From Ureibacillus manganicus DSM 26584 (GTDB lineage: Bacteria > Bacillota > Bacilli > Bacillales_A > Planococcaceae), in the NCBI RefSeq assembly GCF_000772945.1, contig NZ_JPVN01000007.1, positions 62,001-126,000 of the forward strand: a DNA stretch of 64,000 bases. The letters run 5' to 3'. Every line of letters starts with the position of its first letter. The first letter of the stretch is position 1. This document shows, piece after piece, positions 1-64,000 of the stretch. The notes under the pieces are model-generated. The model had not been told where the DNA came from, did no database searches, and saw only the letters and a list, made by a program, of their open reading frames with translations. Both the position numbers and the translations under genes were made by a program.

Positions 1-294
1 CAGCAGGTGTGGAAAATTCTCACTGAAATACCTTATGGTGAGCTGACAACATACGGTAACATTGCAAAAGAAGTTGCAAAACGTATGGGAAAAGATAGGA
101 TGTCTGCGCAAGCTGTAGGTGGTGCTGTCGGACACAATCCGATTTCTATCATTATACCTTGCCATCGTGTGGTGGGCTCTAACGGAAGTTTGACGGGTTA
201 TGCAGGTGGGATTGAGAAAAAAATCAAACTACTAAAGCACGAAGGGACAGATTTGACCGAACTGTTTGTGCCAGTAAAAGGAACAGCACTTTAG
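1..294 (+). CDS. ogt: Methylated-DNA--protein-cysteine methyltransferase, 3' part
   Basis: This is the C-terminal part of an O6-alkylguanine-DNA alkyltransferase, which repairs O6-methylguanine by moving the methyl group to its own cysteine in a one-time reaction. The reading frame is open from base 1, so the start lies upstream of the window. The visible 97 residues hold the whole catalytic core: the IPYGELTTYG helix-turn-helix segment, the active-site motif IIPCHRVV and the GYAGG loop. A complete protein is usually about 160-180 residues, so roughly half is missing. A terminator-like hairpin follows at 411-439. The family call is secure; the choice between Ogt and another bacterial MGMT name is not. 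Confidence 0.9.
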   Translation, partial: QQVWKILTEIPYGELTTYGNIAKEVAKRMGKDRMSAQAVGGAVGHNPISIIIPCHRVVGSNGSLTGYAGGIEKKIKLLKHEGTDLTELFVPVKGTAL

Positions 295-410
295 AAATAG
301 TAATTAATAGAAGGAACGGTATTGTTTAAAAAAGGCTATTACGTTTGAACAATCAGATCCTAGAGCGTACATTTGTATTGAAGTTATAGATTACTATTTG
401 TACTAAAGAG

Positions 411-446
411 AGGCGTTTCTTTAAGAGAGAGAAATGCCTTTTCTTA
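411..446 (+). terminator. Rho-independent terminator after the methyltransferase gene
   Basis: AGGCGTTTCT at 411-420 pairs, with one G-U pair, to AGAAATGCCT at 430-439, followed by TTTTCTT. The remaining bases between 295 and 565 show no supportable gene. Confidence 0.65.
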
Positions 447-565
447 TTGAAGTAAAGGGAAGGTTAGTTGAAGAACAAGTTTTTAGCTTGTTCTAACAAT
501 CGGGACTTTAATTGAACAGGGAAGGATGTTATTATACTGCAAAATAATTACCTACATTTTTTACT

Positions 566-1033
566 TCATTTTTCTAAGATATTTTTTAATGCTTTTTGAA
601 GTACGTCCACAATGGCAGCAATGATAGCTGTTGCAAAAATACCCATTAGACCGAGTGCTATCGGACCTGCTGCGTCATCACTCGTGAACATTGCATACAC
701 CCTCAAGTAAACTATTACTAACAAAATTAAGAAAATAATTGTAAAAGAGCATTTTTTTATAACCTTCAAGGATTTAAGGGATAATTCGGAAAAAGCGTTA
801 TTTTTATCGATATAACTCAATAGTTTAAATGCTTGATACAACGCAACAGAAAACGTAATACATACTCCATACGCACATATTAATAATGGATATATCGAGT
901 AATCTCCTGGACGCACTATCGAATCTCTTCTGGCTGCTTCAGGCAACAAAAATATACACACGGCAAGTACCGCAATTCCAATAAGAAGAGTAACGACCTT
1001 TAAGAAAAAAGTTGAACCTAGTTTAACATTCAA
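566..1033 (-). CDS. DUF2975-family membrane protein
   Basis: A 155-residue integral membrane protein with four hydrophobic segments (about residues 8-30, 43-65, 88-110 and 120-145) and short charged loops, the layout of DUF2975 proteins such as Bacillus YoaS. I place the start at the TTG at 1033, six bases after the Shine-Dalgarno GAGGTG. The GTG at 1042 lies inside that Shine-Dalgarno and is an unlikely start. DUF2975 genes are often followed by a small Cro/CI-like regulator (YozG type), but none is seen here. Function is unknown. The family call rests on overall pattern and is moderately sure. Confidence 0.65.
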   Translation of the reverse strand: MNVKLGSTFFLKVVTLLIGIAVLAVCIFLLPEAARRDSIVRPGDYSIYPLLICAYGVCITFSVALYQAFKLLSYIDKNNAFSELSLKSLKVIKKCSFTIIFLILLVIVYLRVYAMFTSDDAAGPIALGLMGIFATAIIAAIVDVLQKALKNILEK

Positions 1034-1214
1034 TTGAAGCACCTCACTGATTTAATGATATTGTAAGTTTAGTACATTAATTATTGATTTACAATAAATT
1101 TATTTCGTTTTTCACTAAAGTATTATTGTTTATTATATATAAATTTAATTATTATGTGAGAATCGTAACTTAACAATCGGCCGCTATTCTTGAATAAGAA
1201 GCGGTTGAAATGAA

Positions 1215-1252
1215 TAAAAAAAGCTAGATTCCTAAAAATAGGAACCTAGCGT
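1215..1252 (-). terminator. Rho-independent terminator of the tetR-like gene
   Basis: GCTAGATTCCT at 1223-1233 pairs with AGGAACCTAGC at 1240-1250 (one mismatch). The A-run at 1215-1222 is the U-tract on the minus strand. It ends transcription of the TetR gene that stops at 1311. Confidence 0.75.
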
Positions 1253-1310
1253 ATATAATTTCGTAAATTAATAATTAACTATTCATACAACTTATGATTT
1301 CTAAAGTTTG

Positions 1311-1904
1311 TTAAGTCTCGTTTTCTTTTATATAAAATCCTCTTGCAAAGGTATTAAAAATACGTATTAGACGTTCTGTCATATCACTGGGTGTCACATC
1401 AAAATCCTTCGCAATCCAATCCATTATTGTCCCCGCCGTACCATAGGCCATATAGCGTTTTTGGGCGTGGTCATCAACGCTAGTTACTCCGTATTGAATA
1501 TCAAATTTATTCTTAAGTAAATTAAAAATAGCTTCAGGCAATTGTTGGTGAATGTAGGGTAATGTATCTTCTAAAAGTATTAATGTGAAGTAATCACGGT
1601 GATCGTAAATGTAATACAACAATTCGAAGGAGTTTGTGGTCAACTCATTTACTTTCATCTGACTATCGCTTTGGTATTTCGACATGCTGTAATACTGTAT
1701 GGCTTCAAACATTTCATCCATTAATTCTTCTACTAATTCGTATATGTTTTGATAATACACATAAAAGGTTGTTCGATTATATTGGGCATAATCAACCACG
1801 TCCTTCACCGTAACAGCACTAAATCCTTTCTTATGTACCATTTCAATAAATGCCTTTTTTAAGAAACTCTTGGTTCTTAAAGCATGGGTGGAATTGGATT
1901 TCAT
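1311..1904 (-). CDS. TetR/AcrR-family regulator (DhaS-like)
   Basis: A 197-residue regulator. Residues about 10-55 form a TetR helix-turn-helix, with the recognition helix around NRTTFYVYYQN. The C-terminal half has the helical pattern of the TetR_C_7/DhaS-like group (AYGTAGTIMDWIAKDF). The ATG start is preceded by GGAGAGGG. The gene is divergent from an SDR and alcohol dehydrogenase pair (2045 and 2905), so it probably represses them. The effector is unknown. A second regulator of the same subfamily lies at 38852-39472, also divergent from SDR genes. The family call is firm; the target is inferred from position only. Confidence 0.85.
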   Translation of the reverse strand: MKSNSTHALRTKSFLKKAFIEMVHKKGFSAVTVKDVVDYAQYNRTTFYVYYQNIYELVEELMDEMFEAIQYYSMSKYQSDSQMKVNELTTNSFELLYYIYDHRDYFTLILLEDTLPYIHQQLPEAIFNLLKNKFDIQYGVTSVDDHAQKRYMAYGTAGTIMDWIAKDFDVTPSDMTERLIRIFNTFARGFYIKENET

Positions 1905-1991
1905 ATTTCCCTCTCCTATTATTCGACAGATTGATTAAAAGTGTTGGTTTCTTCGACATTATAGCAAATGTTAAGGATTGTGTACAAAGCG

Positions 1992-2005
1992 TGAAAGCGA
2001 TTACA
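1992..2005 (+). promoter_or_regulatory. Catabolite response element (cre) before the SDR gene
   Basis: TGAAAGCGATTACA fits the Bacillus CcpA-binding consensus (TGWAANCGNTNWCA) at every position. It lies about 40 bp before the SDR start, where CcpA would block transcription when good carbon sources are present. The site is seen in the sequence; its use is inferred. Confidence 0.7.
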
Positions 2006-2044
2006 CTTTAAATGTAACCAAAATCTTTAGGGGAGGAATTAAAT

Positions 2045-2815
2045 ATGAGATTTGAAAACAAAGTCGTAATTATTACAGGTGCTGCTGGAGGCATAGGTAA
2101 AGAAATTGCTCGTAAACTTGCAAGTGAAGGTGCAAAGTTAACACTTGTGGATTTAAATGAAGCTGCTGTGATTGCGGTTGCAGAGGAACTTAACTTAGGT
2201 GAAAATCGCGTTCTAACATTAAAGGCAGATGTTTCTAAAGAAGCAGAAGTAAAGAATTATGTTGAGCAAACTATGGAAAAGTTCGGTCGTATTGACGGAT
2301 TTGCAAATAATGCAGGAGTAGAAGGTCCAGCAAAAAGTATAGAAGAAATAACAGAACAAGATTTTGATTTCGTATATAGCATCAACGTAAAAGGTGCTTT
2401 CTACGGTTTAAAATATGTATTACCAATAATGAAACAACAAAAAGCAGGTTCAATAGTAAATACTGCTTCAGTAGCAGGACTAATTGGTTCACCACAAATG
2501 ATGTTATATAATTCGTCGAAACATGCATTAATGGGTATGAATAAAGTAGCGGCGTTAGAAGCTGCTCCATTTAATGTGCGTGTGAACACAGTAAACCCAG
2601 GTGTTATTAACACACAAATGATGCGTAATATCGAATCAAAAGTTGCACCAGGTGCAGCAGAAGCAGCACAAGCAGCTTATAACGATGCAGTGCCAATGAA
2701 ACGCTACGGTGAACCTGAAGAAGTAGCTAACGTGATTGCGTTCTTACTTTCTGATGAAGCTACTTATGTTAGTTCATCTTCATTCACGGTTGATGGTGCA
2801 TTATACAACGTTTAA
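2045..2815 (+). CDS. Short-chain dehydrogenase/reductase (classical SDR)
   Basis: A 256-residue NAD(P)-dependent oxidoreductase of the classical SDR family. The cofactor motif TGAAGGIG is at residues 11-18, NNAG at 88-91, and the catalytic residues are Asn114, Ser142, Tyr155 and Lys159 (YNSSK). Asp36, after the second strand, suggests a preference for NAD(H). The C-terminus ends in the usual SxFTVDGA segment. The gene starts at ATG after GGGGAGG, is followed 89 bp later by a zinc-type alcohol dehydrogenase, and sits behind a cre site and a divergent TetR gene. The set looks like a sugar-alcohol or secondary-alcohol catabolic unit. The substrate cannot be read from sequence. Confidence 0.88.
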   Translation: MRFENKVVIITGAAGGIGKEIARKLASEGAKLTLVDLNEAAVIAVAEELNLGENRVLTLKADVSKEAEVKNYVEQTMEKFGRIDGFANNAGVEGPAKSIEEITEQDFDFVYSINVKGAFYGLKYVLPIMKQQKAGSIVNTASVAGLIGSPQMMLYNSSKHALMGMNKVAALEAAPFNVRVNTVNPGVINTQMMRNIESKVAPGAAEAAQAAYNDAVPMKRYGEPEEVANVIAFLLSDEATYVSSSSFTVDGALYNV

Positions 2816-2904
2816 TTCATTGAGATAATGAGTCCTTGAAACTGGCTCAAAAGCTAGATTTGGACTGATATATTAAAGTATTAAAACAATTAGGAGGAGA
2901 TAGT

Positions 2905-3858
2905 ATGAGAGGTTGGGAATTTAAAGGAACTAACATTCCATTAGAATTGATAGAAAAAGAGGATCCAAAAGCGATTCCAGGTCATGTTGTTATTGAAGTG
3001 AAAGCTGCTGGTCTATGCCATTCAGATGTTGCAGCATTACAAGATCCAGGTTGGATGCCACTTTTCCCAAATGGTCCTGTTATTATGGGACATGAGTTTG
3101 CAGGGGTTGTTATTGAAGTGGGTGAAGGTGTAGAAGGTTTTAAAGTTGGAGACCGCGTTGGGGCCAACCCAATGAATCGTGAAACAAAAGTAACTGCTGG
3201 GTACAACTATGATGGCGGATATGCAGAAAAAGTGCGTGTTCCTGCTGATCAATGTGTAATTATTCCTGAAGGGGTTTCCTTTGCAGAAGGTGCAGCTTCA
3301 ACAGATGCTGGAATCACATCTTATCGTGCTCTTTTCAGTATTGGACAAGCAAAAGAGGGTACAAAATTAGGAATTATCGGTATCGGCGGACTTGGTCAAT
3401 TTGCTCTTCAAATGGCACTAATTAAAGGTTGCGAAGTGTACGCTACAGATGTTTCTCCAGAAGCTCGTAAACTAGCTGAAGAATTAGGGGCTACAAAAGT
3501 ATTCGACACTGTTTTAGATATGAAAGAAGCAGGATGTGACGTAATTGTTGACTTTGCTGGTTTTGGACAAACAACTTCTGATGCACTAGAAGCTGTAAGA
3601 CCACAAGGAACAGTTGTAATTGTTGGTATGGGTAAATTAGGATCTAATATCAATACTTATTTAATGATTACAAAAGAAATTAAGCTTTTAGGAAGCAATG
3701 GTGGGTCAGTTGAAGATCTAAAAGGTGTGTATGATTGCTTCGCTACTGGAAAAATGAGTCCAAATCTTATTACAATTCCATTTGAAGAAGTGGACAAAGG
3801 AATTGAAAAATTGAAAAATCATGAAGTTAAAGGCCGCTTAATAGCTGTTTTTGAATAA
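2905..3858 (+). CDS. Zinc-type alcohol dehydrogenase lacking the structural-zinc loop
   Basis: A 317-residue medium-chain dehydrogenase. The catalytic zinc site is recognisable (Cys38 in GLCHSD, His63-Glu64 in MGHEFAG), as is the Rossmann motif GIGGLG at 159-164. It is shorter than the usual 340-350 residues because the four-cysteine loop that binds structural zinc is missing: the chain passes directly from GDRVGANPMN to DGGYAEKV. It begins at ATG after a strong AGGAGGAGA. It probably acts with the SDR upstream on an alcohol or polyol, oxidising it with NAD(P). The specific substrate is unknown. Confidence 0.85.
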   Translation: MRGWEFKGTNIPLELIEKEDPKAIPGHVVIEVKAAGLCHSDVAALQDPGWMPLFPNGPVIMGHEFAGVVIEVGEGVEGFKVGDRVGANPMNRETKVTAGYNYDGGYAEKVRVPADQCVIIPEGVSFAEGAASTDAGITSYRALFSIGQAKEGTKLGIIGIGGLGQFALQMALIKGCEVYATDVSPEARKLAEELGATKVFDTVLDMKEAGCDVIVDFAGFGQTTSDALEAVRPQGTVVIVGMGKLGSNINTYLMITKEIKLLGSNGGSVEDLKGVYDCFATGKMSPNLITIPFEEVDKGIEKLKNHEVKGRLIAVFE

Positions 3859-3915
3859 ATGTAAGTTTTCATTAAAAAGGAAGAAGTTGGAATAAGACAA
3901 TTCTCTGAAATAAAG

Positions 3916-3957
3916 AGCCTGTGAAATTTTATCATAAAAATTTCACAGGCTTTTATT
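3916..3957 (+). terminator. Rho-independent terminator of the SDR/ADH operon
   Basis: AGCCTGTGAAATTTT at 3916-3930 and AAAATTTCACAGGCT at 3937-3951 form a perfect 15-bp stem, followed by TTTTATT. Confidence 0.9.
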
Positions 3958-4242
3958 ATCCTATTTTCTCTATTAGTTTATTTTTGGTGTTGTCGAAAAA
4001 TATTAGAATAGTGTTGAATCCCTAATGCAATTTATATAAGAGATTTTAAGAATTAAATTGTGTATAAAAATTTAGTAAAATTGAAAACGCTTTATTTATA
4101 AAATTTAGAATCTTCTGTTGAACAAAGGGTTTTATCCTGTTAAAATCATATTATTAATTTTTTAGAAAATTGCTATTTTCAGAAAATATTTTTATGTTTA
4201 TTCATTTGATATTAAATTTATACGGGATAGGAGCTAGAATAT
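3958..4242. other. AT-rich intergenic stretch before pucG
   Basis: This stretch is very AT-rich and carries no supportable ORF. It presumably holds the pucG promoter. A weak cre-like TGAAAACGCTTTAT at 4082 misses the two final consensus positions and is not called. Confidence 0.5.
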
Positions 4243-5499
4243 ATGACCAAATATACAGATTTAAATGTCCCACTTAGAACCATTATGACACCAGGTCCGG
4301 TAGAAGTAGATCCGCGAGTATTGAGAGCGATGGCTACCCCGATTTTGGGGCAGTTTGATCCAGCATTTACAAATATTATGAATGAAACAATGGAGATGCT
4401 CCGAGAGGAAAATTAATGGGCATTTCCGGTTGATGGAACTTCCAGAGCAGGTATCGAAGCCGTTCTATGCAGTATTATTGAACCTGGAGATAAGGTTTTG
4501 GTACCAATCTACGGTAGATTTGGCTACCTATTAACTGAAATTTGTCAGCGTTATGGAGCAGAGGTTACGACAATGGAAGTTCCTTGGGGAGAGGTTTTTG
4601 ATCCGGAAGTAGTCATCAATAAGATTCATGAGGTTTCTCCGAAAATTGTTGCCATTGTTCATGCAGAAACATCAACTAGCTGTATGCAGCCGTTAAAGGA
4701 AATAGGAGAAGCTTGTCGAAACGCAGATGTTCTGTTAGTTGTTGACGCTGTAGCATCATTAGGTGGAGTTGATCTAAAAGTGGATGAACTTAAGCTTGAT
4801 GCAGTTATTGGCGGAACGCAAAAATGCCTATCTGTTCCATCCGGATTAGCCCCGATTACTTTTAATAAACGAGTTGAAGAAGTTATAAATAAAAGAAAAA
4901 GCATTGAATTAGGATTAAGAACATCTCAGAGCGAGTTATCTAACAACCGAATTGTTAGTAACTATTTTGATCTAGCGCAGCTTCAGGATTATTGGAGTCC
5001 TACACGTCTTAATCATCATACTGAAGCGACAAGTATGCAATATGCTTTAAGAGAAGGGCTTCGTATTATTCTTGAAGAAGGACTTGAAACTCGATTTGCA
5101 CGCCATAAGTTAAATGAAAAAGCATTAATTGCAGGAATTAAAGCGATGGGCTTAGAGTTATTTGGTGATGAAAAGAATAAGCTACCTGTTGTTACTGCTA
5201 TTCAAATACCTGATGGAATTAACGGTGACGAGATACGTTCCATGATGTTAGAAGATTTCGAAGTTGAAATTGCTAGCTCTTTTGGACCGCTTCACGGAAA
5301 GATTTGGAGAATTGGAACAATGGGTTATAGTTCACGTAAAAAAAATATTCTTCATGTTCTTTCAGCATTAGAAGCGACGCTAGTTCGAAAAGGCTTTAAT
5401 GTTCATAAAGGTGAAAGTTTACAGGCTGCATTAAACGTATATGATGAATATAAAAATCTTTATACGAATGTGCAAGCCCAAACTCTGATTGAATGTTAA
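4243..5499 (+). pseudogene. pucG: (S)-ureidoglycine--glyoxylate aminotransferase gene interrupted by a stop codon
   Basis: The frame starting at ATG 4243 gives a class-V aminotransferase of 418 codons, close to the length of B. subtilis PucG, which transfers the amino group of ureidoglycine to glyoxylate. One TAA at 4414-4416 (codon 58) cuts it just before WAFPVDGTSRAG, a substrate-loop segment characteristic of PucG. The same frame resumes at once and runs to 5499 with intact motifs: the PLP-aspartate segment DAVASLGG and the PLP-lysine segment GGTQKCL. The start has a GATAGGAG Shine-Dalgarno. No good restart follows the stop; the TTG at 4498 has no ribosome site. A single base change (AAA or CAA to TAA) explains it. 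A sequencing error is possible. In the window ureidoglycine is instead handled by allE at 59924. Confidence 0.85.
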
Positions 5500-5613
5500 A
5501 TAAGTTAAGTTTTGTATTTAAAAAACTTATAATCCAATTGTTTTTTATATATTCAATGATCTTAGGTTTCCAATTTATAGAAAAAATGTATGTTGGAACT
5601 AGTATAAAGGAAG

Positions 5614-5652
5614 AAGAACGAATTTCTGATGAAGGAAATTTGTTCTTTTTTT
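5614..5652 (+). terminator. Rho-independent terminator after pucG (AGAACGAATT family)
   Basis: AGAACGAATTTC at 5614-5625 pairs with GAAATTTGTTCT at 5635-5646, followed by a T-run. It belongs to a hairpin family repeated elsewhere in this window. Confidence 0.88.
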
Positions 5653-5810
5653 GTGGAATAATTTACTAATGTTATCGTTCTTGAATGAAGTTAGGAAAAA
5701 TAGTGAATACTAAAAAATAAGGAATATTAATTAAATATATATCTATAAAAGCGATAAAATCTTTGTAAATAGTTATCCTTATTGGTCAATGACTTTAAAA
5801 CAATAATCAT

Positions 5811-5816
5811 TATAAT
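5811..5816 (+). promoter_or_regulatory. -10 element of the triple-RidA leader
   Basis: A consensus TATAAT at 5811-5816 would put the transcription start near 5823-5827, directly before the first arm of the leader helix at 5829. The -35 region is weak (ATGACT, 16 bp upstream). The promoter is inferred from position and match. Confidence 0.5.
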
Positions 5817-5828
5817 TGAATTATAGAT

Positions 5829-5942
5829 GGTAAGAATCCAAATGATGATTATTACGGAGCGATGGTTTTCAATTTCTTTGGGACAATAATTTTTATTGTC
5901 TTACCGGTCTTGGCGATTCACACAGTGAATCCGTTTTTTTTT
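5829..5942 (+). promoter_or_regulatory. Structured leader RNA with terminator, candidate cis-regulator
   Basis: GGTAAGA at 5829-5835 pairs exactly with TCTTACC at 5899-5905 and would close a roughly 77-nt domain. Within it GACAATAA (5882-5889) and TTATTGTC (5893-5900) can form a hairpin. The two helices share bases 5899-5900, so they compete by two pairs or stack. Ten bases later GATTCAC (5915-5921) and GTGAATC (5925-5931) form a tight hairpin followed by nine T residues, a terminator about 100 nt before the RidA start. The layout (promoter, closed domain, terminator, gene) resembles a transcriptional riboswitch or protein-controlled attenuator. I do not recognise a known class in its sequence. 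Confidence 0.5.
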
Positions 5943-6043
5943 GGCTTTAATATTGACAGCTCCATAGTTTAGTCCGGTTTTTCGGTGCAAAACATGAATT
6001 TAAAAAATATCTAATAAAAATTTATTCTAAAGGAGAATACATC

Positions 6044-7318
6044 ATGAGCGGTTATAATGCAGTTTTAGCAAGAAATACAGAAAATGCTCCAAACGGTAAC
6101 GGTCTATATTCACATAGTGTTGCTTTCTCACATTACAATAATCTTTCGGCTCAATTACCTATCGAACCTGAAACTGGTAAATTGGTAGCTGGTGGTATAA
6201 AAGAACAAGCTGAACAGTGCTTTAAAAATATTAAGGCAATTGTAGACAGCATCGATCATGTTATGAGCGATATTGTTAGAATTACGGTATTCGTTAAGGA
6301 TATTAAAGATGTTGACGCTGTAGACGAAGTTTATAAATCATTCTTCCCAACTTATGTTCCTGCACGTACAACAGTTGCAGTTGCAGCTTTACCAATGGAC
6401 GCTATGGTGCAAATTGAAGCACTTCTTTCACACGGTGAAGGTACAATACCAAATGCACCACAAGCAGGCGACCTAATTAAACTTACAAATAACACGGCAA
6501 ATGCACCAACTAGTGTACTATCTACACAAACTGTAGCTTTCTCTCATTACAATTATCTTTCAGCGCAATTGCCTATCGATCCTAAAACAGGAAGATTGGT
6601 TGTTGGTGGTGTAAAAGAGCAAGCTAGACAGGTTCTAAAAAATATCAAGTCAATTTTAGAAAGTATCGACGTTCCTGTTGACGATATCGTTAAAATGACA
6701 ATTTTCCTTAAAGACCTATCGGATATTGAAGCGGTAAACGAAGTTTATTCAACATTCTTCCCAGATTCTGCTATCGCAAGAGCAGTAGCTTATGTTCCTG
6801 CACGTACAACAGTTGAAGTTTCAGCTTTACCAATGGATGCTTTAGTACAAATGGAAGCAGTGGTGTCACACGGAGACGGTACACCTCCACAAGAGATTGA
6901 AGACAGACATGGTATTGTTATTTGGGCAAACAACACTGAAGATGCACCAAAGAATTCACTATCTACACAAACTGTTGCGTTTTCTCACTACAATCACTTA
7001 TCAGCACAATTACCATTAGAACCAAAAACTGGTGAAATTGTAGCTGGTGGTGTAAAAGAGCAAGCTGAACAGTGTCTAAAAAATGTTAAGGCAATTGTAG
7101 AAAGTATCAATCACGTTATGGACGATGTAGTTAAAGTAAACATCTTCCTTAAAAATATCGAGGATATTAGTGCTGTAGATGAAATTTACACAACATTCTT
7201 CCCTGGCGGCACTCCTGCACGTAGAACAGTTGGCGTATCAGCTTTACCTAATGATGCGTTAATCCAAATTGATGTAGTCGTATCAAACGCTGAAGGAACA
7301 CCTCCAAAAGCAAAATAA
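6044..7318 (+). CDS. Triple-domain RidA/YjgF (imine deaminase) fusion protein
   Basis: A 424-residue protein made of three RidA domains in tandem (about residues 5-135, 145-282 and 293-424). RidA enzymes hydrolyse reactive enamine/imine intermediates such as 2-aminoacrylate. Each domain keeps the signature block (SHYNxLSAQLPxxPxTG, GxxKEQAxQ) and the PAR arginine that binds the substrate carboxylate: Arg108, Arg254 and Arg393. The repeats are still similar at DNA level, so the duplication looks fairly recent. Domain 2 carries about ten extra residues before its PAR motif. RidA is normally a homotrimer of one-domain subunits, so this chain could fold as a single-chain trimer. The start at ATG follows AAAGGAGAA. 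The gene lies downstream of broken pucG and behind a leader RNA. Confidence 0.9.
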   Translation: MSGYNAVLARNTENAPNGNGLYSHSVAFSHYNNLSAQLPIEPETGKLVAGGIKEQAEQCFKNIKAIVDSIDHVMSDIVRITVFVKDIKDVDAVDEVYKSFFPTYVPARTTVAVAALPMDAMVQIEALLSHGEGTIPNAPQAGDLIKLTNNTANAPTSVLSTQTVAFSHYNYLSAQLPIDPKTGRLVVGGVKEQARQVLKNIKSILESIDVPVDDIVKMTIFLKDLSDIEAVNEVYSTFFPDSAIARAVAYVPARTTVEVSALPMDALVQMEAVVSHGDGTPPQEIEDRHGIVIWANNTEDAPKNSLSTQTVAFSHYNHLSAQLPLEPKTGEIVAGGVKEQAEQCLKNVKAIVESINHVMDDVVKVNIFLKNIEDISAVDEIYTTFFPGGTPARRTVGVSALPNDALIQIDVVVSNAEGTPPKAK

Positions 7319-7345
7319 GCATTCGTTTGTTAATGCTTAGATGAG

Positions 7346-7384
7346 AAAAGAACGAATTTCCGAAGGTGGAATTCGTTCTTTTTT
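7346..7384. terminator. Rho-independent terminator (AGAACGAATT family)
   Basis: AAAAGAACGAATTTC (7346-7360) pairs with GGAATTCGTTCTTTT (7368-7382). It is flanked by A and T runs on both sides, so it can serve both the triple-RidA gene and the convergent membrane-protein gene. Confidence 0.88.
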
Positions 7385-7392
7385 GTATTAAT

Positions 7393-8391
7393 TTATTGTG
7401 CAAATCGATAATAAATCAATAGAAATGTACTTAGAGCAAATAAAAAGTTTAGGAAAACAAATATCATTTGGTCCAATCGGGTCTTATGCATTTTAACTGG
7501 TGGATAATAAAAGGATACTCCCTCGATAATAAATATTAGTAATACAATATGAATCATCCCATGTCCGACTACTTCGGTATAGCCAAATATCATCGTTGTT
7601 AGGGTAAATAAAATTGTTAAGGCGACAGCTAATACACGGTTAAGAATACCAACGATTAATAGGTAACCAACGACGAATTCAATAAATGCGGAAAGAACAA
7701 CAAATAGGTCACTAGGAAAGCCGAAAGTAGGAACATTATGTCTGTGAATAATATCAATCGTCATTAATGGGTAAACCCACTTTTCAACTGCAACCCAACA
7801 TAAACTTAAACCTGTTCCAAGATAAAGAAATGGAAAACCTGCTGTTTCAAATTTGGTTTTCCCTACCAAAAATACACCGATAATAGCAAGGTAAAACCCG
7901 TAATCTAACATATGGAACCAACCAGAATAACTCCAAATAAATAGAAATAATCCAAGCATCAATATGGAAGCTATTTTCGTTGCATAATGATGTGGTATCA
8001 AAAGTAAAACAATAATTGTCCACATAATTACTGTTTGCCAACTATTGTGGATGGTGAACTCAGGTGCAAACATAGTTCCATTAACTACCTGTAAAATAAA
8101 AGCAACAGCTGTACCGTACTTAAGAATAGAACTAGAATATTTCCGGTACCCATCTAATTTCATATCAATTTTGGCGACACCGGGAATCTTCATTAAAAGC
8201 GGAATGAATTGAGATAATAACGCCAAGAAAAGAGCAATTAGTAAAGATAATACTATAAATTGTATTGAAAGTATTTGTTCGATAGGAACCTTTTCAGGTT
8301 CTTTCTCCGTAAACCATTTGACATGTGCATTTGCAATAATTGGTGAGAGACAAATTAATCCTATTAACAGTATAATTTTGTATTTTTTCAA
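7393..8391 (-). CDS. DoxX-like multi-pass membrane protein
   Basis: A 332-residue membrane protein. The first ~22 residues look like a signal peptide or first membrane segment ending near NAH. About eight further hydrophobic segments follow, with the short loops and glycine-rich helices seen in DoxX/DoxD-type proteins, including a late FVVGYLLIVGILNRVLA segment. The TTG start at 8391 is supported by AAGGGAG eight bases upstream. It is convergent with the triple-RidA gene and divergent from a lipoprotein gene. DoxX relatives act in redox or thiosulfate-linked membrane complexes, but nothing here fixes the role. The family call is tentative. Confidence 0.55.
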   Translation of the reverse strand: MKKYKIILLIGLICLSPIIANAHVKWFTEKEPEKVPIEQILSIQFIVLSLLIALFLALLSQFIPLLMKIPGVAKIDMKLDGYRKYSSSILKYGTAVAFILQVVNGTMFAPEFTIHNSWQTVIMWTIIVLLLIPHHYATKIASILMLGLFLFIWSYSGWFHMLDYGFYLAIIGVFLVGKTKFETAGFPFLYLGTGLSLCWVAVEKWVYPLMTIDIIHRHNVPTFGFPSDLFVVLSAFIEFVVGYLLIVGILNRVLAVALTILFTLTTMIFGYTEVVGHGMIHIVLLIFIIEGVSFYYPPVKMHKTRLDQMIFVFLNFLFALSTFLLIYYRFAQ

Positions 8392-8688
8392 TGAATATAC
8401 TCCCTTTTTGTAACAATGCTTAAAAGTTATTATTCCTTAACTAATTTCGATTATGCTGAAGCTTTCTATAAAATAATGCACCTAACAAAGAAGGGCTTTT
8501 ATTACATTATGTGTAGAATGCAAATTTATAAAATGATAATGGTTTAGAAACTGAATTCGAATAGGAGTTCGTTCTTTTAATTGAACGTATATAAAAAGAA
8601 ATGTGAAGAATAATAGTAACTAAAATATTTGTATTATTAAATTTAACTTGGTATTCAGGAAAAGATTTGTATTTTGGGGGCGTTAATA

Positions 8689-9600
8689 TTGAAAAAGTTT
8701 ATAACAATAATGTTTGTATTTTCACTAGCTTTAATAGTTGCAGCTTGTAGTAGTTCAACAGATGATAATAACGATAAGACACCGGTTGATGAAACAGCCG
8801 AAAAGCAAAATGGTGAAAACACTAAGGATGAAAGTACAAAGACTGACAATACCGATGTAACTCTAGAAGAACAAGTTATTTATGAAGAAAATGATATAAA
8901 AGTTACCGTGACAGGATTAAAAAATGATAGCTTCTATGGACCTGAAATAACGGTACTGATTGAAAACAATTCGACAAAGAATATAACAGTTCAATCTAGA
9001 AGAAGCTCAATTAATGGTTTAATGGTTGATACTATGTTCTCTGCCGATGTTGCTGCAGGTAAAAAAGCAAATGATGGAATAACATTTTCAACTTCGGAAT
9101 TAGAAGCTTCAGGAATTACAACAATAAAAGACATTGAGCTTGCTCTTCATATAATTGATGCAGATACTTGGGATGAAATTGCAAATAGCGATTTAATTTC
9201 ATTGACAACAACTGCTGATGCATCATTTGTGCAAGAATATGATGATTCAGGTTTTGTTGCATATGATGCAGACGGCGTAAAAGTAGTTATAAAAAAATTA
9301 AACAGCTCTGAAAGTTTTTGGGGATCGGATGTTTATCTGTATATTGAGAATAATTCCGATACGGATATTACAATTCAAGCGAGAGATGTAGCTGTAAATG
9401 GTTTTATGGTTGACCCGATGCTTTCTAGTGATGTAGGTGCCGGCAAAAAAGCATTCGATACGATGACATTTATGGAATCTGATTTGACGGATAACGGGAT
9501 CACAGATATTACTGATTTAGAATTTAAACTCCATATTTTCAATACTGAGTCTTGGGATACAATTAAAGATACGGATAGCATAAAAGTAACTTTTGATTAA
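8689..9600 (+). CDS. Lipoprotein with two tandem copies of a ~120-residue domain
   Basis: A 303-residue exported lipoprotein. The signal peptide has a lipobox LIVAAC with Cys20 as the lipid-bearing residue, then an acidic, low-complexity linker rich in Asp, Asn, Thr and Glu. Two homologous domains follow, each with the pattern ITVLIENNS ... INGLMVDxMxSxDVxAGKKA ... GIT-I-DLE--LHI, suggesting an internal duplication of an Ig-like beta-sandwich. The start is the TTG at 8689, nine bases after GGGGG; the in-frame TTG at 8674 would place non-signal residues in front. The domain looks like DUF5067-type extracellular domains, but that is only a resemblance. Function unknown. Confidence 0.75.
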   Translation: MKKFITIMFVFSLALIVAACSSSTDDNNDKTPVDETAEKQNGENTKDESTKTDNTDVTLEEQVIYEENDIKVTVTGLKNDSFYGPEITVLIENNSTKNITVQSRRSSINGLMVDTMFSADVAAGKKANDGITFSTSELEASGITTIKDIELALHIIDADTWDEIANSDLISLTTTADASFVQEYDDSGFVAYDADGVKVVIKKLNSSESFWGSDVYLYIENNSDTDITIQARDVAVNGFMVDPMLSSDVGAGKKAFDTMTFMESDLTDNGITDITDLEFKLHIFNTESWDTIKDTDSIKVTFD

Positions 9601-9616
9601 TTTTAATAAATCCATT

Positions 9617-9653
9617 AGAACGAATTCCCAAATAAAGGGGTTCGTTCTTTTTT
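9617..9653 (+). terminator. Rho-independent terminator (AGAACGAATT family)
   Basis: AGAACGAATTCCC (9617-9629) pairs with GGGGTTCGTTCT (9637-9648), followed by TTTTT. Confidence 0.88.
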
Positions 9654-9731
9654 ATTGAAATTATATTAAGAGCTTAAAGAACATAAGTAATTTTATAGGA
9701 TCTATAAACATGAGCGAAGGGGAGCGATCAC

Positions 9732-11234
9732 TTGGAGGGGTTTATCTATAAAAATTATGATGGTCTCGGTTTGGCAAAGTTAATAAAAAACAAAGAATTG
9801 CAGTCAAAGGAAGTTCTCACAGAAGCAATTAAAACAATCGAAAAGCATAATCCAACGTTAAATGCGGTGATCAATAAATTTTATGAAAAAGCAGAAAGAC
9901 ACGCTGAAAATGTTGATTTGACAGGGACCTTTGCTGGTGTGCCGATGCTTTTAAAAGATATTGCACAAGAAGTTGCAGGGGAGAAAATAACTCAAGGGTC
10001 GAAAGCTTTTCAGAATTACCGTGCTCAAGCCGATTCGGAGTATATCAAGCAAGTACGGAAGACGGGGGCGGTTTTTGTCGGTCAAACAAATGTTCCAGAG
10101 TTTGCTTTAATGGGAATTACGGAGCCTCAAGTTTATGGGCCAACACGTAACCCATGGAATCTTGACCATACACCCGGGGGATCAAGCGGAGGCTCTGCTG
10201 CAGCAGTTGCCAGCGGTATGGTTCCAATTGCCGGGGCGAATGACGGTGGTGGTTCAATTCGAATTCCTGGTGCTTACTGCGGGCTGTTTGGGATGAAGCC
10301 TACTCGAGGTCGAACGCCTGTTGGACCAAAGTATGGTAGGAACTGGCAAGGTGCATCAGTTGATCATATTTTATCAAGGTCAGTTCGTGACAGCGCGGCT
10401 ATGCTGGATGAAATCAAAGTTTTTGAAAAAGCTGCTGCTTTCCACGCACCACCTTTTGAAGGTTCGTATCTTCAAATGATGAAAGTAACTCCAGTTAGCA
10501 AGTTGAGGGTTGCCTTTTCGGTCCGTTCGCCACTAGGTTCGGAGGTTCACCAGGATTGCAAGGAAGCAGTGTATAATGCAGCAAGGCTTCTAGAGTCAAT
10601 GGGTCATCATGTTGAGGAAGTTGATGCACCTGTAGATGGAAGAAAAATTGCTAAAAGCTATTTGACGATGTATTTCGGTGAAGTAGCTGCAGCCATTGCC
10701 TCCTTAGAGGAAATCTTAGGACGAAAGGCTGTAATGACCGATGTGGAACAGACTACTTGGATTTTAGGATTAGTCGGAAAGGCAACATCTGCGGAGGAAG
10801 TAGTTCTTAGTATTCGTGAATGGGATCACGCCGCTTATTCAATGGAAATTTTTCATGAGACTTACGACTTCTATATGACACCTACCACCGCGTTTCCTCC
10901 GGCCAATATTGGAGAACTTGAACCGAAGAAATCAGAAAAGCTGGCAATGCAGGTTGCTGGTAAACTTTCAATGGGCGGCATACTGAAAAAAGCTGGGATT
11001 GTCGAGCAGGTTGCGGAAAACAATTTGATGAGAACCCCATTCACACAACTGGCTAATTTAACTGGTCAGCCCGCAATGACGGTGCCGTTGCACTTGACCG
11101 CTGATGGTCTCCCGGTTGGTGTCCAGTTTATGGCAGCAAGAGGCAGGGAGGATTTGCTTTACTCATTAGCGGAGAAACTAGAACAAAGTGAACTATGGGT
11201 GCCCGCTGAGAAAAATCCGATGTTTTTGTTGTAA
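9732..11234 (+). CDS. Amidase-signature family hydrolase
   Basis: A 500-residue amidase with the Ser-cisSer-Lys triad of the amidase signature family: Lys75 (LLKDI), Ser151/Ser152 (PGGSSGGSA) and Ser175 ([10 protein letters not shown]). It hydrolyses an amide bond to acid and ammonia. Length and motifs fit stand-alone amidases rather than GatA, and no gatB or gatC lies nearby. The start is TTG at 9732 after a GAAGGGGAG ribosome site. It is a single-gene unit between two terminators of the same hairpin family. With the ureide and amino-acid deamination genes around it, a role in nitrogen scavenging is plausible, but the substrate is unknown. Confidence 0.88.
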
Positions 11235-11252
11235 AAGTGTAATTATATTAGA

Positions 11253-11290
11253 AGAACGAATTCTTGATTGAGAGATTCGTTCTTTTTTTT
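11253..11290 (+). terminator. Rho-independent terminator (AGAACGAATT family)
   Basis: AGAACGAATTCT (11253-11264) pairs with AGAGATTCGTTCT (11271-11283, with a bulge), followed by eight T residues. Confidence 0.88.
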
Positions 11291-11394
11291 ACAAAGTGTA
11301 TGTTTGCGACTCAATTTTGAAAGTGTGCCACCATTAATAATAACCAACCAGTAGGAAATACTGTCTTAAACGACGTAAAATGGAGGACAGAATT

Positions 11395-12198
11395 ATGCCT
11401 GAATTGCCAGAGATGGAAACTTATAAAACATTACTGGAGTCATTGATAGGTGGAAAAACAATTTCAGATGTTGAGATTGTGCGGGAAAAATCGATTAACG
11501 TTCCTGTTGACCGGTTTACAACTCAAGTTTCAAATCAAAAGATAACAACGGTTACTAGAAGAGCTAAATATTTAATTTTCCGACTAGAGGATGGGTCATG
11601 TTTACTATTACACCTCATGCTTGGCGGGTGGATGTTTTTTGGTAAAGAGGAAGATAAACCAGACAGGACGATTCAAGTAAAGCTATTCTTCGGTGAACAA
11701 CATTTATACTTCATTGGATTGCGATTAGGCTACCTACATCTTTTATCACCTGAAGATGTGAAGAAAGAGTTTGAGAACCTGGGTCCAGAAGTGCTTGATG
11801 CGGACTTTACTTTGGAGAGCTTCCACAAGCTAATGCAAAATAGAAGAGGTGCAATTAAAACAACACTAATCAACCAAGATGTGCTAGCTGGAATAGGGAA
11901 TGCTTATTCTGATGAAATTCTTTGGCATGCAGAGATTCGCCCTGATAAGAAAATCAATGAACTAAACGATCAACAACTAACGCGGGCTTATCATTCCATT
12001 CAGTTCATCCTAAAAAAAGGAATCCAAGAAGGTGGCTATATGGAAAACCCACTATATAAGGGAGATTCCAAAACCGGCGGCTATCAGTTCTATGTGTATG
12101 ATAAAGAAGGAGAAGAATGTTCTCGTTGCAATACTCCAATAATTAAAGACGAGATATCTTCACGAAAAACATTCTTTTGTCCTAATTGCCAGCAGTAA
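11395..12198 (+). CDS. Fpg/Nei-family DNA glycosylase/AP lyase
   Basis: A 267-residue base-excision repair enzyme. The start is set at ATG 11395 because the mature N-terminus must read (M)PELPE: Pro2 is the Schiff-base nucleophile and Glu3 the acid. The gene has GGAGGACA nine bases upstream. The middle helix-two-turn-helix (NQDVLAGIGNAYSDEILW) binds DNA, and the C-terminus carries a four-cysteine zinc finger (CSRC ... CPNC). It removes oxidised bases such as 8-oxoguanine or oxidised pyrimidines. MutM is usually 273-276 residues and next to polA; this one is shorter and isolated, so it may be a second, Nei-like paralogue. Confidence 0.88.
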   Translation: MPELPEMETYKTLLESLIGGKTISDVEIVREKSINVPVDRFTTQVSNQKITTVTRRAKYLIFRLEDGSCLLLHLMLGGWMFFGKEEDKPDRTIQVKLFFGEQHLYFIGLRLGYLHLLSPEDVKKEFENLGPEVLDADFTLESFHKLMQNRRGAIKTTLINQDVLAGIGNAYSDEILWHAEIRPDKKINELNDQQLTRAYHSIQFILKKGIQEGGYMENPLYKGDSKTGGYQFYVYDKEGEECSRCNTPIIKDEISSRKTFFCPNCQQ

Positions 12199-12252
12199 AG
12201 GATTATTTTTCGTTGTAGAAGCGAGGAAGTAATTAATAGATGGAGGGGTAAA

Positions 12253-13014
12253 GTGGATAAAAAATGGATTTCCAAAACATTGCTGGTGACGGTTGTATTA
12301 ATATTGTCGGCATGTAGTGCTGAAAAAAGTACATCACTTTTAGAAGTAACAAAAATGGATGATGAAAAAAAGCAAAATGTCTCAAAGCAGATTGCCAACG
12401 ATCAGGGATATGAACTCATCACTGAAACTTATTCTAAAGAGAATGTAAAATTAGAATATCCTCAAATCATTAATTTCAATGATGAAAGAAAACGACAGGA
12501 AATAAATGAACTGATAAAAAAAGAGGCACTTACTCCTTTTCAAGAGACAATTCAAAATTTAGAGCAAGACCAGAAATATAAGGCTGAAGGAAAATATGAA
12601 ATTAAATTAAAGAATAATCAAATTTTAAGCATTGCTTATAATAGTTACAACAATATTAGTCCATCTGCCCATCCTTATAATTTGTTTTTCACAACAAATA
12701 TAGATTTGACTACTGGCAAGCAATTGTTTTTATCTGATTTTGTATCGAAAATTGATAAGGATTTTATTAGGCTATTAAAAAATGCAAAATATGTGGGAGA
12801 TTTAGGAGATGATTTTGACCCGCAGATTAAAGAACTAGCATTTGGTCAGTACAGTAGTGATGAAGATTTAATATTAGCGCTAACTAATAATAAAGAGAAC
12901 GGTATTTATGTCTATGTAATAGAAAATGCTCTTGGTATTAGCATGCCGGTAGCTCATGTTGCGGGTGATCATGCTGAATTTGAAATTAATCTAAATTTAT
13001 TAAACAAAAAGTGA
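12253..13014 (+). CDS. Lipoprotein with DUF4163/DUF3298 (RsiV/PdaC-like) region
   Basis: A 253-residue lipoprotein. The N-terminal signal ends in the lipobox ILSAC (Cys21). The rest resembles the DUF4163-DUF3298 pair found in anti-sigma factor RsiV and deacetylase PdaC: an N-terminal part with EYPQIINFNDERKRQEINELI and a C-terminal part with LTTGKQLFLSDF. No catalytic deacetylase domain is present. The start is GTG after GGAGGGG. It is a single gene with its own terminator. It probably acts at the outer face of the membrane, but no partner is visible. The domain call is by pattern. Confidence 0.7.
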   Translation: MDKKWISKTLLVTVVLILSACSAEKSTSLLEVTKMDDEKKQNVSKQIANDQGYELITETYSKENVKLEYPQIINFNDERKRQEINELIKKEALTPFQETIQNLEQDQKYKAEGKYEIKLKNNQILSIAYNSYNNISPSAHPYNLFFTTNIDLTTGKQLFLSDFVSKIDKDFIRLLKNAKYVGDLGDDFDPQIKELAFGQYSSDEDLILALTNNKENGIYVYVIENALGISMPVAHVAGDHAEFEINLNLLNKK

Positions 13015-13052
13015 GAAACGATTACTGTACTGGGGACAAATAATATATTTCC

Positions 13053-13096
13053 GCTACAAAGTTTTAATTAGAAAAACTTTGTAGCTATTTTTATGA
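13053..13096 (+). terminator. Rho-independent terminator of the RsiV-like lipoprotein gene
   Basis: GCTACAAAGTTTT (13053-13065) and AAAACTTTGTAGC (13073-13085) form a perfect 13-bp stem, followed by TATTTTTAT. Confidence 0.88.
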
Positions 13097-13170
13097 TTAT
13101 ACAACGGATTAAACTAGTTTGAATTTGATATAATTTGAACTATCTAAATAAATTTAAGGAAGGTATCTGA

Positions 13171-14511
13171 ATGAGCCAACAAGTAGAAACTTCCATATTA
13201 AACCTCAAGGAATTGCTTGAACTTTATTTGTCTATTCCAGAATATCAAAGACCATATACATGGACACAAAAGAATGTTTTCCAGCTTCTTGATGATGTAA
13301 TAAGGTTCTCTGTGTACCCAGAATATCGAATTGGAACAATAATTTTACATAATAATAATGGGAAATTAGATATAGTTGACGGGCAACAACGTATTATTAC
13401 GAGCTTGCTTATTTCTAGATTTTTAGATTATAAGGATACAGAAAAACTAACTAAACTAGACATTCCTATGCATGAAAAAACCATTGAGAATATTAAAAGT
13501 AATTTTAAATTGATTGAAGAATATTTCGACAGTAATCCTAATGCGAAAGAGATTCTTAGAGACTATTTTTTAGAACACTGTACAGTTTTAGTTTTACAAT
13601 TGAGTAATTTAGACGAGGCTTTTCAATTATTTGATTCATCCAATAACCGTGGGAAGGCCCTGTTCCCTACTGACTTATTAAAAGCCTACCATTTGCGAGA
13701 AATAACAGGAAACGATGAGAAAAAAAGAGAGATGGTTGATTTATGGGAAAACATTAAACCTGAGCACGTATACATACTATTTTCTGATTACTTCTTTAGG
13801 ATTAAACAGTGGTCAAGGAATAAGCCTGTTAATGATGTTGGTTTCACAAATCAAGAGATTGATTTGTTCAAGGGAGTAAGTGAAGCAAACGATAACAAAC
13901 ATAATAATTGGTCAAAATCGCTATTAATGGCGAAGAATTTTGTAGATAACTATAATAGTCAAAATCAAACGATGATTGAATTTAAAGCGATGCAACCTTT
14001 GAATTATCCATTCCAGATAGACCAACCAATGATTAACGGCGAGTACTTTTTTAAATTTGTGGAGTATTATTATTCATTAGTAAATAAGTTAGGATTCTTT
14101 GAAGGAAATAAACAAATTGAAACTCACACATCTAAGATTAATATGCTGATTAACCAATTTGAAAATAATAAATATTTCAGATATGTAAATTCTTTGTACA
14201 AGACTGCTTTGTTATATGTAGTAGATAAATTTTCTCAAGATGAAGTAGATTCAATTGAAAAAATATGTTTTAAATATGCGTTCTATCCCCGTTTCTATTT
14301 CGAGCAAGTTCAGAAGAAAACTATCAATAAATATGTGACTGATAGTGATGCAGGTGTTCATAACTTTTTTAATTATGTAAATGAATCGTATTCCATTAGG
14401 GATATACTTCATTTTGAAGTAAAGACAAGTGAAGAAAAACTAAAAAACTCAAAGAAAATGAAAGAAAAATGGGAAAAAGTATATAGCTTATACTTTGAAG
14501 GTGGTAACTAA
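13171..14511 (+). CDS. DUF262 (GmrS-N/ParB-like) protein without HNH domain
   Basis: A 446-residue protein with a DUF262 N-terminal domain, the ParB-like nuclease/NTPase fold of GmrSD type IV restriction enzymes. Motifs: YQRPYTW at 25-31, DGQQR at 70-74 and FDSSNNRGKALFPTDLLKAY at 154-173. The C-terminal half is helical and lacks the DUF1524 HNH nuclease seen in most long DUF262 proteins. Its stop TAA shares a base with the next ATG (TAATG), so the two genes are translationally coupled. Start: ATG after AAGGAAGG. Low GC and the accessory neighbourhood suggest a defence module. It could be the nucleotide-sensing half of a two-protein restriction system. Confidence 0.85.
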   Translation: MSQQVETSILNLKELLELYLSIPEYQRPYTWTQKNVFQLLDDVIRFSVYPEYRIGTIILHNNNGKLDIVDGQQRIITSLLISRFLDYKDTEKLTKLDIPMHEKTIENIKSNFKLIEEYFDSNPNAKEILRDYFLEHCTVLVLQLSNLDEAFQLFDSSNNRGKALFPTDLLKAYHLREITGNDEKKREMVDLWENIKPEHVYILFSDYFFRIKQWSRNKPVNDVGFTNQEIDLFKGVSEANDNKHNNWSKSLLMAKNFVDNYNSQNQTMIEFKAMQPLNYPFQIDQPMINGEYFFKFVEYYYSLVNKLGFFEGNKQIETHTSKINMLINQFENNKYFRYVNSLYKTALLYVVDKFSQDEVDSIEKICFKYAFYPRFYFEQVQKKTINKYVTDSDAGVHNFFNYVNESYSIRDILHFEVKTSEEKLKNSKKMKEKWEKVYSLYFEGGN

Positions 14512-16361
14512 TGATAGAGAAAGAGTTTAGTATTAGGGATATATTTAATGGTTACTATAGCATTCCAATCTATCAAAGAGCGTATGCTTGGACTGATAAA
14601 GAAATAGAAACTCTCGTCGATGACATCTATGATTATTATTCTATTAGTAAAAATCAAAATTATTATATCGGTTCATTAGTCGTTCACAAAGGTGATCATG
14701 ATTTTGAAAATGTCATTGATGGACAACAACGATTAACAACATTATCATTGCTCATTTGTTATTTGAAAAATGAATCTAACTATAAAGATTTAGTGAAAGG
14801 CATTAACGTTAATCTTGATTTTGAGAGTAGAAAACGTTCAACTGATATTTTTAAGTATTTAAAAAAGAATTACGCGAAAGTAATCAATGAATCAAATGAA
14901 TTAGTTGATGGTTATCGAATTTTGAAAAAGAAATTGAATAACGAAAAATATAATGAAGGATATTTTCGATACTTAATTGATAATGTAATTCTTATCAAGA
15001 ATGAATTGCCAAAAAGTACTGATCTTAACCATTACTTTGAAATCATGAATAACCGTGGGGAGCAACTTGAAAAGCACGAAATTGTGAAAGCTTATTTAAT
15101 GGGAAAACTAGATGACTCTGACGATATTGGTCGTAAGGTTATTGCTGAAGTTTGGAATGCATGCCAACGATTAGATAAGTACGTGCAAATAGGGTTTAAA
15201 CCGAGTATTCGTCGGGAGATTTTCGGCGAGAAATGGGATGAGATTGTCCCAAATAATTATTCTGAGATGAAAAGAATATTTGAAGAAGATAACGAGATTG
15301 AAAGCTCGTTTTTAGGAACAATAACAATCGATGACATAATACAATCAAATTCAAAAACAGGTGAAAGTGAGAAGAAACGCAAAGAGGACGATGATACTGG
15401 AAGATATCATTCTATTATTAACTTTCCGAATTTCCTATTGCATGTATTGAAATTATTTAAGAATGACCGTTTTAACTGGAGAAACGAGTCAGATGGCATT
15501 TCTCTTGATGACAAGAAATTAATCAGTCATTTTAAAACTAACATCCACAATGTTAAAGATGTTGAAGACTTTGTTTACTTGCTGCTGAAGACACGGTATG
15601 TTTTTGATAATTACGTCATCAAAACGGATAGTTTAAATGATGCAACAGATGATGGCTCTAATTGGAGTTTGCATAAACCATATATGCTGCCTAGTAAAAG
15701 TGGTAATAAGTTATCGCCGCGTAATACTTTTTATAATGATGAGGATATGCAAGAGATAGTTGTCAAAATTCAGTCCATGTTCCAAGTAACAGATCCACGT
15801 CAAATCTATAAGAGCTACCTATATGGGATTCTAAGAATATTGAACTCATGGATTGATAGCAAAGATGATAAACATCTTGTAGATCAATTGATTAGTTTTG
15901 CAAAAGAACGTTTTAAAGCTATGACTGTTAAGGATACAGTTTTTGATGACGGCGTTAATACTCCAAACTATATCTTTAATTTCTTGGATTTCGTTCTTTG
16001 GTACCAACAAAAATTTGAAGGCAAAGAACATGGTGTAAAAGCGAATGAATTTGAATTTAAGTATAGAAATTCAGTAGAACACTTTTACCCACAAAATCCT
16101 AATCAAGCTGAAAATCATGCACGTCTTGAGGATAAATATCTCGATAACTTTGGCAACCTTTGTATAATGGCAAGAAGTCATAACTCTCTCCGTTCAAATC
16201 TAATGCCATCAGCAAAAATCAAAGAATTTAGCTCTACGAGTCAGAGTTTAAAATTTGAGCTAATGGAGAAACTCGCAAAACAGAAAGATGATTGGAATAA
16301 AAATGAAATCATACAGCATGGTAATGAAATGAAAAGATTGTTATCGGAATTTATTTCTTAA
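14511..16361 (+). CDS. DUF262-DUF1524 (GmrSD-like) nuclease
   Basis: A 616-residue protein with both halves of a GmrSD-type enzyme. The N-terminal DUF262 has YQRAYAW at 21-27, DGQQRLTTL at 70-78 and FEIMNNRGEQLEKHEIVKAYL at 176-196. The C-terminal DUF1524 HNH-type nuclease is recognisable from VEHFYPQNP and, after a gap, FGNLCIMARSHNSLRSN. GmrSD cuts modified phage DNA in other bacteria. This gene overlaps the preceding DUF262 gene by one base, which makes a fixed-ratio pair likely. A terminator follows at 16390. Whether it targets modified phage DNA is inference from the family. Confidence 0.88.
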   Translation: MIEKEFSIRDIFNGYYSIPIYQRAYAWTDKEIETLVDDIYDYYSISKNQNYYIGSLVVHKGDHDFENVIDGQQRLTTLSLLICYLKNESNYKDLVKGINVNLDFESRKRSTDIFKYLKKNYAKVINESNELVDGYRILKKKLNNEKYNEGYFRYLIDNVILIKNELPKSTDLNHYFEIMNNRGEQLEKHEIVKAYLMGKLDDSDDIGRKVIAEVWNACQRLDKYVQIGFKPSIRREIFGEKWDEIVPNNYSEMKRIFEEDNEIESSFLGTITIDDIIQSNSKTGESEKKRKEDDDTGRYHSIINFPNFLLHVLKLFKNDRFNWRNESDGISLDDKKLISHFKTNIHNVKDVEDFVYLLLKTRYVFDNYVIKTDSLNDATDDGSNWSLHKPYMLPSKSGNKLSPRNTFYNDEDMQEIVVKIQSMFQVTDPRQIYKSYLYGILRILNSWIDSKDDKHLVDQLISFAKERFKAMTVKDTVFDDGVNTPNYIFNFLDFVLWYQQKFEGKEHGVKANEFEFKYRNSVEHFYPQNPNQAENHARLEDKYLDNFGNLCIMARSHNSLRSNLMPSAKIKEFSSTSQSLKFELMEKLAKQKDDWNKNEIIQHGNEMKRLLSEFIS

Positions 16362-16389
16362 CAGTTTTGATGGAAATAAAGGATTGATG

Positions 16390-16439
16390 AGAATCCCTTG
16401 GAAATGAGCAAATAAGATCATTTTCGAGGGTTCTTTTTA
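16390..16439 (+). terminator. Rho-independent terminator after the DUF262 pair
   Basis: Bases 16390-16407 and 16418-16434 form an imperfect stem (AGAAxCCC...GAAATGA with TCATTTTC...GGGTTCT), followed by TTTTTAT. It separates the pair from the gene at 16587. Confidence 0.7.
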
Positions 16440-16586
16440 TGTAATGGAACCAAGTTGTAATGTGTATATTAGTTAACTAATGTAAGTAAATTAAAAACTC
16501 AAACAATTGAAAAAAGATATAAATTTGATACTAGAAGAATTATAATATACTAATCCGCGGAAATTTATTGAAAGTTGAGGGTTATC

Positions 16587-18278
16587 ATGGTTAAGAAGTT
16601 GATTGACCTTATGCGACCTACTTATTTTCTAGTTATCATCGCCTTATTTGTTTCTTTAATCATTCCTTTTGTATTCAACAAAGTGTTAAATTTAGAGTTT
16701 GCTAAGCCAGATACATTAGCATATGTTGGGTCAATTATAGGTGGAATTTTGACACTAATAGGGGTTTACTTAACAATAAGACATTCTGATAATTCTTATA
16801 AAAAGGCATTCGAAAAAGAATTAGAAAATGAATTTATTAATTCCTTTCCTCTGAAAATAGAAGCTATTAACAATGTGAAAATAGAAAGTGAAAGACTTCT
16901 TTCAGAATACAAATCTATTATTGGTAATGTTATTGAACAGACTGAAGTAGTAGGTATACAATACGAAACTCTTAAAGAGCTAAAAAATACATATAGCAAT
17001 AAACTATTACCAGTGGCAGGGAAGTTAGACGGTCATGTCTATGTTGAAGTAATACACTATCTAGAGGAAATCGATCATTTTAACAATTTTATACTTGATA
17101 AAGATCGGTTTATCCAACGTAATAGTCTTGAACTGTATATCGAAGAATTCAAAGTAAAGTTTGCACATATGTGCTTAAAGGTAAACCGTTCCATTGAGTT
17201 CTTTGGTGAATATCAAGAATCAATCGGAGATTACTTTACAAAGATCACAAAAGATAAGAATCTTTGGAAACCTAACCCAATGCTTAGTCAACAACAGTTT
17301 AAAACAAGCTTTTATGAGAAGTTCTTTCAAAGTGTCGTTAAACCTAATAAAGAAAAAGTTAAAATTGCAGTAGCACACAATCAAACTTCCCTTGAAAACC
17401 CCTATCATTTAGGATTGGAAAAATTTAAAGAAATAGCAGAAAAAATATCTGATGATACACTTCAAGTAGAAATTCATCCTGGAACGCTAGGAACGAACGA
17501 AGTTGAACTGTTAGCTAAGCTTCAAAAAGGAGCCATTGATGTAGTTGTCGTTTCACCGAACGTAATATCGTCAAAAACAGGGATTACTGAACTAGATCTG
17601 TTAACTCTACCTTATCTTTTTGATAGCTACGAGCATTGGGAAAGAGCTGTTGATGGTAATGTTGGACGGCACATTTCTACTTTAATTAAACGAAAATCAC
17701 ATAACTTACACGTCTTAGGTTACTTTTCAGCAGGGGTAAGGCATTTTTATGGGAAAAAGCCTATTGATGGATTAGAAGATTTAAATGGAATGACCGTACG
17801 TACACAAACAACAGGTGTAGTAGCTGAATATTTAACAAAGATCGGTGTTATTACTACCTCAATGGTTTGGGGTGAAATCTATCAAGGACTCCAACAAAAA
17901 GTGATTGACTTTGCAGAGAATGCCTATCCTTATTTTGTTGAACAGAACCATCATAAAACAGAAAATGGAAAGCATATAACGGAGACGGGCCACGATTACA
18001 CGACTCGTGTATTGATAATGAATGAGAAAAAATATGCTGGACTATCGAAAAAACAGAAAAAAGCTCTTATGGAAGCAGTAAATGCAGCAGTTGAAGAAGA
18101 ACGACAGGCCATTTATGAACAAGAAGCAGTATATAAAGAAATTGCTTTACAAGATGGAGCCCAGATATACAAAGTGGATCCAAAGCCATTTAAACAAGTA
18201 TTGGAACCAATACAGCAAACGTTTGCCGAAAATATTGAATCCGAAAATTTGTTAAAAATGATTAAGGAATTAAAGTAG
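16587..18278 (+). CDS. Membrane-anchored protein with helical linker and cytosolic DctP (TRAP-binding) domain
   Basis: A 563-residue chimera. Residues 13-31 and 46-64 are membrane segments; 65-255 form a charged, mostly helical linker; 257-560 are a complete DctP-type TRAP substrate-binding domain. That domain has AGVRHFYGKKPI (Arg385), the LNGMTVRTQ segment with Arg405 that normally binds a carboxylate, and GEIYQGLQQKVIDFAENAYPYF. Lysines and an arginine before TM1 and after TM2 predict both ends inside the cell, so the binding domain would be cytosolic; normal DctP is secreted. No TRAP permease (DctQ/DctM) lies nearby. I chose ATG 16587, with GAGG seven bases upstream, over TTG 16575. It may act as a ligand sensor. 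No frameshift or stop suggests an artefact. Confidence 0.75.
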   Translation: MVKKLIDLMRPTYFLVIIALFVSLIIPFVFNKVLNLEFAKPDTLAYVGSIIGGILTLIGVYLTIRHSDNSYKKAFEKELENEFINSFPLKIEAINNVKIESERLLSEYKSIIGNVIEQTEVVGIQYETLKELKNTYSNKLLPVAGKLDGHVYVEVIHYLEEIDHFNNFILDKDRFIQRNSLELYIEEFKVKFAHMCLKVNRSIEFFGEYQESIGDYFTKITKDKNLWKPNPMLSQQQFKTSFYEKFFQSVVKPNKEKVKIAVAHNQTSLENPYHLGLEKFKEIAEKISDDTLQVEIHPGTLGTNEVELLAKLQKGAIDVVVVSPNVISSKTGITELDLLTLPYLFDSYEHWERAVDGNVGRHISTLIKRKSHNLHVLGYFSAGVRHFYGKKPIDGLEDLNGMTVRTQTTGVVAEYLTKIGVITTSMVWGEIYQGLQQKVIDFAENAYPYFVEQNHHKTENGKHITETGHDYTTRVLIMNEKKYAGLSKKQKKALMEAVNAAVEEERQAIYEQEAVYKEIALQDGAQIYKVDPKPFKQVLEPIQQTFAENIESENLLKMIKELK

Positions 18279-18292
18279 GTTAACTAAAGTGA

Positions 18293-18413
18293 TGTGACCC
18301 CGAAAAGTTAGAGTTTTATTTTATGCAGCTAATTGGCAGGTATGAAGACAGTATTGTACTGGACTCATACCTGTCAATTTTTGTTTCATGCTTTTGTTAG
18401 GCATTAAAATTCA
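18293..18413 (-). mobile_element. Remnant of an IS3-family (IS150-type) element, right end
   Basis: GTGACCCCGAAAAGTTAGAG at 18293-18312 resembles an IS150-group terminal repeat. Just inside it, the minus strand from about 18397 to 18321 translates as KSMKQKLTGMSPVQYCLHT, then a few residues and a stop. That is the typical C-terminus of an IS3-family OrfB transposase. A stop codon lies shortly before this segment, and the rest of the transposase is gone. The element is dead. Confidence 0.7.
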
Positions 18414-18525
18414 CTCTTTTATCTTCACCTGTCTCCAACTTCAGCAAATCTTCATACCATATACTCAGGTACTTCGTTTTCTTTCAAGTATAAATACCTA
18501 CTATGAATATGGAGTGTGGTAGTTT

Positions 18526-19824
18526 ATGAATTTAAGAAAGATAGGATATAATATTATTTCAAAAATAAAATCAAGTCCTGTCAAAGAGTTTATAAGAGAA
18601 TTTTATTTTAGTGATGAAGAAAAAGACACACTTGCTTCAAAGCGTTTAGAGTTAATACTTAGTGTCGCAAAAAACAATACTAAATTTTATTCTGAATATA
18701 ATACATTTGAAGAATTTCCAATTATATCAAAAGCCACTTTAAGAGAAAGATATGAAGATTTTTTATCTAACAAACTTGATAAAAAGGAAGCTGTGATCAC
18801 CACCACTTCAGGATCGACTGGTCAACCTATGACTTTTTACTTGTCTAAAAATAAAAAATATAGGCAAAATGCAGAAGTGATTTTTTATAACAATTGGGCA
18901 AACATTGATGTTGGTGATTATCATGCCTTTGTTAGAGTTACGAATCTAAAGTCAAAACTTAAACTTTTTTTGCAAAATGAAGTATTAATGAATCCTAAGC
19001 ACCTTTCTGACGAGTGGTTAGAAGAACAAGTGAATATATTAAATAAAAAACGTGTGACTGGAATTATTGGTTATCCTTCTTCAATTTCAGCTATTGCACA
19101 AAAAGCTAATGAAATTAATTTTAATAAACAAAATTTCCATTTAAAAGGGATTGTGTGCACGGGAGAATCCCTGAAAGAAAAAGATGCGGAAATAATGGAA
19201 AAAGTATTTGGAGTAAAGCCAATTAGTCGATATTCTACAGAAGAATTTGGCGTATTAGCTACATCTTGTCCTCGATGCGGTAGGTTTCACGTCAATGATA
19301 CAGGGTATATAGTTGAAATATTAAGATTAGAGGATAATATGCCTGTTGAAGTTGGCGAATCTGGCAGAGTGGTTGTTACAGATTTGTTTTCAGATAATCT
19401 GCCTTTGATTCGTTTTGACACGGGTGATATTGCAATTTACGGTGGAAAAAGTAATTGTTCTTTTTATCCTACAGGAATAGTCTTGGAATCAATTGTAGGT
19501 CGTCAAATTGATACAATTTATGATATACATGGGAAAGCTGTATCAGCTTTCGCTATAAATGGTTCATTGAGGAATTTTCATACTATAAAACAATTTCAAT
19601 TTATTCAGGACTCTTTAAGTGAAAACACCCTTTTATTAGTAGTCAATAACGAATTTGATAATAGAGATAAACACATAATTACGAATAGATTTATAGAGAT
19701 ATTAGGGGAAGAACCGAAAATTAAAATAGTTGATGAAATAACAGCGTTAAAATCAGGGAAAAGACCGTATATAATAAGTAATTATAAAAAGAAAAGTACA
19801 CATCAGTCTCAAATTTTGCAGTAA
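18526..19824 (+). CDS. CapK/PaaK-like adenylate-forming enzyme
   Basis: A 432-residue member of the phenylacetate-CoA ligase/CapK group of ANL enzymes, which activate a carboxylate with ATP. The phosphate loop TTSGSTGQPMTFY is near residues 89-101. Other marks are RYSTEEFGVLA (adenine/substrate region), the pair CPRCGRFH and the LIRFDTGDIA motif. A C-terminal lid domain follows, with KSGKRPYII near the end. CapK-type proteins usually sit in capsule or polysaccharide clusters, but here the gene stands alone between two IS-like sequences. The ribosome site is weak (GGAGTG). The neighbours and lower GC suggest an acquired gene. The substrate is unknown. Confidence 0.8.
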   Translation: MNLRKIGYNIISKIKSSPVKEFIREFYFSDEEKDTLASKRLELILSVAKNNTKFYSEYNTFEEFPIISKATLRERYEDFLSNKLDKKEAVITTTSGSTGQPMTFYLSKNKKYRQNAEVIFYNNWANIDVGDYHAFVRVTNLKSKLKLFLQNEVLMNPKHLSDEWLEEQVNILNKKRVTGIIGYPSSISAIAQKANEINFNKQNFHLKGIVCTGESLKEKDAEIMEKVFGVKPISRYSTEEFGVLATSCPRCGRFHVNDTGYIVEILRLEDNMPVEVGESGRVVVTDLFSDNLPLIRFDTGDIAIYGGKSNCSFYPTGIVLESIVGRQIDTIYDIHGKAVSAFAINGSLRNFHTIKQFQFIQDSLSENTLLLVVNNEFDNRDKHIITNRFIEILGEEPKIKIVDEITALKSGKRPYIISNYKKKSTHQSQILQ

Positions 19825-19987
19825 CTATGTGATTAGCCGGAATAAAATTACGTTAAACAAGCAGTTAATACGATTGTTAAATTTTTTATAGTCAAACCCT
19901 ATCTTCCGGAGATTAACCTACTAAACTAAATCCTATTTTACTAGTAGGAACGTATTTCCATTCTCCACTAATTTTCTTCATAAAAAA

Positions 19988-20027
19988 CACTCCAAAAGTT
20001 AGTTTATTTACTCTAACTTTTGGAGTG
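19988..20027. repeat. Perfect 15-bp inverted repeat resembling IS ends, possible terminator
   Basis: CACTCCAAAAGTTAG (19988-20002) and CTAACTTTTGGAGTG (20013-20027) form a perfect hairpin with a 10-base loop. An A-run before it gives a U-tract on the minus strand, so it may end the operon starting at 23189. The arms also resemble IS3-family terminal repeats, in inverted orientation to the IS remnant at 18293. Confidence 0.7.
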
Positions 20028-20054
20028 CAGTACATTTTCTTTTGATTGAAATAA

Positions 20055-21677
20055 TTAACTGTCCTTTTGTTCCAATTGCTCTATATGATACGTAATTTTC
20101 AAAAATGGAATTGAAAAGATCCACATTTGATGCTCTGCATAAAGGTTACCTTCGTGCGTTTCTTTCACATGAAAAGTTTCTTCAATTGGTAATGATAGTA
20201 GGTGTTTATTCCATACTAAATAGATGCCCGCATCAGAATTGGAATCAGACTTTTTGCTTGATAGTTGAAGCTCATTGCCAATTTGATTTAACTCTAATAT
20301 CCCAAGCATGGATGACCATGGAAGGGGGAGAGCGATGTTCATAAAGTTTCGATCATTTGTTTTGTGCCATGAATATAAAGCGATAAAGGTAACATCATTA
20401 TTTATTTTTCTTACCCAAGCTCTGGGGCTTCTTCGTCCATCCAATTCTTCATTGATTTTAAGGATGTCACCACTCATCTCCACTTTTTTATTAGATAAAG
20501 GGAGGTTGATTTGTTTAACTTGTGAGCTAATTAAATGATACACGGCAGCAAAAGGTTTAAACCAATTCTTCCATTGAACAGTAGCATAAAGCTGGTAATC
20601 GATTGTATTTTCATAAAAATCACGAATCGTTGGTGAAAGTGTATTTATATTGATATGTGGCTCATAAACATGCATTTCATCTACTAACCCTTTAAATGTA
20701 GCTGTTGCTTCTTGATCTACTAGTTTAGGAAGAATATTTTCACCAATAACCATTGTTCCTCGTACTTTACTAATAGGGAATGTCCAATTTTCCTTTTTTT
20801 TTAGAGGAATGAATATCGACCATCCAATAACGCCTAGTAAAGCAAATAATATGCAGTTTAAGAAACCGTGAAATTGAAGCATAAAGTCAATACTAACCGA
20901 AAAGTTGCTTGTTAACCGCCCAAAGGCATATAAGAATGAAAACAAAATGGTCACACCTAATGATCCAAATGATAATAGGATGAATCCTTTTTGTAATCTA
21001 CGTGCAAAGTGGGCCCGCCAAGTATAGTAAATAATCATGTAGATTCCTATCATATAAAACACAACTGACACCCATTCAATCCACACTGAAAAAGTAATTC
21101 CGATGGCTAAAAGCATAAGTGAGATTAATAAAATACCTGCAGCGAAGGTATAAAATCGTGGCTTATAAAGCCTACCAAGGAAACCTACAAAAACAGGAAG
21201 TAAAAATGCTGCGTAATGAAAATGTATCGCAGTAAGCCAAGTAATCATTGGAGAAAATCCGGTATCGATATGGGTAATGTGTGCAAAGTACCACATTCCA
21301 CCGATAGATAAATATACCAGTGCCAGATCAATAGAAAATTCCTCAAATCGAATAAAGCCCCTCTTTAGAAATCTACTAACCCCATAGACAGCTACGATAC
21401 AAGTAAATAGCAAATAAATCCCTGCAAGTAAACCATCCCATAATGATTGATGAGTTATATGTAATAGAATTACAGAAATATAAGCCGGGAAGGCAAAGTA
21501 AGTGTAATAACGGCTAAACCAATCATCCTTCTTAGTAATCATTTGTAAAATAAGTGGAACGTAGACAGTCTGCGCCACTGTTAGCATTAAAAAATAAGGA
21601 GAATCTTGTCCAAAAACAACAGCAACTAAAAACAAAATAATCGAAAGAAGTGTCCAGTTATTCCAGTACATGTGCAC
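20055..21677 (-). CDS. yndJ: YndJ-family membrane protein
   Basis: A 540-residue protein. About the first 290 residues form nine or ten membrane helices, and the last 250 are soluble and rich in beta strands. This matches the Bacillus YndJ family, whose function is unknown. It is the last gene of a three-gene operon with a DUF4166 protein and an SRPBCC-DoxX protein. The start is GTG at 21677, six bases after AAAGGAG, and overlaps the previous gene by 20 bases, so translation is probably coupled. The hairpin at 19988-20027 probably ends the transcript. Confidence 0.75.
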   Translation of the reverse strand: MHMYWNNWTLLSIILFLVAVVFGQDSPYFLMLTVAQTVYVPLILQMITKKDDWFSRYYTYFAFPAYISVILLHITHQSLWDGLLAGIYLLFTCIVAVYGVSRFLKRGFIRFEEFSIDLALVYLSIGGMWYFAHITHIDTGFSPMITWLTAIHFHYAAFLLPVFVGFLGRLYKPRFYTFAAGILLISLMLLAIGITFSVWIEWVSVVFYMIGIYMIIYYTWRAHFARRLQKGFILLSFGSLGVTILFSFLYAFGRLTSNFSVSIDFMLQFHGFLNCILFALLGVIGWSIFIPLKKKENWTFPISKVRGTMVIGENILPKLVDQEATATFKGLVDEMHVYEPHININTLSPTIRDFYENTIDYQLYATVQWKNWFKPFAAVYHLISSQVKQINLPLSNKKVEMSGDILKINEELDGRRSPRAWVRKINNDVTFIALYSWHKTNDRNFMNIALPLPWSSMLGILELNQIGNELQLSSKKSDSNSDAGIYLVWNKHLLSLPIEETFHVKETHEGNLYAEHQMWIFSIPFLKITYHIEQLEQKDS

Positions 21678-22272
21678 TGAACTCTCCTTTATACGAGAAA
21701 ATATGACCGATTAATGGATTTCGCACATCCACTGCTATTTCAAAAGAGCCTTTTTCTTCGTTATATTTTTCTTTGACAGTCGCTAATCCTTGAAAAAGTT
21801 TAGGTAAAGGAATCTCAATTCTGCCTAGGACTAATCGTTGTTTTCTAGATTCAATTTTTAAACCTCCATCGGAAGAAACAGTAAACACTAAGTCTGAATA
21901 GACTACACTTGGCTCACCTAAGTAATCTTTAATTATGTTTCGTTTAGAGTCCAAACTCATAAGTGCATTGAAATGTCGTTTCTTCTTTCCAAAATAAAAG
22001 GTTCTTTCCCAATGGATTTGTTCCTCTCCATTTGGACCAACTATGGGAGTATTTATAATTGTAAAAGGGATATCTATTCCCTGTTCAGGGAATAGGAGTT
22101 TGTTTTTTGTACCTAACGAAAATAATGGATAGAGAATTTTTGGTCCCCCATTAATCGTTTTCATAATACCTGTTGCATGAAAAGGTGCGTTATTTGGAAA
22201 TCGATATCTCTTTTGTAACATAGGGTGCAACCTATCAAATTGTTTATCTAATACTTTTATAAATATTGACAT
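21658..22272 (-). CDS. DUF4166 domain protein
   Basis: A 204-residue soluble protein matching the DUF4166 pattern (FHATGIMKTINGGPKILYPLF near residues 30-50; VDVRNPLIGHIFSYKGEF at the C-terminus). DUF4166 genes usually accompany yndJ-like or saccharopine-dehydrogenase-like genes in Bacillales, as here. It lies between the SRPBCC-DoxX gene (8 bp upstream) and yndJ (20-bp overlap). The start is set at ATG 22272; a TTG directly before it is possible. Function unknown. Confidence 0.75.
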   Translation of the reverse strand: MSIFIKVLDKQFDRLHPMLQKRYRFPNNAPFHATGIMKTINGGPKILYPLFSLGTKNKLLFPEQGIDIPFTIINTPIVGPNGEEQIHWERTFYFGKKKRHFNALMSLDSKRNIIKDYLGEPSVVYSDLVFTVSSDGGLKIESRKQRLVLGRIEIPLPKLFQGLATVKEKYNEEKGSFEIAVDVRNPLIGHIFSYKGEFSAHVLE

Positions 22273-22280
22273 CAATCACT

Positions 22281-23189
22281 TCATCTCTTTCTCTTACAAG
22301 TAGTTGCTGAAGGTAGATCTTTACTTACAAAATAGCCTATTAATGAAATTAACAAAAGACTAAAATTAAATGTTAATGGATTAAAAGGATGAATCAATGT
22401 ACTAGGTTGCGCTAGTATCGCTGTAATAGTGAGTAGTGGGAATATTAGTACCTGCATACCAAATAGTATTCTTTTATTCTTATACAGTAACCAGAGTAAT
22501 CCAAAAATTACTTCGCAGATTCCAGTAATAATAACAATCCAAGAGGCAACTTCATGAGAAACCGAAACTAAGCTTTTCACCATTGAGATTTCATCTGGGT
22601 GCATGTAAAAAAGCTTTGGAATAAGTCCATGATAAAGCCATATAAAGCTAAAAAGGATTGTAATGAACCAGTTTGTGAAAAAGCGAAAATATTGAGAAGA
22701 AGGAGTTTCTTCTTTTTCCATCCATCTTTTTAACACATCGAAACTAAGCGCAGTTCCCCAACCAATCATTGGACGAAACATTAGCAGATCTAATAAGCGA
22801 CCAAATTTACCAAAATTCACATCATAATCATATTGCGTTAAAAATGTGATAGAGTTTTGGCTGTTGTTCGGAACATACTTCCAATACCCTTTTCCTTCCA
22901 TAATCGGTGAGATGGTATTTTCCGTTCCAAAATGTAATGACGATGTTCGTTCACCATTATTACCGTCATGACTACCGGCAGTAATTCCCCATCCCTCTAC
23001 TTCTAGTCCAAATCCAATCTTTCGTTTATATGAAAAATGTTGAGGTTCATTTTCTTTCTTTGGTAAATATGTAATTGAAGAAAATCGAAGATCCCATTGT
23101 TCATGCATTTCCGGTGTTTGAGTTGCTTTCCATAATTTGTCCATCTGGGTTTGAATCTCAATTTCAACATAAACAGGCTTATTTTTCAT
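22281..23189 (-). CDS. SRPBCC-like domain fused to a DoxX-like membrane domain
   Basis: A 302-residue protein, first gene of the yndJ operon. Residues 1-150 resemble an SRPBCC/START-like fold (VYVEIEIQTQMDKLWKATQTPE, then EQWDLRFSSI, with a long hydrophobic-pocket pattern). Residues about 165-295 hold four or five membrane helices of the DoxX-like type (ITGICEVIFGLLWLLYKNKR). I chose the ATG at 23189 because AAAGGTGGG lies nine bases upstream; upstream starts at 23240 lack a ribosome site. SRPBCC domains bind hydrophobic ligands, so a lipid or hydrophobic-ligand role at the membrane is possible. Confidence 0.7.
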   Translation of the reverse strand: MKNKPVYVEIEIQTQMDKLWKATQTPEMHEQWDLRFSSITYLPKKENEPQHFSYKRKIGFGLEVEGWGITAGSHDGNNGERTSSLHFGTENTISPIMEGKGYWKYVPNNSQNSITFLTQYDYDVNFGKFGRLLDLLMFRPMIGWGTALSFDVLKRWMEKEETPSSQYFRFFTNWFITILFSFIWLYHGLIPKLFYMHPDEISMVKSLVSVSHEVASWIVIITGICEVIFGLLWLLYKNKRILFGMQVLIFPLLTITAILAQPSTLIHPFNPLTFNFSLLLISLIGYFVSKDLPSATTCKRKR

Positions 23190-23535
23190 TATGCTCATCC
23201 CACCTTTATTCCTATTTGTTGAAAAAGTTACCAAATACATATGTTTTTAGTATAACATGGGTGTTTAAAAATTTTGGGGTTGTTTATGAACCGAATTATT
23301 AATTACTTCTAGAAGGATTCTTTTCCAATAATTGGATACTACTAAAAAGGTTAAGGAATGCCATTTAGGTCGGTTATCTGTTAAAATAAACAGTTGTGAT
23401 TTTCAAAAAATAGTTTTTACAAACTTTTAATTACTGAAGTGTAGTTATAATTAATAGTTATTTATTAAGCATGATATAAGTTGAAAAATAAAATAGAATC
23501 ATTCAGATTTTGTTGAAGATTTTGAATTTGGGATT
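23190..23535. other. Divergent promoter region, no gene seen
   Basis: This AT-rich stretch lies between the divergent yndJ operon and dus. It must hold both promoters. No ORF with a ribosome site, no clear hairpin and no recognised operator was found. Confidence 0.5.
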
Positions 23536-24537
23536 ATGATGAGAGGATTTGAATTTAACATGATAGATAATTTTTGGCGTGAATTACCAAGACCATTTTT
23601 TGTGCTTGCACCTATGGAAGATGTGACTGATACCGTTTTTCGCCATGTCGTAAGTAAAGCTGGTAGGCCAGATGTGTTTTTTACTGAGTTTACAAATACA
23701 GAGAGTTATTGTCACCCAGAAGGTCAAAAAAGCGTACGTGGACGTTTAATTTTTACAGAAGATGAACAACCAATGGTAGCGCATATATGGGGAGATAAGC
23801 CGGAATATTTCCGCCAAATGAGTATCGGAATGGCGGAGATGGGATTCAAAGGAATCGATATTAATATGGGCTGTCCTGTGCCGAATGTGGCATCTAGAGG
23901 AAAGGGAAGTGGCCTAATCCTTCGTCCAGAAGTCGCTGCAGATATCATACAAGCAGCAAAAGCAGGAGGATTACCTGTTAGTGTAAAAACACGACTTGGT
24001 TATTCGAATATAGAGGAGTGGCATGACTGGCTAACACATATATTAAAACAAGATATTGCTAATCTTTCGATTCACCTTCGTACAAGAAAAGAAATGAGCC
24101 AAGTAGATGCCCATTGGGAGCTCATTCCAGAGATTAAAAAACTTCGTGATCAAGTAGCACCAAATACATTACTAACTATCAATGGAGACATCCCTAATCG
24201 ACAAATAGGCTTGGAACTCGCTGAAAAATATGGTATTGATGGGGTTATGATCGGGCGCGGTATTTTTAAAAATCCATTTGCCTTTGAAAAGGAACCAAAA
24301 GAACATAGTCCTAAGGAGTACCTTGAACTACTTAGATATCAACTGGATCTGCAAGATAAGTTTTTAGAAGAATTACCACGTTCCATCACAGCACTCCATC
24401 GCTTCTTCAAAATATATGTAAAAGGATTTAGAGGCGCGAGTGAATTGAGAAATCAATTGATGAGCACAAAGTCAACTGATGAAGTGCGAGCAATGCTAGA
24501 TCACTTTGAAAAGAAATTTGAAGTGACGGGAGAGTAG
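23536..24537 (+). CDS. dus: tRNA-dihydrouridine synthase
   Basis: A 333-residue flavoenzyme that reduces uridine to dihydrouridine in tRNA using FMN and NADPH. The TIM-barrel motifs are in order: [12 protein letters not shown], the catalytic-cysteine segment [25 protein letters not shown], the phosphate-binding region LTINGDI and [14 protein letters not shown], then a helical C-terminal domain. The motif [12 protein letters not shown] replaces the more common HGRTR, as in one Dus subfamily. Starts at 23536 or 23560 are possible; GAGAGG lies 13 bases before the second. Single gene with its own terminator. Bacillales often carry two or more Dus; which one this is cannot be told. Confidence 0.88.
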
Positions 24538-24560
24538 AAAAAAATTATCACATAAATAAA

Positions 24561-24603
24561 AGGGCTTCAAAAGTTTCACAATACTTTTGGGAGCCTTTTT
24601 TAA
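24561..24603 (+). terminator. Rho-independent terminator after dus
   Basis: AAGGGCTTCAAAAGT (24561-24575) pairs with ACTTTTGGGAGCCTT (24584-24598), with one bulge, followed by a T-run. Confidence 0.8.
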
Positions 24604-24897
24604 ATACAATTTTTAGCAAGTGCAGAGAACAAAATTTCATTTTACCTCTTGGTAAAATGTGTTGTCAACAAGAAATTTGTGAAATTATCAGAAAAATGTT
24701 ATAATAACTTTATCAATTGTTTTTCAATCGTATTCTGGTTTTGATGTTTTTCTGCAAGTAGATGATGGATACGTTTTTTAATATTTTTCCCAAAGTAAAA
24801 ATTCAAACAGTTGTGTGCGCTTTAAAAGAAGTTAGTTGAATTATCGAATTGCAATTTTTATGTAACAAAGTTTTCATTCTCAAGGAGGACTAGAATA
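24604..24897. other. AT-rich intergenic region, nothing recognised
   Basis: No ORF, RNA gene or clear hairpin was found. It presumably carries the promoter for the gene at 24898. Confidence 0.4.
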
Positions 24898-25752
24898 ATG
24901 AATCTAATCAATAAAAAAGTTACACACAAGAGTTTTGGCACGGGTAGTATAGTTAAGCATAATGAAACAAGTATTGAAATACATTTCGCTTCGGAAAACA
25001 AAAAGTTTGTGTTTCCAGATGTATTTGAAAAGCATCTTAAACTACATGATCCAAGTGTTGCAAATACACTTGAGAAAATTATACAGGATAAGGAAATGGA
25101 ACGAAAAGAAGAAGAACGAAGAAAGGAAGAAGAAAAGAAAATACTAAGACAAAATCATGAACTTCGCTTGGAACATGAAAAGCTGATGAAAAACCATAAA
25201 CTCCATCCAGAATCACAAATGGTTTTTTGGTGTGACGAGGAAGAACAGATTAGCTCACTTTCTGAGTGGAAGGTCTTTTCAGGGGAAATCAAAAGTGGTA
25301 ATAACAAAGGGAAACCAAATAAACCGATTCGCTTACACCAAAATAGTGCAGTCTTGTTAACTGCAGTAGATTCTAGCGTGCCTGAAAAAGACAGACGTAT
25401 CCTGGGTGTCTATATGGTGCATGAGAATTTTATCGGTAAGCTTTGTGAAGATGGATTTATTCCAGCTCATTCAAAATACAAACTCCAACTTACAGAACAA
25501 GAATCTGATCAGTTGCTATTTTGGAACTATTATGTAAATGAAAAATCACCGGATAAGATGACATGGAATACTGGGAAATACCGTTATTTCGATAATGTAT
25601 GGATGGCACAAATTTTGCGTGATATAGCTTCGTTGAAAACTGACCCAATGGAACAAGAGCTTGCGCAACAGTTCTTTAAACATTTTTGTAAAATGAATAA
25701 GATATTAGCACAAGAGTTACCTGAACCTAATGGTGCATTAAAGCGAATGTAG
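24898..25752 (+). CDS. Uncharacterised protein with coiled-coil centre
   Basis: A 284-residue soluble protein I cannot name. Residues 1-50 form a small beta-rich domain (KVTHKSFGTGSIVKHNET ... IEIHFASENKKFVFPDVF), a pattern seen at the start of many Bacillales proteins of unknown role. Residues 60-100 are a highly charged coiled coil (Glu/Lys/Arg). The C-terminal 170 residues contain conserved-looking aromatic blocks (FWNYYVNEK, WNTGKYRYFDNVWMAQILRD). No signal peptide or membrane segment is present. The ATG is well placed after CAAGGAGGA. The gene is a single transcription unit with its own terminator. Confidence 0.75.
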   Translation: MNLINKKVTHKSFGTGSIVKHNETSIEIHFASENKKFVFPDVFEKHLKLHDPSVANTLEKIIQDKEMERKEEERRKEEEKKILRQNHELRLEHEKLMKNHKLHPESQMVFWCDEEEQISSLSEWKVFSGEIKSGNNKGKPNKPIRLHQNSAVLLTAVDSSVPEKDRRILGVYMVHENFIGKLCEDGFIPAHSKYKLQLTEQESDQLLFWNYYVNEKSPDKMTWNTGKYRYFDNVWMAQILRDIASLKTDPMEQELAQQFFKHFCKMNKILAQELPEPNGALKRM

Positions 25753-25789
25753 ACGTTAGATTTGGAACGATGAAAACCATAAAATTTGC

Positions 25790-25834
25790 AACCCTTGATA
25801 ATGCCTTTTATACGGCGTTATCGAGGGTTTTCTT
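25790..25834 (+). terminator. Rho-independent terminator
   Basis: AACCCTTGATAATGCC (25790-25805) pairs with GGCGTTATCGAGGGTT (25814-25829), with G-U pairs, followed by TTCTTT. Confidence 0.82.
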
Positions 25835-25924
25835 TCGCCAATATTATGTAACGATTGTAAAATATTTGAAATAGGCTTATCGTAATCAGTAGTAGAATCT
25901 GCAATACGGAAGGATGGGTTCAAG

Positions 25925-26803
25925 TTGGATTTAATAGAAAAGGCAATAAATTTTGCTGCAAAAGCGCATAAAGATCAGACTAGAAAAGGGACGGAGATTC
26001 CTTATATTACCCATCCTTTTGCTGTAGGAATGCTGTTGCAAAAAGCTAAATGTTCAGAAGAAGTAATTGCTGCAGGGATTTTACATGACACACTAGAAGA
26101 TACTGAAACTTCTTTTAAAGATTTAACTGAAACGTTTGGTGTTCGTGTGGCAAACCTTGTTTTAGCTGCATCTGAAAATGATAAAAGTTTGCCTTGGGAA
26201 AAACGAAAACAACATACAATTCATAGGTTAAAAGATGCATCTGTAGAAGAACTCCAGGTGATAATTGCTGACAAATTGCATAATTTGAAATCAATCCGTA
26301 CTGACCTCAACCTGAGTGGAGACATCATTTGGCAACGTTTTAATCGAGGAAAACGCGATCAGCACTGGTACTACGCTAGTATTGTGAAAGCCGTATCTCA
26401 TAGAAAAAGAGAATTTAAAATGATTGGTGAATTAGAGTACGAAATAAAAGGAGTTTTTGGATCATTTGAATTTCTCTCCACAGAAGAAATCGCACTTCTA
26501 TTTACTTGTGCATATCTACACATGGATGATGTTATAGAAACAAATTTAGAATCAAAACAATTAATTCATTTTGCGAAAGAATTAGTAAAAGAGGCGGATA
26601 CAATTTATCGCAATCAATCCGAATCCGATGAGATTACTGCAAAATTAGATGATCTTCAATCTAGAGGAATTGAGTTTCAGTCAAATTCAGAAGGACCTTT
26701 CCTTCTTGCGGCATTTTGTATCGCACTCCAAAACAAAATGCACTGGTCAAATGAAGAATTATATAAACACGTTAGGAAAAATCTATTGAATTTGGAATAT
26801 TGA
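25925..26803 (+). CDS. HD-domain protein, (p)ppGpp hydrolase-like
   Basis: A 292-residue protein. Residues 1-185 carry an HD fold of the SpoT/Mesh1 hydrolase type: His30 (YITHP), His54-Asp55 (GILHDTLEDT), the Glu58-Asp59 pair and IIADKLHNLKS with a further Asp. That is the full metal-binding set of (p)ppGpp hydrolases. No RelA synthetase domain follows; the last 100 residues are helical and unrecognised. It may hydrolyse (p)ppGpp or another pyrophosphorylated nucleotide. Start: TTG after GGAAGGATGGG. It precedes the diaminopropionate ammonia-lyase by about 60 bp. Confidence 0.8.
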   Translation: MDLIEKAINFAAKAHKDQTRKGTEIPYITHPFAVGMLLQKAKCSEEVIAAGILHDTLEDTETSFKDLTETFGVRVANLVLAASENDKSLPWEKRKQHTIHRLKDASVEELQVIIADKLHNLKSIRTDLNLSGDIIWQRFNRGKRDQHWYYASIVKAVSHRKREFKMIGELEYEIKGVFGSFEFLSTEEIALLFTCAYLHMDDVIETNLESKQLIHFAKELVKEADTIYRNQSESDEITAKLDDLQSRGIEFQSNSEGPFLLAAFCIALQNKMHWSNEELYKHVRKNLLNLEY

Positions 26804-26864
26804 TTTACGTTAGAATCCATTCTCTAGAACTAAAATTAATGATGTAAAGTGAGGCGAATGTTAA

Positions 26865-28058
26865 ATGCAAATGATTAAGTACGATCGTAAAGCTAGCTCT
26901 AAAACAGACATCAACTTCTTAGGATTAGAGCAGGCTCAAAAAGTACTGAGATTTCACAAGAGTTTTCCAAATTATCAACCTACACCACTTGCAGAATTAG
27001 ATCATTTAGCAAAAGAGCTAAATGTAGGGAAAGTCTTTGTGAAGGATGAATCTTATCGTTTTGGTATCAACTCATTTAAAGCTTTAGGAGGTTCTTATGC
27101 AATTGGAAGCTATTTAGCAGCACAATTAGAAATGGATATTAGTGAACTCCCATATAGCGCGTTGATTTCTGAAGAAGTGAAAGCTAAGTTAGGGGAACTA
27201 ACCTTTGTTACAGCTACAGATGGAAATCATGGAAGAGGGGTAGCATGGACAGCGAAGCAATTTAAGCAGAAATCTATTGTTTATATGCCTAAAGGATCTT
27301 CAATTGAACGGCTAAACCATATCTTAGCTGAAGGAGCGGAATGTTCGATTACAGATGTAAATTACGATAGTAGTGTCAGATTAGCATCTGAAAATGCCAA
27401 AAAGAATGGATGGGTATTGGTGCAGGATACTTCATGGGAAGGTTATGAAGAAATTCCGAAGAAAATTATGCAAGGATATTTAACGATGGTGTTAGAAGCC
27501 TATGAGCAACTCTGTATGTTGGATGAAATACCAACCCATATTTTTATTCAAGCAGGTGTTGGATCAATGGCGGCTGCAGTTCAGGGCTTCTTTGCAAGCG
27601 TATATGGTGAAAATCGCCCGATTATTGTAGTAGTAGAACCTGACAAAGCTGATTGTATTTTTAGAACTGCTGCGGCTAACGATGGAAAGTTGCATTATGT
27701 AACAGATGATATGGATACAATTATGGCAGGATTAGCTTGTGGGGAGCCAAGTAGTATAGGATGGCCAATCCTTAGGGATTATGCGGATGGCTTCATTTCA
27801 TGTCCCGATCGTATTGCTGCACAGGGAATGAGAATATTAGCAAACCCATTAAATAATGACCGTCGTGTTATTTCGGGTGAATCCGGGGCTGCTGGAATCG
27901 GAGTAGCAAGTGAAATATTAAGAAGACCTGAATATTCAAACTTAAAAGAACAGTTAAATCTTAATGCAGATTCAAGATTATTATTTTTCAGCACAGAAGG
28001 AGATACAGATGCTGAAAATTATAAAAAAATTGTTTGGGACGGAGCTTATTCTATCTAA
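26865..28058 (+). CDS. dpaL: Diaminopropionate ammonia-lyase
   Basis: A 397-residue fold-type II PLP enzyme that splits 2,3-diaminopropionate into pyruvate and two ammonia. The PLP lysine is Lys72 in NSFKALGGSYA. Other family marks are FVKDESYRFGINS, TATDGNHGRGVAWTAKQ and a late GESGAAGIG. Length fits E. coli YgeX (398 residues). It starts at ATG after GTGAGGCG and is followed 33 bp later by a short UvrA-like gene, probably in one operon. In some bacteria the substrate comes from antibiotic or siderophore building blocks. Together with the dehydratase/RidA pair at 30616-31940, it adds to a cluster of ammonia-releasing PLP enzymes. Confidence 0.92.
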   Translation: MQMIKYDRKASSKTDINFLGLEQAQKVLRFHKSFPNYQPTPLAELDHLAKELNVGKVFVKDESYRFGINSFKALGGSYAIGSYLAAQLEMDISELPYSALISEEVKAKLGELTFVTATDGNHGRGVAWTAKQFKQKSIVYMPKGSSIERLNHILAEGAECSITDVNYDSSVRLASENAKKNGWVLVQDTSWEGYEEIPKKIMQGYLTMVLEAYEQLCMLDEIPTHIFIQAGVGSMAAAVQGFFASVYGENRPIIVVVEPDKADCIFRTAAANDGKLHYVTDDMDTIMAGLACGEPSSIGWPILRDYADGFISCPDRIAAQGMRILANPLNNDRRVISGESGAAGIGVASEILRRPEYSNLKEQLNLNADSRLLFFSTEGDTDAENYKKIVWDGAYSI

Positions 28059-28091
28059 CTTTCAATCAGCCAGAGAGGAAGGGGTTGTACG

Positions 28092-30368
28092 ATGTCAGAA
28101 TCGAAAGATGAAATCATTTTGAGAGGGCTTAAGGAAAATAATTTAAAAAATATAGATTTAAATATCCCAAAACAAAAAATCATCGTATTTTCTGGTCTTT
28201 CTGGCTCAGGGAAAAGCTCGGTTGTATTTGATACATTGGCAACAGAAAGCAGAAGACAAATGACTTTAAACTATCCACTCTATGTTAGAAATCAAATGCC
28301 AAGGTATGAAAGACCTCATGCCGACCTTATGCAAAATTTAAGTCCAGTTGTAGTTGTAGAGCAAAGGCAGATAACAAGTAATTCACGCTCGACAGTTGGT
28401 TCCTATATGGATATAAATCCGCTCATTAGACTTTTATTTTCAAGAATAGGGTTTCCATCCATAGGTTCTTCTGCTAATGATTTTTCAAGTCAAAGTTCCT
28501 TTGGAAGATGTCCACAATGTAGTGGATATGGAGAGGTAGTTGCCCCAGACCTAAATAAGATGCTGGATTTTGATAAGCCCCTTCGAGAATATGCCGTGAA
28601 ATTCAAGCCATTATCTCCTTCTGGTTGGCAAGGTAGATGGATGATAACTGGAGGATTATTTGATCCGGATCAACCAATCAAGGATTATCCGAAAGAAAAA
28701 CTCCAGCTGTTATTATATGGTCCAAAAGAAGGGGAACGAGTTTTTGCACCGTTTCATACAAAAAATGGACCCCAGCCTCATGAGTGGGATGGAATACTAC
28801 CAAGGTTCACTCGGCTATATATTAATAGAGATATTTCAAAGTTAAAAGAAGTATCACAAGAAGATGTTCTAGCAGTATCGACACAAAGCCTATGCCCAAC
28901 CTGCCAAGGATCAGGTCTAAATCCTAAGGTATTAGAATGTAAAATTAATGGGCTAAATATTGCAGAATACGACCAATTAGAACTAACAGACCTACTTGAG
29001 GAACTAAAGAACATAGATGACCCGATAGGAAAGTCTATAGCACAACAAGCAGTTGCGCATATCTGGCAGCTCGTTCAAATGGGATTAGGATATTTGAGCC
29101 TATCTAGAAAAATGGGTACCTTATCCGGTGGAGAAGCTCAAAGGGTAAAAATTGCTCGACATTTAGGAAGCAGTCTCAATAATTTGACCTATATTTTTGA
29201 TGAACCTAGTGCTGGACTCCATCCGGAAGAAGTATATCTGTTAATACAGATGATGAAAAGACTAAAAGAGCAGCAAAATACTGTTATTGTCATCGAGCAC
29301 GATTTAACAGTAATAACAGCAGCGGACGAAGTTATTGAGATGGGACCAGGTGCAGGAGTTAGCGGGGGTGAAGTTGTTTATCAAGGAAGACTAGAAGGAA
29401 TAAAAGACACACCTACTGCATTAGCCTTAAACCAAATTCTAAAGCTAAACAAAAATCCTAGGAAGATAGAAAGTTATTTTAAAATAAATCGTGCAAGATA
29501 CAATAATTTAAAAAATATTAGCGTAGATATTCCTAAAAATGTGCTGGTTTCTATATGTGGAGTTTCTGGATCTGGAAAAAGTACTCTAATGTTAGAAGCT
29601 TTTACGAAAAAGTATCCTGAAACAATAGTAGTTGGACATGGCACGATAGGCATCTCGAGCCGTTCAACACTTGCAACATACATGGGAATTATGGATGATA
29701 TTCGCTCCATATTATCAAAAGAAACAGGACAACCAGTCGGTTTGTTCAGCTTTAATTCCTTAGGTGCATGTCCGATCTGTAAGGGAAAAGGGGTTATAAC
29801 GCCAGAAGTTGCATTTGCAGATCCCGTGACTGTTCCGTGTGAAGCATGTGGTAGTACGAGGTATTCAAACGAAGCCCTTAAGTTTTGTTATCAAGACAAA
29901 AATATCGTAGAGATTCTAAATTTAACAATTGATGAGGCTATGAACTATTTTTCGATGCCAAAGATCATAAAAAGAATTAATACGCTAAAAGACGTAGGAT
30001 TAGGGTACCTGACTTTAGGACAGACGACAAGTTCTCTAAGTGGAGGAGAACTTCAACGTCTAAAACTTGCAAGCCATTTACAACATGAAGGACAAATCTA
30101 TTTATTAGACGAGCCATCACTAGGACTACACACAAAAGATAATGGAATCTTGTTAGAAGTATTTCAAGGTCTTGTAAACAAAGGGAATTCTGTGATCATA
30201 ATTGAACACAATTTAGACTTTATAGCTGCGAGCGATTGGATAATTGAAATGGGACCTGGTGGAGGAAAACAGGGAGGTCATATTCTGTTTGAAGGCACAC
30301 CAGAAGATATGATAAAAACAGATACATTGACTTCAAAATGGTTAAAGAACGGAATAAATGAAGTGTGA
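28092..30368 (+). CDS. Short UvrA-like ABC ATPase
   Basis: A 758-residue UvrA paralogue with two ABC modules. Walker A motifs lie in GLSGSGKSS (about residues 35-43) and GVSGSGKST (about 494-502), with two LSGGExQR signatures. Two of the UvrA zinc modules are visible (CPQCSGYG and CPTCQGSG; CPICKGKG and CEACGSTRY). UvrA is normally about 940-960 residues; the missing part corresponds largely to the UvrB-binding/insertion region. Short UvrA-like proteins are known from antibiotic producers as resistance factors (DrrC type). Here it follows dpaL at 33 bp after GAGAGGAAGGGG. Its role in repair or drug tolerance is inference. Confidence 0.88.
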   Translation: MSESKDEIILRGLKENNLKNIDLNIPKQKIIVFSGLSGSGKSSVVFDTLATESRRQMTLNYPLYVRNQMPRYERPHADLMQNLSPVVVVEQRQITSNSRSTVGSYMDINPLIRLLFSRIGFPSIGSSANDFSSQSSFGRCPQCSGYGEVVAPDLNKMLDFDKPLREYAVKFKPLSPSGWQGRWMITGGLFDPDQPIKDYPKEKLQLLLYGPKEGERVFAPFHTKNGPQPHEWDGILPRFTRLYINRDISKLKEVSQEDVLAVSTQSLCPTCQGSGLNPKVLECKINGLNIAEYDQLELTDLLEELKNIDDPIGKSIAQQAVAHIWQLVQMGLGYLSLSRKMGTLSGGEAQRVKIARHLGSSLNNLTYIFDEPSAGLHPEEVYLLIQMMKRLKEQQNTVIVIEHDLTVITAADEVIEMGPGAGVSGGEVVYQGRLEGIKDTPTALALNQILKLNKNPRKIESYFKINRARYNNLKNISVDIPKNVLVSICGVSGSGKSTLMLEAFTKKYPETIVVGHGTIGISSRSTLATYMGIMDDIRSILSKETGQPVGLFSFNSLGACPICKGKGVITPEVAFADPVTVPCEACGSTRYSNEALKFCYQDKNIVEILNLTIDEAMNYFSMPKIIKRINTLKDVGLGYLTLGQTTSSLSGGELQRLKLASHLQHEGQIYLLDEPSLGLHTKDNGILLEVFQGLVNKGNSVIIIEHNLDFIAASDWIIEMGPGGGKQGGHILFEGTPEDMIKTDTLTSKWLKNGINEV

Positions 30369-30473
30369 AGAAAACAACCAAAATACTAATTGGTGTAGCT
30401 TGCGAATTAAAAAGTTGTATTGGATTGTTGTCTAACATGAAAATCTTCATTTTTCTTATCTACAGAAAATGAC

Positions 30474-30528
30474 ATACGACATAACCAGAATTAAGTGTAT
30501 GTTTCACGTAATTCTAGATATGTCGTAT
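30474..30528. repeat. Long interrupted inverted repeat between convergent genes
   Basis: ATACGACATA (30474-30483) and AGAATTA (30487-30493) pair exactly with TAATTCT (30509-30515) and TATGTCGTAT (30519-30528): 17 bp of stem with a symmetric 3-nt internal loop. No T-run follows on either strand. It lies between the UvrA-like gene and the convergent ridA gene. It could be a bidirectional terminator of unusual type or a protein-binding site. Confidence 0.65.
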
Positions 30529-30615
30529 CTCAAAACAGTTCAAACCCTTTTGTTAAATAAAAAAGTAACTAGCAAAAAATTAATTCCAAAGTTGAAAATA
30601 TATATGAGTAAAATC

Positions 30616-30984
30616 TTAGTCTACTAATTCGGCAATCGCTTCTAATTCAATTTTACATCCATTGTTTAATTCAAGTATAGGTATTACTGCGCGCGCAGGT
30701 TTATGTTCACCAAAGAATTGGCTGTATACATGGTTTACAGAGTCCCAATCGTTTGCTGAGGTAATATATACTCTACACATCACTACTTGTTCTTTGGTAC
30801 AACCTGCATTCTCTAATACAGTTTCCAGTTTTTCTAAAGCCATTATTGTTTCAGCTTCAATACCACCTGGTACAGGCATACCTGTTTTTGGATCTGCAGA
30901 TGTTTGTCCAGATATGTAAACTGTGTTTCCACTAATCATTGCAGGACTGTAATGACCTCGTGGTGAACCTGTAACTGCTCTCAT
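30616..30984 (-). CDS. RidA-family enamine/imine deaminase
   Basis: A 122-residue single-domain RidA. The substrate-binding arginine is Arg98 (KPARAVIPIL), and the YISGQTS and DPKTGMPV segments are typical of the family. It overlaps the upstream dehydratase gene by four bases (ATGA), with GAGGAG as ribosome site inside that gene's end. The pairing makes biochemical sense: serine/threonine dehydratases release 2-aminoacrylate or 2-aminocrotonate, which RidA hydrolyses to keto acid and ammonia, protecting other PLP enzymes. This is one of three RidA-type genes in the window. Confidence 0.9.
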   Translation of the reverse strand: MRAVTGSPRGHYSPAMISGNTVYISGQTSADPKTGMPVPGGIEAETIMALEKLETVLENAGCTKEQVVMCRVYITSANDWDSVNHVYSQFFGEHKPARAVIPILELNNGCKIELEAIAELVD

Positions 30985-31940
30985 ATGCTCATCTCCTCAA
31001 ATTTGCTAAACTGATCCATTCCGATATTCCCACCTGAAATAAATAAAACAATTTTGTCATTAGGATTAAATGACACCGCTCCCTGTAAAAACGCACCTAA
31101 TGTAATACATGACGAAATTTCAGCTACTAATTTTCCCTTAGTTAATAATATCTTCGTTGCTTTTAAGATGTTTTCTTCATCCACTGTAACGATTTCATCT
31201 ACATATTTTTTTACCACAGGATAGTTTAATTCACCTGGTTTTAATGTTTGTAATCCATCTGCTACGGATTTTGAATCATTTGGCAAGGTAACTGGTTGAC
31301 CTGCTGCAAAACTAGTACTATAGCGAGCTACTAAAGTTGGTTCAACTCCAATAATTTTTATGTTTGGGTTTGTTTCTTTAACTGCTGTTGCTAATCCACC
31401 AATTAAACCACCACCGCCTATTGGAACAACAATAGCATCGACATCTGGAAGTTGTTCCATTATTTCTAATCCTGTTGTGCCTTGTCCAGCCATGATGTCA
31501 TAATCATCAAACGGAGATATGAAGCTCCAATTGTTTTCTTCCTTAAGTTTGTTCGCTACTTGGAATCTTTCAGATGGAACACTCAAAATTACTTCTGCAC
31601 CATAAGATTGTATACCTTCGATTTTAATTTTCGGTGTATTTTCTGGAACGACAACGTGAGCCTTTGTACCAAGTAGTTTTGCTGCATATGCAATAGCTTT
31701 ACCATGATTCCCTGATGAAGCTGTAACAATTCCTTTTTTTAATGCGTCTTCTGGTAAAGATAATAATGCATTTAGAGCACCTCGTAGTTTAAACGAGTTC
31801 GTTTTCTGGAAAGACTCAAGTTTAACATGTACTTGGCAACCAAAATCTGCATCTAAATTACTTAAATGAAGGAGTGGAGTTTTGTGGATATATGGAGAAA
31901 TACGTTTTTGTGCTTCCTGAATTGATTCAAATGTGAGCAT
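30981..31940 (-). CDS. Threonine/serine dehydratase family PLP enzyme
   Basis: A 319-residue fold-type II PLP enzyme. Lys51 in NSFKLRGALNALL binds PLP; SSGNHGKAIAYAA and the phosphate loop VVPIGGGGLIGG follow. There is no C-terminal ACT regulatory domain, so it is the catabolic, short form, similar in length to threo-3-hydroxyaspartate or hydroxyectoine-type dehydratases. The start is ATG 31940, eight bases after GGAGG; the TTG at 31955 lies across that ribosome site. It is the first gene of a two-gene operon with ridA. The exact amino-acid substrate (threonine, serine or hydroxyaspartate) is open. Confidence 0.88.
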   Translation of the reverse strand: MLTFESIQEAQKRISPYIHKTPLLHLSNLDADFGCQVHVKLESFQKTNSFKLRGALNALLSLPEDALKKGIVTASSGNHGKAIAYAAKLLGTKAHVVVPENTPKIKIEGIQSYGAEVILSVPSERFQVANKLKEENNWSFISPFDDYDIMAGQGTTGLEIMEQLPDVDAIVVPIGGGGLIGGLATAVKETNPNIKIIGVEPTLVARYSTSFAAGQPVTLPNDSKSVADGLQTLKPGELNYPVVKKYVDEIVTVDEENILKATKILLTKGKLVAEISSCITLGAFLQGAVSFNPNDKIVLFISGGNIGMDQFSKFEEMSI

Positions 31941-32060
31941 GGATACAACCTCCAAAAATCAGAATATTTTAAACTATAAATCAAATATTAAGGTTCTGAT
32001 AGATATTTGTAAAATGATTAATTTAAAAATTTCATATTTATGAGATTTGATTAAAGAATA

Positions 32061-32104
32061 AAAAATAAAAGGAACAGTGTGTAAACATCTTTACATGCTG
32101 TTCC
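32061..32104 (-). terminator. Rho-independent terminator of ytoQ
   Basis: GGAACAGTGTGTAAA (32071-32085) pairs with TTTACATGCTGTTCC (32090-32104), one mismatch. The A-rich stretch at 32059-32070 gives the U-tract on the minus strand. Confidence 0.85.
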
Positions 32105-32113
32105 AAAGTACTA

Positions 32114-32554
32114 TTATTCAAAAATATAACTGATTACTTCGATTGCTTGGTCAACCGTTTCCACAGTGACATTTGCTTTGTTAGATAATTCCTTTAACGG
32201 GTGAATTAATGAGTCGGGTCTAATGATAATTGTCGGCTTATTCATAGCAATTGCAGTACTAGCATCCATTGCTGTATTCCATTGTTTATACTTTTCCCCA
32301 AAAAGGGCAATGACAATATCAGCTTTTTGCATTAATACTTGAGTTCTGAAATTATTAATATCTGAAGCTGCATCATCTTTGTAAAAGTTTGATGGCTGTT
32401 TTCCTAGAATATCTTCACCAATATTGTCTGAACGATCGTGGTTAGTTTGTGGAGCTACAAAGTGAAGTGGAAGATTCTTTTCCTTTGCTTTTTGAGCAAC
32501 TTCCTCTCTCCAATTATCATGAATCTGACCTGCTAAATATACAGTAAGTTCCAA
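32114..32554 (-). CDS. ytoQ: YtoQ-family protein
   Basis: A 146-residue soluble protein very close in length and pattern to B. subtilis YtoQ (VYLAGQIHDNWREE at the start, NHDRSDNIGEDILG in the middle). The fold resembles nucleoside 2-deoxyribosyltransferases: an LAGQI strand, then an ADIVIALFGEKYKQWNTAMDA segment that in that family lines the nucleoside pocket. The activity is unproven. Start: TTG at 32554, seven bases after GGAGGA. It is a single gene with its own terminator, divergent from the DUF421 gene. Confidence 0.85.
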   Translation of the reverse strand: MELTVYLAGQIHDNWREEVAQKAKEKNLPLHFVAPQTNHDRSDNIGEDILGKQPSNFYKDDAASDINNFRTQVLMQKADIVIALFGEKYKQWNTAMDASTAIAMNKPTIIIRPDSLIHPLKELSNKANVTVETVDQAIEVISYIFE

Positions 32555-32700
32555 TCTAATTCCTCCAATACATTTTACTTTATTTAATAGTATCTAATTT
32601 AGTGAAGGTTTTCAAAGTAATGAACACAAATCATTTTAATAGAATTGAAATATTAATATTGCGTAACATAAGAATGTAATCAATATTAGGAGTTGATACA

Positions 32701-33309
32701 ATGGATAATTTACATTGGTTTTGGCAGACAGTCATTATATTTTATGTAGGACGATTACTTTTAAGATTAGCCGGAAGAAAATCTATATCACAAATGACAA
32801 TTACTCAAGTCATCGTTATGATTGGAATTGGTTCATTATTAATTCAGCCTGTAGCTGGAGAAAATTTATTTCGTACTTTAGCAATCGGCTTATTAATAAC
32901 ACTTTTAATGGTACTAACGGAATACTTAGAGATGAAATTTGATATTTTAGAAACAATATCTACTGGAAAAGCAAAAATTGTTATTGAAGATGGTAACTTA
33001 AATCAGAAAGCCCTTAGAAAACTTCGAATGTCGGTGGATAGACTGGAAACAAGACTAAGACAGTCCGGGATTCCCTCTATTGATGATGTTAAATATGCGA
33101 CGATTGAGGTAAGTGGACAGATCGGTTATGAATTAAAAGAAAATAAAAAGCCAGTAACAAAAGAAGAATTCGATTTACTAATGAAGGAAATATTGAATTT
33201 AAAAAAGTTAATGGGAATGAATACAAGTTCACAATTAAATGAAGATCACAGTAATAATATTTTTTCAGAAATGAAATCAAAGAAATTTGAAGGGGGAAAT
33301 GAGCCCTAA
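32701..33309 (+). CDS. DUF421 (YetF-type) membrane protein
   Basis: A 202-residue membrane protein of the DUF421 family (YetF/YdfR/YrbG). Three N-terminal membrane helices (about residues 5-25, 35-55 and 60-80) are followed by a cytosolic domain with the family hallmark VIEDGNLNQKALRKLRMSVDRLETRLRQSGI and a short strand DVKYATIEVSGQIGYE. The tail is charged. Such proteins have been linked to spore germination or membrane function in Bacillus, but the role is unclear. ATG follows AGGAG. A terminator lies downstream at 33384. Confidence 0.88.
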   Translation: MDNLHWFWQTVIIFYVGRLLLRLAGRKSISQMTITQVIVMIGIGSLLIQPVAGENLFRTLAIGLLITLLMVLTEYLEMKFDILETISTGKAKIVIEDGNLNQKALRKLRMSVDRLETRLRQSGIPSIDDVKYATIEVSGQIGYELKENKKPVTKEEFDLLMKEILNLKKLMGMNTSSQLNEDHSNNIFSEMKSKKFEGGNEP

Positions 33310-33383
33310 CTTTCTTCCAATATTCAATGATACAACCACTTATGATGTTTCTGGTAAAATAAACTAATAATCCACTATAAGAC

Positions 33384-33421
33384 AAGACCTTCAGAATAAA
33401 GCATTCTCAAGGTCTTTTGTT
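33384..33421 (+). terminator. Rho-independent terminator of the DUF421 gene
   Basis: AAGACCTTCAGAAT (33384-33397) pairs with ATTCTCAAGGTCTT (33403-33416), one mismatch, followed by TTGTT. Confidence 0.78.
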
Positions 33422-33522
33422 ATATCCCTCTGTGCCCACAGAGAAACAAGATATAATAATACATAGGTGAATATATTAGAAGCAAAATAGTATTCTATTA
33501 CTTAGAAATAAGGAGGCAAACG

Positions 33523-34302
33523 ATGAATATCGGTTTAATAGGTGCCGGAGCAATCGCAAATTTTTTGCTGGAAAAGCTAAATGGAGATCAGGGTGAGAAC
33601 TTAAGGATTAAGAGTATCCTTGTTCGGGATAAGGAAAAATATCGATCTATAGAATCCAATTTTCAGGTTAAATTGTTTACTAATTTAGATGCATTCTTGA
33701 GTTCGGATATTGATATTGTTGTGGAGGCTGCAGATATACAGGCGGTGAAGTCTCTAGTACCATCTGTTTTAAAAGAGAAGGATGTCGTATTAATTAGTAT
33801 AGGGGCTCTTGCAGACGGGGAACTACTTGAAGAAATAAGTGAACTAGCTCAAGCGTATAAAAAGCAGGTTCACTTACCTTCAGGTGCAATTGGTGGTTTG
33901 GACTTATTGCAAAATGCACACGCCCTTGGCACAGTTACAAGTGTTTCGTTGACAACTCGAAAACCAGCTAGCTCACTAATTGAGGAACACATTGATGAAG
34001 CGAAGGTTGTGTTTGAAGGTAAAGCGTTAGATGCCATTAAGCAATTTCCTAAAAATATGAATGTGGCAATTGTTCTCGCATTAGCTGGATTAGGGATGGA
34101 GAAAACAAGAGTATGCCTTGTGGCTGATCCGAATATTGAAAAGAATGTGCATAGTGTGGAAGTTGCAGGTGATTTTGGGGAAGCAACGTTTACTATTACT
34201 AATAATCCACTCCCGGAAAATCCTAAGACAAGCTATTTAGCAGCGATGAGTATATTGGGAACTCTAAAAAGGCTGGATGGTAAGCTTAGAATTGGCGGGT
34301 AA
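33523..34302 (+). CDS. nadX: Aspartate dehydrogenase
   Basis: A 259-residue NAD(P)-dependent L-aspartate dehydrogenase-like enzyme. It has the N-terminal Rossmann motif GLIGAGAIA (residues 4-12), the SGAIGGLDLLQNA segment and the C-terminal NMNVAIVLALAGLGMEKTRVCLVADP block with the catalytic region. It converts aspartate to oxaloacetate (or iminoaspartate) and ammonia. In bacteria lacking NadB, NadX can feed NAD synthesis; here no nadA or nadC is adjacent, so a catabolic role alongside the other deaminating enzymes is equally likely. Start ATG after AAGGAGGC. Single-gene unit. Confidence 0.85.
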   Translation: MNIGLIGAGAIANFLLEKLNGDQGENLRIKSILVRDKEKYRSIESNFQVKLFTNLDAFLSSDIDIVVEAADIQAVKSLVPSVLKEKDVVLISIGALADGELLEEISELAQAYKKQVHLPSGAIGGLDLLQNAHALGTVTSVSLTTRKPASSLIEEHIDEAKVVFEGKALDAIKQFPKNMNVAIVLALAGLGMEKTRVCLVADPNIEKNVHSVEVAGDFGEATFTITNNPLPENPKTSYLAAMSILGTLKRLDGKLRIGG

Positions 34303-34331
34303 TGCTGTTTAAGGCTGTAAAATAAAAACAT

Positions 34332-34375
34332 AAAAGCTAAAGAAGTAAGTTCAGTTACTTCTCTAGCTTCTTTAC
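34332..34375. terminator. Bidirectional terminator between nadX and purC
   Basis: AAGCTAAAGAAGTAA (34334-34348) pairs with TTACTTCTCTAGCTT (34355-34369), with one mismatch, between the convergent genes. A-rich bases lie on the left and T-rich bases on the right. Confidence 0.75.
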
Positions 34376-34378
34376 AAT

Positions 34379-35059
34379 TTATAAGAACAATTTTTCTAAT
34401 TCTAATGGTTCAATATATTTCCCGTCTTTGTATGCACGCATGTTACCGCCAGAGATTTCATCAATCAGAACAATTTGGCGATCTTCACCTGTACGACCGA
34501 ATTCAAATTTAATATCGTATAATTCAATGCCTTTTTTCGCGAGTTCTTCTTTCACAACGTTTCCGATTTGTTGTGTTAATTCTTTTAACACTTTATATTC
34601 ATCTTTCGATAATACACCAAGCATATCTAGCGCATCTTCACTAATTGGCGGATCCTGGCGATCATCGTCCTTAATTGTCACTTCAACGAATGCATCAAGT
34701 GGTTGACCTTCTTCAGCATATAACCCATATCTACGTAAAAAACTTCCTACTGCTCGGTAGCGGCAAATCACTTCAAGCCCGCGACCAAAAACTTCAGCAG
34801 GTTTTACAGTCATTGTAGCCTTTTCGATATCTGCATCAACATAATGAGTTGGAATTCCTTTTTCTTTTAGCACTTCAAAAAAGTATTTAGTAAGCTTTAA
34901 CCCAGAACGTCCAGCACCTTCAATAGTCAAACCGACTGTATTGGCACCAGGATCAAACACTCCGTCAACACCTGTAACATCATCTTTAAATTGCAGAAGG
35001 TAGTTGCCATCTTCTAATTCATATACGTCTTTTGTTTTCCCTGTATAAATATGCTTCAT
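34379..35059 (-). CDS. purC: SAICAR synthase (PurC), stand-alone copy
   Basis: A 226-residue phosphoribosylaminoimidazole-succinocarboxamide synthase, step 7 (ATP-dependent aspartate addition) of purine synthesis. Family marks: YTGKTKDVYE (ATP loop), VICRYRAVGSFLRRYG, SEDALDMLG and VLIDEISGGNMRAY near the C-terminus. It is about 10-15 residues shorter than the usual operon-borne PurC. In Bacillales purC normally sits in the pur operon; here it is alone, with AAGGAG before ATG, and no other pur gene is near. It may be a second copy or a divergent homologue. The enzyme call is firm; the need for it is unclear. Confidence 0.88.
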   Translation of the reverse strand: MKHIYTGKTKDVYELEDGNYLLQFKDDVTGVDGVFDPGANTVGLTIEGAGRSGLKLTKYFFEVLKEKGIPTHYVDADIEKATMTVKPAEVFGRGLEVICRYRAVGSFLRRYGLYAEEGQPLDAFVEVTIKDDDRQDPPISEDALDMLGVLSKDEYKVLKELTQQIGNVVKEELAKKGIELYDIKFEFGRTGEDRQIVLIDEISGGNMRAYKDGKYIEPLELEKLFL

Positions 35060-35233
35060 GTTAAATCTCCTTTATGATTCTAGCCATAAGCTTGGATTTT
35101 TGAGCTATATAGATATAATAAAGCAAAAAAATATAGTTGTACAACGATTCTGAGAATTCTAGATAATAATATCTAAAAATATTATTTTTAAAAAGAAGAA
35201 GTTGAATCCATAACTTGTAGTATAGACATTAAG

Positions 35234-35268
35234 AAAGAACGTATTTCTATAACGGAAATACGTTCTTT
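35234..35268 (-). terminator. Terminator hairpin after oligopeptidase B (AGAACG family)
   Basis: AAAGAACGTATTTC (35234-35247) and GAAATACGTTCTTT (35255-35268) form a perfect 14-bp stem. It lies 58 bp beyond the stop of the minus-strand peptidase gene and is closely related to the hairpins at 5614, 7346, 9617 and 11253. Confidence 0.8.
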
Positions 35269-35325
35269 AATAATAGTATAAAGTTAAACAGCAGGTTTGG
35301 AACCTGGTTATTACCTCATGAAATA

Positions 35326-37380
35326 TTATACTTCTACAAATACTCTGAGTTTATCTAGAATGAAAGCGTAACATTCAGCAGCTTCTTTCAAATGGTTAAA
35401 TCGACCAGATGCACCGAAATGTCCAGCACCCATATTTGTTTTTACAACGAGAGTATTGTTATCCGTTTTCATGAATCTTAAACGGGCTACCCATTTCGCT
35501 GGTTCCCAATAGCCAACGCGCGGATCATTTAACCCTGTTGTAATGTACATATGAGGATAATTTTTAGCTTCAACATTGTCATAAGGACTATATGATTTCA
35601 TATAGAAATAATCTTCAGGCTTTCGTGGGTTGCCCCATTCGTCCCATTCCAAAGTAGTAAGAGGAATCGTGTCATCTAGCATTGTTGTAACTACATCTAC
35701 AAACGGTACTTCAGGAACAATTACCTGAAACAGATCGCCTGCCATATTTGCTACTGCTCCCACTAGTAAACCTCCAGCACTGCCACCTCGAGCAGCCATC
35801 TTGCTAGAAGTTGTATATCCTTTATCGATTAAATATTTCGCTGCAGCAATGAAATCAGTAAACGTGTTCCGTTTATGTTGCATTTTTCCGTTCATATACC
35901 AACTGCGTCCCATTTCAGAACCACCGCGTACTTGTACAGTGACAAATATTACTCCCTGATCTATCAATGGTAGACGATAAGAATTAAAATATGGATCGTT
36001 ATTTGCTCCATAAGAACCATACCCAGATAAAATCAATGGTGCTGGTCCATTATCAAGCGCACCTTCTCGATATACAACAGTCATTGGAATTTTTACGCCG
36101 TCATCAGCTAACGCCCACAATTGCTCTTGTCGATAATTTGAAGATTCATATTCTCCACTAACAGGCGTAACTTGTAAAATAGTCTTTTCACCAGTTTTCA
36201 AATTCAGAGCGTAAGTTGTTTTAGGTGTTAGTAAGGATTCGAATTGAATTAATATTTCTGTTGCATCGTAGCTTTGGTCGTCAATCATGGACAATGTATA
36301 GATTGGTTCATCCCACTCAAATTGTTCTAATTTATCGTCTTTAAGTACCCACAATTGTGTTAATCCAGATTCGCGACCTAAAAGAAGTAAAGTGTTCTGG
36401 AATGGGTACATTGCCTGAATAAAGCGATTTTCGTTATATGCTAATAAATTGTTACGTGAAGATGGATCGCTTATAGGACAATGAAGTAGCTGGAAGTTCA
36501 ATGCATTTTCATTTGTTAGAATGAGCAATTCATCTCCCCAATGCTCAACATCATATTCTATTCCTTCACGTCGAGCATCCAACAGTTGTAAAGGTGACAA
36601 TGGGGTCTCCGTATTAATAAGTCGGATTTCACTTGTTGTACTAGATTTTGAATGTACAATAATAAACTTGCCACTTTGTGATTTATAGATATATAGAGTA
36701 AACGTTACATCTTTTTCTTCATAAAGTAACTCGTCACTGTTAACATCACTACCTAAACGGTGTCGCCATAATTGATAGGGACGTTGCATCTCATCTACCG
36801 TAATGTAAAAAATAAATTCATCACAATGACTCCATTCAATGCTACTGTACAAAAAGATATTTGGAATTTTATCCTTTAGAAGTTCGCCTGTTTCCAGATT
36901 GTTAATATTTAAAGTATAGCGATCTGAACCATCGCGATTTTCTAAATAGGCTAATAGGTTATGATCATTGCTCAATCGGCGTTCTGTCACACTTAAATAA
37001 TCATCCCCAGTAGCTAATTCATTTAGGTCTAGTATAACTTGTTCTGTTGCATTTGATAGAAGCTCCCGGTTGGCTGCTTGCTTACGGGCATAAATTGGAT
37101 ATTGTTTGTCCTTATCTAAACGAGAATAATAGAAGAAGGGACCACGTTGAACAGGAACCTTTACCTCAGATTCAGGGACACGGTCAACCATGCTTTGATA
37201 AATTTGTTCAGTATGTTTCTCTAGTGGTTTCATGTTTTCTTCATAATAACGGTTTTCTTCCTCTAAATACTGAATGACCTCTGGGTTCGTACGATCCTTC
37301 AACCAATAATATTCATCTTCACGGCGATCGCCATGCAATTCATGCGTGTAAGGAACACGTTTTGCTTCAGGTAGTTTCAT
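35326..37380 (-). CDS. ptrB: Oligopeptidase B (prolyl oligopeptidase family S9)
   Basis: A 684-residue serine peptidase that cleaves short peptides after Arg or Lys. The N-terminal 400 residues are the beta-propeller. The C-terminal hydrolase holds the nucleophile motif GGSAGG (AARGGSAGGLLVGA), the Asp in TGLNDPRVGYWEPAKW and the His in GAGHFGASGRF. Length matches the 680-690 residues usual for OpdB. It is cytosolic (no signal peptide). Start ATG after AAAGGAGA. It is the third of three consecutive minus-strand genes but is separated from the next by about 160 bp, so it probably has its own promoter. Confidence 0.9.
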   Translation of the reverse strand: MKLPEAKRVPYTHELHGDRREDEYYWLKDRTNPEVIQYLEEENRYYEENMKPLEKHTEQIYQSMVDRVPESEVKVPVQRGPFFYYSRLDKDKQYPIYARKQAANRELLSNATEQVILDLNELATGDDYLSVTERRLSNDHNLLAYLENRDGSDRYTLNINNLETGELLKDKIPNIFLYSSIEWSHCDEFIFYITVDEMQRPYQLWRHRLGSDVNSDELLYEEKDVTFTLYIYKSQSGKFIIVHSKSSTTSEIRLINTETPLSPLQLLDARREGIEYDVEHWGDELLILTNENALNFQLLHCPISDPSSRNNLLAYNENRFIQAMYPFQNTLLLLGRESGLTQLWVLKDDKLEQFEWDEPIYTLSMIDDQSYDATEILIQFESLLTPKTTYALNLKTGEKTILQVTPVSGEYESSNYRQEQLWALADDGVKIPMTVVYREGALDNGPAPLILSGYGSYGANNDPYFNSYRLPLIDQGVIFVTVQVRGGSEMGRSWYMNGKMQHKRNTFTDFIAAAKYLIDKGYTTSSKMAARGGSAGGLLVGAVANMAGDLFQVIVPEVPFVDVVTTMLDDTIPLTTLEWDEWGNPRKPEDYFYMKSYSPYDNVEAKNYPHMYITTGLNDPRVGYWEPAKWVARLRFMKTDNNTLVVKTNMGAGHFGASGRFNHLKEAAECYAFILDKLRVFVEV

Positions 37381-37544
37381 AGAAATTCTCCTTTCTTTCT
37401 GTCTACTGAAAGGTTCTAGAAAATGTACTTAAATCCTTCTTTTATTAGCTTGAAAGGGGATTATACACTATTTCTCATGCTATCAACAAAATGAAAAAGT
37501 GCTATATATTTTAATACAACACTCAAAATCACAAAATATCTATT

Positions 37545-38801
37545 TTAAAAGGCGGTTGTACAGACTGGTTTATCTAATACAGTAAATATAGAATTTAAGA
37601 CTGGAAGGAAAGTAGGGTCGCTTATCTCTACTTTACTATACATATACAATTCTTTTAATGTGATAACACCCATCAACAAAGAAGACAGTTCTGTTATATC
37701 AATTTTAACCTCTACTTCAACAATGCCAAAATCTATAACTTCTAGTAAACCATCCTTCACTTGAAATATATATTCCCCTTGATTTTCAGGAAAGAAAGAA
37801 TCTTTCACATAGAGTTTCCATTTCAAGTCAGGTACATTAGAAAAACGTTGACTAATCTGTTGCATAAAACCTTTCACATGAATAATTCGATACATTAATC
37901 CTACACCTGCTGTTGCACTTGGATGGTACACACTCGGTATCAAATCTGATGAGCCATTACGGGCATCATTTACGAAAAATCTCACATTTTCATCCTGTGT
38001 GTTCCATTCAATTCGTTGTACTTGGTCTGCTTGACTATTTAAAAATGTGCTAAGTTCTAATAATGCTTCTGGGGTTTCATATATGAATTCCTTAATAACA
38101 ATCTTATTTAGCATAAAATTTGTTTCGCTTTGTTTTTGAAATGTAAAGACTAGATAGCCTTGTACTTTTTGATTCTTTCTAAAAGCTACGATTCGGTTTT
38201 CAGTATTTTTAAACAGAGCTTTCCATTCGTGCGCGGTTTTGTAAAACATCCCATGTCGGCTTTCGACAACACGGTTATAACAAAATGATAATAGCTCCAT
38301 GTCTTCTTCATTTACATAGTGTAAATGCTGTTTCGAAGGACCTTTTGGAAAACTAGCAGGCTCTAATAAGTATTGATAGATGCTAGAACCATAGCCAAAC
38401 CCCATATTCTTATAAAAATCAGGTCTAAAAGGATATAAAGCTACTTGATGAACCCCTTTTTCCTTAAATATTTGGAGAAACTGTTCAATCAGTTTTTTTG
38501 CAGCTTGCTCTTTTTTACGTAGTAAATCGACCGCTACGAGACCAACACCTCCAATGCTCACCTTATTCCCGAATAAATTCATTTCATAATAATGAATGCG
38601 CATCCCCGCAATTAGCTTCTGATCTCTAAATAATCCAAAGAAATCTACAGCTGAATCATCTTGTTGCTTACTTATTAGAAATTCTTTAAATTTTTGTTTT
38701 TCATGAGGAGTATTCGCTAATATTCCTGGGTAAGCATTGGCAACAATATCTACGAACTCTTTAAACTCTGTTTCCGTAACTAACTTTCTTATTTCCCCCA
38801 T
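37545..38801 (-). CDS. Eis-like GNAT N-acetyltransferase
   Basis: A 418-residue protein with two GNAT-like domains and a C-terminal SCP2/sterol-carrier-like domain, the three-part build of Eis-type acetyltransferases. The acetyl-CoA loop region reads GGVGLVAVDLLRKKEQAAKKLI (about residues 75-97), preceded by LIAGMRIHYYEMNLFGNKV and followed by VALYPFRPDFYKNMGFGYG. Eis enzymes acetylate amines, including aminoglycosides, but Bacillus relatives are uncharacterised. The start is ATG after AAGGAGA. It lies 50 bp downstream of the TetR gene on the same strand and may be co-transcribed with it. Confidence 0.82.
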   Translation of the reverse strand: MGEIRKLVTETEFKEFVDIVANAYPGILANTPHEKQKFKEFLISKQQDDSAVDFFGLFRDQKLIAGMRIHYYEMNLFGNKVSIGGVGLVAVDLLRKKEQAAKKLIEQFLQIFKEKGVHQVALYPFRPDFYKNMGFGYGSSIYQYLLEPASFPKGPSKQHLHYVNEEDMELLSFCYNRVVESRHGMFYKTAHEWKALFKNTENRIVAFRKNQKVQGYLVFTFQKQSETNFMLNKIVIKEFIYETPEALLELSTFLNSQADQVQRIEWNTQDENVRFFVNDARNGSSDLIPSVYHPSATAGVGLMYRIIHVKGFMQQISQRFSNVPDLKWKLYVKDSFFPENQGEYIFQVKDGLLEVIDFGIVEVEVKIDITELSSLLMGVITLKELYMYSKVEISDPTFLPVLNSIFTVLDKPVCTTAF

Positions 38802-38851
38802 CTAAATTCTCCTTTTACATTTCAGAATCTCATAAATTGATAGATGCATAG

Positions 38852-39472
38852 TTAGAAATTGAATCGATTTTCTACACCATCAATAACCAGCTTTGTGTGA
38901 TATACCTGTAAGGGTTGATAATTAATAATATTTATTAATTGTTTCGCCATCTCCTCAGAAGTAGGTGAAAAATCATTTTTAATCCAATTCATGATTAACC
39001 CCCAAACCCCATAGGCCCGGTATGTGATAAAAAAGTCATCTTCTACTTCATCAGAACTATAAGATATATCCTCTTTATGAAGCAAAATCATAGTATTAAT
39101 AAATTTGTTTTGAAAGCCAGGAATCCCTTCTGAAAATTTCCATAAACAATAAAAGTTTTTATGCTCAAAAATATAGTCAAAAATAGCTACTTTAGATGGT
39201 GATAGATTATCTACTTGAACAAATTTTGCATTTTTATAAGGATAGCGAAATGCATCTCGAAGCTTCATCAGCATTTCATTCACTAAATCTTCAACCAGTG
39301 CTTCTTTATCTTGGTAATGACGATAAAAGGTTGTTCGGTTGTTGTCTGCGTTTTCGACAATATCTGTAACGGTAATACTATGGTACGGTTTTTCCATCAT
39401 TAGCTGAATAAATGTATTTTTTAAGTTTCGTTTTGTTCTACGTATACGGCGATCTTCTTTCCAATTTTTCAT
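38852..39472 (-). CDS. TetR/AcrR-family regulator (DhaS-like)
   Basis: A 206-residue regulator. The helix-turn-helix lies in residues about 12-58 (recognition helix around NNRTTFYRHYQDKE). The C-terminal TetR_C_7-like half contains AYGVWGLIMNWIKNDFSP. It is a paralogue of the regulator at 1311 and, like it, is divergent from SDR genes (39777 onward). It may control both these and the Eis-like gene behind it. Start ATG after AAGGAGA. Candidate binding sites are the repeated ACTACCA 7-mers (39508, 39613, and inverted at 39653). Confidence 0.85.
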   Translation of the reverse strand: MKNWKEDRRIRRTKRNLKNTFIQLMMEKPYHSITVTDIVENADNNRTTFYRHYQDKEALVEDLVNEMLMKLRDAFRYPYKNAKFVQVDNLSPSKVAIFDYIFEHKNFYCLWKFSEGIPGFQNKFINTMILLHKEDISYSSDEVEDDFFITYRAYGVWGLIMNWIKNDFSPTSEEMAKQLINIINYQPLQVYHTKLVIDGVENRFNF

Positions 39473-39776
39473 AGAATTGCTCTCCTTTACTTTGAGAATT
39501 ACAAGTTACTACCAATTAGAAAAATCTATAAGAAAAATTCCATGAAATGCAACAGTTTAAATACTTCTGTTGCTTAACGATACAACAACGAAAAGTTTAA
39601 TGATTGTTAATGACTACCATTCTTTTATACTTAAAAGCAAGTAAGAAATGTTTGGTAGTTTCAAAAATGTAAACGGATACAGTATGTTTTTATTAACTAT
39701 TTTAACATTCTGAAATCTAAAGTTCTAATCTAGTACACTTTTGAATTGGTAAATAATGATAAGGGGGAGTCTAATT
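39473..39776. promoter_or_regulatory. Divergent promoter region with repeated ACTACCA motif
   Basis: ACTACCA occurs at 39508-39514 and 39613-39619 and as TGGTAGT at 39653-39659. Three copies of one heptamer in a 300-bp AT-rich intergenic region next to a tetR gene could be operator half-sites. The spacing is irregular, so confidence is low. No gene is seen here. Confidence 0.35.
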
Positions 39777-40505
39777 ATGAGATTGCATGAAAAGGTTGTC
39801 ATTGTTACAGGTGGAGCAAGGGGAATGGGTGCAAGCCATGTTAGAAAGTTAGTAGGTGAAGGAGCAAAAGTCGTATTTACTGACATTCTTGAGGAAGATG
39901 GAAAGAGACTAGAAAGTGAACTTGGAGAAAATACGCTTTTTGTAAAGCATGATGTGACGAGTTCAACAGATTGGGAAAATGTCATCCAAAAAGCAGAAGA
40001 TGCTTTTGGCCCTATAAATGTTTTAGTGAACAATGCTGGTATCGATGTTCCAGAAGTAAGTACTGATGAATATCCAGAAGAAACATACAGAAAAGTCATC
40101 GAAGTAAATCAAACGTCCGTATTTTTTGGAATGAAATATGTTGTGCCATCTATGAAAAAAGCTGGTGGCGGATCAATCATAAATATATCTTCACTTGCAG
40201 GAATTGTTGGTGCATATAAAAAGATAGCATACACAGCATCAAAATTTGCAGTTAGAGGAATGACAAAAGCAGCTGCGCTTGAACTAGGGGATTATGGAAT
40301 CCGTGTAAATTCGGTTCACCCTGGTTTTATCCGAACACCAATGACTGAACACTTGATAAATGATGAATTAGTAAAGATGTTCCCTTTAAGAAAAGCTGGA
40401 GAACCAGAAGATGTTTCGAACCTAGTTGTATTTTTAGCATCTGACGAATCGAGCTATTCTACGGGTTCTGAGTTTGTCATTGACGGTGGTTTAGGGGCGC
40501 AATAA
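39777..40505 (+). CDS. Short-chain dehydrogenase/reductase
   Basis: A 242-residue classical SDR. TGGARGMG (residues about 10-17) binds the cofactor, NNAG follows, Ser is in INISSLAG and the catalytic Tyr-Lys pair is in YTASK. It ends in FVIDGG. Asp36, after the second strand (VFTDILEEDGKR), suggests NAD(H). The ATG at 39777 lies after AAGGGGGAG; an earlier in-frame start at 39756 would sit upstream of that ribosome site. It is the first gene of a two-SDR operon divergent from a TetR gene. The substrate is unknown, probably a secondary alcohol, steroid-like or ketone compound. Confidence 0.87.
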   Translation: MRLHEKVVIVTGGARGMGASHVRKLVGEGAKVVFTDILEEDGKRLESELGENTLFVKHDVTSSTDWENVIQKAEDAFGPINVLVNNAGIDVPEVSTDEYPEETYRKVIEVNQTSVFFGMKYVVPSMKKAGGGSIINISSLAGIVGAYKKIAYTASKFAVRGMTKAAALELGDYGIRVNSVHPGFIRTPMTEHLINDELVKMFPLRKAGEPEDVSNLVVFLASDESSYSTGSEFVIDGGLGAQ

Positions 40506-40548
40506 TAGTACATTAGTTAAATAATTTTAGAATAGGAGAATATGAACT

Positions 40549-41319
40549 ATGGGAAGATTAGCAGGAAAAGTAGCAATTATTACTGGTGCAGCTAGTGGAA
40601 TGGGATTAGCTGGAGCACAACTATTTGCTAAAGAAGGTGCGAAAGTAGTCGCAACGGATATTTCAAATGCACTCGAAGAAAGAGTAAGTGAAATTGTTGC
40701 AAATGGTGGTGATGCCATTGCAGTTCGTTTAGATGTAGCAAGTCCTGATTCTTGGAATGAAGTTATCGAAAAAACGATTGATAAGTATGGAAAGATTGAT
40801 ATTCTTGTAAATAATGCAGGAATCCATATCGCTAAAGGGATACTAGAAGCTGAATTAGATGACTGGAATAAAGTAATGACAATTAATACTACAGGAGTTT
40901 GGCTAGGTATGAAATCCGTCATTCCTCATATGCAAAATAATGGTGGAGGTTCAATTGTCAATACTTCATCTATCGCAGCAATCGTAGGTGGAATTGCTGA
41001 TGCAGGAGGCGCGGCTTATAGTGCATCTAAAGGAGCAGTTCGTGCGCTGACAAAACATGCTGCTCAATGGTTTGGTAAAGACAATATTCGTGTTAACTCT
41101 GTTCACCCAGGTGCAATTTATACTGGTATGGTAGCAGCAGTAGGTATAAAATCTCAAGAAGAAATGGGTTCAAACTATGAAGGCAGAGCAGCATTAAAAC
41201 CTTACGCTGGAGAACCAATGGACATTGCAAATGCATATTTATATTTAGCTTCTGATGAATCTAAATATGTAACAGGATTAGAACTAGTTGTTGATGGTGG
41301 ATGGACAACAAATTCATAA
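40549..41319 (+). CDS. Short-chain dehydrogenase/reductase
   Basis: A 256-residue classical SDR, second in the pair (43 bp after the first). TGAASGMG binds NAD(P), NNAG follows, Ser is in VNTSSIAAI and the Tyr-Lys pair is in YSASK. An insertion, GGIADAGGAA, before the Tyr is its main difference from its neighbour. It ends with LVVDGGWTT. Start: ATG after ATAGGAGAA. The two SDRs are only moderately alike, so they are not a recent duplication. They may act in sequence on one compound or with opposite stereochemistry. Confidence 0.87.
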   Translation: MGRLAGKVAIITGAASGMGLAGAQLFAKEGAKVVATDISNALEERVSEIVANGGDAIAVRLDVASPDSWNEVIEKTIDKYGKIDILVNNAGIHIAKGILEAELDDWNKVMTINTTGVWLGMKSVIPHMQNNGGGSIVNTSSIAAIVGGIADAGGAAYSASKGAVRALTKHAAQWFGKDNIRVNSVHPGAIYTGMVAAVGIKSQEEMGSNYEGRAALKPYAGEPMDIANAYLYLASDESKYVTGLELVVDGGWTTNS

Positions 41320-41332
41320 TTATGTAATTTTT

Positions 41333-41367
41333 ATAGAATAGAATAGAATAGAATAGAATAGAATAGA
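41333..41367 (+). repeat. Pentanucleotide tandem repeat (ATAGA)x7
   Basis: Seven perfect copies of ATAGA lie 14 bp after the SDR stop codon and just before its terminator. A repeat of this purity is prone to slippage. It lies outside the coding region, so copy-number change would not alter a protein. Confidence 0.95.
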
Positions 41368-41375
41368 AGTTAAGA

Positions 41376-41408
41376 GGAGACCTATCAAAAAAACTAGGTC
41401 TCCTTTTT
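41376..41408 (+). terminator. Rho-independent terminator of the SDR pair
   Basis: GGAGACCTA (41376-41384) and TAGGTCTCC (41395-41403) form a perfect 9-bp stem, followed by five T residues. Confidence 0.9.
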
Positions 41409-41536
41409 ACGATAGCACAAAAAAGTATCGATTCTCTGATTTAGTATCATAACTTAAAAGTTTTTCAATATAAAACTTCTTGATGTTCTAAAGGGAATTG
41501 TTAATGGTGTACAAGCATAACCAATTCTTTGACTTA

Positions 41537-42538
41537 TCATGAATCCACTTCCTTGAACCCGATTGGGGTAGCTGCTGGTTTTCCGAATAGATAGCCTTGG
41601 AAAAGCTCATACCCAATTTGTTTTAACCAATTAAAGTCTTCTCTCGTTTCAACACCTTCTGCTAAAGGAGTGGAACCAATCTCAATCGCTTTTTCTAAAA
41701 AGGATTGTGCAGTTTGTTGTTTGTGAGGATCAAAGGCTACACCTTGTACATACTTCATATCTAGTTTCATATAACGCGGCTGCAGATGTGCTAACGTATC
41801 AATCGTACTAAAGCCTTCTCCAACATCATCTAATGCGTATTGGAATCCTTTGTCTCTATAGTAAGTTAGGATATTTTTTAAATGATCTAAATCTTCAACT
41901 TGCTCTGTCTCAACCACTTCAAACACAAAGCGATTTGGGTTGATTCCTAATTGATTTGCTAATGAGATTGTCGATTTTAAACAAAACTCAGGTGAGTAAA
42001 TTGAAGTAGGTATAAAATTGATAAATGCAATAGTATCGATTTTTGTAGAATGTTGTACTGCAGTCAGTCGACATAAACGATCTAATGCATATAATCGCCC
42101 ACGTTTTTTGGCGGCAGTAAAGATTTCATTTGGATATATTGTTGATCCATCCTCATGTTGAAACCTAGCAAGCAATTCATAGGCATATATATTTTCTTTT
42201 CTATCAACAATAGGTTGAAAATGACAAGTAATTAGTTTTTTTCGTATGACTTCATCAATCCATCCAGCTTGAATATATTGTTGTATGTCCCTTAGTGGAT
42301 TCCACGGTAGGTTATCTATGCGAAAAAATATCTTCTCTGTTTCCATATGAACTTCACAAAAATCTAGAAATTCTCTAATCCCCGATTCTTTTATTTCCAG
42401 GTGCTCATCCTCTACTTTTACCCATAAATTTCTCCGCTTTAAGTGATTAACTATATTTTGCATCATCGATAAATTTTCTGTTCCCTTTAACTTAACCTTA
42501 TAGATTATTTCTAACATTAAACAACTATGGCACTCCAA
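41537..42538 (-). CDS. EAL-domain cyclic-di-GMP phosphodiesterase
   Basis: A 333-residue cytosolic protein. The first ~95 residues are unrecognised and start with a Cys-x-x-Cys (MECHSC). The remaining ~240 form an EAL domain that hydrolyses c-di-GMP. The metal and catalytic motifs appear complete: YELLARF (EAL), NFIPTS, EVVETE, DDVGEG, KLDMKYV and AEGVET, ending with FQGYLFGKP. The start is TTG 42538, eight bases after AAGGAGG; the ATG at 42559 precedes that ribosome site. It is divergent from a PAS-chemoreceptor across a large palindrome, suggesting shared control of motility or signalling. Confidence 0.85.
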   Translation of the reverse strand: MECHSCLMLEIIYKVKLKGTENLSMMQNIVNHLKRRNLWVKVEDEHLEIKESGIREFLDFCEVHMETEKIFFRIDNLPWNPLRDIQQYIQAGWIDEVIRKKLITCHFQPIVDRKENIYAYELLARFQHEDGSTIYPNEIFTAAKKRGRLYALDRLCRLTAVQHSTKIDTIAFINFIPTSIYSPEFCLKSTISLANQLGINPNRFVFEVVETEQVEDLDHLKNILTYYRDKGFQYALDDVGEGFSTIDTLAHLQPRYMKLDMKYVQGVAFDPHKQQTAQSFLEKAIEIGSTPLAEGVETREDFNWLKQIGYELFQGYLFGKPAATPIGFKEVDS

Positions 42539-42633
42539 ATCAATTGTCCTCCTTAACATATGATTGTTAGTAATTACATTTTTTTGGTAATGAATAAATA
42601 ACTCTATTTACATTGTAATCTATTTAGATAAGG

Positions 42634-42676
42634 TTGTATAATATTTGTATAATGATGTTATACAAAAATTATACAA
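42634..42676. promoter_or_regulatory. 19-bp near-perfect palindrome in the EAL/chemoreceptor intergenic region
   Basis: Bases 42634-42652 and 42658-42676 are inverted copies (18 of 19 positions match) around a 5-nt centre, TGATG. Each arm itself contains two TGTATAA-like direct repeats, so the element has four half-sites. It lies between two divergent signalling genes, about 60 bp from the chemoreceptor start and 95 bp from the EAL start. A dimer-of-dimers regulator site is a plausible reading. The repeats also contain -10-like sequences. Confidence 0.65.
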
Positions 42677-42737
42677 ATGAGGTCAGTATATAAAAAGTTG
42701 GTATTGATATTCATAAAATAGATTGGGGAGTAGAAAG

Positions 42738-43646
42738 ATGAATAGTGCAGCTTATCATGTAACGAATGAACATATCATTCAAGCCATTGAAGACAATCTT
42801 GCAATTATTAGATTTGACTTAAATCGGCAGGTAGTTTATGTAAATAGACTATTTGCCCAATCGTTAGGTTATACAGTAGAAGAAGTATATGGAAAAAGAC
42901 ATGAAGAATTTTGCTTTCCAACCTTTGTAGACAGTTCGGAATATGAGAAATTTTGGGCAAATCTATGTTCCGGAAAAAAATTCCAAGATAAAGTAGAAAG
43001 AATCGATGCTGGCGGAAATCGAGTTTGGTTAGAAGCAACTTACATGCCACTATTTGAGAAGGAAAGTGGGAAAGTGATTGGGATATTAAAAATAGCTACT
43101 AATATTACAAAACGCCAAAACTCTGTTGTAGAAGTTGCTAATGAACTAAATCAAATGTCCGCGGAGTTGTTCAATCGTTCTAAAGCTGGAATTTTGAGAA
43201 GTGAAGAATTAGGGGATACGTTAAAGAGAATTTCCACAGATTCAAAGGATAATATACAAAAATTGTTAAGCTTACAAAATCAAACAGATTCTATTAAAGG
43301 AATTGTTAAGACTATTAAACAAATTGCTTCTCAGACGAACTTGTTAGCCATCAATGCAGCAATAGAAGCAGCTAGAGCTGGAGAGTATGGACGGGGATTT
43401 GATGTAGTTGCAAAAGAAGTTAGAAAACTAGCTATCCAAGTTGAACAATCGATTTCCGAGGTAAAAGATACAATAGAAGAAATTGTTCGTGAGATGGAAC
43501 ATGAGACCCACAATATTACACGCATATCCAAAAACATAGATGAAATGCATAAACAGGTGGATGTGGCAATCAATGATTTTTCACAAATCATGTTGTCGGC
43601 TGAAGCTCTGGATCAGAGAGCACATCAATTTAGGGAGATTATTTAA
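42738..43646 (+). CDS. Soluble PAS-domain methyl-accepting chemotaxis protein
   Basis: A 302-residue receptor without membrane segments. Residues about 10-120 form a PAS domain ([20 protein letters not shown] ... [13 protein letters not shown]) that could bind heme, flavin or a small molecule. The rest is an MCP signalling coiled coil with the conserved tip [21 protein letters not shown]. The coiled coil is short compared with membrane receptors. ATG 42738 follows GGGGAG. It should signal to CheA/CheW from the cytoplasm, for example in energy or redox sensing. It is divergent from the EAL gene. Confidence 0.88.
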
Positions 43647-43668
43647 TAAAACTATGTATGTAAGACAT

Positions 43669-43704
43669 TATGGGCTTCCAATTTAAACTATTAGGAAGCC
43701 CATA
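43669..43704. terminator. Perfect 11-bp hairpin between convergent genes
   Basis: TATGGGCTTCC (43669-43679) and GGAAGCCCATA (43694-43704) form a perfect stem. No T-run follows, but its place between convergent genes suggests transcription termination. Confidence 0.6.
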
Positions 43705-43784
43705 CTATATATCAAAAATTATAATTTATAAACTATCGTTATAAAGAGCCCATAAAATCTTAGTACTTTTCCATGTACAATAAC

Positions 43785-44654
43785 TTAATGAAGATGCTTT
43801 TTTAAAAAATGAAGTACTTCATTAAAAGCATTTTGCACAGTTGAATCATTCCAATCTTCGTCAAATACATGTTTACCATTTGGAATCGTTACTAACTTAT
43901 TTTCAACTGAAGCTTCTACCAATGCTTTCGACATAAGTACTGACTGTTCATATGGAACATCCTCGTCCAATGTACCGTGTAATAATAATGTTGGTGGAAA
44001 ACTTTCATTCACGGAATGTAGTGGACAATAAGGTAAAAGTTCAACATTACTCATACCACTTATTTTTTCAATCCATCCACCACTTTGTCTAGCGTGCATA
44101 TATATTGCGTAACGTTTTTGAATTGGTCCAATCGTAATTACTTCTTTAGAAACGAGCATATCAGCTAACTCTTTTGGAACTTTTGTCATCTTTTGATAAT
44201 GAGGACTTGGCTTTTGTGCCCAATCTGCAGTGATATCACCGTATCCATAGAATGAAACAATCGCTCTTGGCTTTTTATCAAGGGTTCCTGTTAGTAGAGC
44301 TAGATATCCACCAGCTGAACCACCAATAACAGCAATTTTTTTTGGATTATAGTTAAACTGTTTTGAACCTTCATTTTCCAGCCATTTAAGAGCATCTTCT
44401 ATATCTGTTTTAATGTCGGGAAGCTTTGTTTCAGGTGCTAGACGATAATCAATCGAAAATACATTAAATCCTGCATTTAAGTAAAATTGTACCTGTTCAG
44501 TCTTTATATCTTCTCTCGATCCCCAAACTAGTCCTCCACCGTGGATATAAACAATTAATGGAGCAAATTCTATAGTAGTCGGATAAAAATCCGCGTGTAT
44601 TTGGAATTTCTCTGCTTTTTTATAAACGACAGTTGTTTTCATCTCGTTGTTCAC
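43785..44654 (-). CDS. Alpha/beta hydrolase (esterase/lipase, HSL-like)
   Basis: A 289-residue cytosolic hydrolase of the hormone-sensitive-lipase-like type. YIHGGGLVWGS forms the oxyanion hole and VIGGSAGGYLALL carries the nucleophilic Ser. Asp lies in LLHGTLDEDVPYE and His in PNGKHVFDEDW. It hydrolyses short-chain esters or similar bonds. The GTG start at 44654 and ATG at 44642 are both possible; AAAGG lies close upstream, so the start is uncertain by a few codons. It is a single gene on the edge of the allantoin island and may not belong to it. Confidence 0.85.
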   Translation of the reverse strand: MNNEMKTTVVYKKAEKFQIHADFYPTTIEFAPLIVYIHGGGLVWGSREDIKTEQVQFYLNAGFNVFSIDYRLAPETKLPDIKTDIEDALKWLENEGSKQFNYNPKKIAVIGGSAGGYLALLTGTLDKKPRAIVSFYGYGDITADWAQKPSPHYQKMTKVPKELADMLVSKEVITIGPIQKRYAIYMHARQSGGWIEKISGMSNVELLPYCPLHSVNESFPPTLLLHGTLDEDVPYEQSVLMSKALVEASVENKLVTIPNGKHVFDEDWNDSTVQNAFNEVLHFLKKHLH

Positions 44655-44997
44655 ACACCTTTAACAATTATTCAATTTTTCATTATAGTGTAACAGCAAA
44701 GTGAAAGAAAAGCTTTAAGGACCGTTAGGACTGAAAAAGGCTTGGTTACAACACCTTTAAACTTATAAAGATTAGTTTCTTATTTGGAGAGATCTATTTT
44801 TATCCAATTTTGCTAAAAATTTATTTAACTTTTATCCTAATTATCAAATGTATCTTAATGTTACCATTTATAAAATTAAAGTATATATTGAAAGCGCTTT
44901 CGACTAATCCTAACCAATAAAACGATTAGTTTTAGGGAATAACTTATTGTTAGGAAATGATCCTCGTATCAAAACTATTGAAGAGGGGTCTTTAAAA
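44655..44997. other. Promoter region of the allantoin island
   Basis: This AT-rich stretch contains a cre-like box (44889-44902), an inverted CTAATC...GATTAG pair (44904-44909 and 44924-44929) and TAACCAATAAAA (44911-44922), which differs from the B. subtilis PucR box (as I recall it, WWWCNTTGGTTAA) at two positions. No gene is seen. Confidence 0.5.
44889..44902 (+). promoter_or_regulatory. cre-like site before the 2-hydroxyacid dehydrogenase
   Basis: TGAAAGCGCTTTCG matches the CcpA consensus except the final base (usually A). It is centred about 100 bp before the start codon at 44998. CcpA repression of the island is inferred. Confidence 0.65.
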
Positions 44998-45963
44998 ATG
45001 GCAAAAATTTTAGTGGCAGGGGATATTCCACAAAAGGGATTAGACTTGCTAATGGAAAAACACGAAGTTGAAGTATTTCATGGTGAAATACTAATTACTG
45101 AAGATGAACTAAAAGAACGCATTCAAGATAAAGATGCTCTATTAAGTTTACTATCAACACCTGTGACTAAAGAGATTATTGATTCAGCACCAAATTTGAA
45201 AATAATAGCGAATTATGGAGCGGGCTTCAATAATATAGATTTCGAATATGCGGCTTCGAAAGGAATACCAACAACAAATACTCCTTTTGCGTCAACTGCT
45301 GCAACAGCAGATTTAACAATTGCATTATTGTTAGCTGCTGCAAGAAGAGTAGTAGAGGGAGATAATGTGTGCCGAACTGTTGGGTTCAATGGGTGGGCTC
45401 CTTTATATTTTAGAGGAAGAGAAGTAACTGGTAAAACAATTGGAATTGTCGGTTTTGGACAAATTGGACAAGCAGTAGCGAAAAGAGCTGCTGCATTTGA
45501 TATGAAAGTTTTATATTACAGTCCACATCAAAAAAGTGCTGATGTAGAGAAATCATTAAATGCAACCTATGTCTCATTAGAAGAACTGATTAAACAGGCT
45601 GATTTCATTACACTTAACTGTTCCTATAATCCAAGTATGAAGCACATGTTTAGTACTGAACAATTTAAAATGATGAAAGAAACAGCCTATCTAATTAACT
45701 GTGCGCGCGGACCTATAGTAGATGAGGCAGCTCTTATAAAGGCTCTTGAGGAAAGAGTTATCGAAGGAGCAGCATTAGACGTTTATGAGTATGAACCTAC
45801 TATTGGTGAGGGCTTAAAGTTTCTTAATAATGTTGTTTTAACACCTCATATTGGGAACGCTACATTCGAGGCGCGAGATGATATGGCTAAAATGGCTGCT
45901 GAGAATATTGTAAAAGTATTAAATGATGAGAAACCTTTCTATGTAGTAAACGGTGTAAATTAA
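44998..45963 (+). CDS. D-2-hydroxyacid dehydrogenase (glyoxylate/hydroxypyruvate reductase-like)
   Basis: A 321-residue NAD(P)-dependent enzyme. The Rossmann motif is GIVGFGQIGQAVAKRA, and the catalytic Arg-Glu-His set falls in NCARGPIVDEAAL, the following helix and LTPHIGNAT. I place the start at ATG 44998 because GAGGGG lies 11 bases upstream; an in-frame start at 44947 has no ribosome site. As first gene of the allantoin island it probably reduces glyoxylate or another C2-C3 oxoacid made in ureide breakdown. It is 31 bp before allB, and the three genes from 44998 to 48709 look like one operon. The exact substrate is uncertain. Confidence 0.85.
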   Translation: MAKILVAGDIPQKGLDLLMEKHEVEVFHGEILITEDELKERIQDKDALLSLLSTPVTKEIIDSAPNLKIIANYGAGFNNIDFEYAASKGIPTTNTPFASTAATADLTIALLLAAARRVVEGDNVCRTVGFNGWAPLYFRGREVTGKTIGIVGFGQIGQAVAKRAAAFDMKVLYYSPHQKSADVEKSLNATYVSLEELIKQADFITLNCSYNPSMKHMFSTEQFKMMKETAYLINCARGPIVDEAALIKALEERVIEGAALDVYEYEPTIGEGLKFLNNVVLTPHIGNATFEARDDMAKMAAENIVKVLNDEKPFYVVNGVN

Positions 45964-45994
45964 AATTACAATGAAGCAATAAGGAGGAACTGTA

Positions 45995-47353
45995 ATGATG
46001 TATGATTTAATTATTAAAAATGGAAATGTAGTATTCCGAGATGGTGTCCGTAAAGTAGATATCGGTGTAAAAGATGAAAAAATTGCATGTATTGCACAAG
46101 AAATTACAGATACAGCAAATGAAGTAATTGATGCTAGTGGTCAATATGTTATGCCAGGAATGGTCGATACACATGTACACATTAGTGAACCAGGCCGAAC
46201 AGAGTGGGAAGGTTTTGAAACAGGTTCAAAGGCAATGGCAGCTGGAGGAACAACTAGTTATGTGGAAATGCCTTTAAATGCACTTCCTGCAACAATTAAC
46301 AAAGAAGCCCTAGATTTAAAACTTGAAGCAGCTGTAAATCAAAACTATGTAGACTACGGCTTCTATGGCGGACTTGTCCCTGAAAATTTAGATAAACTAA
46401 AAGAAATGTGGGACGGTGGGGTATTAGCATTTAAATGTTTCCTTTCTGATATTACAAGTGATGTTCCTGGTGACTTTACGCATGTAGATGATTATTCCAT
46501 GTATAAAGGGATGCAAAAAATTGCTGAATTAGGTGGCATATTATGTATTCATGCTGAGAACCCAAATGTTACAAAACGACTTACAGAAGAAATGGTAAGA
46601 GAAGGCCGCACATCAGCAGCAGACTATGTAGATTCTCGCCCTACTTTTACTGAGGTTGATGCTGTGCAACGTGCAATTTTGTTTGCTAAAGAAACAGGGT
46701 GTAAATTGCATTTAGTACACATTAGTACATCTGAAGCAATTCAAGTAATTCAAAATGCAAAGGCTGAAGGTGTAGATGTAACTGTTGAGTCATGTCCACA
46801 CTATTTTGCAATGAATGCTGAGATGCTACCTGAAATTGGACCAAGAGCAAAATGCCAGCCTCCACTACGTAGAGCAAAAGACCAAGAGAAATTATGGGAA
46901 GAATTACTTAACGGAAATATTGACTGGTTAACTTCTGACCATTCACCATGTACTGAAGATTTGAAACAAGGTAATATCTTTGAAGCATGGGGCGGTATAA
47001 GTGGAGTTCAAAACAATGTAGATTTAATGTTCGATTTAGCTGTTAAACAACGTGGTTTAGCTGTTGAAAAATTTGTTGACTTAATTGCATACAATCCTTC
47101 ACAAAGATTTAATTTACCAAACAAAGGTGAAATTGCAGTAACAAAAGATGCTGACATTATTTTAGTAGATCCAAATCAATCGTATGTTGTAAAAAGAGAA
47201 GATTTATATTATAAAAATAAACACTCTGCATATGAAGGACGTAAAATTGACTGTCGCGTAACAAAAACAATCGTTCGTGGTAATGTTGTATTTGACTTAG
47301 AACAAGGAATTGTTGGCGAACCTAAAGGGAAACTTCTTTCAGCTGGGAAATAA
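45995..47353 (+). CDS. allB: Allantoinase (first copy)
   Basis: A 452-residue amidohydrolase-superfamily enzyme that opens the allantoin ring to allantoate. His60 and His62 (DTHVHISEPGRTEWEG) bind metal, Lys147 in AFKCFLS is the carboxylated bridge, and later ligands lie in CIHAEN, LVHIST and SDHSPC. EPGRTEWEGFETGS is characteristic of allantoinase rather than dihydropyrimidinase. Start: ATG 45995 after AAGGAGG. A second allB follows 30 bp downstream. The two copies differ most around the metal-lysine loop (KCFLSDITSD here, KAFMSPSGID there), so they may differ in substrate or stereopreference. Confidence 0.9.
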   Translation: MMYDLIIKNGNVVFRDGVRKVDIGVKDEKIACIAQEITDTANEVIDASGQYVMPGMVDTHVHISEPGRTEWEGFETGSKAMAAGGTTSYVEMPLNALPATINKEALDLKLEAAVNQNYVDYGFYGGLVPENLDKLKEMWDGGVLAFKCFLSDITSDVPGDFTHVDDYSMYKGMQKIAELGGILCIHAENPNVTKRLTEEMVREGRTSAADYVDSRPTFTEVDAVQRAILFAKETGCKLHLVHISTSEAIQVIQNAKAEGVDVTVESCPHYFAMNAEMLPEIGPRAKCQPPLRRAKDQEKLWEELLNGNIDWLTSDHSPCTEDLKQGNIFEAWGGISGVQNNVDLMFDLAVKQRGLAVEKFVDLIAYNPSQRFNLPNKGEIAVTKDADIILVDPNQSYVVKREDLYYKNKHSAYEGRKIDCRVTKTIVRGNVVFDLEQGIVGEPKGKLLSAGK

Positions 47354-47383
47354 ACAACGTTTGTGTAAAGGGAGATCATATAG

Positions 47384-48709
47384 ATGGCAACTTACGATTT
47401 AATAATTAGAAATGGTCAAATTGTAACTTCAGAATCCGTAACAACAGGAGATATTGCCATTAAGGATGGCAAAATTGTTGAAGTAGGATCACAAATTAGT
47501 GGTCAAGGAACGAACGAAATAAATGCAGAAGGTCTCCATGTGTTCCCTGGGTTAATCGATACACATGTTCATTTTAATGAGCCGGGAAGAACAGAGTGGG
47601 AAGGTATTGAAACTGGAAGTAAAAGCTTAGCGGCAGGTGGAGTAACATCCTATTTCGATATGCCATTAAACAGTACACCTCCAACGATTGATAAGGAAAA
47701 TTTAGACATAAAGAAAAAACTTTCAGCTGAAAAATCAGTGGTAAACCCGAACTTCTGGGGTGGACTAGTTCCAGAAAATATCGGTAAATTAAAAGAGCTT
47801 CATGAAAATGGAGTTATTGGCTTCAAAGCATTCATGTCCCCAAGTGGAATTGATGATTTCAATCGTGCGGACGATGAAACCCTCTATAAAGGAATGAAAG
47901 AAATAGCAGCTGTTGGATCTAGACTTGCTGTTCATGCAGAAAGTACAGTTATGTGTGATCAACTTGCAACAGAGAAAATTAGAGCTGGTAAAACATCAGC
48001 ACGTGACTTTGTTGAATCTAGACCAATCATCTCTGAGATTGAAGCAGTTCGTAGACTAATTTCTTATGCAGAAGCGACAGGCTGTAAAGTACACGTAGTA
48101 CATGCAAGTAGTAAAAAAGTTGTAGACGTTATAAATGAGGCAAAACAAAAAGGCGTAGATATAACTGTTGAAACATGTGCACATTACTTAGCGTTAACAG
48201 TTAAAGATTTAGAAGAAAAAGGTGGATTAGCAAAATGTGCTCCTCCACTACGTGACCAAGATGAAGTGGACGATCTATGGACTGCTGTGCTAAATGGTGA
48301 AGTTGACATGATTGCTTCTGACCACTCTCCAGCACCAACTTCAATGAAGACTGTAACAGATAATTACTTTGAAGGTTGGGGAGGTATTTCTGGTGCACAA
48401 TCTACATTAAATGTATTGCTTACTGAAGGACATTTTAAACGAAACTTGCCTTTAGAAAAAATCGTTACATTAATGGGGACAAATCCTGCTAAAGTATTTG
48501 GTTTAGCAAACAAAGGTAATATAGCTGTTGGATACGATGCAGATATTGCAATTGTAAACATAAATGAGAGCTTTAAATTAGAAAATGATGACTTATTTTA
48601 TCGTCATCAACATTCCCCATATGTAGGAATGACGTTTAATGGAAAAGTAAAAACTACAATCGTAAATGGTAAAGTAGTGTTTGAGAACGGCACTTTTCTA
48701 GATGCTTAA
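47384..48709 (+). CDS. allB: Allantoinase (second copy)
   Basis: A 441-residue paralogue of the preceding enzyme. Metal ligands: His61 and His63 (DTHVHFNEPGRTEWEG), Lys148 in GFKAFMSPSGIDDF, then AVHAES, VVHASS and SDHSPA. The loop after the lysine resembles B. subtilis PucH more than the first copy does. ATG after GGGAGATC. Tandem, clearly diverged allantoinases within one operon are unusual; one may use (S)-allantoin and the other a related cyclic ureide, or both may give gene dosage. A terminator follows at 48732. Confidence 0.9.
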   Translation: MATYDLIIRNGQIVTSESVTTGDIAIKDGKIVEVGSQISGQGTNEINAEGLHVFPGLIDTHVHFNEPGRTEWEGIETGSKSLAAGGVTSYFDMPLNSTPPTIDKENLDIKKKLSAEKSVVNPNFWGGLVPENIGKLKELHENGVIGFKAFMSPSGIDDFNRADDETLYKGMKEIAAVGSRLAVHAESTVMCDQLATEKIRAGKTSARDFVESRPIISEIEAVRRLISYAEATGCKVHVVHASSKKVVDVINEAKQKGVDITVETCAHYLALTVKDLEEKGGLAKCAPPLRDQDEVDDLWTAVLNGEVDMIASDHSPAPTSMKTVTDNYFEGWGGISGAQSTLNVLLTEGHFKRNLPLEKIVTLMGTNPAKVFGLANKGNIAVGYDADIAIVNINESFKLENDDLFYRHQHSPYVGMTFNGKVKTTIVNGKVVFENGTFLDA

Positions 48710-48731
48710 AAAATAGTAAGATCTCAATAAT

Positions 48732-48767
48732 AAAGGGCTGAGGGTTATAATTCTCCGCCCTTTTCTT
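48732..48767 (+). terminator. Terminator after the allB pair
   Basis: AAAGGGC with AG pairs across a loop to CT and GCCCTTT (48732-48767), followed by TCTTCT. The stem has a 2x2 mismatch, so it may be leaky into pucR. Confidence 0.6.
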
Positions 48768-48789
48768 CTATAGGGAAGGAGGATTGTTA

Positions 48790-50457
48790 TTGGAGTTTTC
48801 CGTTAAAGACTTGTTGACATTATCATCTCTTAAAAATGCAAATGTATTAAGTGGGAAACAATATTTACATAAAGTGGTCAAAGGATCGACTATTATGGAA
48901 GCGCCAGATATTACTGACTGGTTACAGGGTGGAGAACTACTTCTAACAAGTTTATACCCAATTCTTTCATTTAATGAGGAAGAACAACGTCAGTTTATTG
49001 CAAAATTGGCTGAAAAGGATATTAGTGCTTTAGTAATTAAAACCCATCGATTTGTAAAAGAAATTCCCAAGTCAATTATTGATGAAGCAGAAAAGTGCAG
49101 GTTGCCGATTATACAAATACCCAAAGAGGTTCCTTATGTTGATATTATGTATCCTGTAATGGAAGAAATTTTAGATCTTCAGGTAAAAAGACTTCAGTAT
49201 TATAAAGAAATCCATGACCAGTTTACTGCTTTATCATTAGCAAATGAAAGTGAAGAAAAAATTATTGAAACATTAGAGAAGCTAATTGGTAATCCTGTTG
49301 CTTTGTTTGACCGTAATTTTATATGTTTAGCATCGACATCGCCATACTTAACAAACTTCGAGATTGTTGCAAAAAACTACCATGTAAATGAAAGTGAAAT
49401 GATGAAATTTCCTCATTATCGTCAAGTAGTTAAGTATCGTGAACAACAAGAGAAAGTAGGGCATCAAATTGTTGTCCAGATCGAGACTATTAATCATATA
49501 AAAACTTATTTATTAATCGGGGAAATGAATAAACCCTTACAAGAACTTGATTTTATTGCGGTAGAAAATGCTGCAACTTCTTTATCTCTTGAATTAGTTA
49601 AAAAGTTTGCAGTTGCTGAAGTAGATAAACGGTTTAAAAATGATTTACTAGAGCAGTTAATAGAAGGAAAAGTACCCCCGAATATACTGTATCATGATGC
49701 CAATTTAATTGGTTGGGATATTGAAGGGTCTTTTGCAGTTGTACTATTAAAACTAAGAAAAAGTGCAGACCGGGTATCAACGAAAAAATTACGGCGTGGA
49801 ATATCCAAAGGTGGTAACGAGGAAACACTTCTAGATGAGAGTATGTACCGCTATTTACCTCAAGCTATAACTGGCAATAAGAGCGGATTAAAAGTTGTTC
49901 TTTGGAAAGTCAATTTAGAAGATCGCCATTGGTTAAAGAATATTAAAGACAATGTAACAAAGATTATTGAATGGGTAAACAAACAAGATAAGGATATTAT
50001 GATTCAAGTTGGTATTGGGACGTTGTCAGAAGATGTGAAGACTATTTCAGATAGCTATATCAAAGCTAGAGATGCCTTGGAATATGGAGAAGTATTAAAT
50101 GGTAAAGAATCCATTACATCGTATTCTGAATTAGGAGTCTTTAGAATGCTAGGGCAGTTCACCGATACAGAAGATTTAAAGTCCTTTATTCCACCATCAT
50201 TACAGATGTTGTTAGATTACCAACAAGCAAATAAGTCTGACTTGATAACCACATTAAAAGTATTTTTACAGTGCAATCAAAATGCAACAAAAGCATCTCA
50301 ACAGCTGTTTATCCATCATAAAACGGCTGTGTATCGTATTGAACGAATTAAAGAAATTACCGGAATGAATTTTGATGATGCTGAAGAAATGTTATTAGTA
50401 CAAATCGGATTAAAGATAACCGAACTTCTTGAACGAGAAAAATTAAATAAATATTAA
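48790..50457 (+). CDS. PucR-family transcriptional regulator
   Basis: A 555-residue PucR-type activator. Residues about 1-125 are the purine-catabolism N-terminal domain (VKDLLTLSSLKNANVLSG ... IPKEVPYVDIMYPVM). A GAF/GGDEF-like middle region follows (IGTLSEDVKTISDSYIKARDALEYG). The C-terminus has the HTH_30 motif NATKASQQLFIHHKTAVYRIERIKEITG. B. subtilis PucR activates the puc genes when allantoin-type effectors are present. TTG 48790 is chosen because AAGGAGG lies seven bases before it; the TTG at 48784 overlaps it. Expression is likely linked to the allB operon and it shares an end with ridA. Confidence 0.88.
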   Translation: MEFSVKDLLTLSSLKNANVLSGKQYLHKVVKGSTIMEAPDITDWLQGGELLLTSLYPILSFNEEEQRQFIAKLAEKDISALVIKTHRFVKEIPKSIIDEAEKCRLPIIQIPKEVPYVDIMYPVMEEILDLQVKRLQYYKEIHDQFTALSLANESEEKIIETLEKLIGNPVALFDRNFICLASTSPYLTNFEIVAKNYHVNESEMMKFPHYRQVVKYREQQEKVGHQIVVQIETINHIKTYLLIGEMNKPLQELDFIAVENAATSLSLELVKKFAVAEVDKRFKNDLLEQLIEGKVPPNILYHDANLIGWDIEGSFAVVLLKLRKSADRVSTKKLRRGISKGGNEETLLDESMYRYLPQAITGNKSGLKVVLWKVNLEDRHWLKNIKDNVTKIIEWVNKQDKDIMIQVGIGTLSEDVKTISDSYIKARDALEYGEVLNGKESITSYSELGVFRMLGQFTDTEDLKSFIPPSLQMLLDYQQANKSDLITTLKVFLQCNQNATKASQQLFIHHKTAVYRIERIKEITGMNFDDAEEMLLVQIGLKITELLEREKLNKY

Positions 50458-50477
50458 ATTAATAGGAGTGTTTTGTA

Positions 50478-50861
50478 ATGGTTAGAAAAACGTATCGTGG
50501 AAAAAATGTAACAGCTTCAGGACCGTATTCTCATGCAGTTGATGCGGATCCGTTTGTATTCTTTTCTGGACAAACAGCTATGAATTCTGAGACTGCTGAA
50601 GATTTAAAAGGAAATATTGCTGAGCAAACTAAACGATGCTTTACAAATTTAAATGACGTACTTGAAGCAGCAAATTTAACGTTTGATGATGTAGTCAAAG
50701 TAAATGTATATCTTACGGATATGGGTAACTTTAATGCCATGAATGAAGTATATAAGACATTCTTCAATGATCCGTATCCAGCTAGAACATGTGTAGCTGT
50801 ATTAGCATTGCCATTAGGTGCAGAAGTAGAGATTGAATTTATTGCTAAAAGAAAAGCATAA
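50478..50861 (+). CDS. RidA-family protein of the allantoin island
   Basis: A 127-residue single-domain RidA. Arg103 in YPARTCVAVLALPLG is the carboxylate-binding residue, and FFSGQTAMNSETAEDLKG is the strand and loop preceding the active site. It lies 20 bp after pucR with ATAGGAGTG as ribosome site, so it belongs to that unit. In a ureide pathway it may hydrolyse an imine-type side product or, like RutC-type relatives, an aminoacrylate intermediate. The function in this pathway is inferred from position. Confidence 0.85.
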   Translation: MVRKTYRGKNVTASGPYSHAVDADPFVFFSGQTAMNSETAEDLKGNIAEQTKRCFTNLNDVLEAANLTFDDVVKVNVYLTDMGNFNAMNEVYKTFFNDPYPARTCVAVLALPLGAEVEIEFIAKRKA

Positions 50862-50966
50862 ATAAAAGTTAGATTATGCTTGTTGAAATAAATTGGCTGG
50901 GATTAAAGATAACTTTCAACCAAAGTAAGTATTACGTATAATAAAAATCTGCTAACGCTATATTAG

Positions 50967-51106
50967 AAAGTCGTTCGTTGGAGAGGCATGCGAAGACTCC
51001 AGCAGGACGTAGAAGCAGTCATGAGACCCCGGAGAGCTTTAGCTCCCGGAGGCTCATGGCTTCCCTGCGGAAAGCGAAGCATGCTTCGGAAACGAACGTC
51101 GCTATA
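50967..51106. repeat. GC-rich dispersed repeat with nested palindromes
   Basis: About 140 bp that are clearly more GC-rich than the surroundings. Outer arms CGTTCGTT (50972-50979) and AACGAACG (51091-51098) pair. A central hairpin is built on CATGAG (51020-51025) and CTCATG (51053-51058), with CCGG and AGCT pairs inside. GCATGC occurs near both ends. I recognise this layout from dispersed intergenic repeats of Bacillaceae genomes; whether it is multicopy here cannot be seen from one copy. Confidence 0.7.
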
Positions 51107-51113
51107 TCAAAAG

Positions 51114-51148
51114 GTACAATCCCAATGAATGGTGGATTGTACTTTTTT
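51114..51148 (+). terminator. Rho-independent terminator after ridA and the repeat
   Basis: GTACAATCC (51114-51122) and GGATTGTAC (51134-51142) form a perfect stem, followed by TTTTTT. Confidence 0.88.
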
Positions 51149-51233
51149 ACTTATGTCCCGGCCTGTTTTATACTAGAAACAAAAAACGCAACTATATAAC
51201 AATCGTCATACAGTTGCGTGTATTTAAAAGGCG

Positions 51234-52559
51234 TTAGACATTCTTTTGAACATTTGCTTTTTCTTCAATACCAACCTTGTCCCAATCCATTGTATTCTCG
51301 ACAATTATTGCTATAATCGAACCCATCAATAAGCCACTTGATAGTAAAGGTTGAGCAAATTGAGGTAAAGTTGACCAAGCTGAACCTGGAATAGCAAACA
51401 AAACTAAACCGATAAACAACGGAATTGCTGCACGGTAAACGTTAGTTGAGTTAAATGATACTTTTTTATACCATTCAAGAGCAGATCCAAATAGTGTTAC
51501 GTACGATACGAATAGCACGGCACTACCTATACTTAATGGAAGTAGTGTAAAGAAATAACCTACTGGAGGAATAATCCCCATAATAAAGAACATAACAGAA
51601 CCGAAAATGAATGGCATTCTATCATATATTTTTGTTTGTTGGATGAAACCGATAGATGACACAAACGGTGAATATGGTACTAACCCTAAGACACCAGATA
51701 ATAGACTTTGAACACCAGTAATTACAAATGAATTACGATAGTCTTTACTTGTTGATGGTTGCTCTGGATACATAATGTCTGTACCTTTAATTGAACCATA
51801 TTGTTTTGAAAGATTTAAAATACCAGTTACAACTACTGTGATAATAATCCCCATATTCCAAGCAGGTTCACCTAGAGGGAATAAAAATAATTCAAGAGTA
51901 AGTGGAACTTCACCGCCGCCTAATTGGCTGCTAGAACCTAATAGTATTGCAAATAAAGGCCAACCGATAATGATACCAATTAACATTGAATACTGAGCTA
52001 CTTTTTTCGAACCTTTTATAGTTAAGATTAATACCAATAATACAATAGCAATTGATAAAAGGCCCATTCCTATATCAATCGTACCTTCAGCTGAAATAAA
52101 CATACCTTTAAAGAAACTGATACAAAGTGAAACACCAAATAGTAACATGAAAGTTCCCATTACACTTGGGTTAAATAATTTTTCTAAAACATAACCAAAG
52201 CCAGTAACACCGATTAGTATAGTTAAGATACCCGCAATGATTACACCAACTGCAATACTTCCACCAACCTCTGCTAAAGGAATACCTTGTGCAGCAGACA
52301 TTGAAGATAGCGCTAAAATTACACCCCACCATAGTCCCGAAGGTCCATCCATTATTGGTCTTCTATGACCAATAATTGCTTGTAATAAACATCCTATCCC
52401 ACCAATTATAAAGGAAAATTGCATCATACTTACAATTTTTTCTTGACTTAAGTCATATGCAGCACCAATCGTAATTGGTACTACAACTGTGTTAATAAAA
52501 ATAAACATTAACCATTGTAAACCGCCAAGCCAGTTATCGACTTTTTTTATTTCATTCAT
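51234..52559 (-). CDS. NCS2 purine/uracil permease (first copy)
   Basis: A 441-residue transporter of the nucleobase-cation symporter-2 family with about 13-14 membrane segments. The N-terminus NWLGGLQWLMFIFINTVVVPITIG resembles the YbbY/PucJ-type subgroup; YbbY lies in the E. coli allantoin cluster. It should import a purine such as urate, xanthine or uracil with protons or sodium. It is divergent from the NCS1 permease at 53482 with 922 bp between. A paralogue is at 56833. The start ATG is preceded by GAAGAAGTG, a moderate ribosome site. Confidence 0.85.
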   Translation of the reverse strand: MNEIKKVDNWLGGLQWLMFIFINTVVVPITIGAAYDLSQEKIVSMMQFSFIIGGIGCLLQAIIGHRRPIMDGPSGLWWGVILALSSMSAAQGIPLAEVGGSIAVGVIIAGILTILIGVTGFGYVLEKLFNPSVMGTFMLLFGVSLCISFFKGMFISAEGTIDIGMGLLSIAIVLLVLILTIKGSKKVAQYSMLIGIIIGWPLFAILLGSSSQLGGGEVPLTLELFLFPLGEPAWNMGIIITVVVTGILNLSKQYGSIKGTDIMYPEQPSTSKDYRNSFVITGVQSLLSGVLGLVPYSPFVSSIGFIQQTKIYDRMPFIFGSVMFFIMGIIPPVGYFFTLLPLSIGSAVLFVSYVTLFGSALEWYKKVSFNSTNVYRAAIPLFIGLVLFAIPGSAWSTLPQFAQPLLSSGLLMGSIIAIIVENTMDWDKVGIEEKANVQKNV

Positions 52560-53481
52560 ATTATATTCACTTCTTCTTTCCTGAAAAATTTACTAATGAA
52601 CAACAGCTTTACTGATCTTTTCTTTGTTATGTGATGATGTAACATTTGTATACACTGTTGAAATATTTGCTAAAATCACTAGGATTAACGTTCTTAAAAA
52701 AAAATGGGGGACGATGATGTACCTTGATGTATGATAGTTTCCCTTTGTTAATAAAAAGTTATGTTTGTTTGGCGTTATGAAATTAAAACACCATGCATTC
52801 ATACTTTTTTATTAAAATAATCAGCTTATATAGTGTAGCAAAAAGCAAATTCGATACAGAGAACTACAAAGGATGAAATTTTATTTTTTTTTTATCTACA
52901 ATTGCTAAAGAAAAAATCTAATTCGTCCATAGTGAGGAGTAATTAATAAAAACTAGAGCAGATTATTCAAAGGGAACTTTTTGAGAACTTTTTATGTATT
53001 GATGATTAATAAAAAAACATAAAGACAACTTTTAGCGCACTTCAAAAGTGCGAGTAATTAATAGTTTATTCCCACAATTCTTAATAATTTATACTATTGA
53101 ATGCTATTTTTCCTTGATTTGTAAAAATTTTTTTTGTCTATTTTGTACAACGGTTTGTACGAATGAACTGTAATTATGATTATTGTTATGCAACGTTTAT
53201 AGCGAACGGTTGTCCATTTTGTTTAATTGACATAAAGACCATACGAAAAAACCTATGTATAATAAAAAATGTTCAAGGGTGAAAACGTTTTCGATAGGAT
53301 TATTAGTTGAACAAAGTGATAAATTTTTTGCAAATTGAAGTAAACTACCTAATATTGGGGAGGAAAATTATTATTCAAAATGCAAACACTAACTAATGTG
53401 AATTAATAAACAAAGTGTTTAAACTTTTACTTATCGTTAATATATCGCAGCAAAATACATCAAGAAAAAGGAGTATGTCAT
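52560..53481. other. Long divergent control region between two permease genes
   Basis: This 922-bp stretch is very AT-rich, with long A and T runs near 52690-52700, 52880-52900 and 53120-53140. It contains no convincing gene. It must hold two promoters. Visible elements are a cre-like box at 53280-53293, a perfect ribosome-site-like GGGGAGGA at 53357-53364 that precedes no long ORF, and AAACACT/AGTGTTT inverted copies at 53384-53390 and 53414-53420. Confidence 0.6.
53280..53293 (+). promoter_or_regulatory. cre-like site before the allantoin permease gene
   Basis: TGAAAACGTTTTCG matches the CcpA consensus except the final base, exactly like the box at 44889. It lies about 190 bp before the start codon. 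The shared deviation suggests common ancestry or a genuine variant. Confidence 0.65.
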
Positions 53482-54861
53482 ATGTCAAACGATACTAACA
53501 TGACAAATATTGAACAAGTTTCGGTTTTGGATAAATCACTACACCCAAAAACTGATAATGAAAGAACTGTCAATTCAAAAGATTATATATTCATGTGGAT
53601 TGGCGATGGAGTTAACATAGGGAATATGACGTTAGGTGCCAGTGTAATTATTGCAGGGATCGCAACGTTAAACCTTTTCCAAACTATTTTGGCAGCATTA
53701 ATTTCAATCGCAATTATTTCAACGATTTTCGCATTAAATGATCGACTTGGTTATAAATCAGGTATTCCATACGTTGTCCAATTGAGAATGGCTTTCGGAA
53801 CAAAAGGTACAGTTATTTCTTCATTACTACGAGGGGTACCCGCTATCGTATGGTATGGTGTTCAAAGTTGGATCGGTGGTACAGCATTAAATGAGATAGC
53901 TAAAATTGTAACAAATGGATCTTTTGACAACATTTTTATCTGTTTCGTAATTCTTCAATTAGTACAAATTGTAATTTCACTTTACGGTTTCCATGCTATT
54001 AAGTGGGTAGAGACAATTGCATCTGTAATCTTCATTATCGGACTTATTTATGTATTTTGGATTCTTGTAACACAGTATGGTACTGAAATTACTACAACTT
54101 GGGTACAAGCTGAAGGTACTTGGGGATTACCATTCTTCGCATTAATTATGGTGTTCTTAGGTAACTATGCAGGTATTTTCGTAAGTGCTGCAGACTATTC
54201 AAGAGAATTAAAAACAGGTCTAAGCAATACTAAGCGTGGAGCATTATACTTTATTCCAATTACACTTTCATACGGTTTCGTTATTGTAATTGGTGCAATG
54301 TTAGCTGCAGCAACAGGAATAACAAATCCTGCAATTGCATTACCAGTAGTACTTGATAATGATATTCTTGCAGTAGCTGTTTCAGCGTTTATCGTATTTA
54401 CAGTAATTGCTACAAACATGGTGGCAAACGTTATTCCACCAACATATGTAATTCAATTATTAACTAAAATGAAATACAAACCAGCTGCGATTTTAGCAGG
54501 ATTACTTGCACTAGCTGCATTCCCTTGGTTACTAATACAAGAGTCTTCAGCACATGGACTAAATATGTTCGTACTAATCTACTCAGCATTTTTAGGACCA
54601 GTTATCGCAATTCTTTTAGTGGATTATTATATTATTCGTAAACAAAAAGTAGATATTACTGATTTATACAACGACGGAGGTTCGTTTGCGGGGTACAATC
54701 CTGCTGGTCTAATTGCAATGTTCGTCGGTGCTGGAGCAGCATTTATCCTAGTAGACATCGCATGGATTATTGGGTTAGTTGTAGCAGGACTTACTTATTA
54801 TTTACTTACAAGATATGCATTTAAAGGTTCAAGCTTCAAAAACGGAACATCTTTTAAATAG
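53482..54861 (+). CDS. pucI: Allantoin permease (NCS1 family)
   Basis: A 459-residue secondary transporter of the NCS1 family with 12 membrane segments. Family marks are NIGNMTLGASVIIAG in the first helix, LRGVPAIVWYGVQSWIGGTA and FVSAADYSRELKTG, as in B. subtilis PucI and E. coli YbbW/AllP. It imports allantoin with protons or sodium. Start ATG after AAAAGGAGT. It carries a long untranslated leader if the promoter lies near the cre site at 53280, and ends with a strong terminator at 54871. It is divergent from an NCS2 permease and convergent with pucR2. Confidence 0.9.
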   Translation: MSNDTNMTNIEQVSVLDKSLHPKTDNERTVNSKDYIFMWIGDGVNIGNMTLGASVIIAGIATLNLFQTILAALISIAIISTIFALNDRLGYKSGIPYVVQLRMAFGTKGTVISSLLRGVPAIVWYGVQSWIGGTALNEIAKIVTNGSFDNIFICFVILQLVQIVISLYGFHAIKWVETIASVIFIIGLIYVFWILVTQYGTEITTTWVQAEGTWGLPFFALIMVFLGNYAGIFVSAADYSRELKTGLSNTKRGALYFIPITLSYGFVIVIGAMLAAATGITNPAIALPVVLDNDILAVAVSAFIVFTVIATNMVANVIPPTYVIQLLTKMKYKPAAILAGLLALAAFPWLLIQESSAHGLNMFVLIYSAFLGPVIAILLVDYYIIRKQKVDITDLYNDGGSFAGYNPAGLIAMFVGAGAAFILVDIAWIIGLVVAGLTYYLLTRYAFKGSSFKNGTSFK

Positions 54862-54870
54862 TTAGCTTAA

Positions 54871-54914
54871 AACAATACCTCATGGTGAGTATCTCCCATG
54901 AGGTATTGTTTTTG
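54871..54914 (+). terminator. Strong rho-independent terminator of pucI
   Basis: AACAATACCTCATG (54871-54884) and CATGAGGTATTGTT (54897-54910) form a perfect 14-bp stem, followed by a T-run. Confidence 0.93.
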
Positions 54915-54921
54915 TCATTTT

Positions 54922-54957
54922 AAAATGAGTCCAGTTTTCTCACTAGACTCATTTTTA
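54922..54957 (-). terminator. Terminator hairpin of the second pucR gene
   Basis: AAAATGAGTC (54922-54931) and GACTCATTTT (54946-54955) form a perfect 10-bp stem with A and T runs on the outer sides. Together with the hairpin at 54871 it insulates the convergent genes. Confidence 0.82.
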
Positions 54958-54965
54958 GATACATA

Positions 54966-56624
54966 TTAATGGTTTACTACATTTTCATCTTCATTTAGTA
55001 TTGCGCCAATAACAAGTGCAACACGTATTCTCAAAGAATCAGCTGGATCGCGAAGGGAACAGTTTAGCACTTCCTCTGCTTTTGCTATTCGATATTTCAC
55101 TGTATTTCGATGGACAAATAATTTTCTAGAAGTTTCGGAGATTTCGCATTGAGAATCCAAATAGACTTGAATTGTTTTTATTAACTCTATGTCTTCTTTT
55201 GTTTTTGGAAAAGCTAATGATTTTAATGTATTTTCATAAAGCGCTTTTATATCTTTCCGAGGAAGCGCTTTTAATAATTCCTCTAAATCCCTTGTTTTGT
55301 AATATTTAATAAAACCATTTAATTTTTGTTCATAACCTTGGGTAATTGCTTCTACAGCTTCCTGATAGATTGTAGGTATTTCTTTAAGGGATGGAACAGA
55401 ATGGCTTACACCAAATGAAAGGGTAAAGTCCCCATTGAAATTTGTTTGGATTTTTTCTAGAAATTGAGTAATTATATTAACTTGCTCATCACCATATTTC
55501 TGGAACTGTACAACCATTGCAAAGTATTTTCCCTTTGTGAATAGCGTAGCTGTTACACCTTCATTAATAATTTCATCTTCGATTTGATCGTAAACAGTAT
55601 TATGAAGTTCACCTATTTTTTTTTCGTAAAGTTGTAACGATTCGTACTCTTCACCTTTTGTATCGATTGTGCAAACTATGCAAACATTCTCCATATTTTT
55701 TTGTAGTCCGTAATAGTTTGATCGACTTAATATTTCTTCGTCTGATTGAATCTTCATTTCAATAAGATCTGCGAAGAAATTGTTTTTTAACAATCTAGCA
55801 TTTTCTTCGATTGCTTGCTCCTTGACTATTGTAAACGATATAACGTTACCAGCTTGTTCTATTGCCATTTGTGATGAAGGGTAAGGTAGAGTAAGTGAGT
55901 CAAATATAACGAGCATACTTGGATATTGCCGTTTCGTATGAACTGAAAATGTTGTAACACTTTCAAGTTCCCTTGAGGGAATTGTGAAAGTAGTACCTTC
56001 TCTTGCAAGAGGTAAGTCTTCTTTTACTTTCTCAATAACTTCCTCTTTAACTTGCTTCATGGATTCCTTTATAAAATGGTGACTTTGAGCAATTTCCTCA
56101 CCTCTATGGTTTAACAAAAGGCAAGGTCGTGCCAAAAGGTGACCTAATTGTTCTAATAATGCACTAAGGCTATAACCTTTAATTAGCATATCAGAAAACT
56201 CTTTTTGAACATGCAACGCATAATATAATTGCTCGGCCTCATGATCATTTAAGTAATTTAAAATATGACGGGAAACTTCCCCTAATGTATGTGCTGTAGG
56301 TAAGTCGATAATCGGAAATGCTAAATTATCAGCTAATAGTTTTACTTCGGTCGGCAGCTGATGGAAGAATCGATTAATTTTAATTACAATGCCTGAACAA
56401 TTTAGGTCGTTCATCTGTTTTATTAACTCACAAAATTCTTGCGTATTATCCTTAAATGCATATCCAGTTGACAAAAGAAGGAAATTTTCTGCCAAAAAAT
56501 TAATTGCATCCGGCGTATCTGATATATTTACAAATTGTACATTTCTAGTGAGGCCGCGATGGCCAGCAAGTACAACTGCTTCTCTCATACCTTCTAAAAT
56601 AAATAAATCATTTACAGTTTTCAT
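54966..56624 (-). CDS. PucR-family transcriptional regulator (second copy)
   Basis: A 552-residue PucR-type regulator, distinct from the one at 48790. The N-terminal domain begins MKTVNDLFILEGMREAVVLAG, a middle GGDEF-like region follows (FSLSFGVSHSVPSLKEIPTIYQEAVEAI pattern), and the C-terminal HTH_30 reads SETSRKLFVHRNTVKYRIAKAEEVL. I set the start at ATG 56624, eight bases after GAGAGG; the upstream in-frame ATG at 56708 has no ribosome site. It is divergent from an NCS2 permease. Two PucR proteins in one island suggest split control, for example one for uptake and one for the allC-allD genes, or different inducers. Confidence 0.87.
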   Translation of the reverse strand: MKTVNDLFILEGMREAVVLAGHRGLTRNVQFVNISDTPDAINFLAENFLLLSTGYAFKDNTQEFCELIKQMNDLNCSGIVIKINRFFHQLPTEVKLLADNLAFPIIDLPTAHTLGEVSRHILNYLNDHEAEQLYYALHVQKEFSDMLIKGYSLSALLEQLGHLLARPCLLLNHRGEEIAQSHHFIKESMKQVKEEVIEKVKEDLPLAREGTTFTIPSRELESVTTFSVHTKRQYPSMLVIFDSLTLPYPSSQMAIEQAGNVISFTIVKEQAIEENARLLKNNFFADLIEMKIQSDEEILSRSNYYGLQKNMENVCIVCTIDTKGEEYESLQLYEKKIGELHNTVYDQIEDEIINEGVTATLFTKGKYFAMVVQFQKYGDEQVNIITQFLEKIQTNFNGDFTLSFGVSHSVPSLKEIPTIYQEAVEAITQGYEQKLNGFIKYYKTRDLEELLKALPRKDIKALYENTLKSLAFPKTKEDIELIKTIQVYLDSQCEISETSRKLFVHRNTVKYRIAKAEEVLNCSLRDPADSLRIRVALVIGAILNEDENVVNH

Positions 56625-56832
56625 TCGAGGTTCCTCTCTTTTATCGTACAAATTTTCTGCTTTAGTTACAATTCTGTTCATTTTACGGTATACATAAACA
56701 AAAATCAAAGCAAAATTTGTTCATTGTAAACAATAATTTTATTTAAACAGTACTTGTAATCAACTATACGAATAGGTAGAATTATCGAAATATAGAAGTA
56801 ACCTAACTTTTCATACAGAAAGGGTGATTGTT

Positions 56833-58203
56833 ATTAATGAATTATTAAAATCGAGTAACTGGATCTCAGGCTTGCAATGGCTCTTTTTTATTTTTACCAA
56901 CATAGTAATTATTCCGATCACTGTTGGAGCAGCATTTGAGCTTTCTCCAAACACAATTGTCAATATGCTACATCTTTCCTTTATCGTGACAGGGTTGGCA
57001 TGTATTGTTCAAGCTATCTTTGGGCATAGACGTGCCATTATGGAAGGGCATTCTGGGCTATGGTGGGGTGTAATTTTAACTTTATGTAGTTCGGCTGTAG
57101 CGCAAGGGATGCCTTTATCACTTTTAGGAGGCAGTTTAACTGTTGGAGTAATAATTACTTCGATATTGACTTTTTTAATGGGTATCACTGGAGTCGGACC
57201 ACGAATTGCTAAGTTATTTAACCCTGCAGTAATGGGCGCATTTATGTTTTTGTTCGGATGCCAATTGGTTGGAATCTTTTTAAAAGGGATGCTAGGCATT
57301 CCATTTGGAAACCAAGCACAGAGTGTGCAAATCGATATTGCTGTATCTCTATTATCAATAGCAATCGCAATTATTGTAATTTTAATTAGTGTGAAAGCAC
57401 CTTCAAGTATTCGACGTTATGGGTTACTCATTGGAATTATCGGTGGTTGGATTATTTATGCGATTATTTTCAGACCAGAAAATGCTGTAAGTGCAGGGAC
57501 ATCGCTTGGGTTTGAGCTATTTCCATTAGGGAAACCTGCATGGGATATAGGAATAATTGTTACTACAGTAATTGCAGGATTGTTAAACACTGCTAATACA
57601 TTTGGGTCTTTAAAAGGAACCGAGGAACTGTATAATGTGAAAACAACAAATTCCGAATACAGAGCTTCTTTTACTATTACAGGAATTTTTACTTTTATAG
57701 CTGGTATTTTTGGACTTGTTCCAAATTCGCCTTACGTTTCATCAATTGGTTTCTTAAGTCAAACAGGAATAATAAAAAGAATTCCCTTAGTGTTAGGTGG
57801 ATTTATGTTTCTTGTCATAGGACTCATACCACCGATTGGTAGTTTTTTCTCACAACTACCTTTAAGTGTTGGTAGTGCTGCACTTTTTGTATCATATTTA
57901 CTTCTTTTCAATTCTTCCTTGAATTTCTTCAAACAGGTTGAATTTAATACTGTTAATATTTATCGTTCGGCTATTCCGATATTTGTAGGTGTTGTAATTA
58001 TGACCCTTCCAGCTACTTATTTTGTCTCGATTCCAAGTGTGATTCGACCAGTACTTAGCAGCGGATTATTAGTTGGAATTATCCTCGCTATACTATTAGA
58101 GAATCTTATAAAATGGGATCGATACGGGGATATTGGGAAAAATCACAAGGAAAATGAAGATAGCTTAAATATAGAGAATTCAAAAGAATTAGAGCTAAAA
58201 TAA
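56833..58203 (+). CDS. NCS2 purine/uracil permease (second copy), probable ATT start
   Basis: A 456-residue paralogue of the permease at 51234 (N-terminus NWISGLQWLFFIFTNIVIIPITVG, about 13-14 membrane segments). I place the start at ATT 56833: it lines up with the MNE start of the paralogue and has AAAGGGTG six bases upstream. The only in-frame standard candidate is GTG 56824, which lies inside that ribosome site; the ATG at 56837 is out of frame. ATT starts are rare but known (infC). The C-terminus has an extra charged tail. It is divergent from pucR2 and followed by a terminator. Confidence 0.82.
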   Translation: MNELLKSSNWISGLQWLFFIFTNIVIIPITVGAAFELSPNTIVNMLHLSFIVTGLACIVQAIFGHRRAIMEGHSGLWWGVILTLCSSAVAQGMPLSLLGGSLTVGVIITSILTFLMGITGVGPRIAKLFNPAVMGAFMFLFGCQLVGIFLKGMLGIPFGNQAQSVQIDIAVSLLSIAIAIIVILISVKAPSSIRRYGLLIGIIGGWIIYAIIFRPENAVSAGTSLGFELFPLGKPAWDIGIIVTTVIAGLLNTANTFGSLKGTEELYNVKTTNSEYRASFTITGIFTFIAGIFGLVPNSPYVSSIGFLSQTGIIKRIPLVLGGFMFLVIGLIPPIGSFFSQLPLSVGSAALFVSYLLLFNSSLNFFKQVEFNTVNIYRSAIPIFVGVVIMTLPATYFVSIPSVIRPVLSSGLLVGIILAILLENLIKWDRYGDIGKNHKENEDSLNIENSKELELK

Positions 58204-58216
58204 AGAATTTCAATAC

Positions 58217-58256
58217 AAGGCATCTACTCCAATACTGCTGAGTGGATGCCTTTTTC
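58217..58256 (+). terminator. Rho-independent terminator of the NCS2 permease gene
   Basis: AAGGCATCTACTC (58217-58229) pairs with GAGTGGATGCCTT (58240-58252), one mismatch, followed by TTTCT. Confidence 0.85.
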
Positions 58257-58581
58257 TATAATTTTAGGATGGATAATGGATTTTTAACGGGTTATAAAGT
58301 AGGTAAAATTTGGAACATTAGTAAGAGAACAAAGAAGTTATTACTACAAATGTACCTAATTTTTAAGGAGTTATCCATTTCGGAGAAATAATATAAATAC
58401 CTTTATCTGCTAGTGCTAAAGAATATTTATTTGGTACCGTTTACAATGGTTATAGAACTAAAGATATTAAGTTGATATAAGACTTTAATGCATACTATCG
58501 TAAAGTCTACAAACAATAAATAGCGTTACAAACCAATTTAAAAAGAAATATTACATAACGTGGAAAAGGGTGGTGAAATAG
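58257..58581. other. AT-rich promoter region before allC
   Basis: No ORF and no strong hairpin were found. It presumably holds the promoter of the allC-allE-allD-allD operon. No cre box was seen in it. Confidence 0.45.
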
Positions 58582-59835
58582 GTGAACGATATGAAAAATA
58601 TAGTGCAAAACCTTGATCTAACCGAAGAAACAGATAGCAGACTTGAATGGTTAGCGGGATACGGAAAAGATCCTAAAGGTGGTGTTTCTCGTTTACTGTA
58701 TACAAAAGAGTGGGTTGAAGGTCAAAACGCACTGAAAGAATGGATGGAAAGCGAAGGCCTCGAAGCTCGTTTTGATGATATTGGAAACCTATTTGGTACA
58801 TTAAAAGGTCAAAATACGAATGAAACTATTTTAACTGGCTCTCATGTGGATACTGTTACAAACGGCGGACGTTTAGACGGTGCATATGGAATTGTAGCCG
58901 GAATACTTGCGTTAAAGTACTTAAAAAAACATTTTGGTCAACCTTTAAGAAACATAGAAGTTGTTTCTATGGCTGAAGAAGAAGGAAGTCGTTTCCCTTA
59001 CTCGTTCTGGGGTTCTAAAAACATCGTTGGTTTAGCTAAACGAGAAGATGTAGAAGGTATCAAAGATTTTGATGGTGTTCCATTTGTTGAAGCCATGAAA
59101 AACGCTGGCTTTGACTTTAGAGATGAATCTAAGGAAACACGTAAGGATCTAAAAGCGTTCGTAGAAGTTCATATTGAACAAGGTAGTGTATTAGAAAAAG
59201 AAGGAATCACTATTGGTGTAGTAAATAGCATTGTTGGACAAAGACGTTATACAGTTGAAATATCTGGTGAAGCGAACCACGCAGGTACAACACCTATGGG
59301 ATATCGAAAAGATGCTGTTTTTGCTTCAAGTCATATTATTCATGAGATTATTACTATGGCAAAAGAAACTGGTGATCCACTTGTAACAACAGTTGGTAAA
59401 TTTGAGGCTTATCCAAACATCGTAAATGTTGTACCAGGAAAAGTTATTTTTACAATTGATGTACGTCATACAGATAAACAAGCTATCATTTCCTTTACAG
59501 AACAAATGACAGCAAGAATGCAAGAAATCGCAAAAGAACATGAAGTTGAAATGAATATCGACCTTTGGATGGATGAAGATCCAATCCCAATGGATCAAAA
59601 GGTCGTTGAGCTGATTGAAAAGCAATGTGATGATAACGGCTTAAATTATAAAGTGATGCACAGTGGTGCAGGGCATGATTCTCAAATTTTTGCTGCACAT
59701 GTACCTACTGCAATGCTGTTCGTACCGAGTCGTAAAGGTATAAGTCACAATCCGGCAGAATTTACTGAACCGAAAGACTTAGCTGAAGGTGTAAAAGGTC
59801 TTATCGGTGCTTTATATGAACTTGGTTATAAATAA
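58582..59835 (+). CDS. allC: Allantoate amidohydrolase
   Basis: A 417-residue M20-family metalloenzyme that converts allantoate to ureidoglycine, CO2 and ammonia. Metal ligands lie in GSHVDTVTNGGRLDGAYG, SMAEEEGSRF, VEVHIEQGSVLEKEG and near the C-terminus in MHSGAGHDSQ and GISHNPAEF. The dimerisation domain contains GEANHAGTTPMGYRKDA. Length and motifs fit AllC well. Start: GTG 58582 after GGGTGG, or ATG three codons later. First gene of an operon with allE and two allD genes, matching the pathway order. Confidence 0.93.
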   Translation: MNDMKNIVQNLDLTEETDSRLEWLAGYGKDPKGGVSRLLYTKEWVEGQNALKEWMESEGLEARFDDIGNLFGTLKGQNTNETILTGSHVDTVTNGGRLDGAYGIVAGILALKYLKKHFGQPLRNIEVVSMAEEEGSRFPYSFWGSKNIVGLAKREDVEGIKDFDGVPFVEAMKNAGFDFRDESKETRKDLKAFVEVHIEQGSVLEKEGITIGVVNSIVGQRRYTVEISGEANHAGTTPMGYRKDAVFASSHIIHEIITMAKETGDPLVTTVGKFEAYPNIVNVVPGKVIFTIDVRHTDKQAIISFTEQMTARMQEIAKEHEVEMNIDLWMDEDPIPMDQKVVELIEKQCDDNGLNYKVMHSGAGHDSQIFAAHVPTAMLFVPSRKGISHNPAEFTEPKDLAEGVKGLIGALYELGYK

Positions 59836-59923
59836 TTCGCAACATACAACATTGAATTAGCTTCTAACGTATGCGAAATTTAAAAATAAAAAATATTGAG
59901 GCAATCAAAGGAGATAAAGGATT

Positions 59924-60697
59924 ATGGGATACCCAAAAGATTTACTTTCTAGCAGATCAATTATTAAACACGGTTTATACGCACTTATTACTCCAGAAGG
60001 ATTAGTAAATAATATTATTCCTGGATTTGAAAATTGTACGATCTCAATTTTAGGTTCACCAAGATTAGGGGCTAGCTTCGTTGATTACATCGTAACAATG
60101 CATGAAGGCGGAAAAAACAGCCAAGGTTATTGCGGTGAAGCAGACGTTGAAACGTTTGTATATGTACTTAACGGTAAAGTGAAAGCAAAAGCTGGGGAAG
60201 AAGAATTTGTACTTGAAGATAGTGGCTACTTATATTGCCCACCTGGAGTAAAAATGTACTTAGAAAACTTAGAATCAGGTGATTCTCGCCTATTCCTTTA
60301 CAAACAAAAATATAAACCGCTTGAAGGTAAAAAACCTTGGACAGTATCTGGCCATGCAAACCAAATTGAGTTCAGAGATTATGATGATATGCACAATGTT
60401 CATATTAAAGATCTATTACCAACAGACATTGACTTTGACATGAACTTCCATATCTTATCATTTGACCCTGCAGCAAGCCATCCATTTATCGAAACACATT
60501 ACCAAGAGCACGGGGCATACTTACTATCTGGTGAAGGTATGTACAATCTTGATAACGAATGGATTCCTGTTAAAAAAGGTGACTATATCTTCATGGGTCC
60601 TTATGTACATCAAGCAGCATATGCAGTTGGTAGAGAGCCACTAGCATATGTATATTCAAAAGATTGTAACCGCGATGCATCACTAGATAAAAAATAA
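59924..60697 (+). CDS. allE: (S)-ureidoglycine aminohydrolase
   Basis: A 257-residue bicupin protein (YlbA-type) that hydrolyses (S)-ureidoglycine to (S)-ureidoglycolate and ammonia with a Mn ion. The two cupin barrels are about residues 55-125 and 180-245; HEGGKNSQGY and HYQEHGAYLLSGEGMYNLD carry the metal-binding side chains, the second being the active cupin in E. coli AllE. Start: ATG after AAAGGAGAT. It lies between allC (88 bp) and allD1 (66 bp). Its presence means the host can process ureidoglycine without PucG, whose gene at 4243 is broken. Confidence 0.93.
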   Translation: MGYPKDLLSSRSIIKHGLYALITPEGLVNNIIPGFENCTISILGSPRLGASFVDYIVTMHEGGKNSQGYCGEADVETFVYVLNGKVKAKAGEEEFVLEDSGYLYCPPGVKMYLENLESGDSRLFLYKQKYKPLEGKKPWTVSGHANQIEFRDYDDMHNVHIKDLLPTDIDFDMNFHILSFDPAASHPFIETHYQEHGAYLLSGEGMYNLDNEWIPVKKGDYIFMGPYVHQAAYAVGREPLAYVYSKDCNRDASLDKK

Positions 60698-60763
60698 TTT
60701 TAACACCCAAACTTCAGATTTTACTTAATAGCTTGTTCATCAAAAAAAGTAGGTGTCTAAAAA

Positions 60764-61813
60764 ATGAGAGTAACAAAAGAAGAATTAAAACAATTAATAA
60801 AAAACAAACTCCATAAAGCAGGTTTAACTGAAAGTCATGCAGATACAGCTGCAGACGTACTAGTATTTGCTGATGCACGTGGAATACATTCACACGGATC
60901 AATGCGAGTAGAATATTATTCAGAACGAATTGCAAAGGGTGGAATCAATACAAATCCTAACTTCCAATTTGAAAAAACTGGCCCTTGTTCTGGTGTATTT
61001 CACGCTGATGGAGGCAATGGTCTAGTTGCGGCTAAAGAAGCAATGAAGGAAGCTATTGCAATTGCTAAAGAAAACGGTGTAGCAATCGTTGGTGTTGAAA
61101 ATATGTCACACAGTGGTGCGATATCGTACTTTACTGAACAAGCAGCAGATGAAGATTTAGTTGCTTTAAGTGTTACTTTATCAGATCCAATGGTAGTTCC
61201 ATTTGGTGGATCAGAGCCTTATTACGGAACGAACCCAATTGCCTTTGCAGCACCAAGTAGCGACGGAAGAAAAATTACATTAGATATGGCAACAACTGTC
61301 CAAGCATGGGGGAAAATCCTATATGCTAGATCAAAAAATGAATCAATTCCTGATTCATGGGCAGTTGATGCAAATGGAAATCCAACTACAGATCCACATA
61401 AAGTGAATGCATTATTACCTATTTCAGGTCCAAAAGGATATGGACTTATGATGATGGTTGACGTATTATCAGGAATTCTTCTTGGACTTCCTTTTGGTAA
61501 CAAGGTTACTTCTATGTACAATGATTTAACAGAGTATCGTAAACTAGGTCAACTTCATATCGTTATTAATCCATCATATTTTACTGACTTAAATCAATTT
61601 AAACAAAATATTACACAAACAATGGCAGATTTAAATAACATTAAACCTGCTCCAGGCTTCTCTAAAGTATTATATCCTGGTCAAAACAATGATGAAGTAA
61701 TTGAGAAGTATGAAAAAGATGGAATTGATATCGTCGATGATATTTATGAATATTTAGTTTCTGATGTAGTTCATAACAATAAATACGATAATAAAGACCC
61801 TTTTGCAGAGTAA
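60764..61813 (+). CDS. allD: Ureidoglycolate dehydrogenase (first copy)
   Basis: A 349-residue NAD-dependent enzyme of the malate/L-sulfolactate dehydrogenase family that oxidises (S)-ureidoglycolate to oxalurate. Family marks: ADARGIHSHGSMRVEYYSERI near residues 34-54, the cofactor block NPIAFAAPSS...DMATT and PISGPKGYGLMMMVD with the catalytic region. Start: ATG after GTAGGTGTC. A close paralogue follows 31 bp downstream. The pair has the same length and many identical segments, so it arose by tandem duplication. Confidence 0.92.
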   Translation: MRVTKEELKQLIKNKLHKAGLTESHADTAADVLVFADARGIHSHGSMRVEYYSERIAKGGINTNPNFQFEKTGPCSGVFHADGGNGLVAAKEAMKEAIAIAKENGVAIVGVENMSHSGAISYFTEQAADEDLVALSVTLSDPMVVPFGGSEPYYGTNPIAFAAPSSDGRKITLDMATTVQAWGKILYARSKNESIPDSWAVDANGNPTTDPHKVNALLPISGPKGYGLMMMVDVLSGILLGLPFGNKVTSMYNDLTEYRKLGQLHIVINPSYFTDLNQFKQNITQTMADLNNIKPAPGFSKVLYPGQNNDEVIEKYEKDGIDIVDDIYEYLVSDVVHNNKYDNKDPFAE

Positions 61814-61844
61814 ATAGGTTTCTTATTGGAAAGTGGTGAATGGG

Positions 61845-62894
61845 ATGAGAGTAAGTAAAGAAAAATTAAAAGAATTAATTACTAATAAACTTAACAAAGC
61901 TGGTTTAACTGAAGAACATGCAGCTGGTGTTGCAGATGTATTAGTTCATGCGGATGCAAGGGGTGTACACTCCCATGGAGCAATGCGTGTTGAGTATTAT
62001 GCTGAACGAATTGCTAAGGGTGGTATAACTCATAATCCTGAATTCAAATTCGAAAAAACAGGACCTTGTACAGCAGTATTTGATGGTGACAACGGGGTAG
62101 GTCACGTTGCAGCAAAACTTGCGATGGACGAGGCAATTAAGATGGCAAAGGAAAACGGAATCGCTGTAGTAGGCGTAAGAAGAATTGGCCATAGCGGTGC
62201 CCTTTCCTATTTCGTACAACAGGCAGCGGAAGCTGATTTAATCGGAATTTCTTTATGTCAATCAGATCCTATGGTCGTACCGTTTGGTGGAGCAGAACCT
62301 TATTATGGTACAAACCCAATTGCTTTTGCAGCACCAGGTAAAGACGGCAAAAATATTACTTTCGATATGGCAACTACTGTACAAGCATGGGGGAAAATAC
62401 TCCATGCTAGATCGAAAAATGAATCAATTCCAGATACTTGGGCAGTTGATAGCAATGGAGAACCAACGACAGATCCATTTAAAGTAAATGCTTTACTTCC
62501 AATCTCAGGGCCAAAAGGATATGGACTGATGATGATGGTGGATGTATTATCAGGAATTCTGTTAGGCTTACCTTTTGGTAAAAATGTATCATCTATGTAC
62601 CATGATTTAACGGCAGGCCGTAATTTAGGGCAACTTCATATCGTTATTAACCCAGAATATTTTACGAATTTAAACACATTTAAAGAAGCAATTGCACAAA
62701 CTATGCAAGATTTAAACAACATCAAGCCTGCTCCAGGATACAACCAAGTATACTATCCAGGCCAAAGAAGTGCAGAAAGAGAAGAAGCATATGAAAAAGA
62801 CGGCATCGAAATTGTCGACCACATATATGACTATTTAACTTCTGATGTTATTCATAATAACTCATATGATCATAAAAGCCCGTTTGCAAAATAA
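61845..62894 (+). CDS. allD: Ureidoglycolate dehydrogenase (second copy)
   Basis: A 349-residue paralogue of the preceding enzyme, sharing long blocks (DMATTVQAWGKIL, NESIPDxWAVD, PISGPKGYGLMMMVD). The ATG at 61845 is used because it follows GTGGTG and gives the same N-terminus (MRVSKEKLKEL) as the first copy; the GTG at 61833 would add four residues and has no good ribosome site. Differences concentrate near residues 70-140 and the C-terminus. One copy may prefer ureidoglycolate and the other a related 2-hydroxyacid. A terminator-like hairpin follows, before the fdrA-like gene. Confidence 0.9.
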   Translation: MRVSKEKLKELITNKLNKAGLTEEHAAGVADVLVHADARGVHSHGAMRVEYYAERIAKGGITHNPEFKFEKTGPCTAVFDGDNGVGHVAAKLAMDEAIKMAKENGIAVVGVRRIGHSGALSYFVQQAAEADLIGISLCQSDPMVVPFGGAEPYYGTNPIAFAAPGKDGKNITFDMATTVQAWGKILHARSKNESIPDTWAVDSNGEPTTDPFKVNALLPISGPKGYGLMMMVDVLSGILLGLPFGKNVSSMYHDLTAGRNLGQLHIVINPEYFTNLNTFKEAIAQTMQDLNNIKPAPGYNQVYYPGQRSAEREEAYEKDGIEIVDHIYDYLTSDVIHNNSYDHKSPFAK

Positions 62895-62912
62895 AATGTA
62901 AAATTGCTGTAC

Positions 62913-62946
62913 AAAAGGGGCGGCTAGAAGAAAAGTCGCCCTTTTT
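62913..62946 (+). terminator. Terminator or attenuator between allD and the fdrA-like gene
   Basis: AAAAGGGGCGGCT (62913-62925) pairs with AGTCGCCCTTTTT (62934-62946), with one bulge and a G-U pair, ending in T residues. It separates allD from fdrA and may act as an attenuator if fdrA has no promoter of its own. Confidence 0.75.
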
Positions 62947-63012
62947 GTTTGGAGTTCTTTTCATTTAAATCTTTTATATAAGTACAAAAATAAAGAAGAG
63001 GTGCATTTAAAC

Positions 63013-64000
63013 ATGCTTTATACAATTGTAAAACAGAATTCATATCAGGATTCAGTTAACTTAATGCTTCTTACAAACAAAATTTCTACTATGGAAGGCA
63101 TTAACAAAGTTCAAGTTATGATGGGAACTCCTGCGAACAAGGATATCTTCAAAGGTTCAGGTCTTTATACTGAGGAGCTTGAAGGCGCTGCTTCAAACGA
63201 TATGTGTATCGTTGTTGACACTGACTCAGAAGAAAAAATTCAAGAAGTACTTGATGAAGTAGATAACTATTTAAATAACCAAGCTATTGCAGGTAGCAAA
63301 GAAGCTTTCGAAACTGTTCGTTCTTGGGATAAAGCAACAAAAGCTTTACCAGGTGCAAACTTAGCAATTATCTCTACACCTGGACAATATGCTGCAGAAG
63401 AAGCTGAAAAGGCTATTGATCGTGATATGCACGTATTAATTTTCAGTGACAACGTAACTGTTGAAGATGAGCGTCGTATTAAAGAAAAAGCACATGACAA
63501 AGGTCTATTAGTAATGGGTCCTGACTGTGGTACAGCAATCGTTTCTGGTGTACCTCTTGCATTTGCTAACGTTATGAAAACTGGAAAAATTGGTGTAATC
63601 GGTGCTTCTGGTACTGGTATTCAAGAAGTTATTACACAAATCGACCGTTTAGGTGCTGGTATTAGCCATGCAATCGGAACTGGTGGACGTGACTTAAACG
63701 ATAAAATCGGTGCTATTACAATGTTAGATGGTATTAAAGCATTAGCACAAAATAGCCAAACTGAAGTTATTACATTAATTTCTAAGCCACCTGCAAAAGA
63801 AGTACGTGACCAAGTAGTTCAATTACTACAAAGTCTTTCAAAACCAGTAGTAGCAATCTTCCTTGGTGAAGACCCACACAACCATGAAGGTAATGTTTAC
63901 TATGCAAATACTCTTGAAGAAACAGCTGCAATTGCTGTTGATCTTGTAAGAGGCAACGAAGTTAAACCAAACTACAACACTTTACAAGGTGAAGTACCAA
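63013..64000 (+). CDS. fdrA: FdrA-like protein, oxamate carbamoyltransferase subunit (partial)
   Basis: At least 329 residues; the frame runs off the window end. It starts at ATG 63013 after AGAAGAGGTG. FdrA is an acyl-CoA-synthetase-like protein of about 550 residues. Visible marks include MLYTIVKQNSYQDSVNLMLL at the N-terminus, MGPDCGTAIVSGVPLAFANV and IGVIGASGTGIQEVITQI, a nucleotide/CoA-binding loop. In E. coli fdrA (allF), ylbE and ylbF form the oxamate carbamoyltransferase of anaerobic allantoin use, which turns oxalurate into oxamate and carbamoyl phosphate. Further genes of the set are expected beyond the window. The name is firm; the complex is inferred from the cluster. Confidence 0.85.
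   Translation, partial: MLYTIVKQNSYQDSVNLMLLTNKISTMEGINKVQVMMGTPANKDIFKGSGLYTEELEGAASNDMCIVVDTDSEEKIQEVLDEVDNYLNNQAIAGSKEAFETVRSWDKATKALPGANLAIISTPGQYAAEEAEKAIDRDMHVLIFSDNVTVEDERRIKEKAHDKGLLVMGPDCGTAIVSGVPLAFANVMKTGKIGVIGASGTGIQEVITQIDRLGAGISHAIGTGGRDLNDKIGAITMLDGIKALAQNSQTEVITLISKPPAKEVRDQVVQLLQSLSKPVVAIFLGEDPHNHEGNVYYANTLEETAAIAVDLVRGNEVKPNYNTLQGEVP

Follow-up and report, generated by a model that had tools for sequence, protein, structure and literature searches.

A survey describes the substrate-binding proteins of TRAP transporters as extracytosolic and records SBP-type domains also as sensor domains of cytosolic proteins (PMC9602780). A precedent for the latter logic is NasS, the Paracoccus nitrate/nitrite sensor, which is presented as a homologue of nitrate-transport binding proteins that has no signal peptide (PMC5424462). 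The protein of the fusion gene reported here begins with a two-helix membrane hairpin, continues as a helical bundle and ends in a complete DctP domain. It resembles NasS in having a binding-protein domain without an export signal (the sensor role being that of NasS, and the location of the fusion's domain being a prediction), but NasS is described as an ABC-type nitrate binding relative that is co-transcribed with its partner NasT (PMC5424462), whereas the fusion is DctP-type and membrane-tethered and no co-transcribed partner regulator was found for it. Elongated TAXI binding proteins and TAXI-GltS fusions likewise carry an extra N-terminal part or membrane tether on a TRAP-type binding domain; however, TAXI proteins are not of the DctP family, and the elongated one is portrayed as having a lipoprotein signal, facing outside and having a proposed permease partner (PMC12344293). 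Cap15 and 2TM-beta share with the fusion N-terminal transmembrane helices and a C-terminal ligand domain, but in the account of PMC12657230 that domain is a beta-barrel for cyclic dinucleotides and 2TM-beta is encoded with a nucleotide cyclase, and we found no sequence match between them and the fusion. Our literature search for DctP fusions or cytosolic use of DctP returned no description of such an architecture. Set against these systems, the new elements here are the DctP family and the membrane tether.

The gene lies in the window (the whole stretch of 64,000 nucleotides that was analysed), and an earlier note on this DNA had proposed an in-frame fusion of a two-helix anchor to a full DctP domain. 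This was confirmed by the open frame and by a full-length fusion elsewhere: the search for the same architecture succeeded once, at an unrelated locus in Bacillus suaedaesalsae, whose 566-residue protein is collinear, 73% identical and has the same junction. A scan of 84,980 species, each represented by one genome, searched for six exact peptide patterns of the anchor half, a design that detects close relatives only; it gave 69 candidate stretches and this one relative. As the same fusion is kept in a second bacterium, we regard it as a real, maintained gene. Its features are as follows.

16385–16439, + strand: terminator-like hairpin with a T run, after the DUF262 pair and before the fusion gene (−22.6 kcal/mol, z −3.38, none of 200 shuffles as stable)
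16541–16581, + strand: TATAAT box (16541–16546), 5′ leader and GAGGG ribosome-binding site (16577–16581), aligned with the sequence upstream of the B. suaedaesalsae fusion; box and site assigned by eye
16587–18278, + strand: fusion gene, 563 amino acids, ATG start; open frame, orthologous fusion of B. suaedaesalsae at L019:8001–9701
16620–16676, + strand: transmembrane helix 1, residues 12–30 (hydropathy 2.66; AlphaFold helix 11–33)
16707–16784, + strand: transmembrane helix 2, residues 41–66, with the conserved GSIIGGxLTxxGV motif (hydropathy 1.98; AlphaFold helix 41–66; G48, T56 and G59 invariant)
16791–17249, + strand: helical bundle, residues 69–221 (AlphaFold block of pLDDT 74–86 over 81–220, with dips of 57 and 63 at 111–130)
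17292–17360, + strand: variable junction, residues 236–258 (43% identity between the two fusions)
17361–18275, + strand: DctP binding domain, residues 259–563 (profile and structure-relative matches)
17379–17384, + strand: N265 and Q266 in an AHNQTS motif, matching STM3169 N35/Q36 in type; putative correspondence
17739–17741, + strand: R385, first conserved ligand arginine (alignments; PMC7660916)
17799–17801, + strand: R405, carboxylate-clamping arginine (alignments; PMC7660916)
17919–17921, + strand: N445, conserved ligand asparagine (alignments; PMC7660916)

The ATG at 16587 is a better start than the TTG at 16575, 12 bases upstream, because GAGGG stands 5 bases before the ATG and the TTG lies upstream of this ribosome-binding site. 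From the TATAAT box to the ATG, the leader is largely conserved between both fusions. A promoter scan gave no site at this box, and the counts from the promoter/terminator consensus scan were not above those of shuffles. An Rfam search over 10000–26000 at gathering scores returned no match. The sole cysteine of the fusion protein is C196.

The C-terminal part of the protein matched Pfam PF03480 (DctP) over residues 267–548 (E 9e-56, 189.7 bits against a cut-off of 23.4, profile positions 5–285 of 286) and NCBIfam TRAP_S1 over residues 259–533 (E 6.7e-48). Among solved proteins, the nearest were DctP-type binding proteins, with 4x04, 4ng7, 4x8r, 4xfe and 4mhf first. Most of 4x04, 4ng7, 4xfe and 4mhf presumably bind uronates. 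4X8R is named as glucuronate-bound in PMC11668362, and the hexuronate-binding site of STM3169 is described as two arginines, an asparagine, Asn35, Gln36, Glu74 and Asp237 (PMC7660916). When the two fusions were aligned with five free-standing relatives, 58 columns were invariant; Q266, E305, R385, R405 and N445 were kept in all seven rows and N265 in six, so the carboxylate-binding arginine (R405) and companion residues (R385, N445) of the PF03480 family are in place. The asparagine, glutamine and glutamate of the fusion may correspond to those of the STM3169 site. A full DctP domain with its substrate-binding arginines, as the earlier note had it, is therefore present, with nearly the whole profile covered and the arginines being R385 and R405. 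Residues 401–450, which include R405 and N445, are 92% identical between the two fusions. On the other hand, 14 positions that are invariant in the five free-standing relatives differ in both fusions, including W380 (five residues before R385), W416 and P423, so the ligand or the affinity may have changed.

With the best six candidates scored per genome, a DctP match reached E 1e-40 in eight of 378 class genomes, namely the fusion and seven free-standing proteins, which have open frames of 351–398 residues and, by eye, a start resembling what we take to be the lipobox motif. The nearest free-standing DctPs found, G052, G407, G426 and G416, are 54, 53, 52 and 51% identical to the fusion domain, respectively, and a Treponema plasmid DctP is 42% identical. 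In a 15-row tree (midpoint root only), the fusions paired at 100/100 and joined G052, G426, G407 and G416 at 99/98; the Treponema protein branched next, at 97/99. At the four loci read (G052, G426, G416 and G340), DctQ-like and DctM-like genes stand directly behind each DctP. Those of G052, G426 and G416 are LacI / OMPdecase-HUMPS / SIS / DctPQM operons that also carry PfkB and KDPG aldolase or RpiA. By Pfam, the assignments LacI, OMPdecase/HUMPS, SIS, DctP, DctQ, DctM, PfkB and KDPG aldolase were confirmed at G052, and OMPdecase/HUMPS and RpiA at G426, the other names resting on resemblance of translations. These sugar-acid gene sets around the nearest DctPs suggest a sugar-acid ligand. The TRAP operon itself (L064:5635–12561, L065 and L068; LacI, OMPdecase/HUMPS, SIS isomerase, DctPQM, PfkB and KDPG aldolase, with RpiA in L065) is a possible sugar-acid pathway coupling a hexulose-phosphate step with a KDPG step, and a literature search on it found nothing.

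The sugar-acid TRAP binding proteins of the DctP type (those of L064, L065, L067 and L068, and 4x04, 4ng7, 4x8r, 4xfe and 4mhf) have the same domain as the fusion from first strand to last helix, with the arginines and asparagine kept. In contrast to the fusion, whose N-terminus is an unrelated 2TM-helical part without an export signal and which has no permease gene close by, the relatives in L064, L065, L067 and L068 have lipobox-like starts and a TRAP permease beside them. Because the nearest DctPs are lipoprotein-like and the fusion pair groups with the four nearest, the simplest history seems to be that the lipoprotein signal of an exported sugar-acid DctP was lost and a 2TM-helical protein became fused to the domain as its new anchor. 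Homologues made of only a signal peptide and DctP, which the earlier note had named as evidence against its reading, do exist, but those found reach no more than 54% identity, whereas the 73% relative is the same fusion. The net charge of the fused DctP domains is −6 and −3, compared with −8 to −46 in 13 relatives that start with an export-like or hydrophobic segment. The shift fits relocation but carries little weight, as the two ranges almost touch and salt adaptation of the hosts would be a confounder. The Treponema saccharophilum DctP (L020:5890–6915) is of the lipoprotein type, and the incomplete gene table of its circular plasmid record lists no TRAP permease in the preceding 5.9 kb, in the 1.5 kb that remain to the record end or in the first 9 kb.

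The N-terminal half contains the two most hydrophobic segments of the protein, beginning at residues 12 and 44 (19-residue means of 2.66 and 1.98; the next is 1.06), and no export signal or lipobox was seen by eye; there are two transmembrane segments instead. An AlphaFold model of this half from two sequences gave both transmembrane helices, with a pLDDT of only 48–57 for the hairpin, and the full chain, also from two sequences, did not fold (mean pLDDT 42). The 190-residue helical part of the earlier note is present, but it is more than a passive linker, because residues 122–235 are the best conserved part of the N-terminal half (83% identity and dN/dS 0.067 between the two fusions). Foldseek found no match to the predicted N-terminal module at E 0.001 or better. 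Its VIA-align rows are mixed helical bundles that include extracytoplasmic sensor domains and LytS complexed with XylFII, which we take to be a xylose binding protein docking outside the cell. A PDB sequence search with the anchor gave no convincing relative (the 29 chains at E up to 1 were mostly helical proteins, the best at 0.0039), and searches of Pfam, PADLOC, PHROGs and NCBIfam (the last with the whole protein) found no family at a telling score. Nor did the anchor match plasmids and phages at E 0.01, and two scans of viral contigs with the same two peptide patterns, each with 131 candidate stretches, yielded no relative.

Positive residues had been said to predict an N-in/C-in topology, and our Lys/Arg counts agree in 22 of 22 aligned proteins (both fusions and 20 free-standing relatives, with the seven matches left out of that alignment excluded), although the test, which counts up to 20 residues before helix 1, the loop and 20 residues after helix 2, sets two flanks against one shorter loop and so leans towards this outcome. 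The fusions have 7 and 8 positive residues inside and 2 in the loop. Helix 2 is arguably a true membrane helix, since it bears the best conserved motif of the group. On a simplified insertion scale, helix 2 of either fusion (+0.30 and +0.64) and helix 1 of the B. suaedaesalsae protein (+0.61) come out as borderline. The charge pattern predicts the DctP domain in the cytoplasm; with charge counts and hydropathy as the basis of the topology, we consider this location quite probable.

Residues 1–66 would thus form a transmembrane hairpin with both ends cytoplasmic, residues 69–221 a cytoplasmic helical bundle, and residues 259–563 a DctP clamshell closing on a carboxylate, most likely a sugar acid. 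Closure would alter the packing on the helical bundle, or pull at it, and either a partner or the membrane would receive the signal by way of bundle and hairpin. The signalling role is reached by elimination, as neither an output domain nor a co-transcribed partner was identified at the two fusion loci. Taken together, we give roughly even chances to the fusion being a cytosolic receptor, tethered to the membrane, whose carboxylate ligand is most likely a sugar acid of the uronate or aldonate type; we infer topology, ligand class, ligand binding and signalling alike, and the ligand-sensor role put forward in the earlier note is the best reading of the protein. We hold out little hope for a more specific version, in which the clamshell is an intracellular ligand gate whose closure on a sugar acid switches the glycine-rich 2TM hairpin between assembled and free, as a one-gene membrane switch triggered by nutrients or stress. 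If the receptor reading is true, DctP on the inner membrane face in two species would mean that internal sensors have evolved from this large family too, just as NasS did from a binding protein of nitrate transport, and the fusion would offer a concrete single-gene test system for clamshell signalling through a helical bundle and membrane hairpin.

The main rival of the receptor reading is that helix 2 does not span the membrane and DctP lies outside the cell, so that the protein is a signal-anchored binding protein serving a TRAP permease whose genes are at another locus. We judge this unlikely. The genome does encode TRAP permeases, as a DctM search gave eight matches over cut-off, six of them above 240 bits, on eight contigs; none is on the 181-kb contig (C22) of the window, so for DctM the earlier statement that no TRAP permease genes are near holds. 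Lacking both an export signal or lipobox and a DctM on its contig, the fusion departs from a TRAP binding subunit, and the neighbours at both fusion loci look unrelated. Two of the other host DctPs (L003 and L004) also start, by eye, with a hydrophobic anchor-like segment and no lipobox, which would suit an outside domain, as would the borderline insertion energy of helix 2 and the extracytoplasmic sensors and LytS–XylFII among the look-alikes of the bundle. However, the other four DctPs found in this genome are only 20–25% identical to the fusion domain, with no cognate system evident, and both the uniform N-in/C-in charge pattern and the position of the most conserved anchor motif in helix 2 argue against an outside location.

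Apart from the fusions, the anchor matched proteins at E 1.8e-7 to 0.006, and 20 of the 27 distinct matches are free-standing proteins that share mainly the hairpin. These 20 (alignment A3) are scattered Bacillota proteins of 123–272 amino acids with a 2TM hairpin of the GSIIGGxLTLxGV type and a variable helical tail, and have no convincing Pfam family. The seven left out have stops in the match (L012, L013 and L024), are shorter than 100 amino acids (L016 and L018), match only outside the hairpin (the 446-residue protein of L015/L028) or are acyltransferase-like (L044, 659 amino acids). Like the fusion, the free-standing proteins have the hairpin followed by a helical tail, but they end after the helical part without a ligand domain, and similarity outside the hairpin is weak. 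Among the matches listed for 78 proteins near ten of them were at least two C5 DNA methylases, at least two integrases and some prophage or ordinary genes, so that the context appears mixed and gives no clear function. The fusion draws attention to this 2TM-helical group, which has no Pfam family, as candidate signalling components.

Such relatives bear on another alternative to the receptor reading, that the fusion is a ligand-gated 2TM membrane effector with DctP as its receptor, in which binding or loss of the ligand assembles the hairpin and damages the membrane in the manner of Cap15/2TM-beta. The order of parts is the same, with the hairpin first and the ligand domain last, the GSIIGG motif of helix 2 is glycine-rich, the 2TM-beta logic is described in PMC12657230, and the methylases, integrases and prophage genes near the anchor relatives are in keeping with it. 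The resemblance of the N-terminal part to defence effectors, which the earlier note had seen, was nevertheless not supported: the fusion's own anchor had no PADLOC or Pfam match above cut-off and matched no curated 2TM/SLATT effector model, and across the 22 anchors one weak match to a 2TM effector model (E 0.0034) and a single SLATT_fungal match (E 0.0061) were seen, both in other proteins. As no defence partner was recognised at either fusion locus, and the DUF262 pair is followed by a terminator and missing at the second locus, we find an effector of this kind improbable.

The DUF262 (GmrSD_N) pair occupies 13171–16361, the first gene with DUF7834 and the second with GmrSD_C (Pfam), and the best PADLOC models are HEC-06 and Orf5, respectively. 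That the fusion gene follows this pair behind a terminator was borne out by folding of the hairpin at 16385–16439, which is not in the output of a simple consensus terminator scan. In B. suaedaesalsae, the fusion gene lies between subtilase-like and ABC-transporter genes (named by resemblance of their translations), none of 12 other window proteins matches at the locus, and the 17–19 kb read around the fusion has no DUF262 match. We therefore rejected the fusion as part of a DUF262 or GmrSD-type defence unit. The proposed sensing of a phage-derived ligand or role in defence fares no better, as the DUF262 pair ends in a terminator, the second locus is without DUF262 and the DctP relatives point to a sugar acid. 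Since both B. suaedaesalsae neighbours are on the other strand, the fusion is clearly a single unit there. The same is probably true in the window, where the next same-strand gene starts 248 bases after the fusion end, behind an IS3-like stretch, although the terminator scan found none between the two.

Between the two fusions, dN/dS was 0.132 overall with a dS of 1.16, and 0.148 for residues 1–250 and 0.111 for residues 259–563 with a dS of 1.1–1.2 (Nei–Gojobori), ratios that are rough because dS of this size is near saturation. Both halves are under purifying selection, and conserved cores on either side of a drifting junction are as expected of two working domains. This speaks against the fusion being a recombination by-product kept for a useful anchor, with a functionless DctP part: its rarity, with two loci, and patchiness (one of 25 genomes in the genus and one of three in the family of B. 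suaedaesalsae) would fit, but the DctP half is under no less constraint than the anchor half and is 92% identical around R405 and N445, and we think this account very unlikely. An assembly chimera or frameshift artefact joining two genes is ruled out for all practical purposes by the independent genome with the same junction.

Among the genomes sampled around the window's own, the fusion was found in that genome alone (1 of 25 in the genus, 1 of 250 in the family, 1 of 261 in the order, 1 of 398 in the class and 1 of 348 in the phylum), in overlapping samples in which, for many genomes, the best 6 to 10 first-look candidates were scored and weaker relatives may be missed. In the order of B. 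suaedaesalsae, it was found in that species only (1 of 299 genomes). The fusion is thus rare, with two known loci and a patchy distribution. The gene at 20055 is present in 10 of the 25 genus genomes. In the five of these that were read, the block 20055–23240 is kept with no other tested window gene within the 18 kb taken, so no empty site is definable in the genus. Directly behind the fusion gene, the non-coding stretch 18294–18399 is 74–83% identical to Bacillota plasmid DNA, with an IS3-family transposase in two of the five records listed, and looks like an insertion-sequence remnant.
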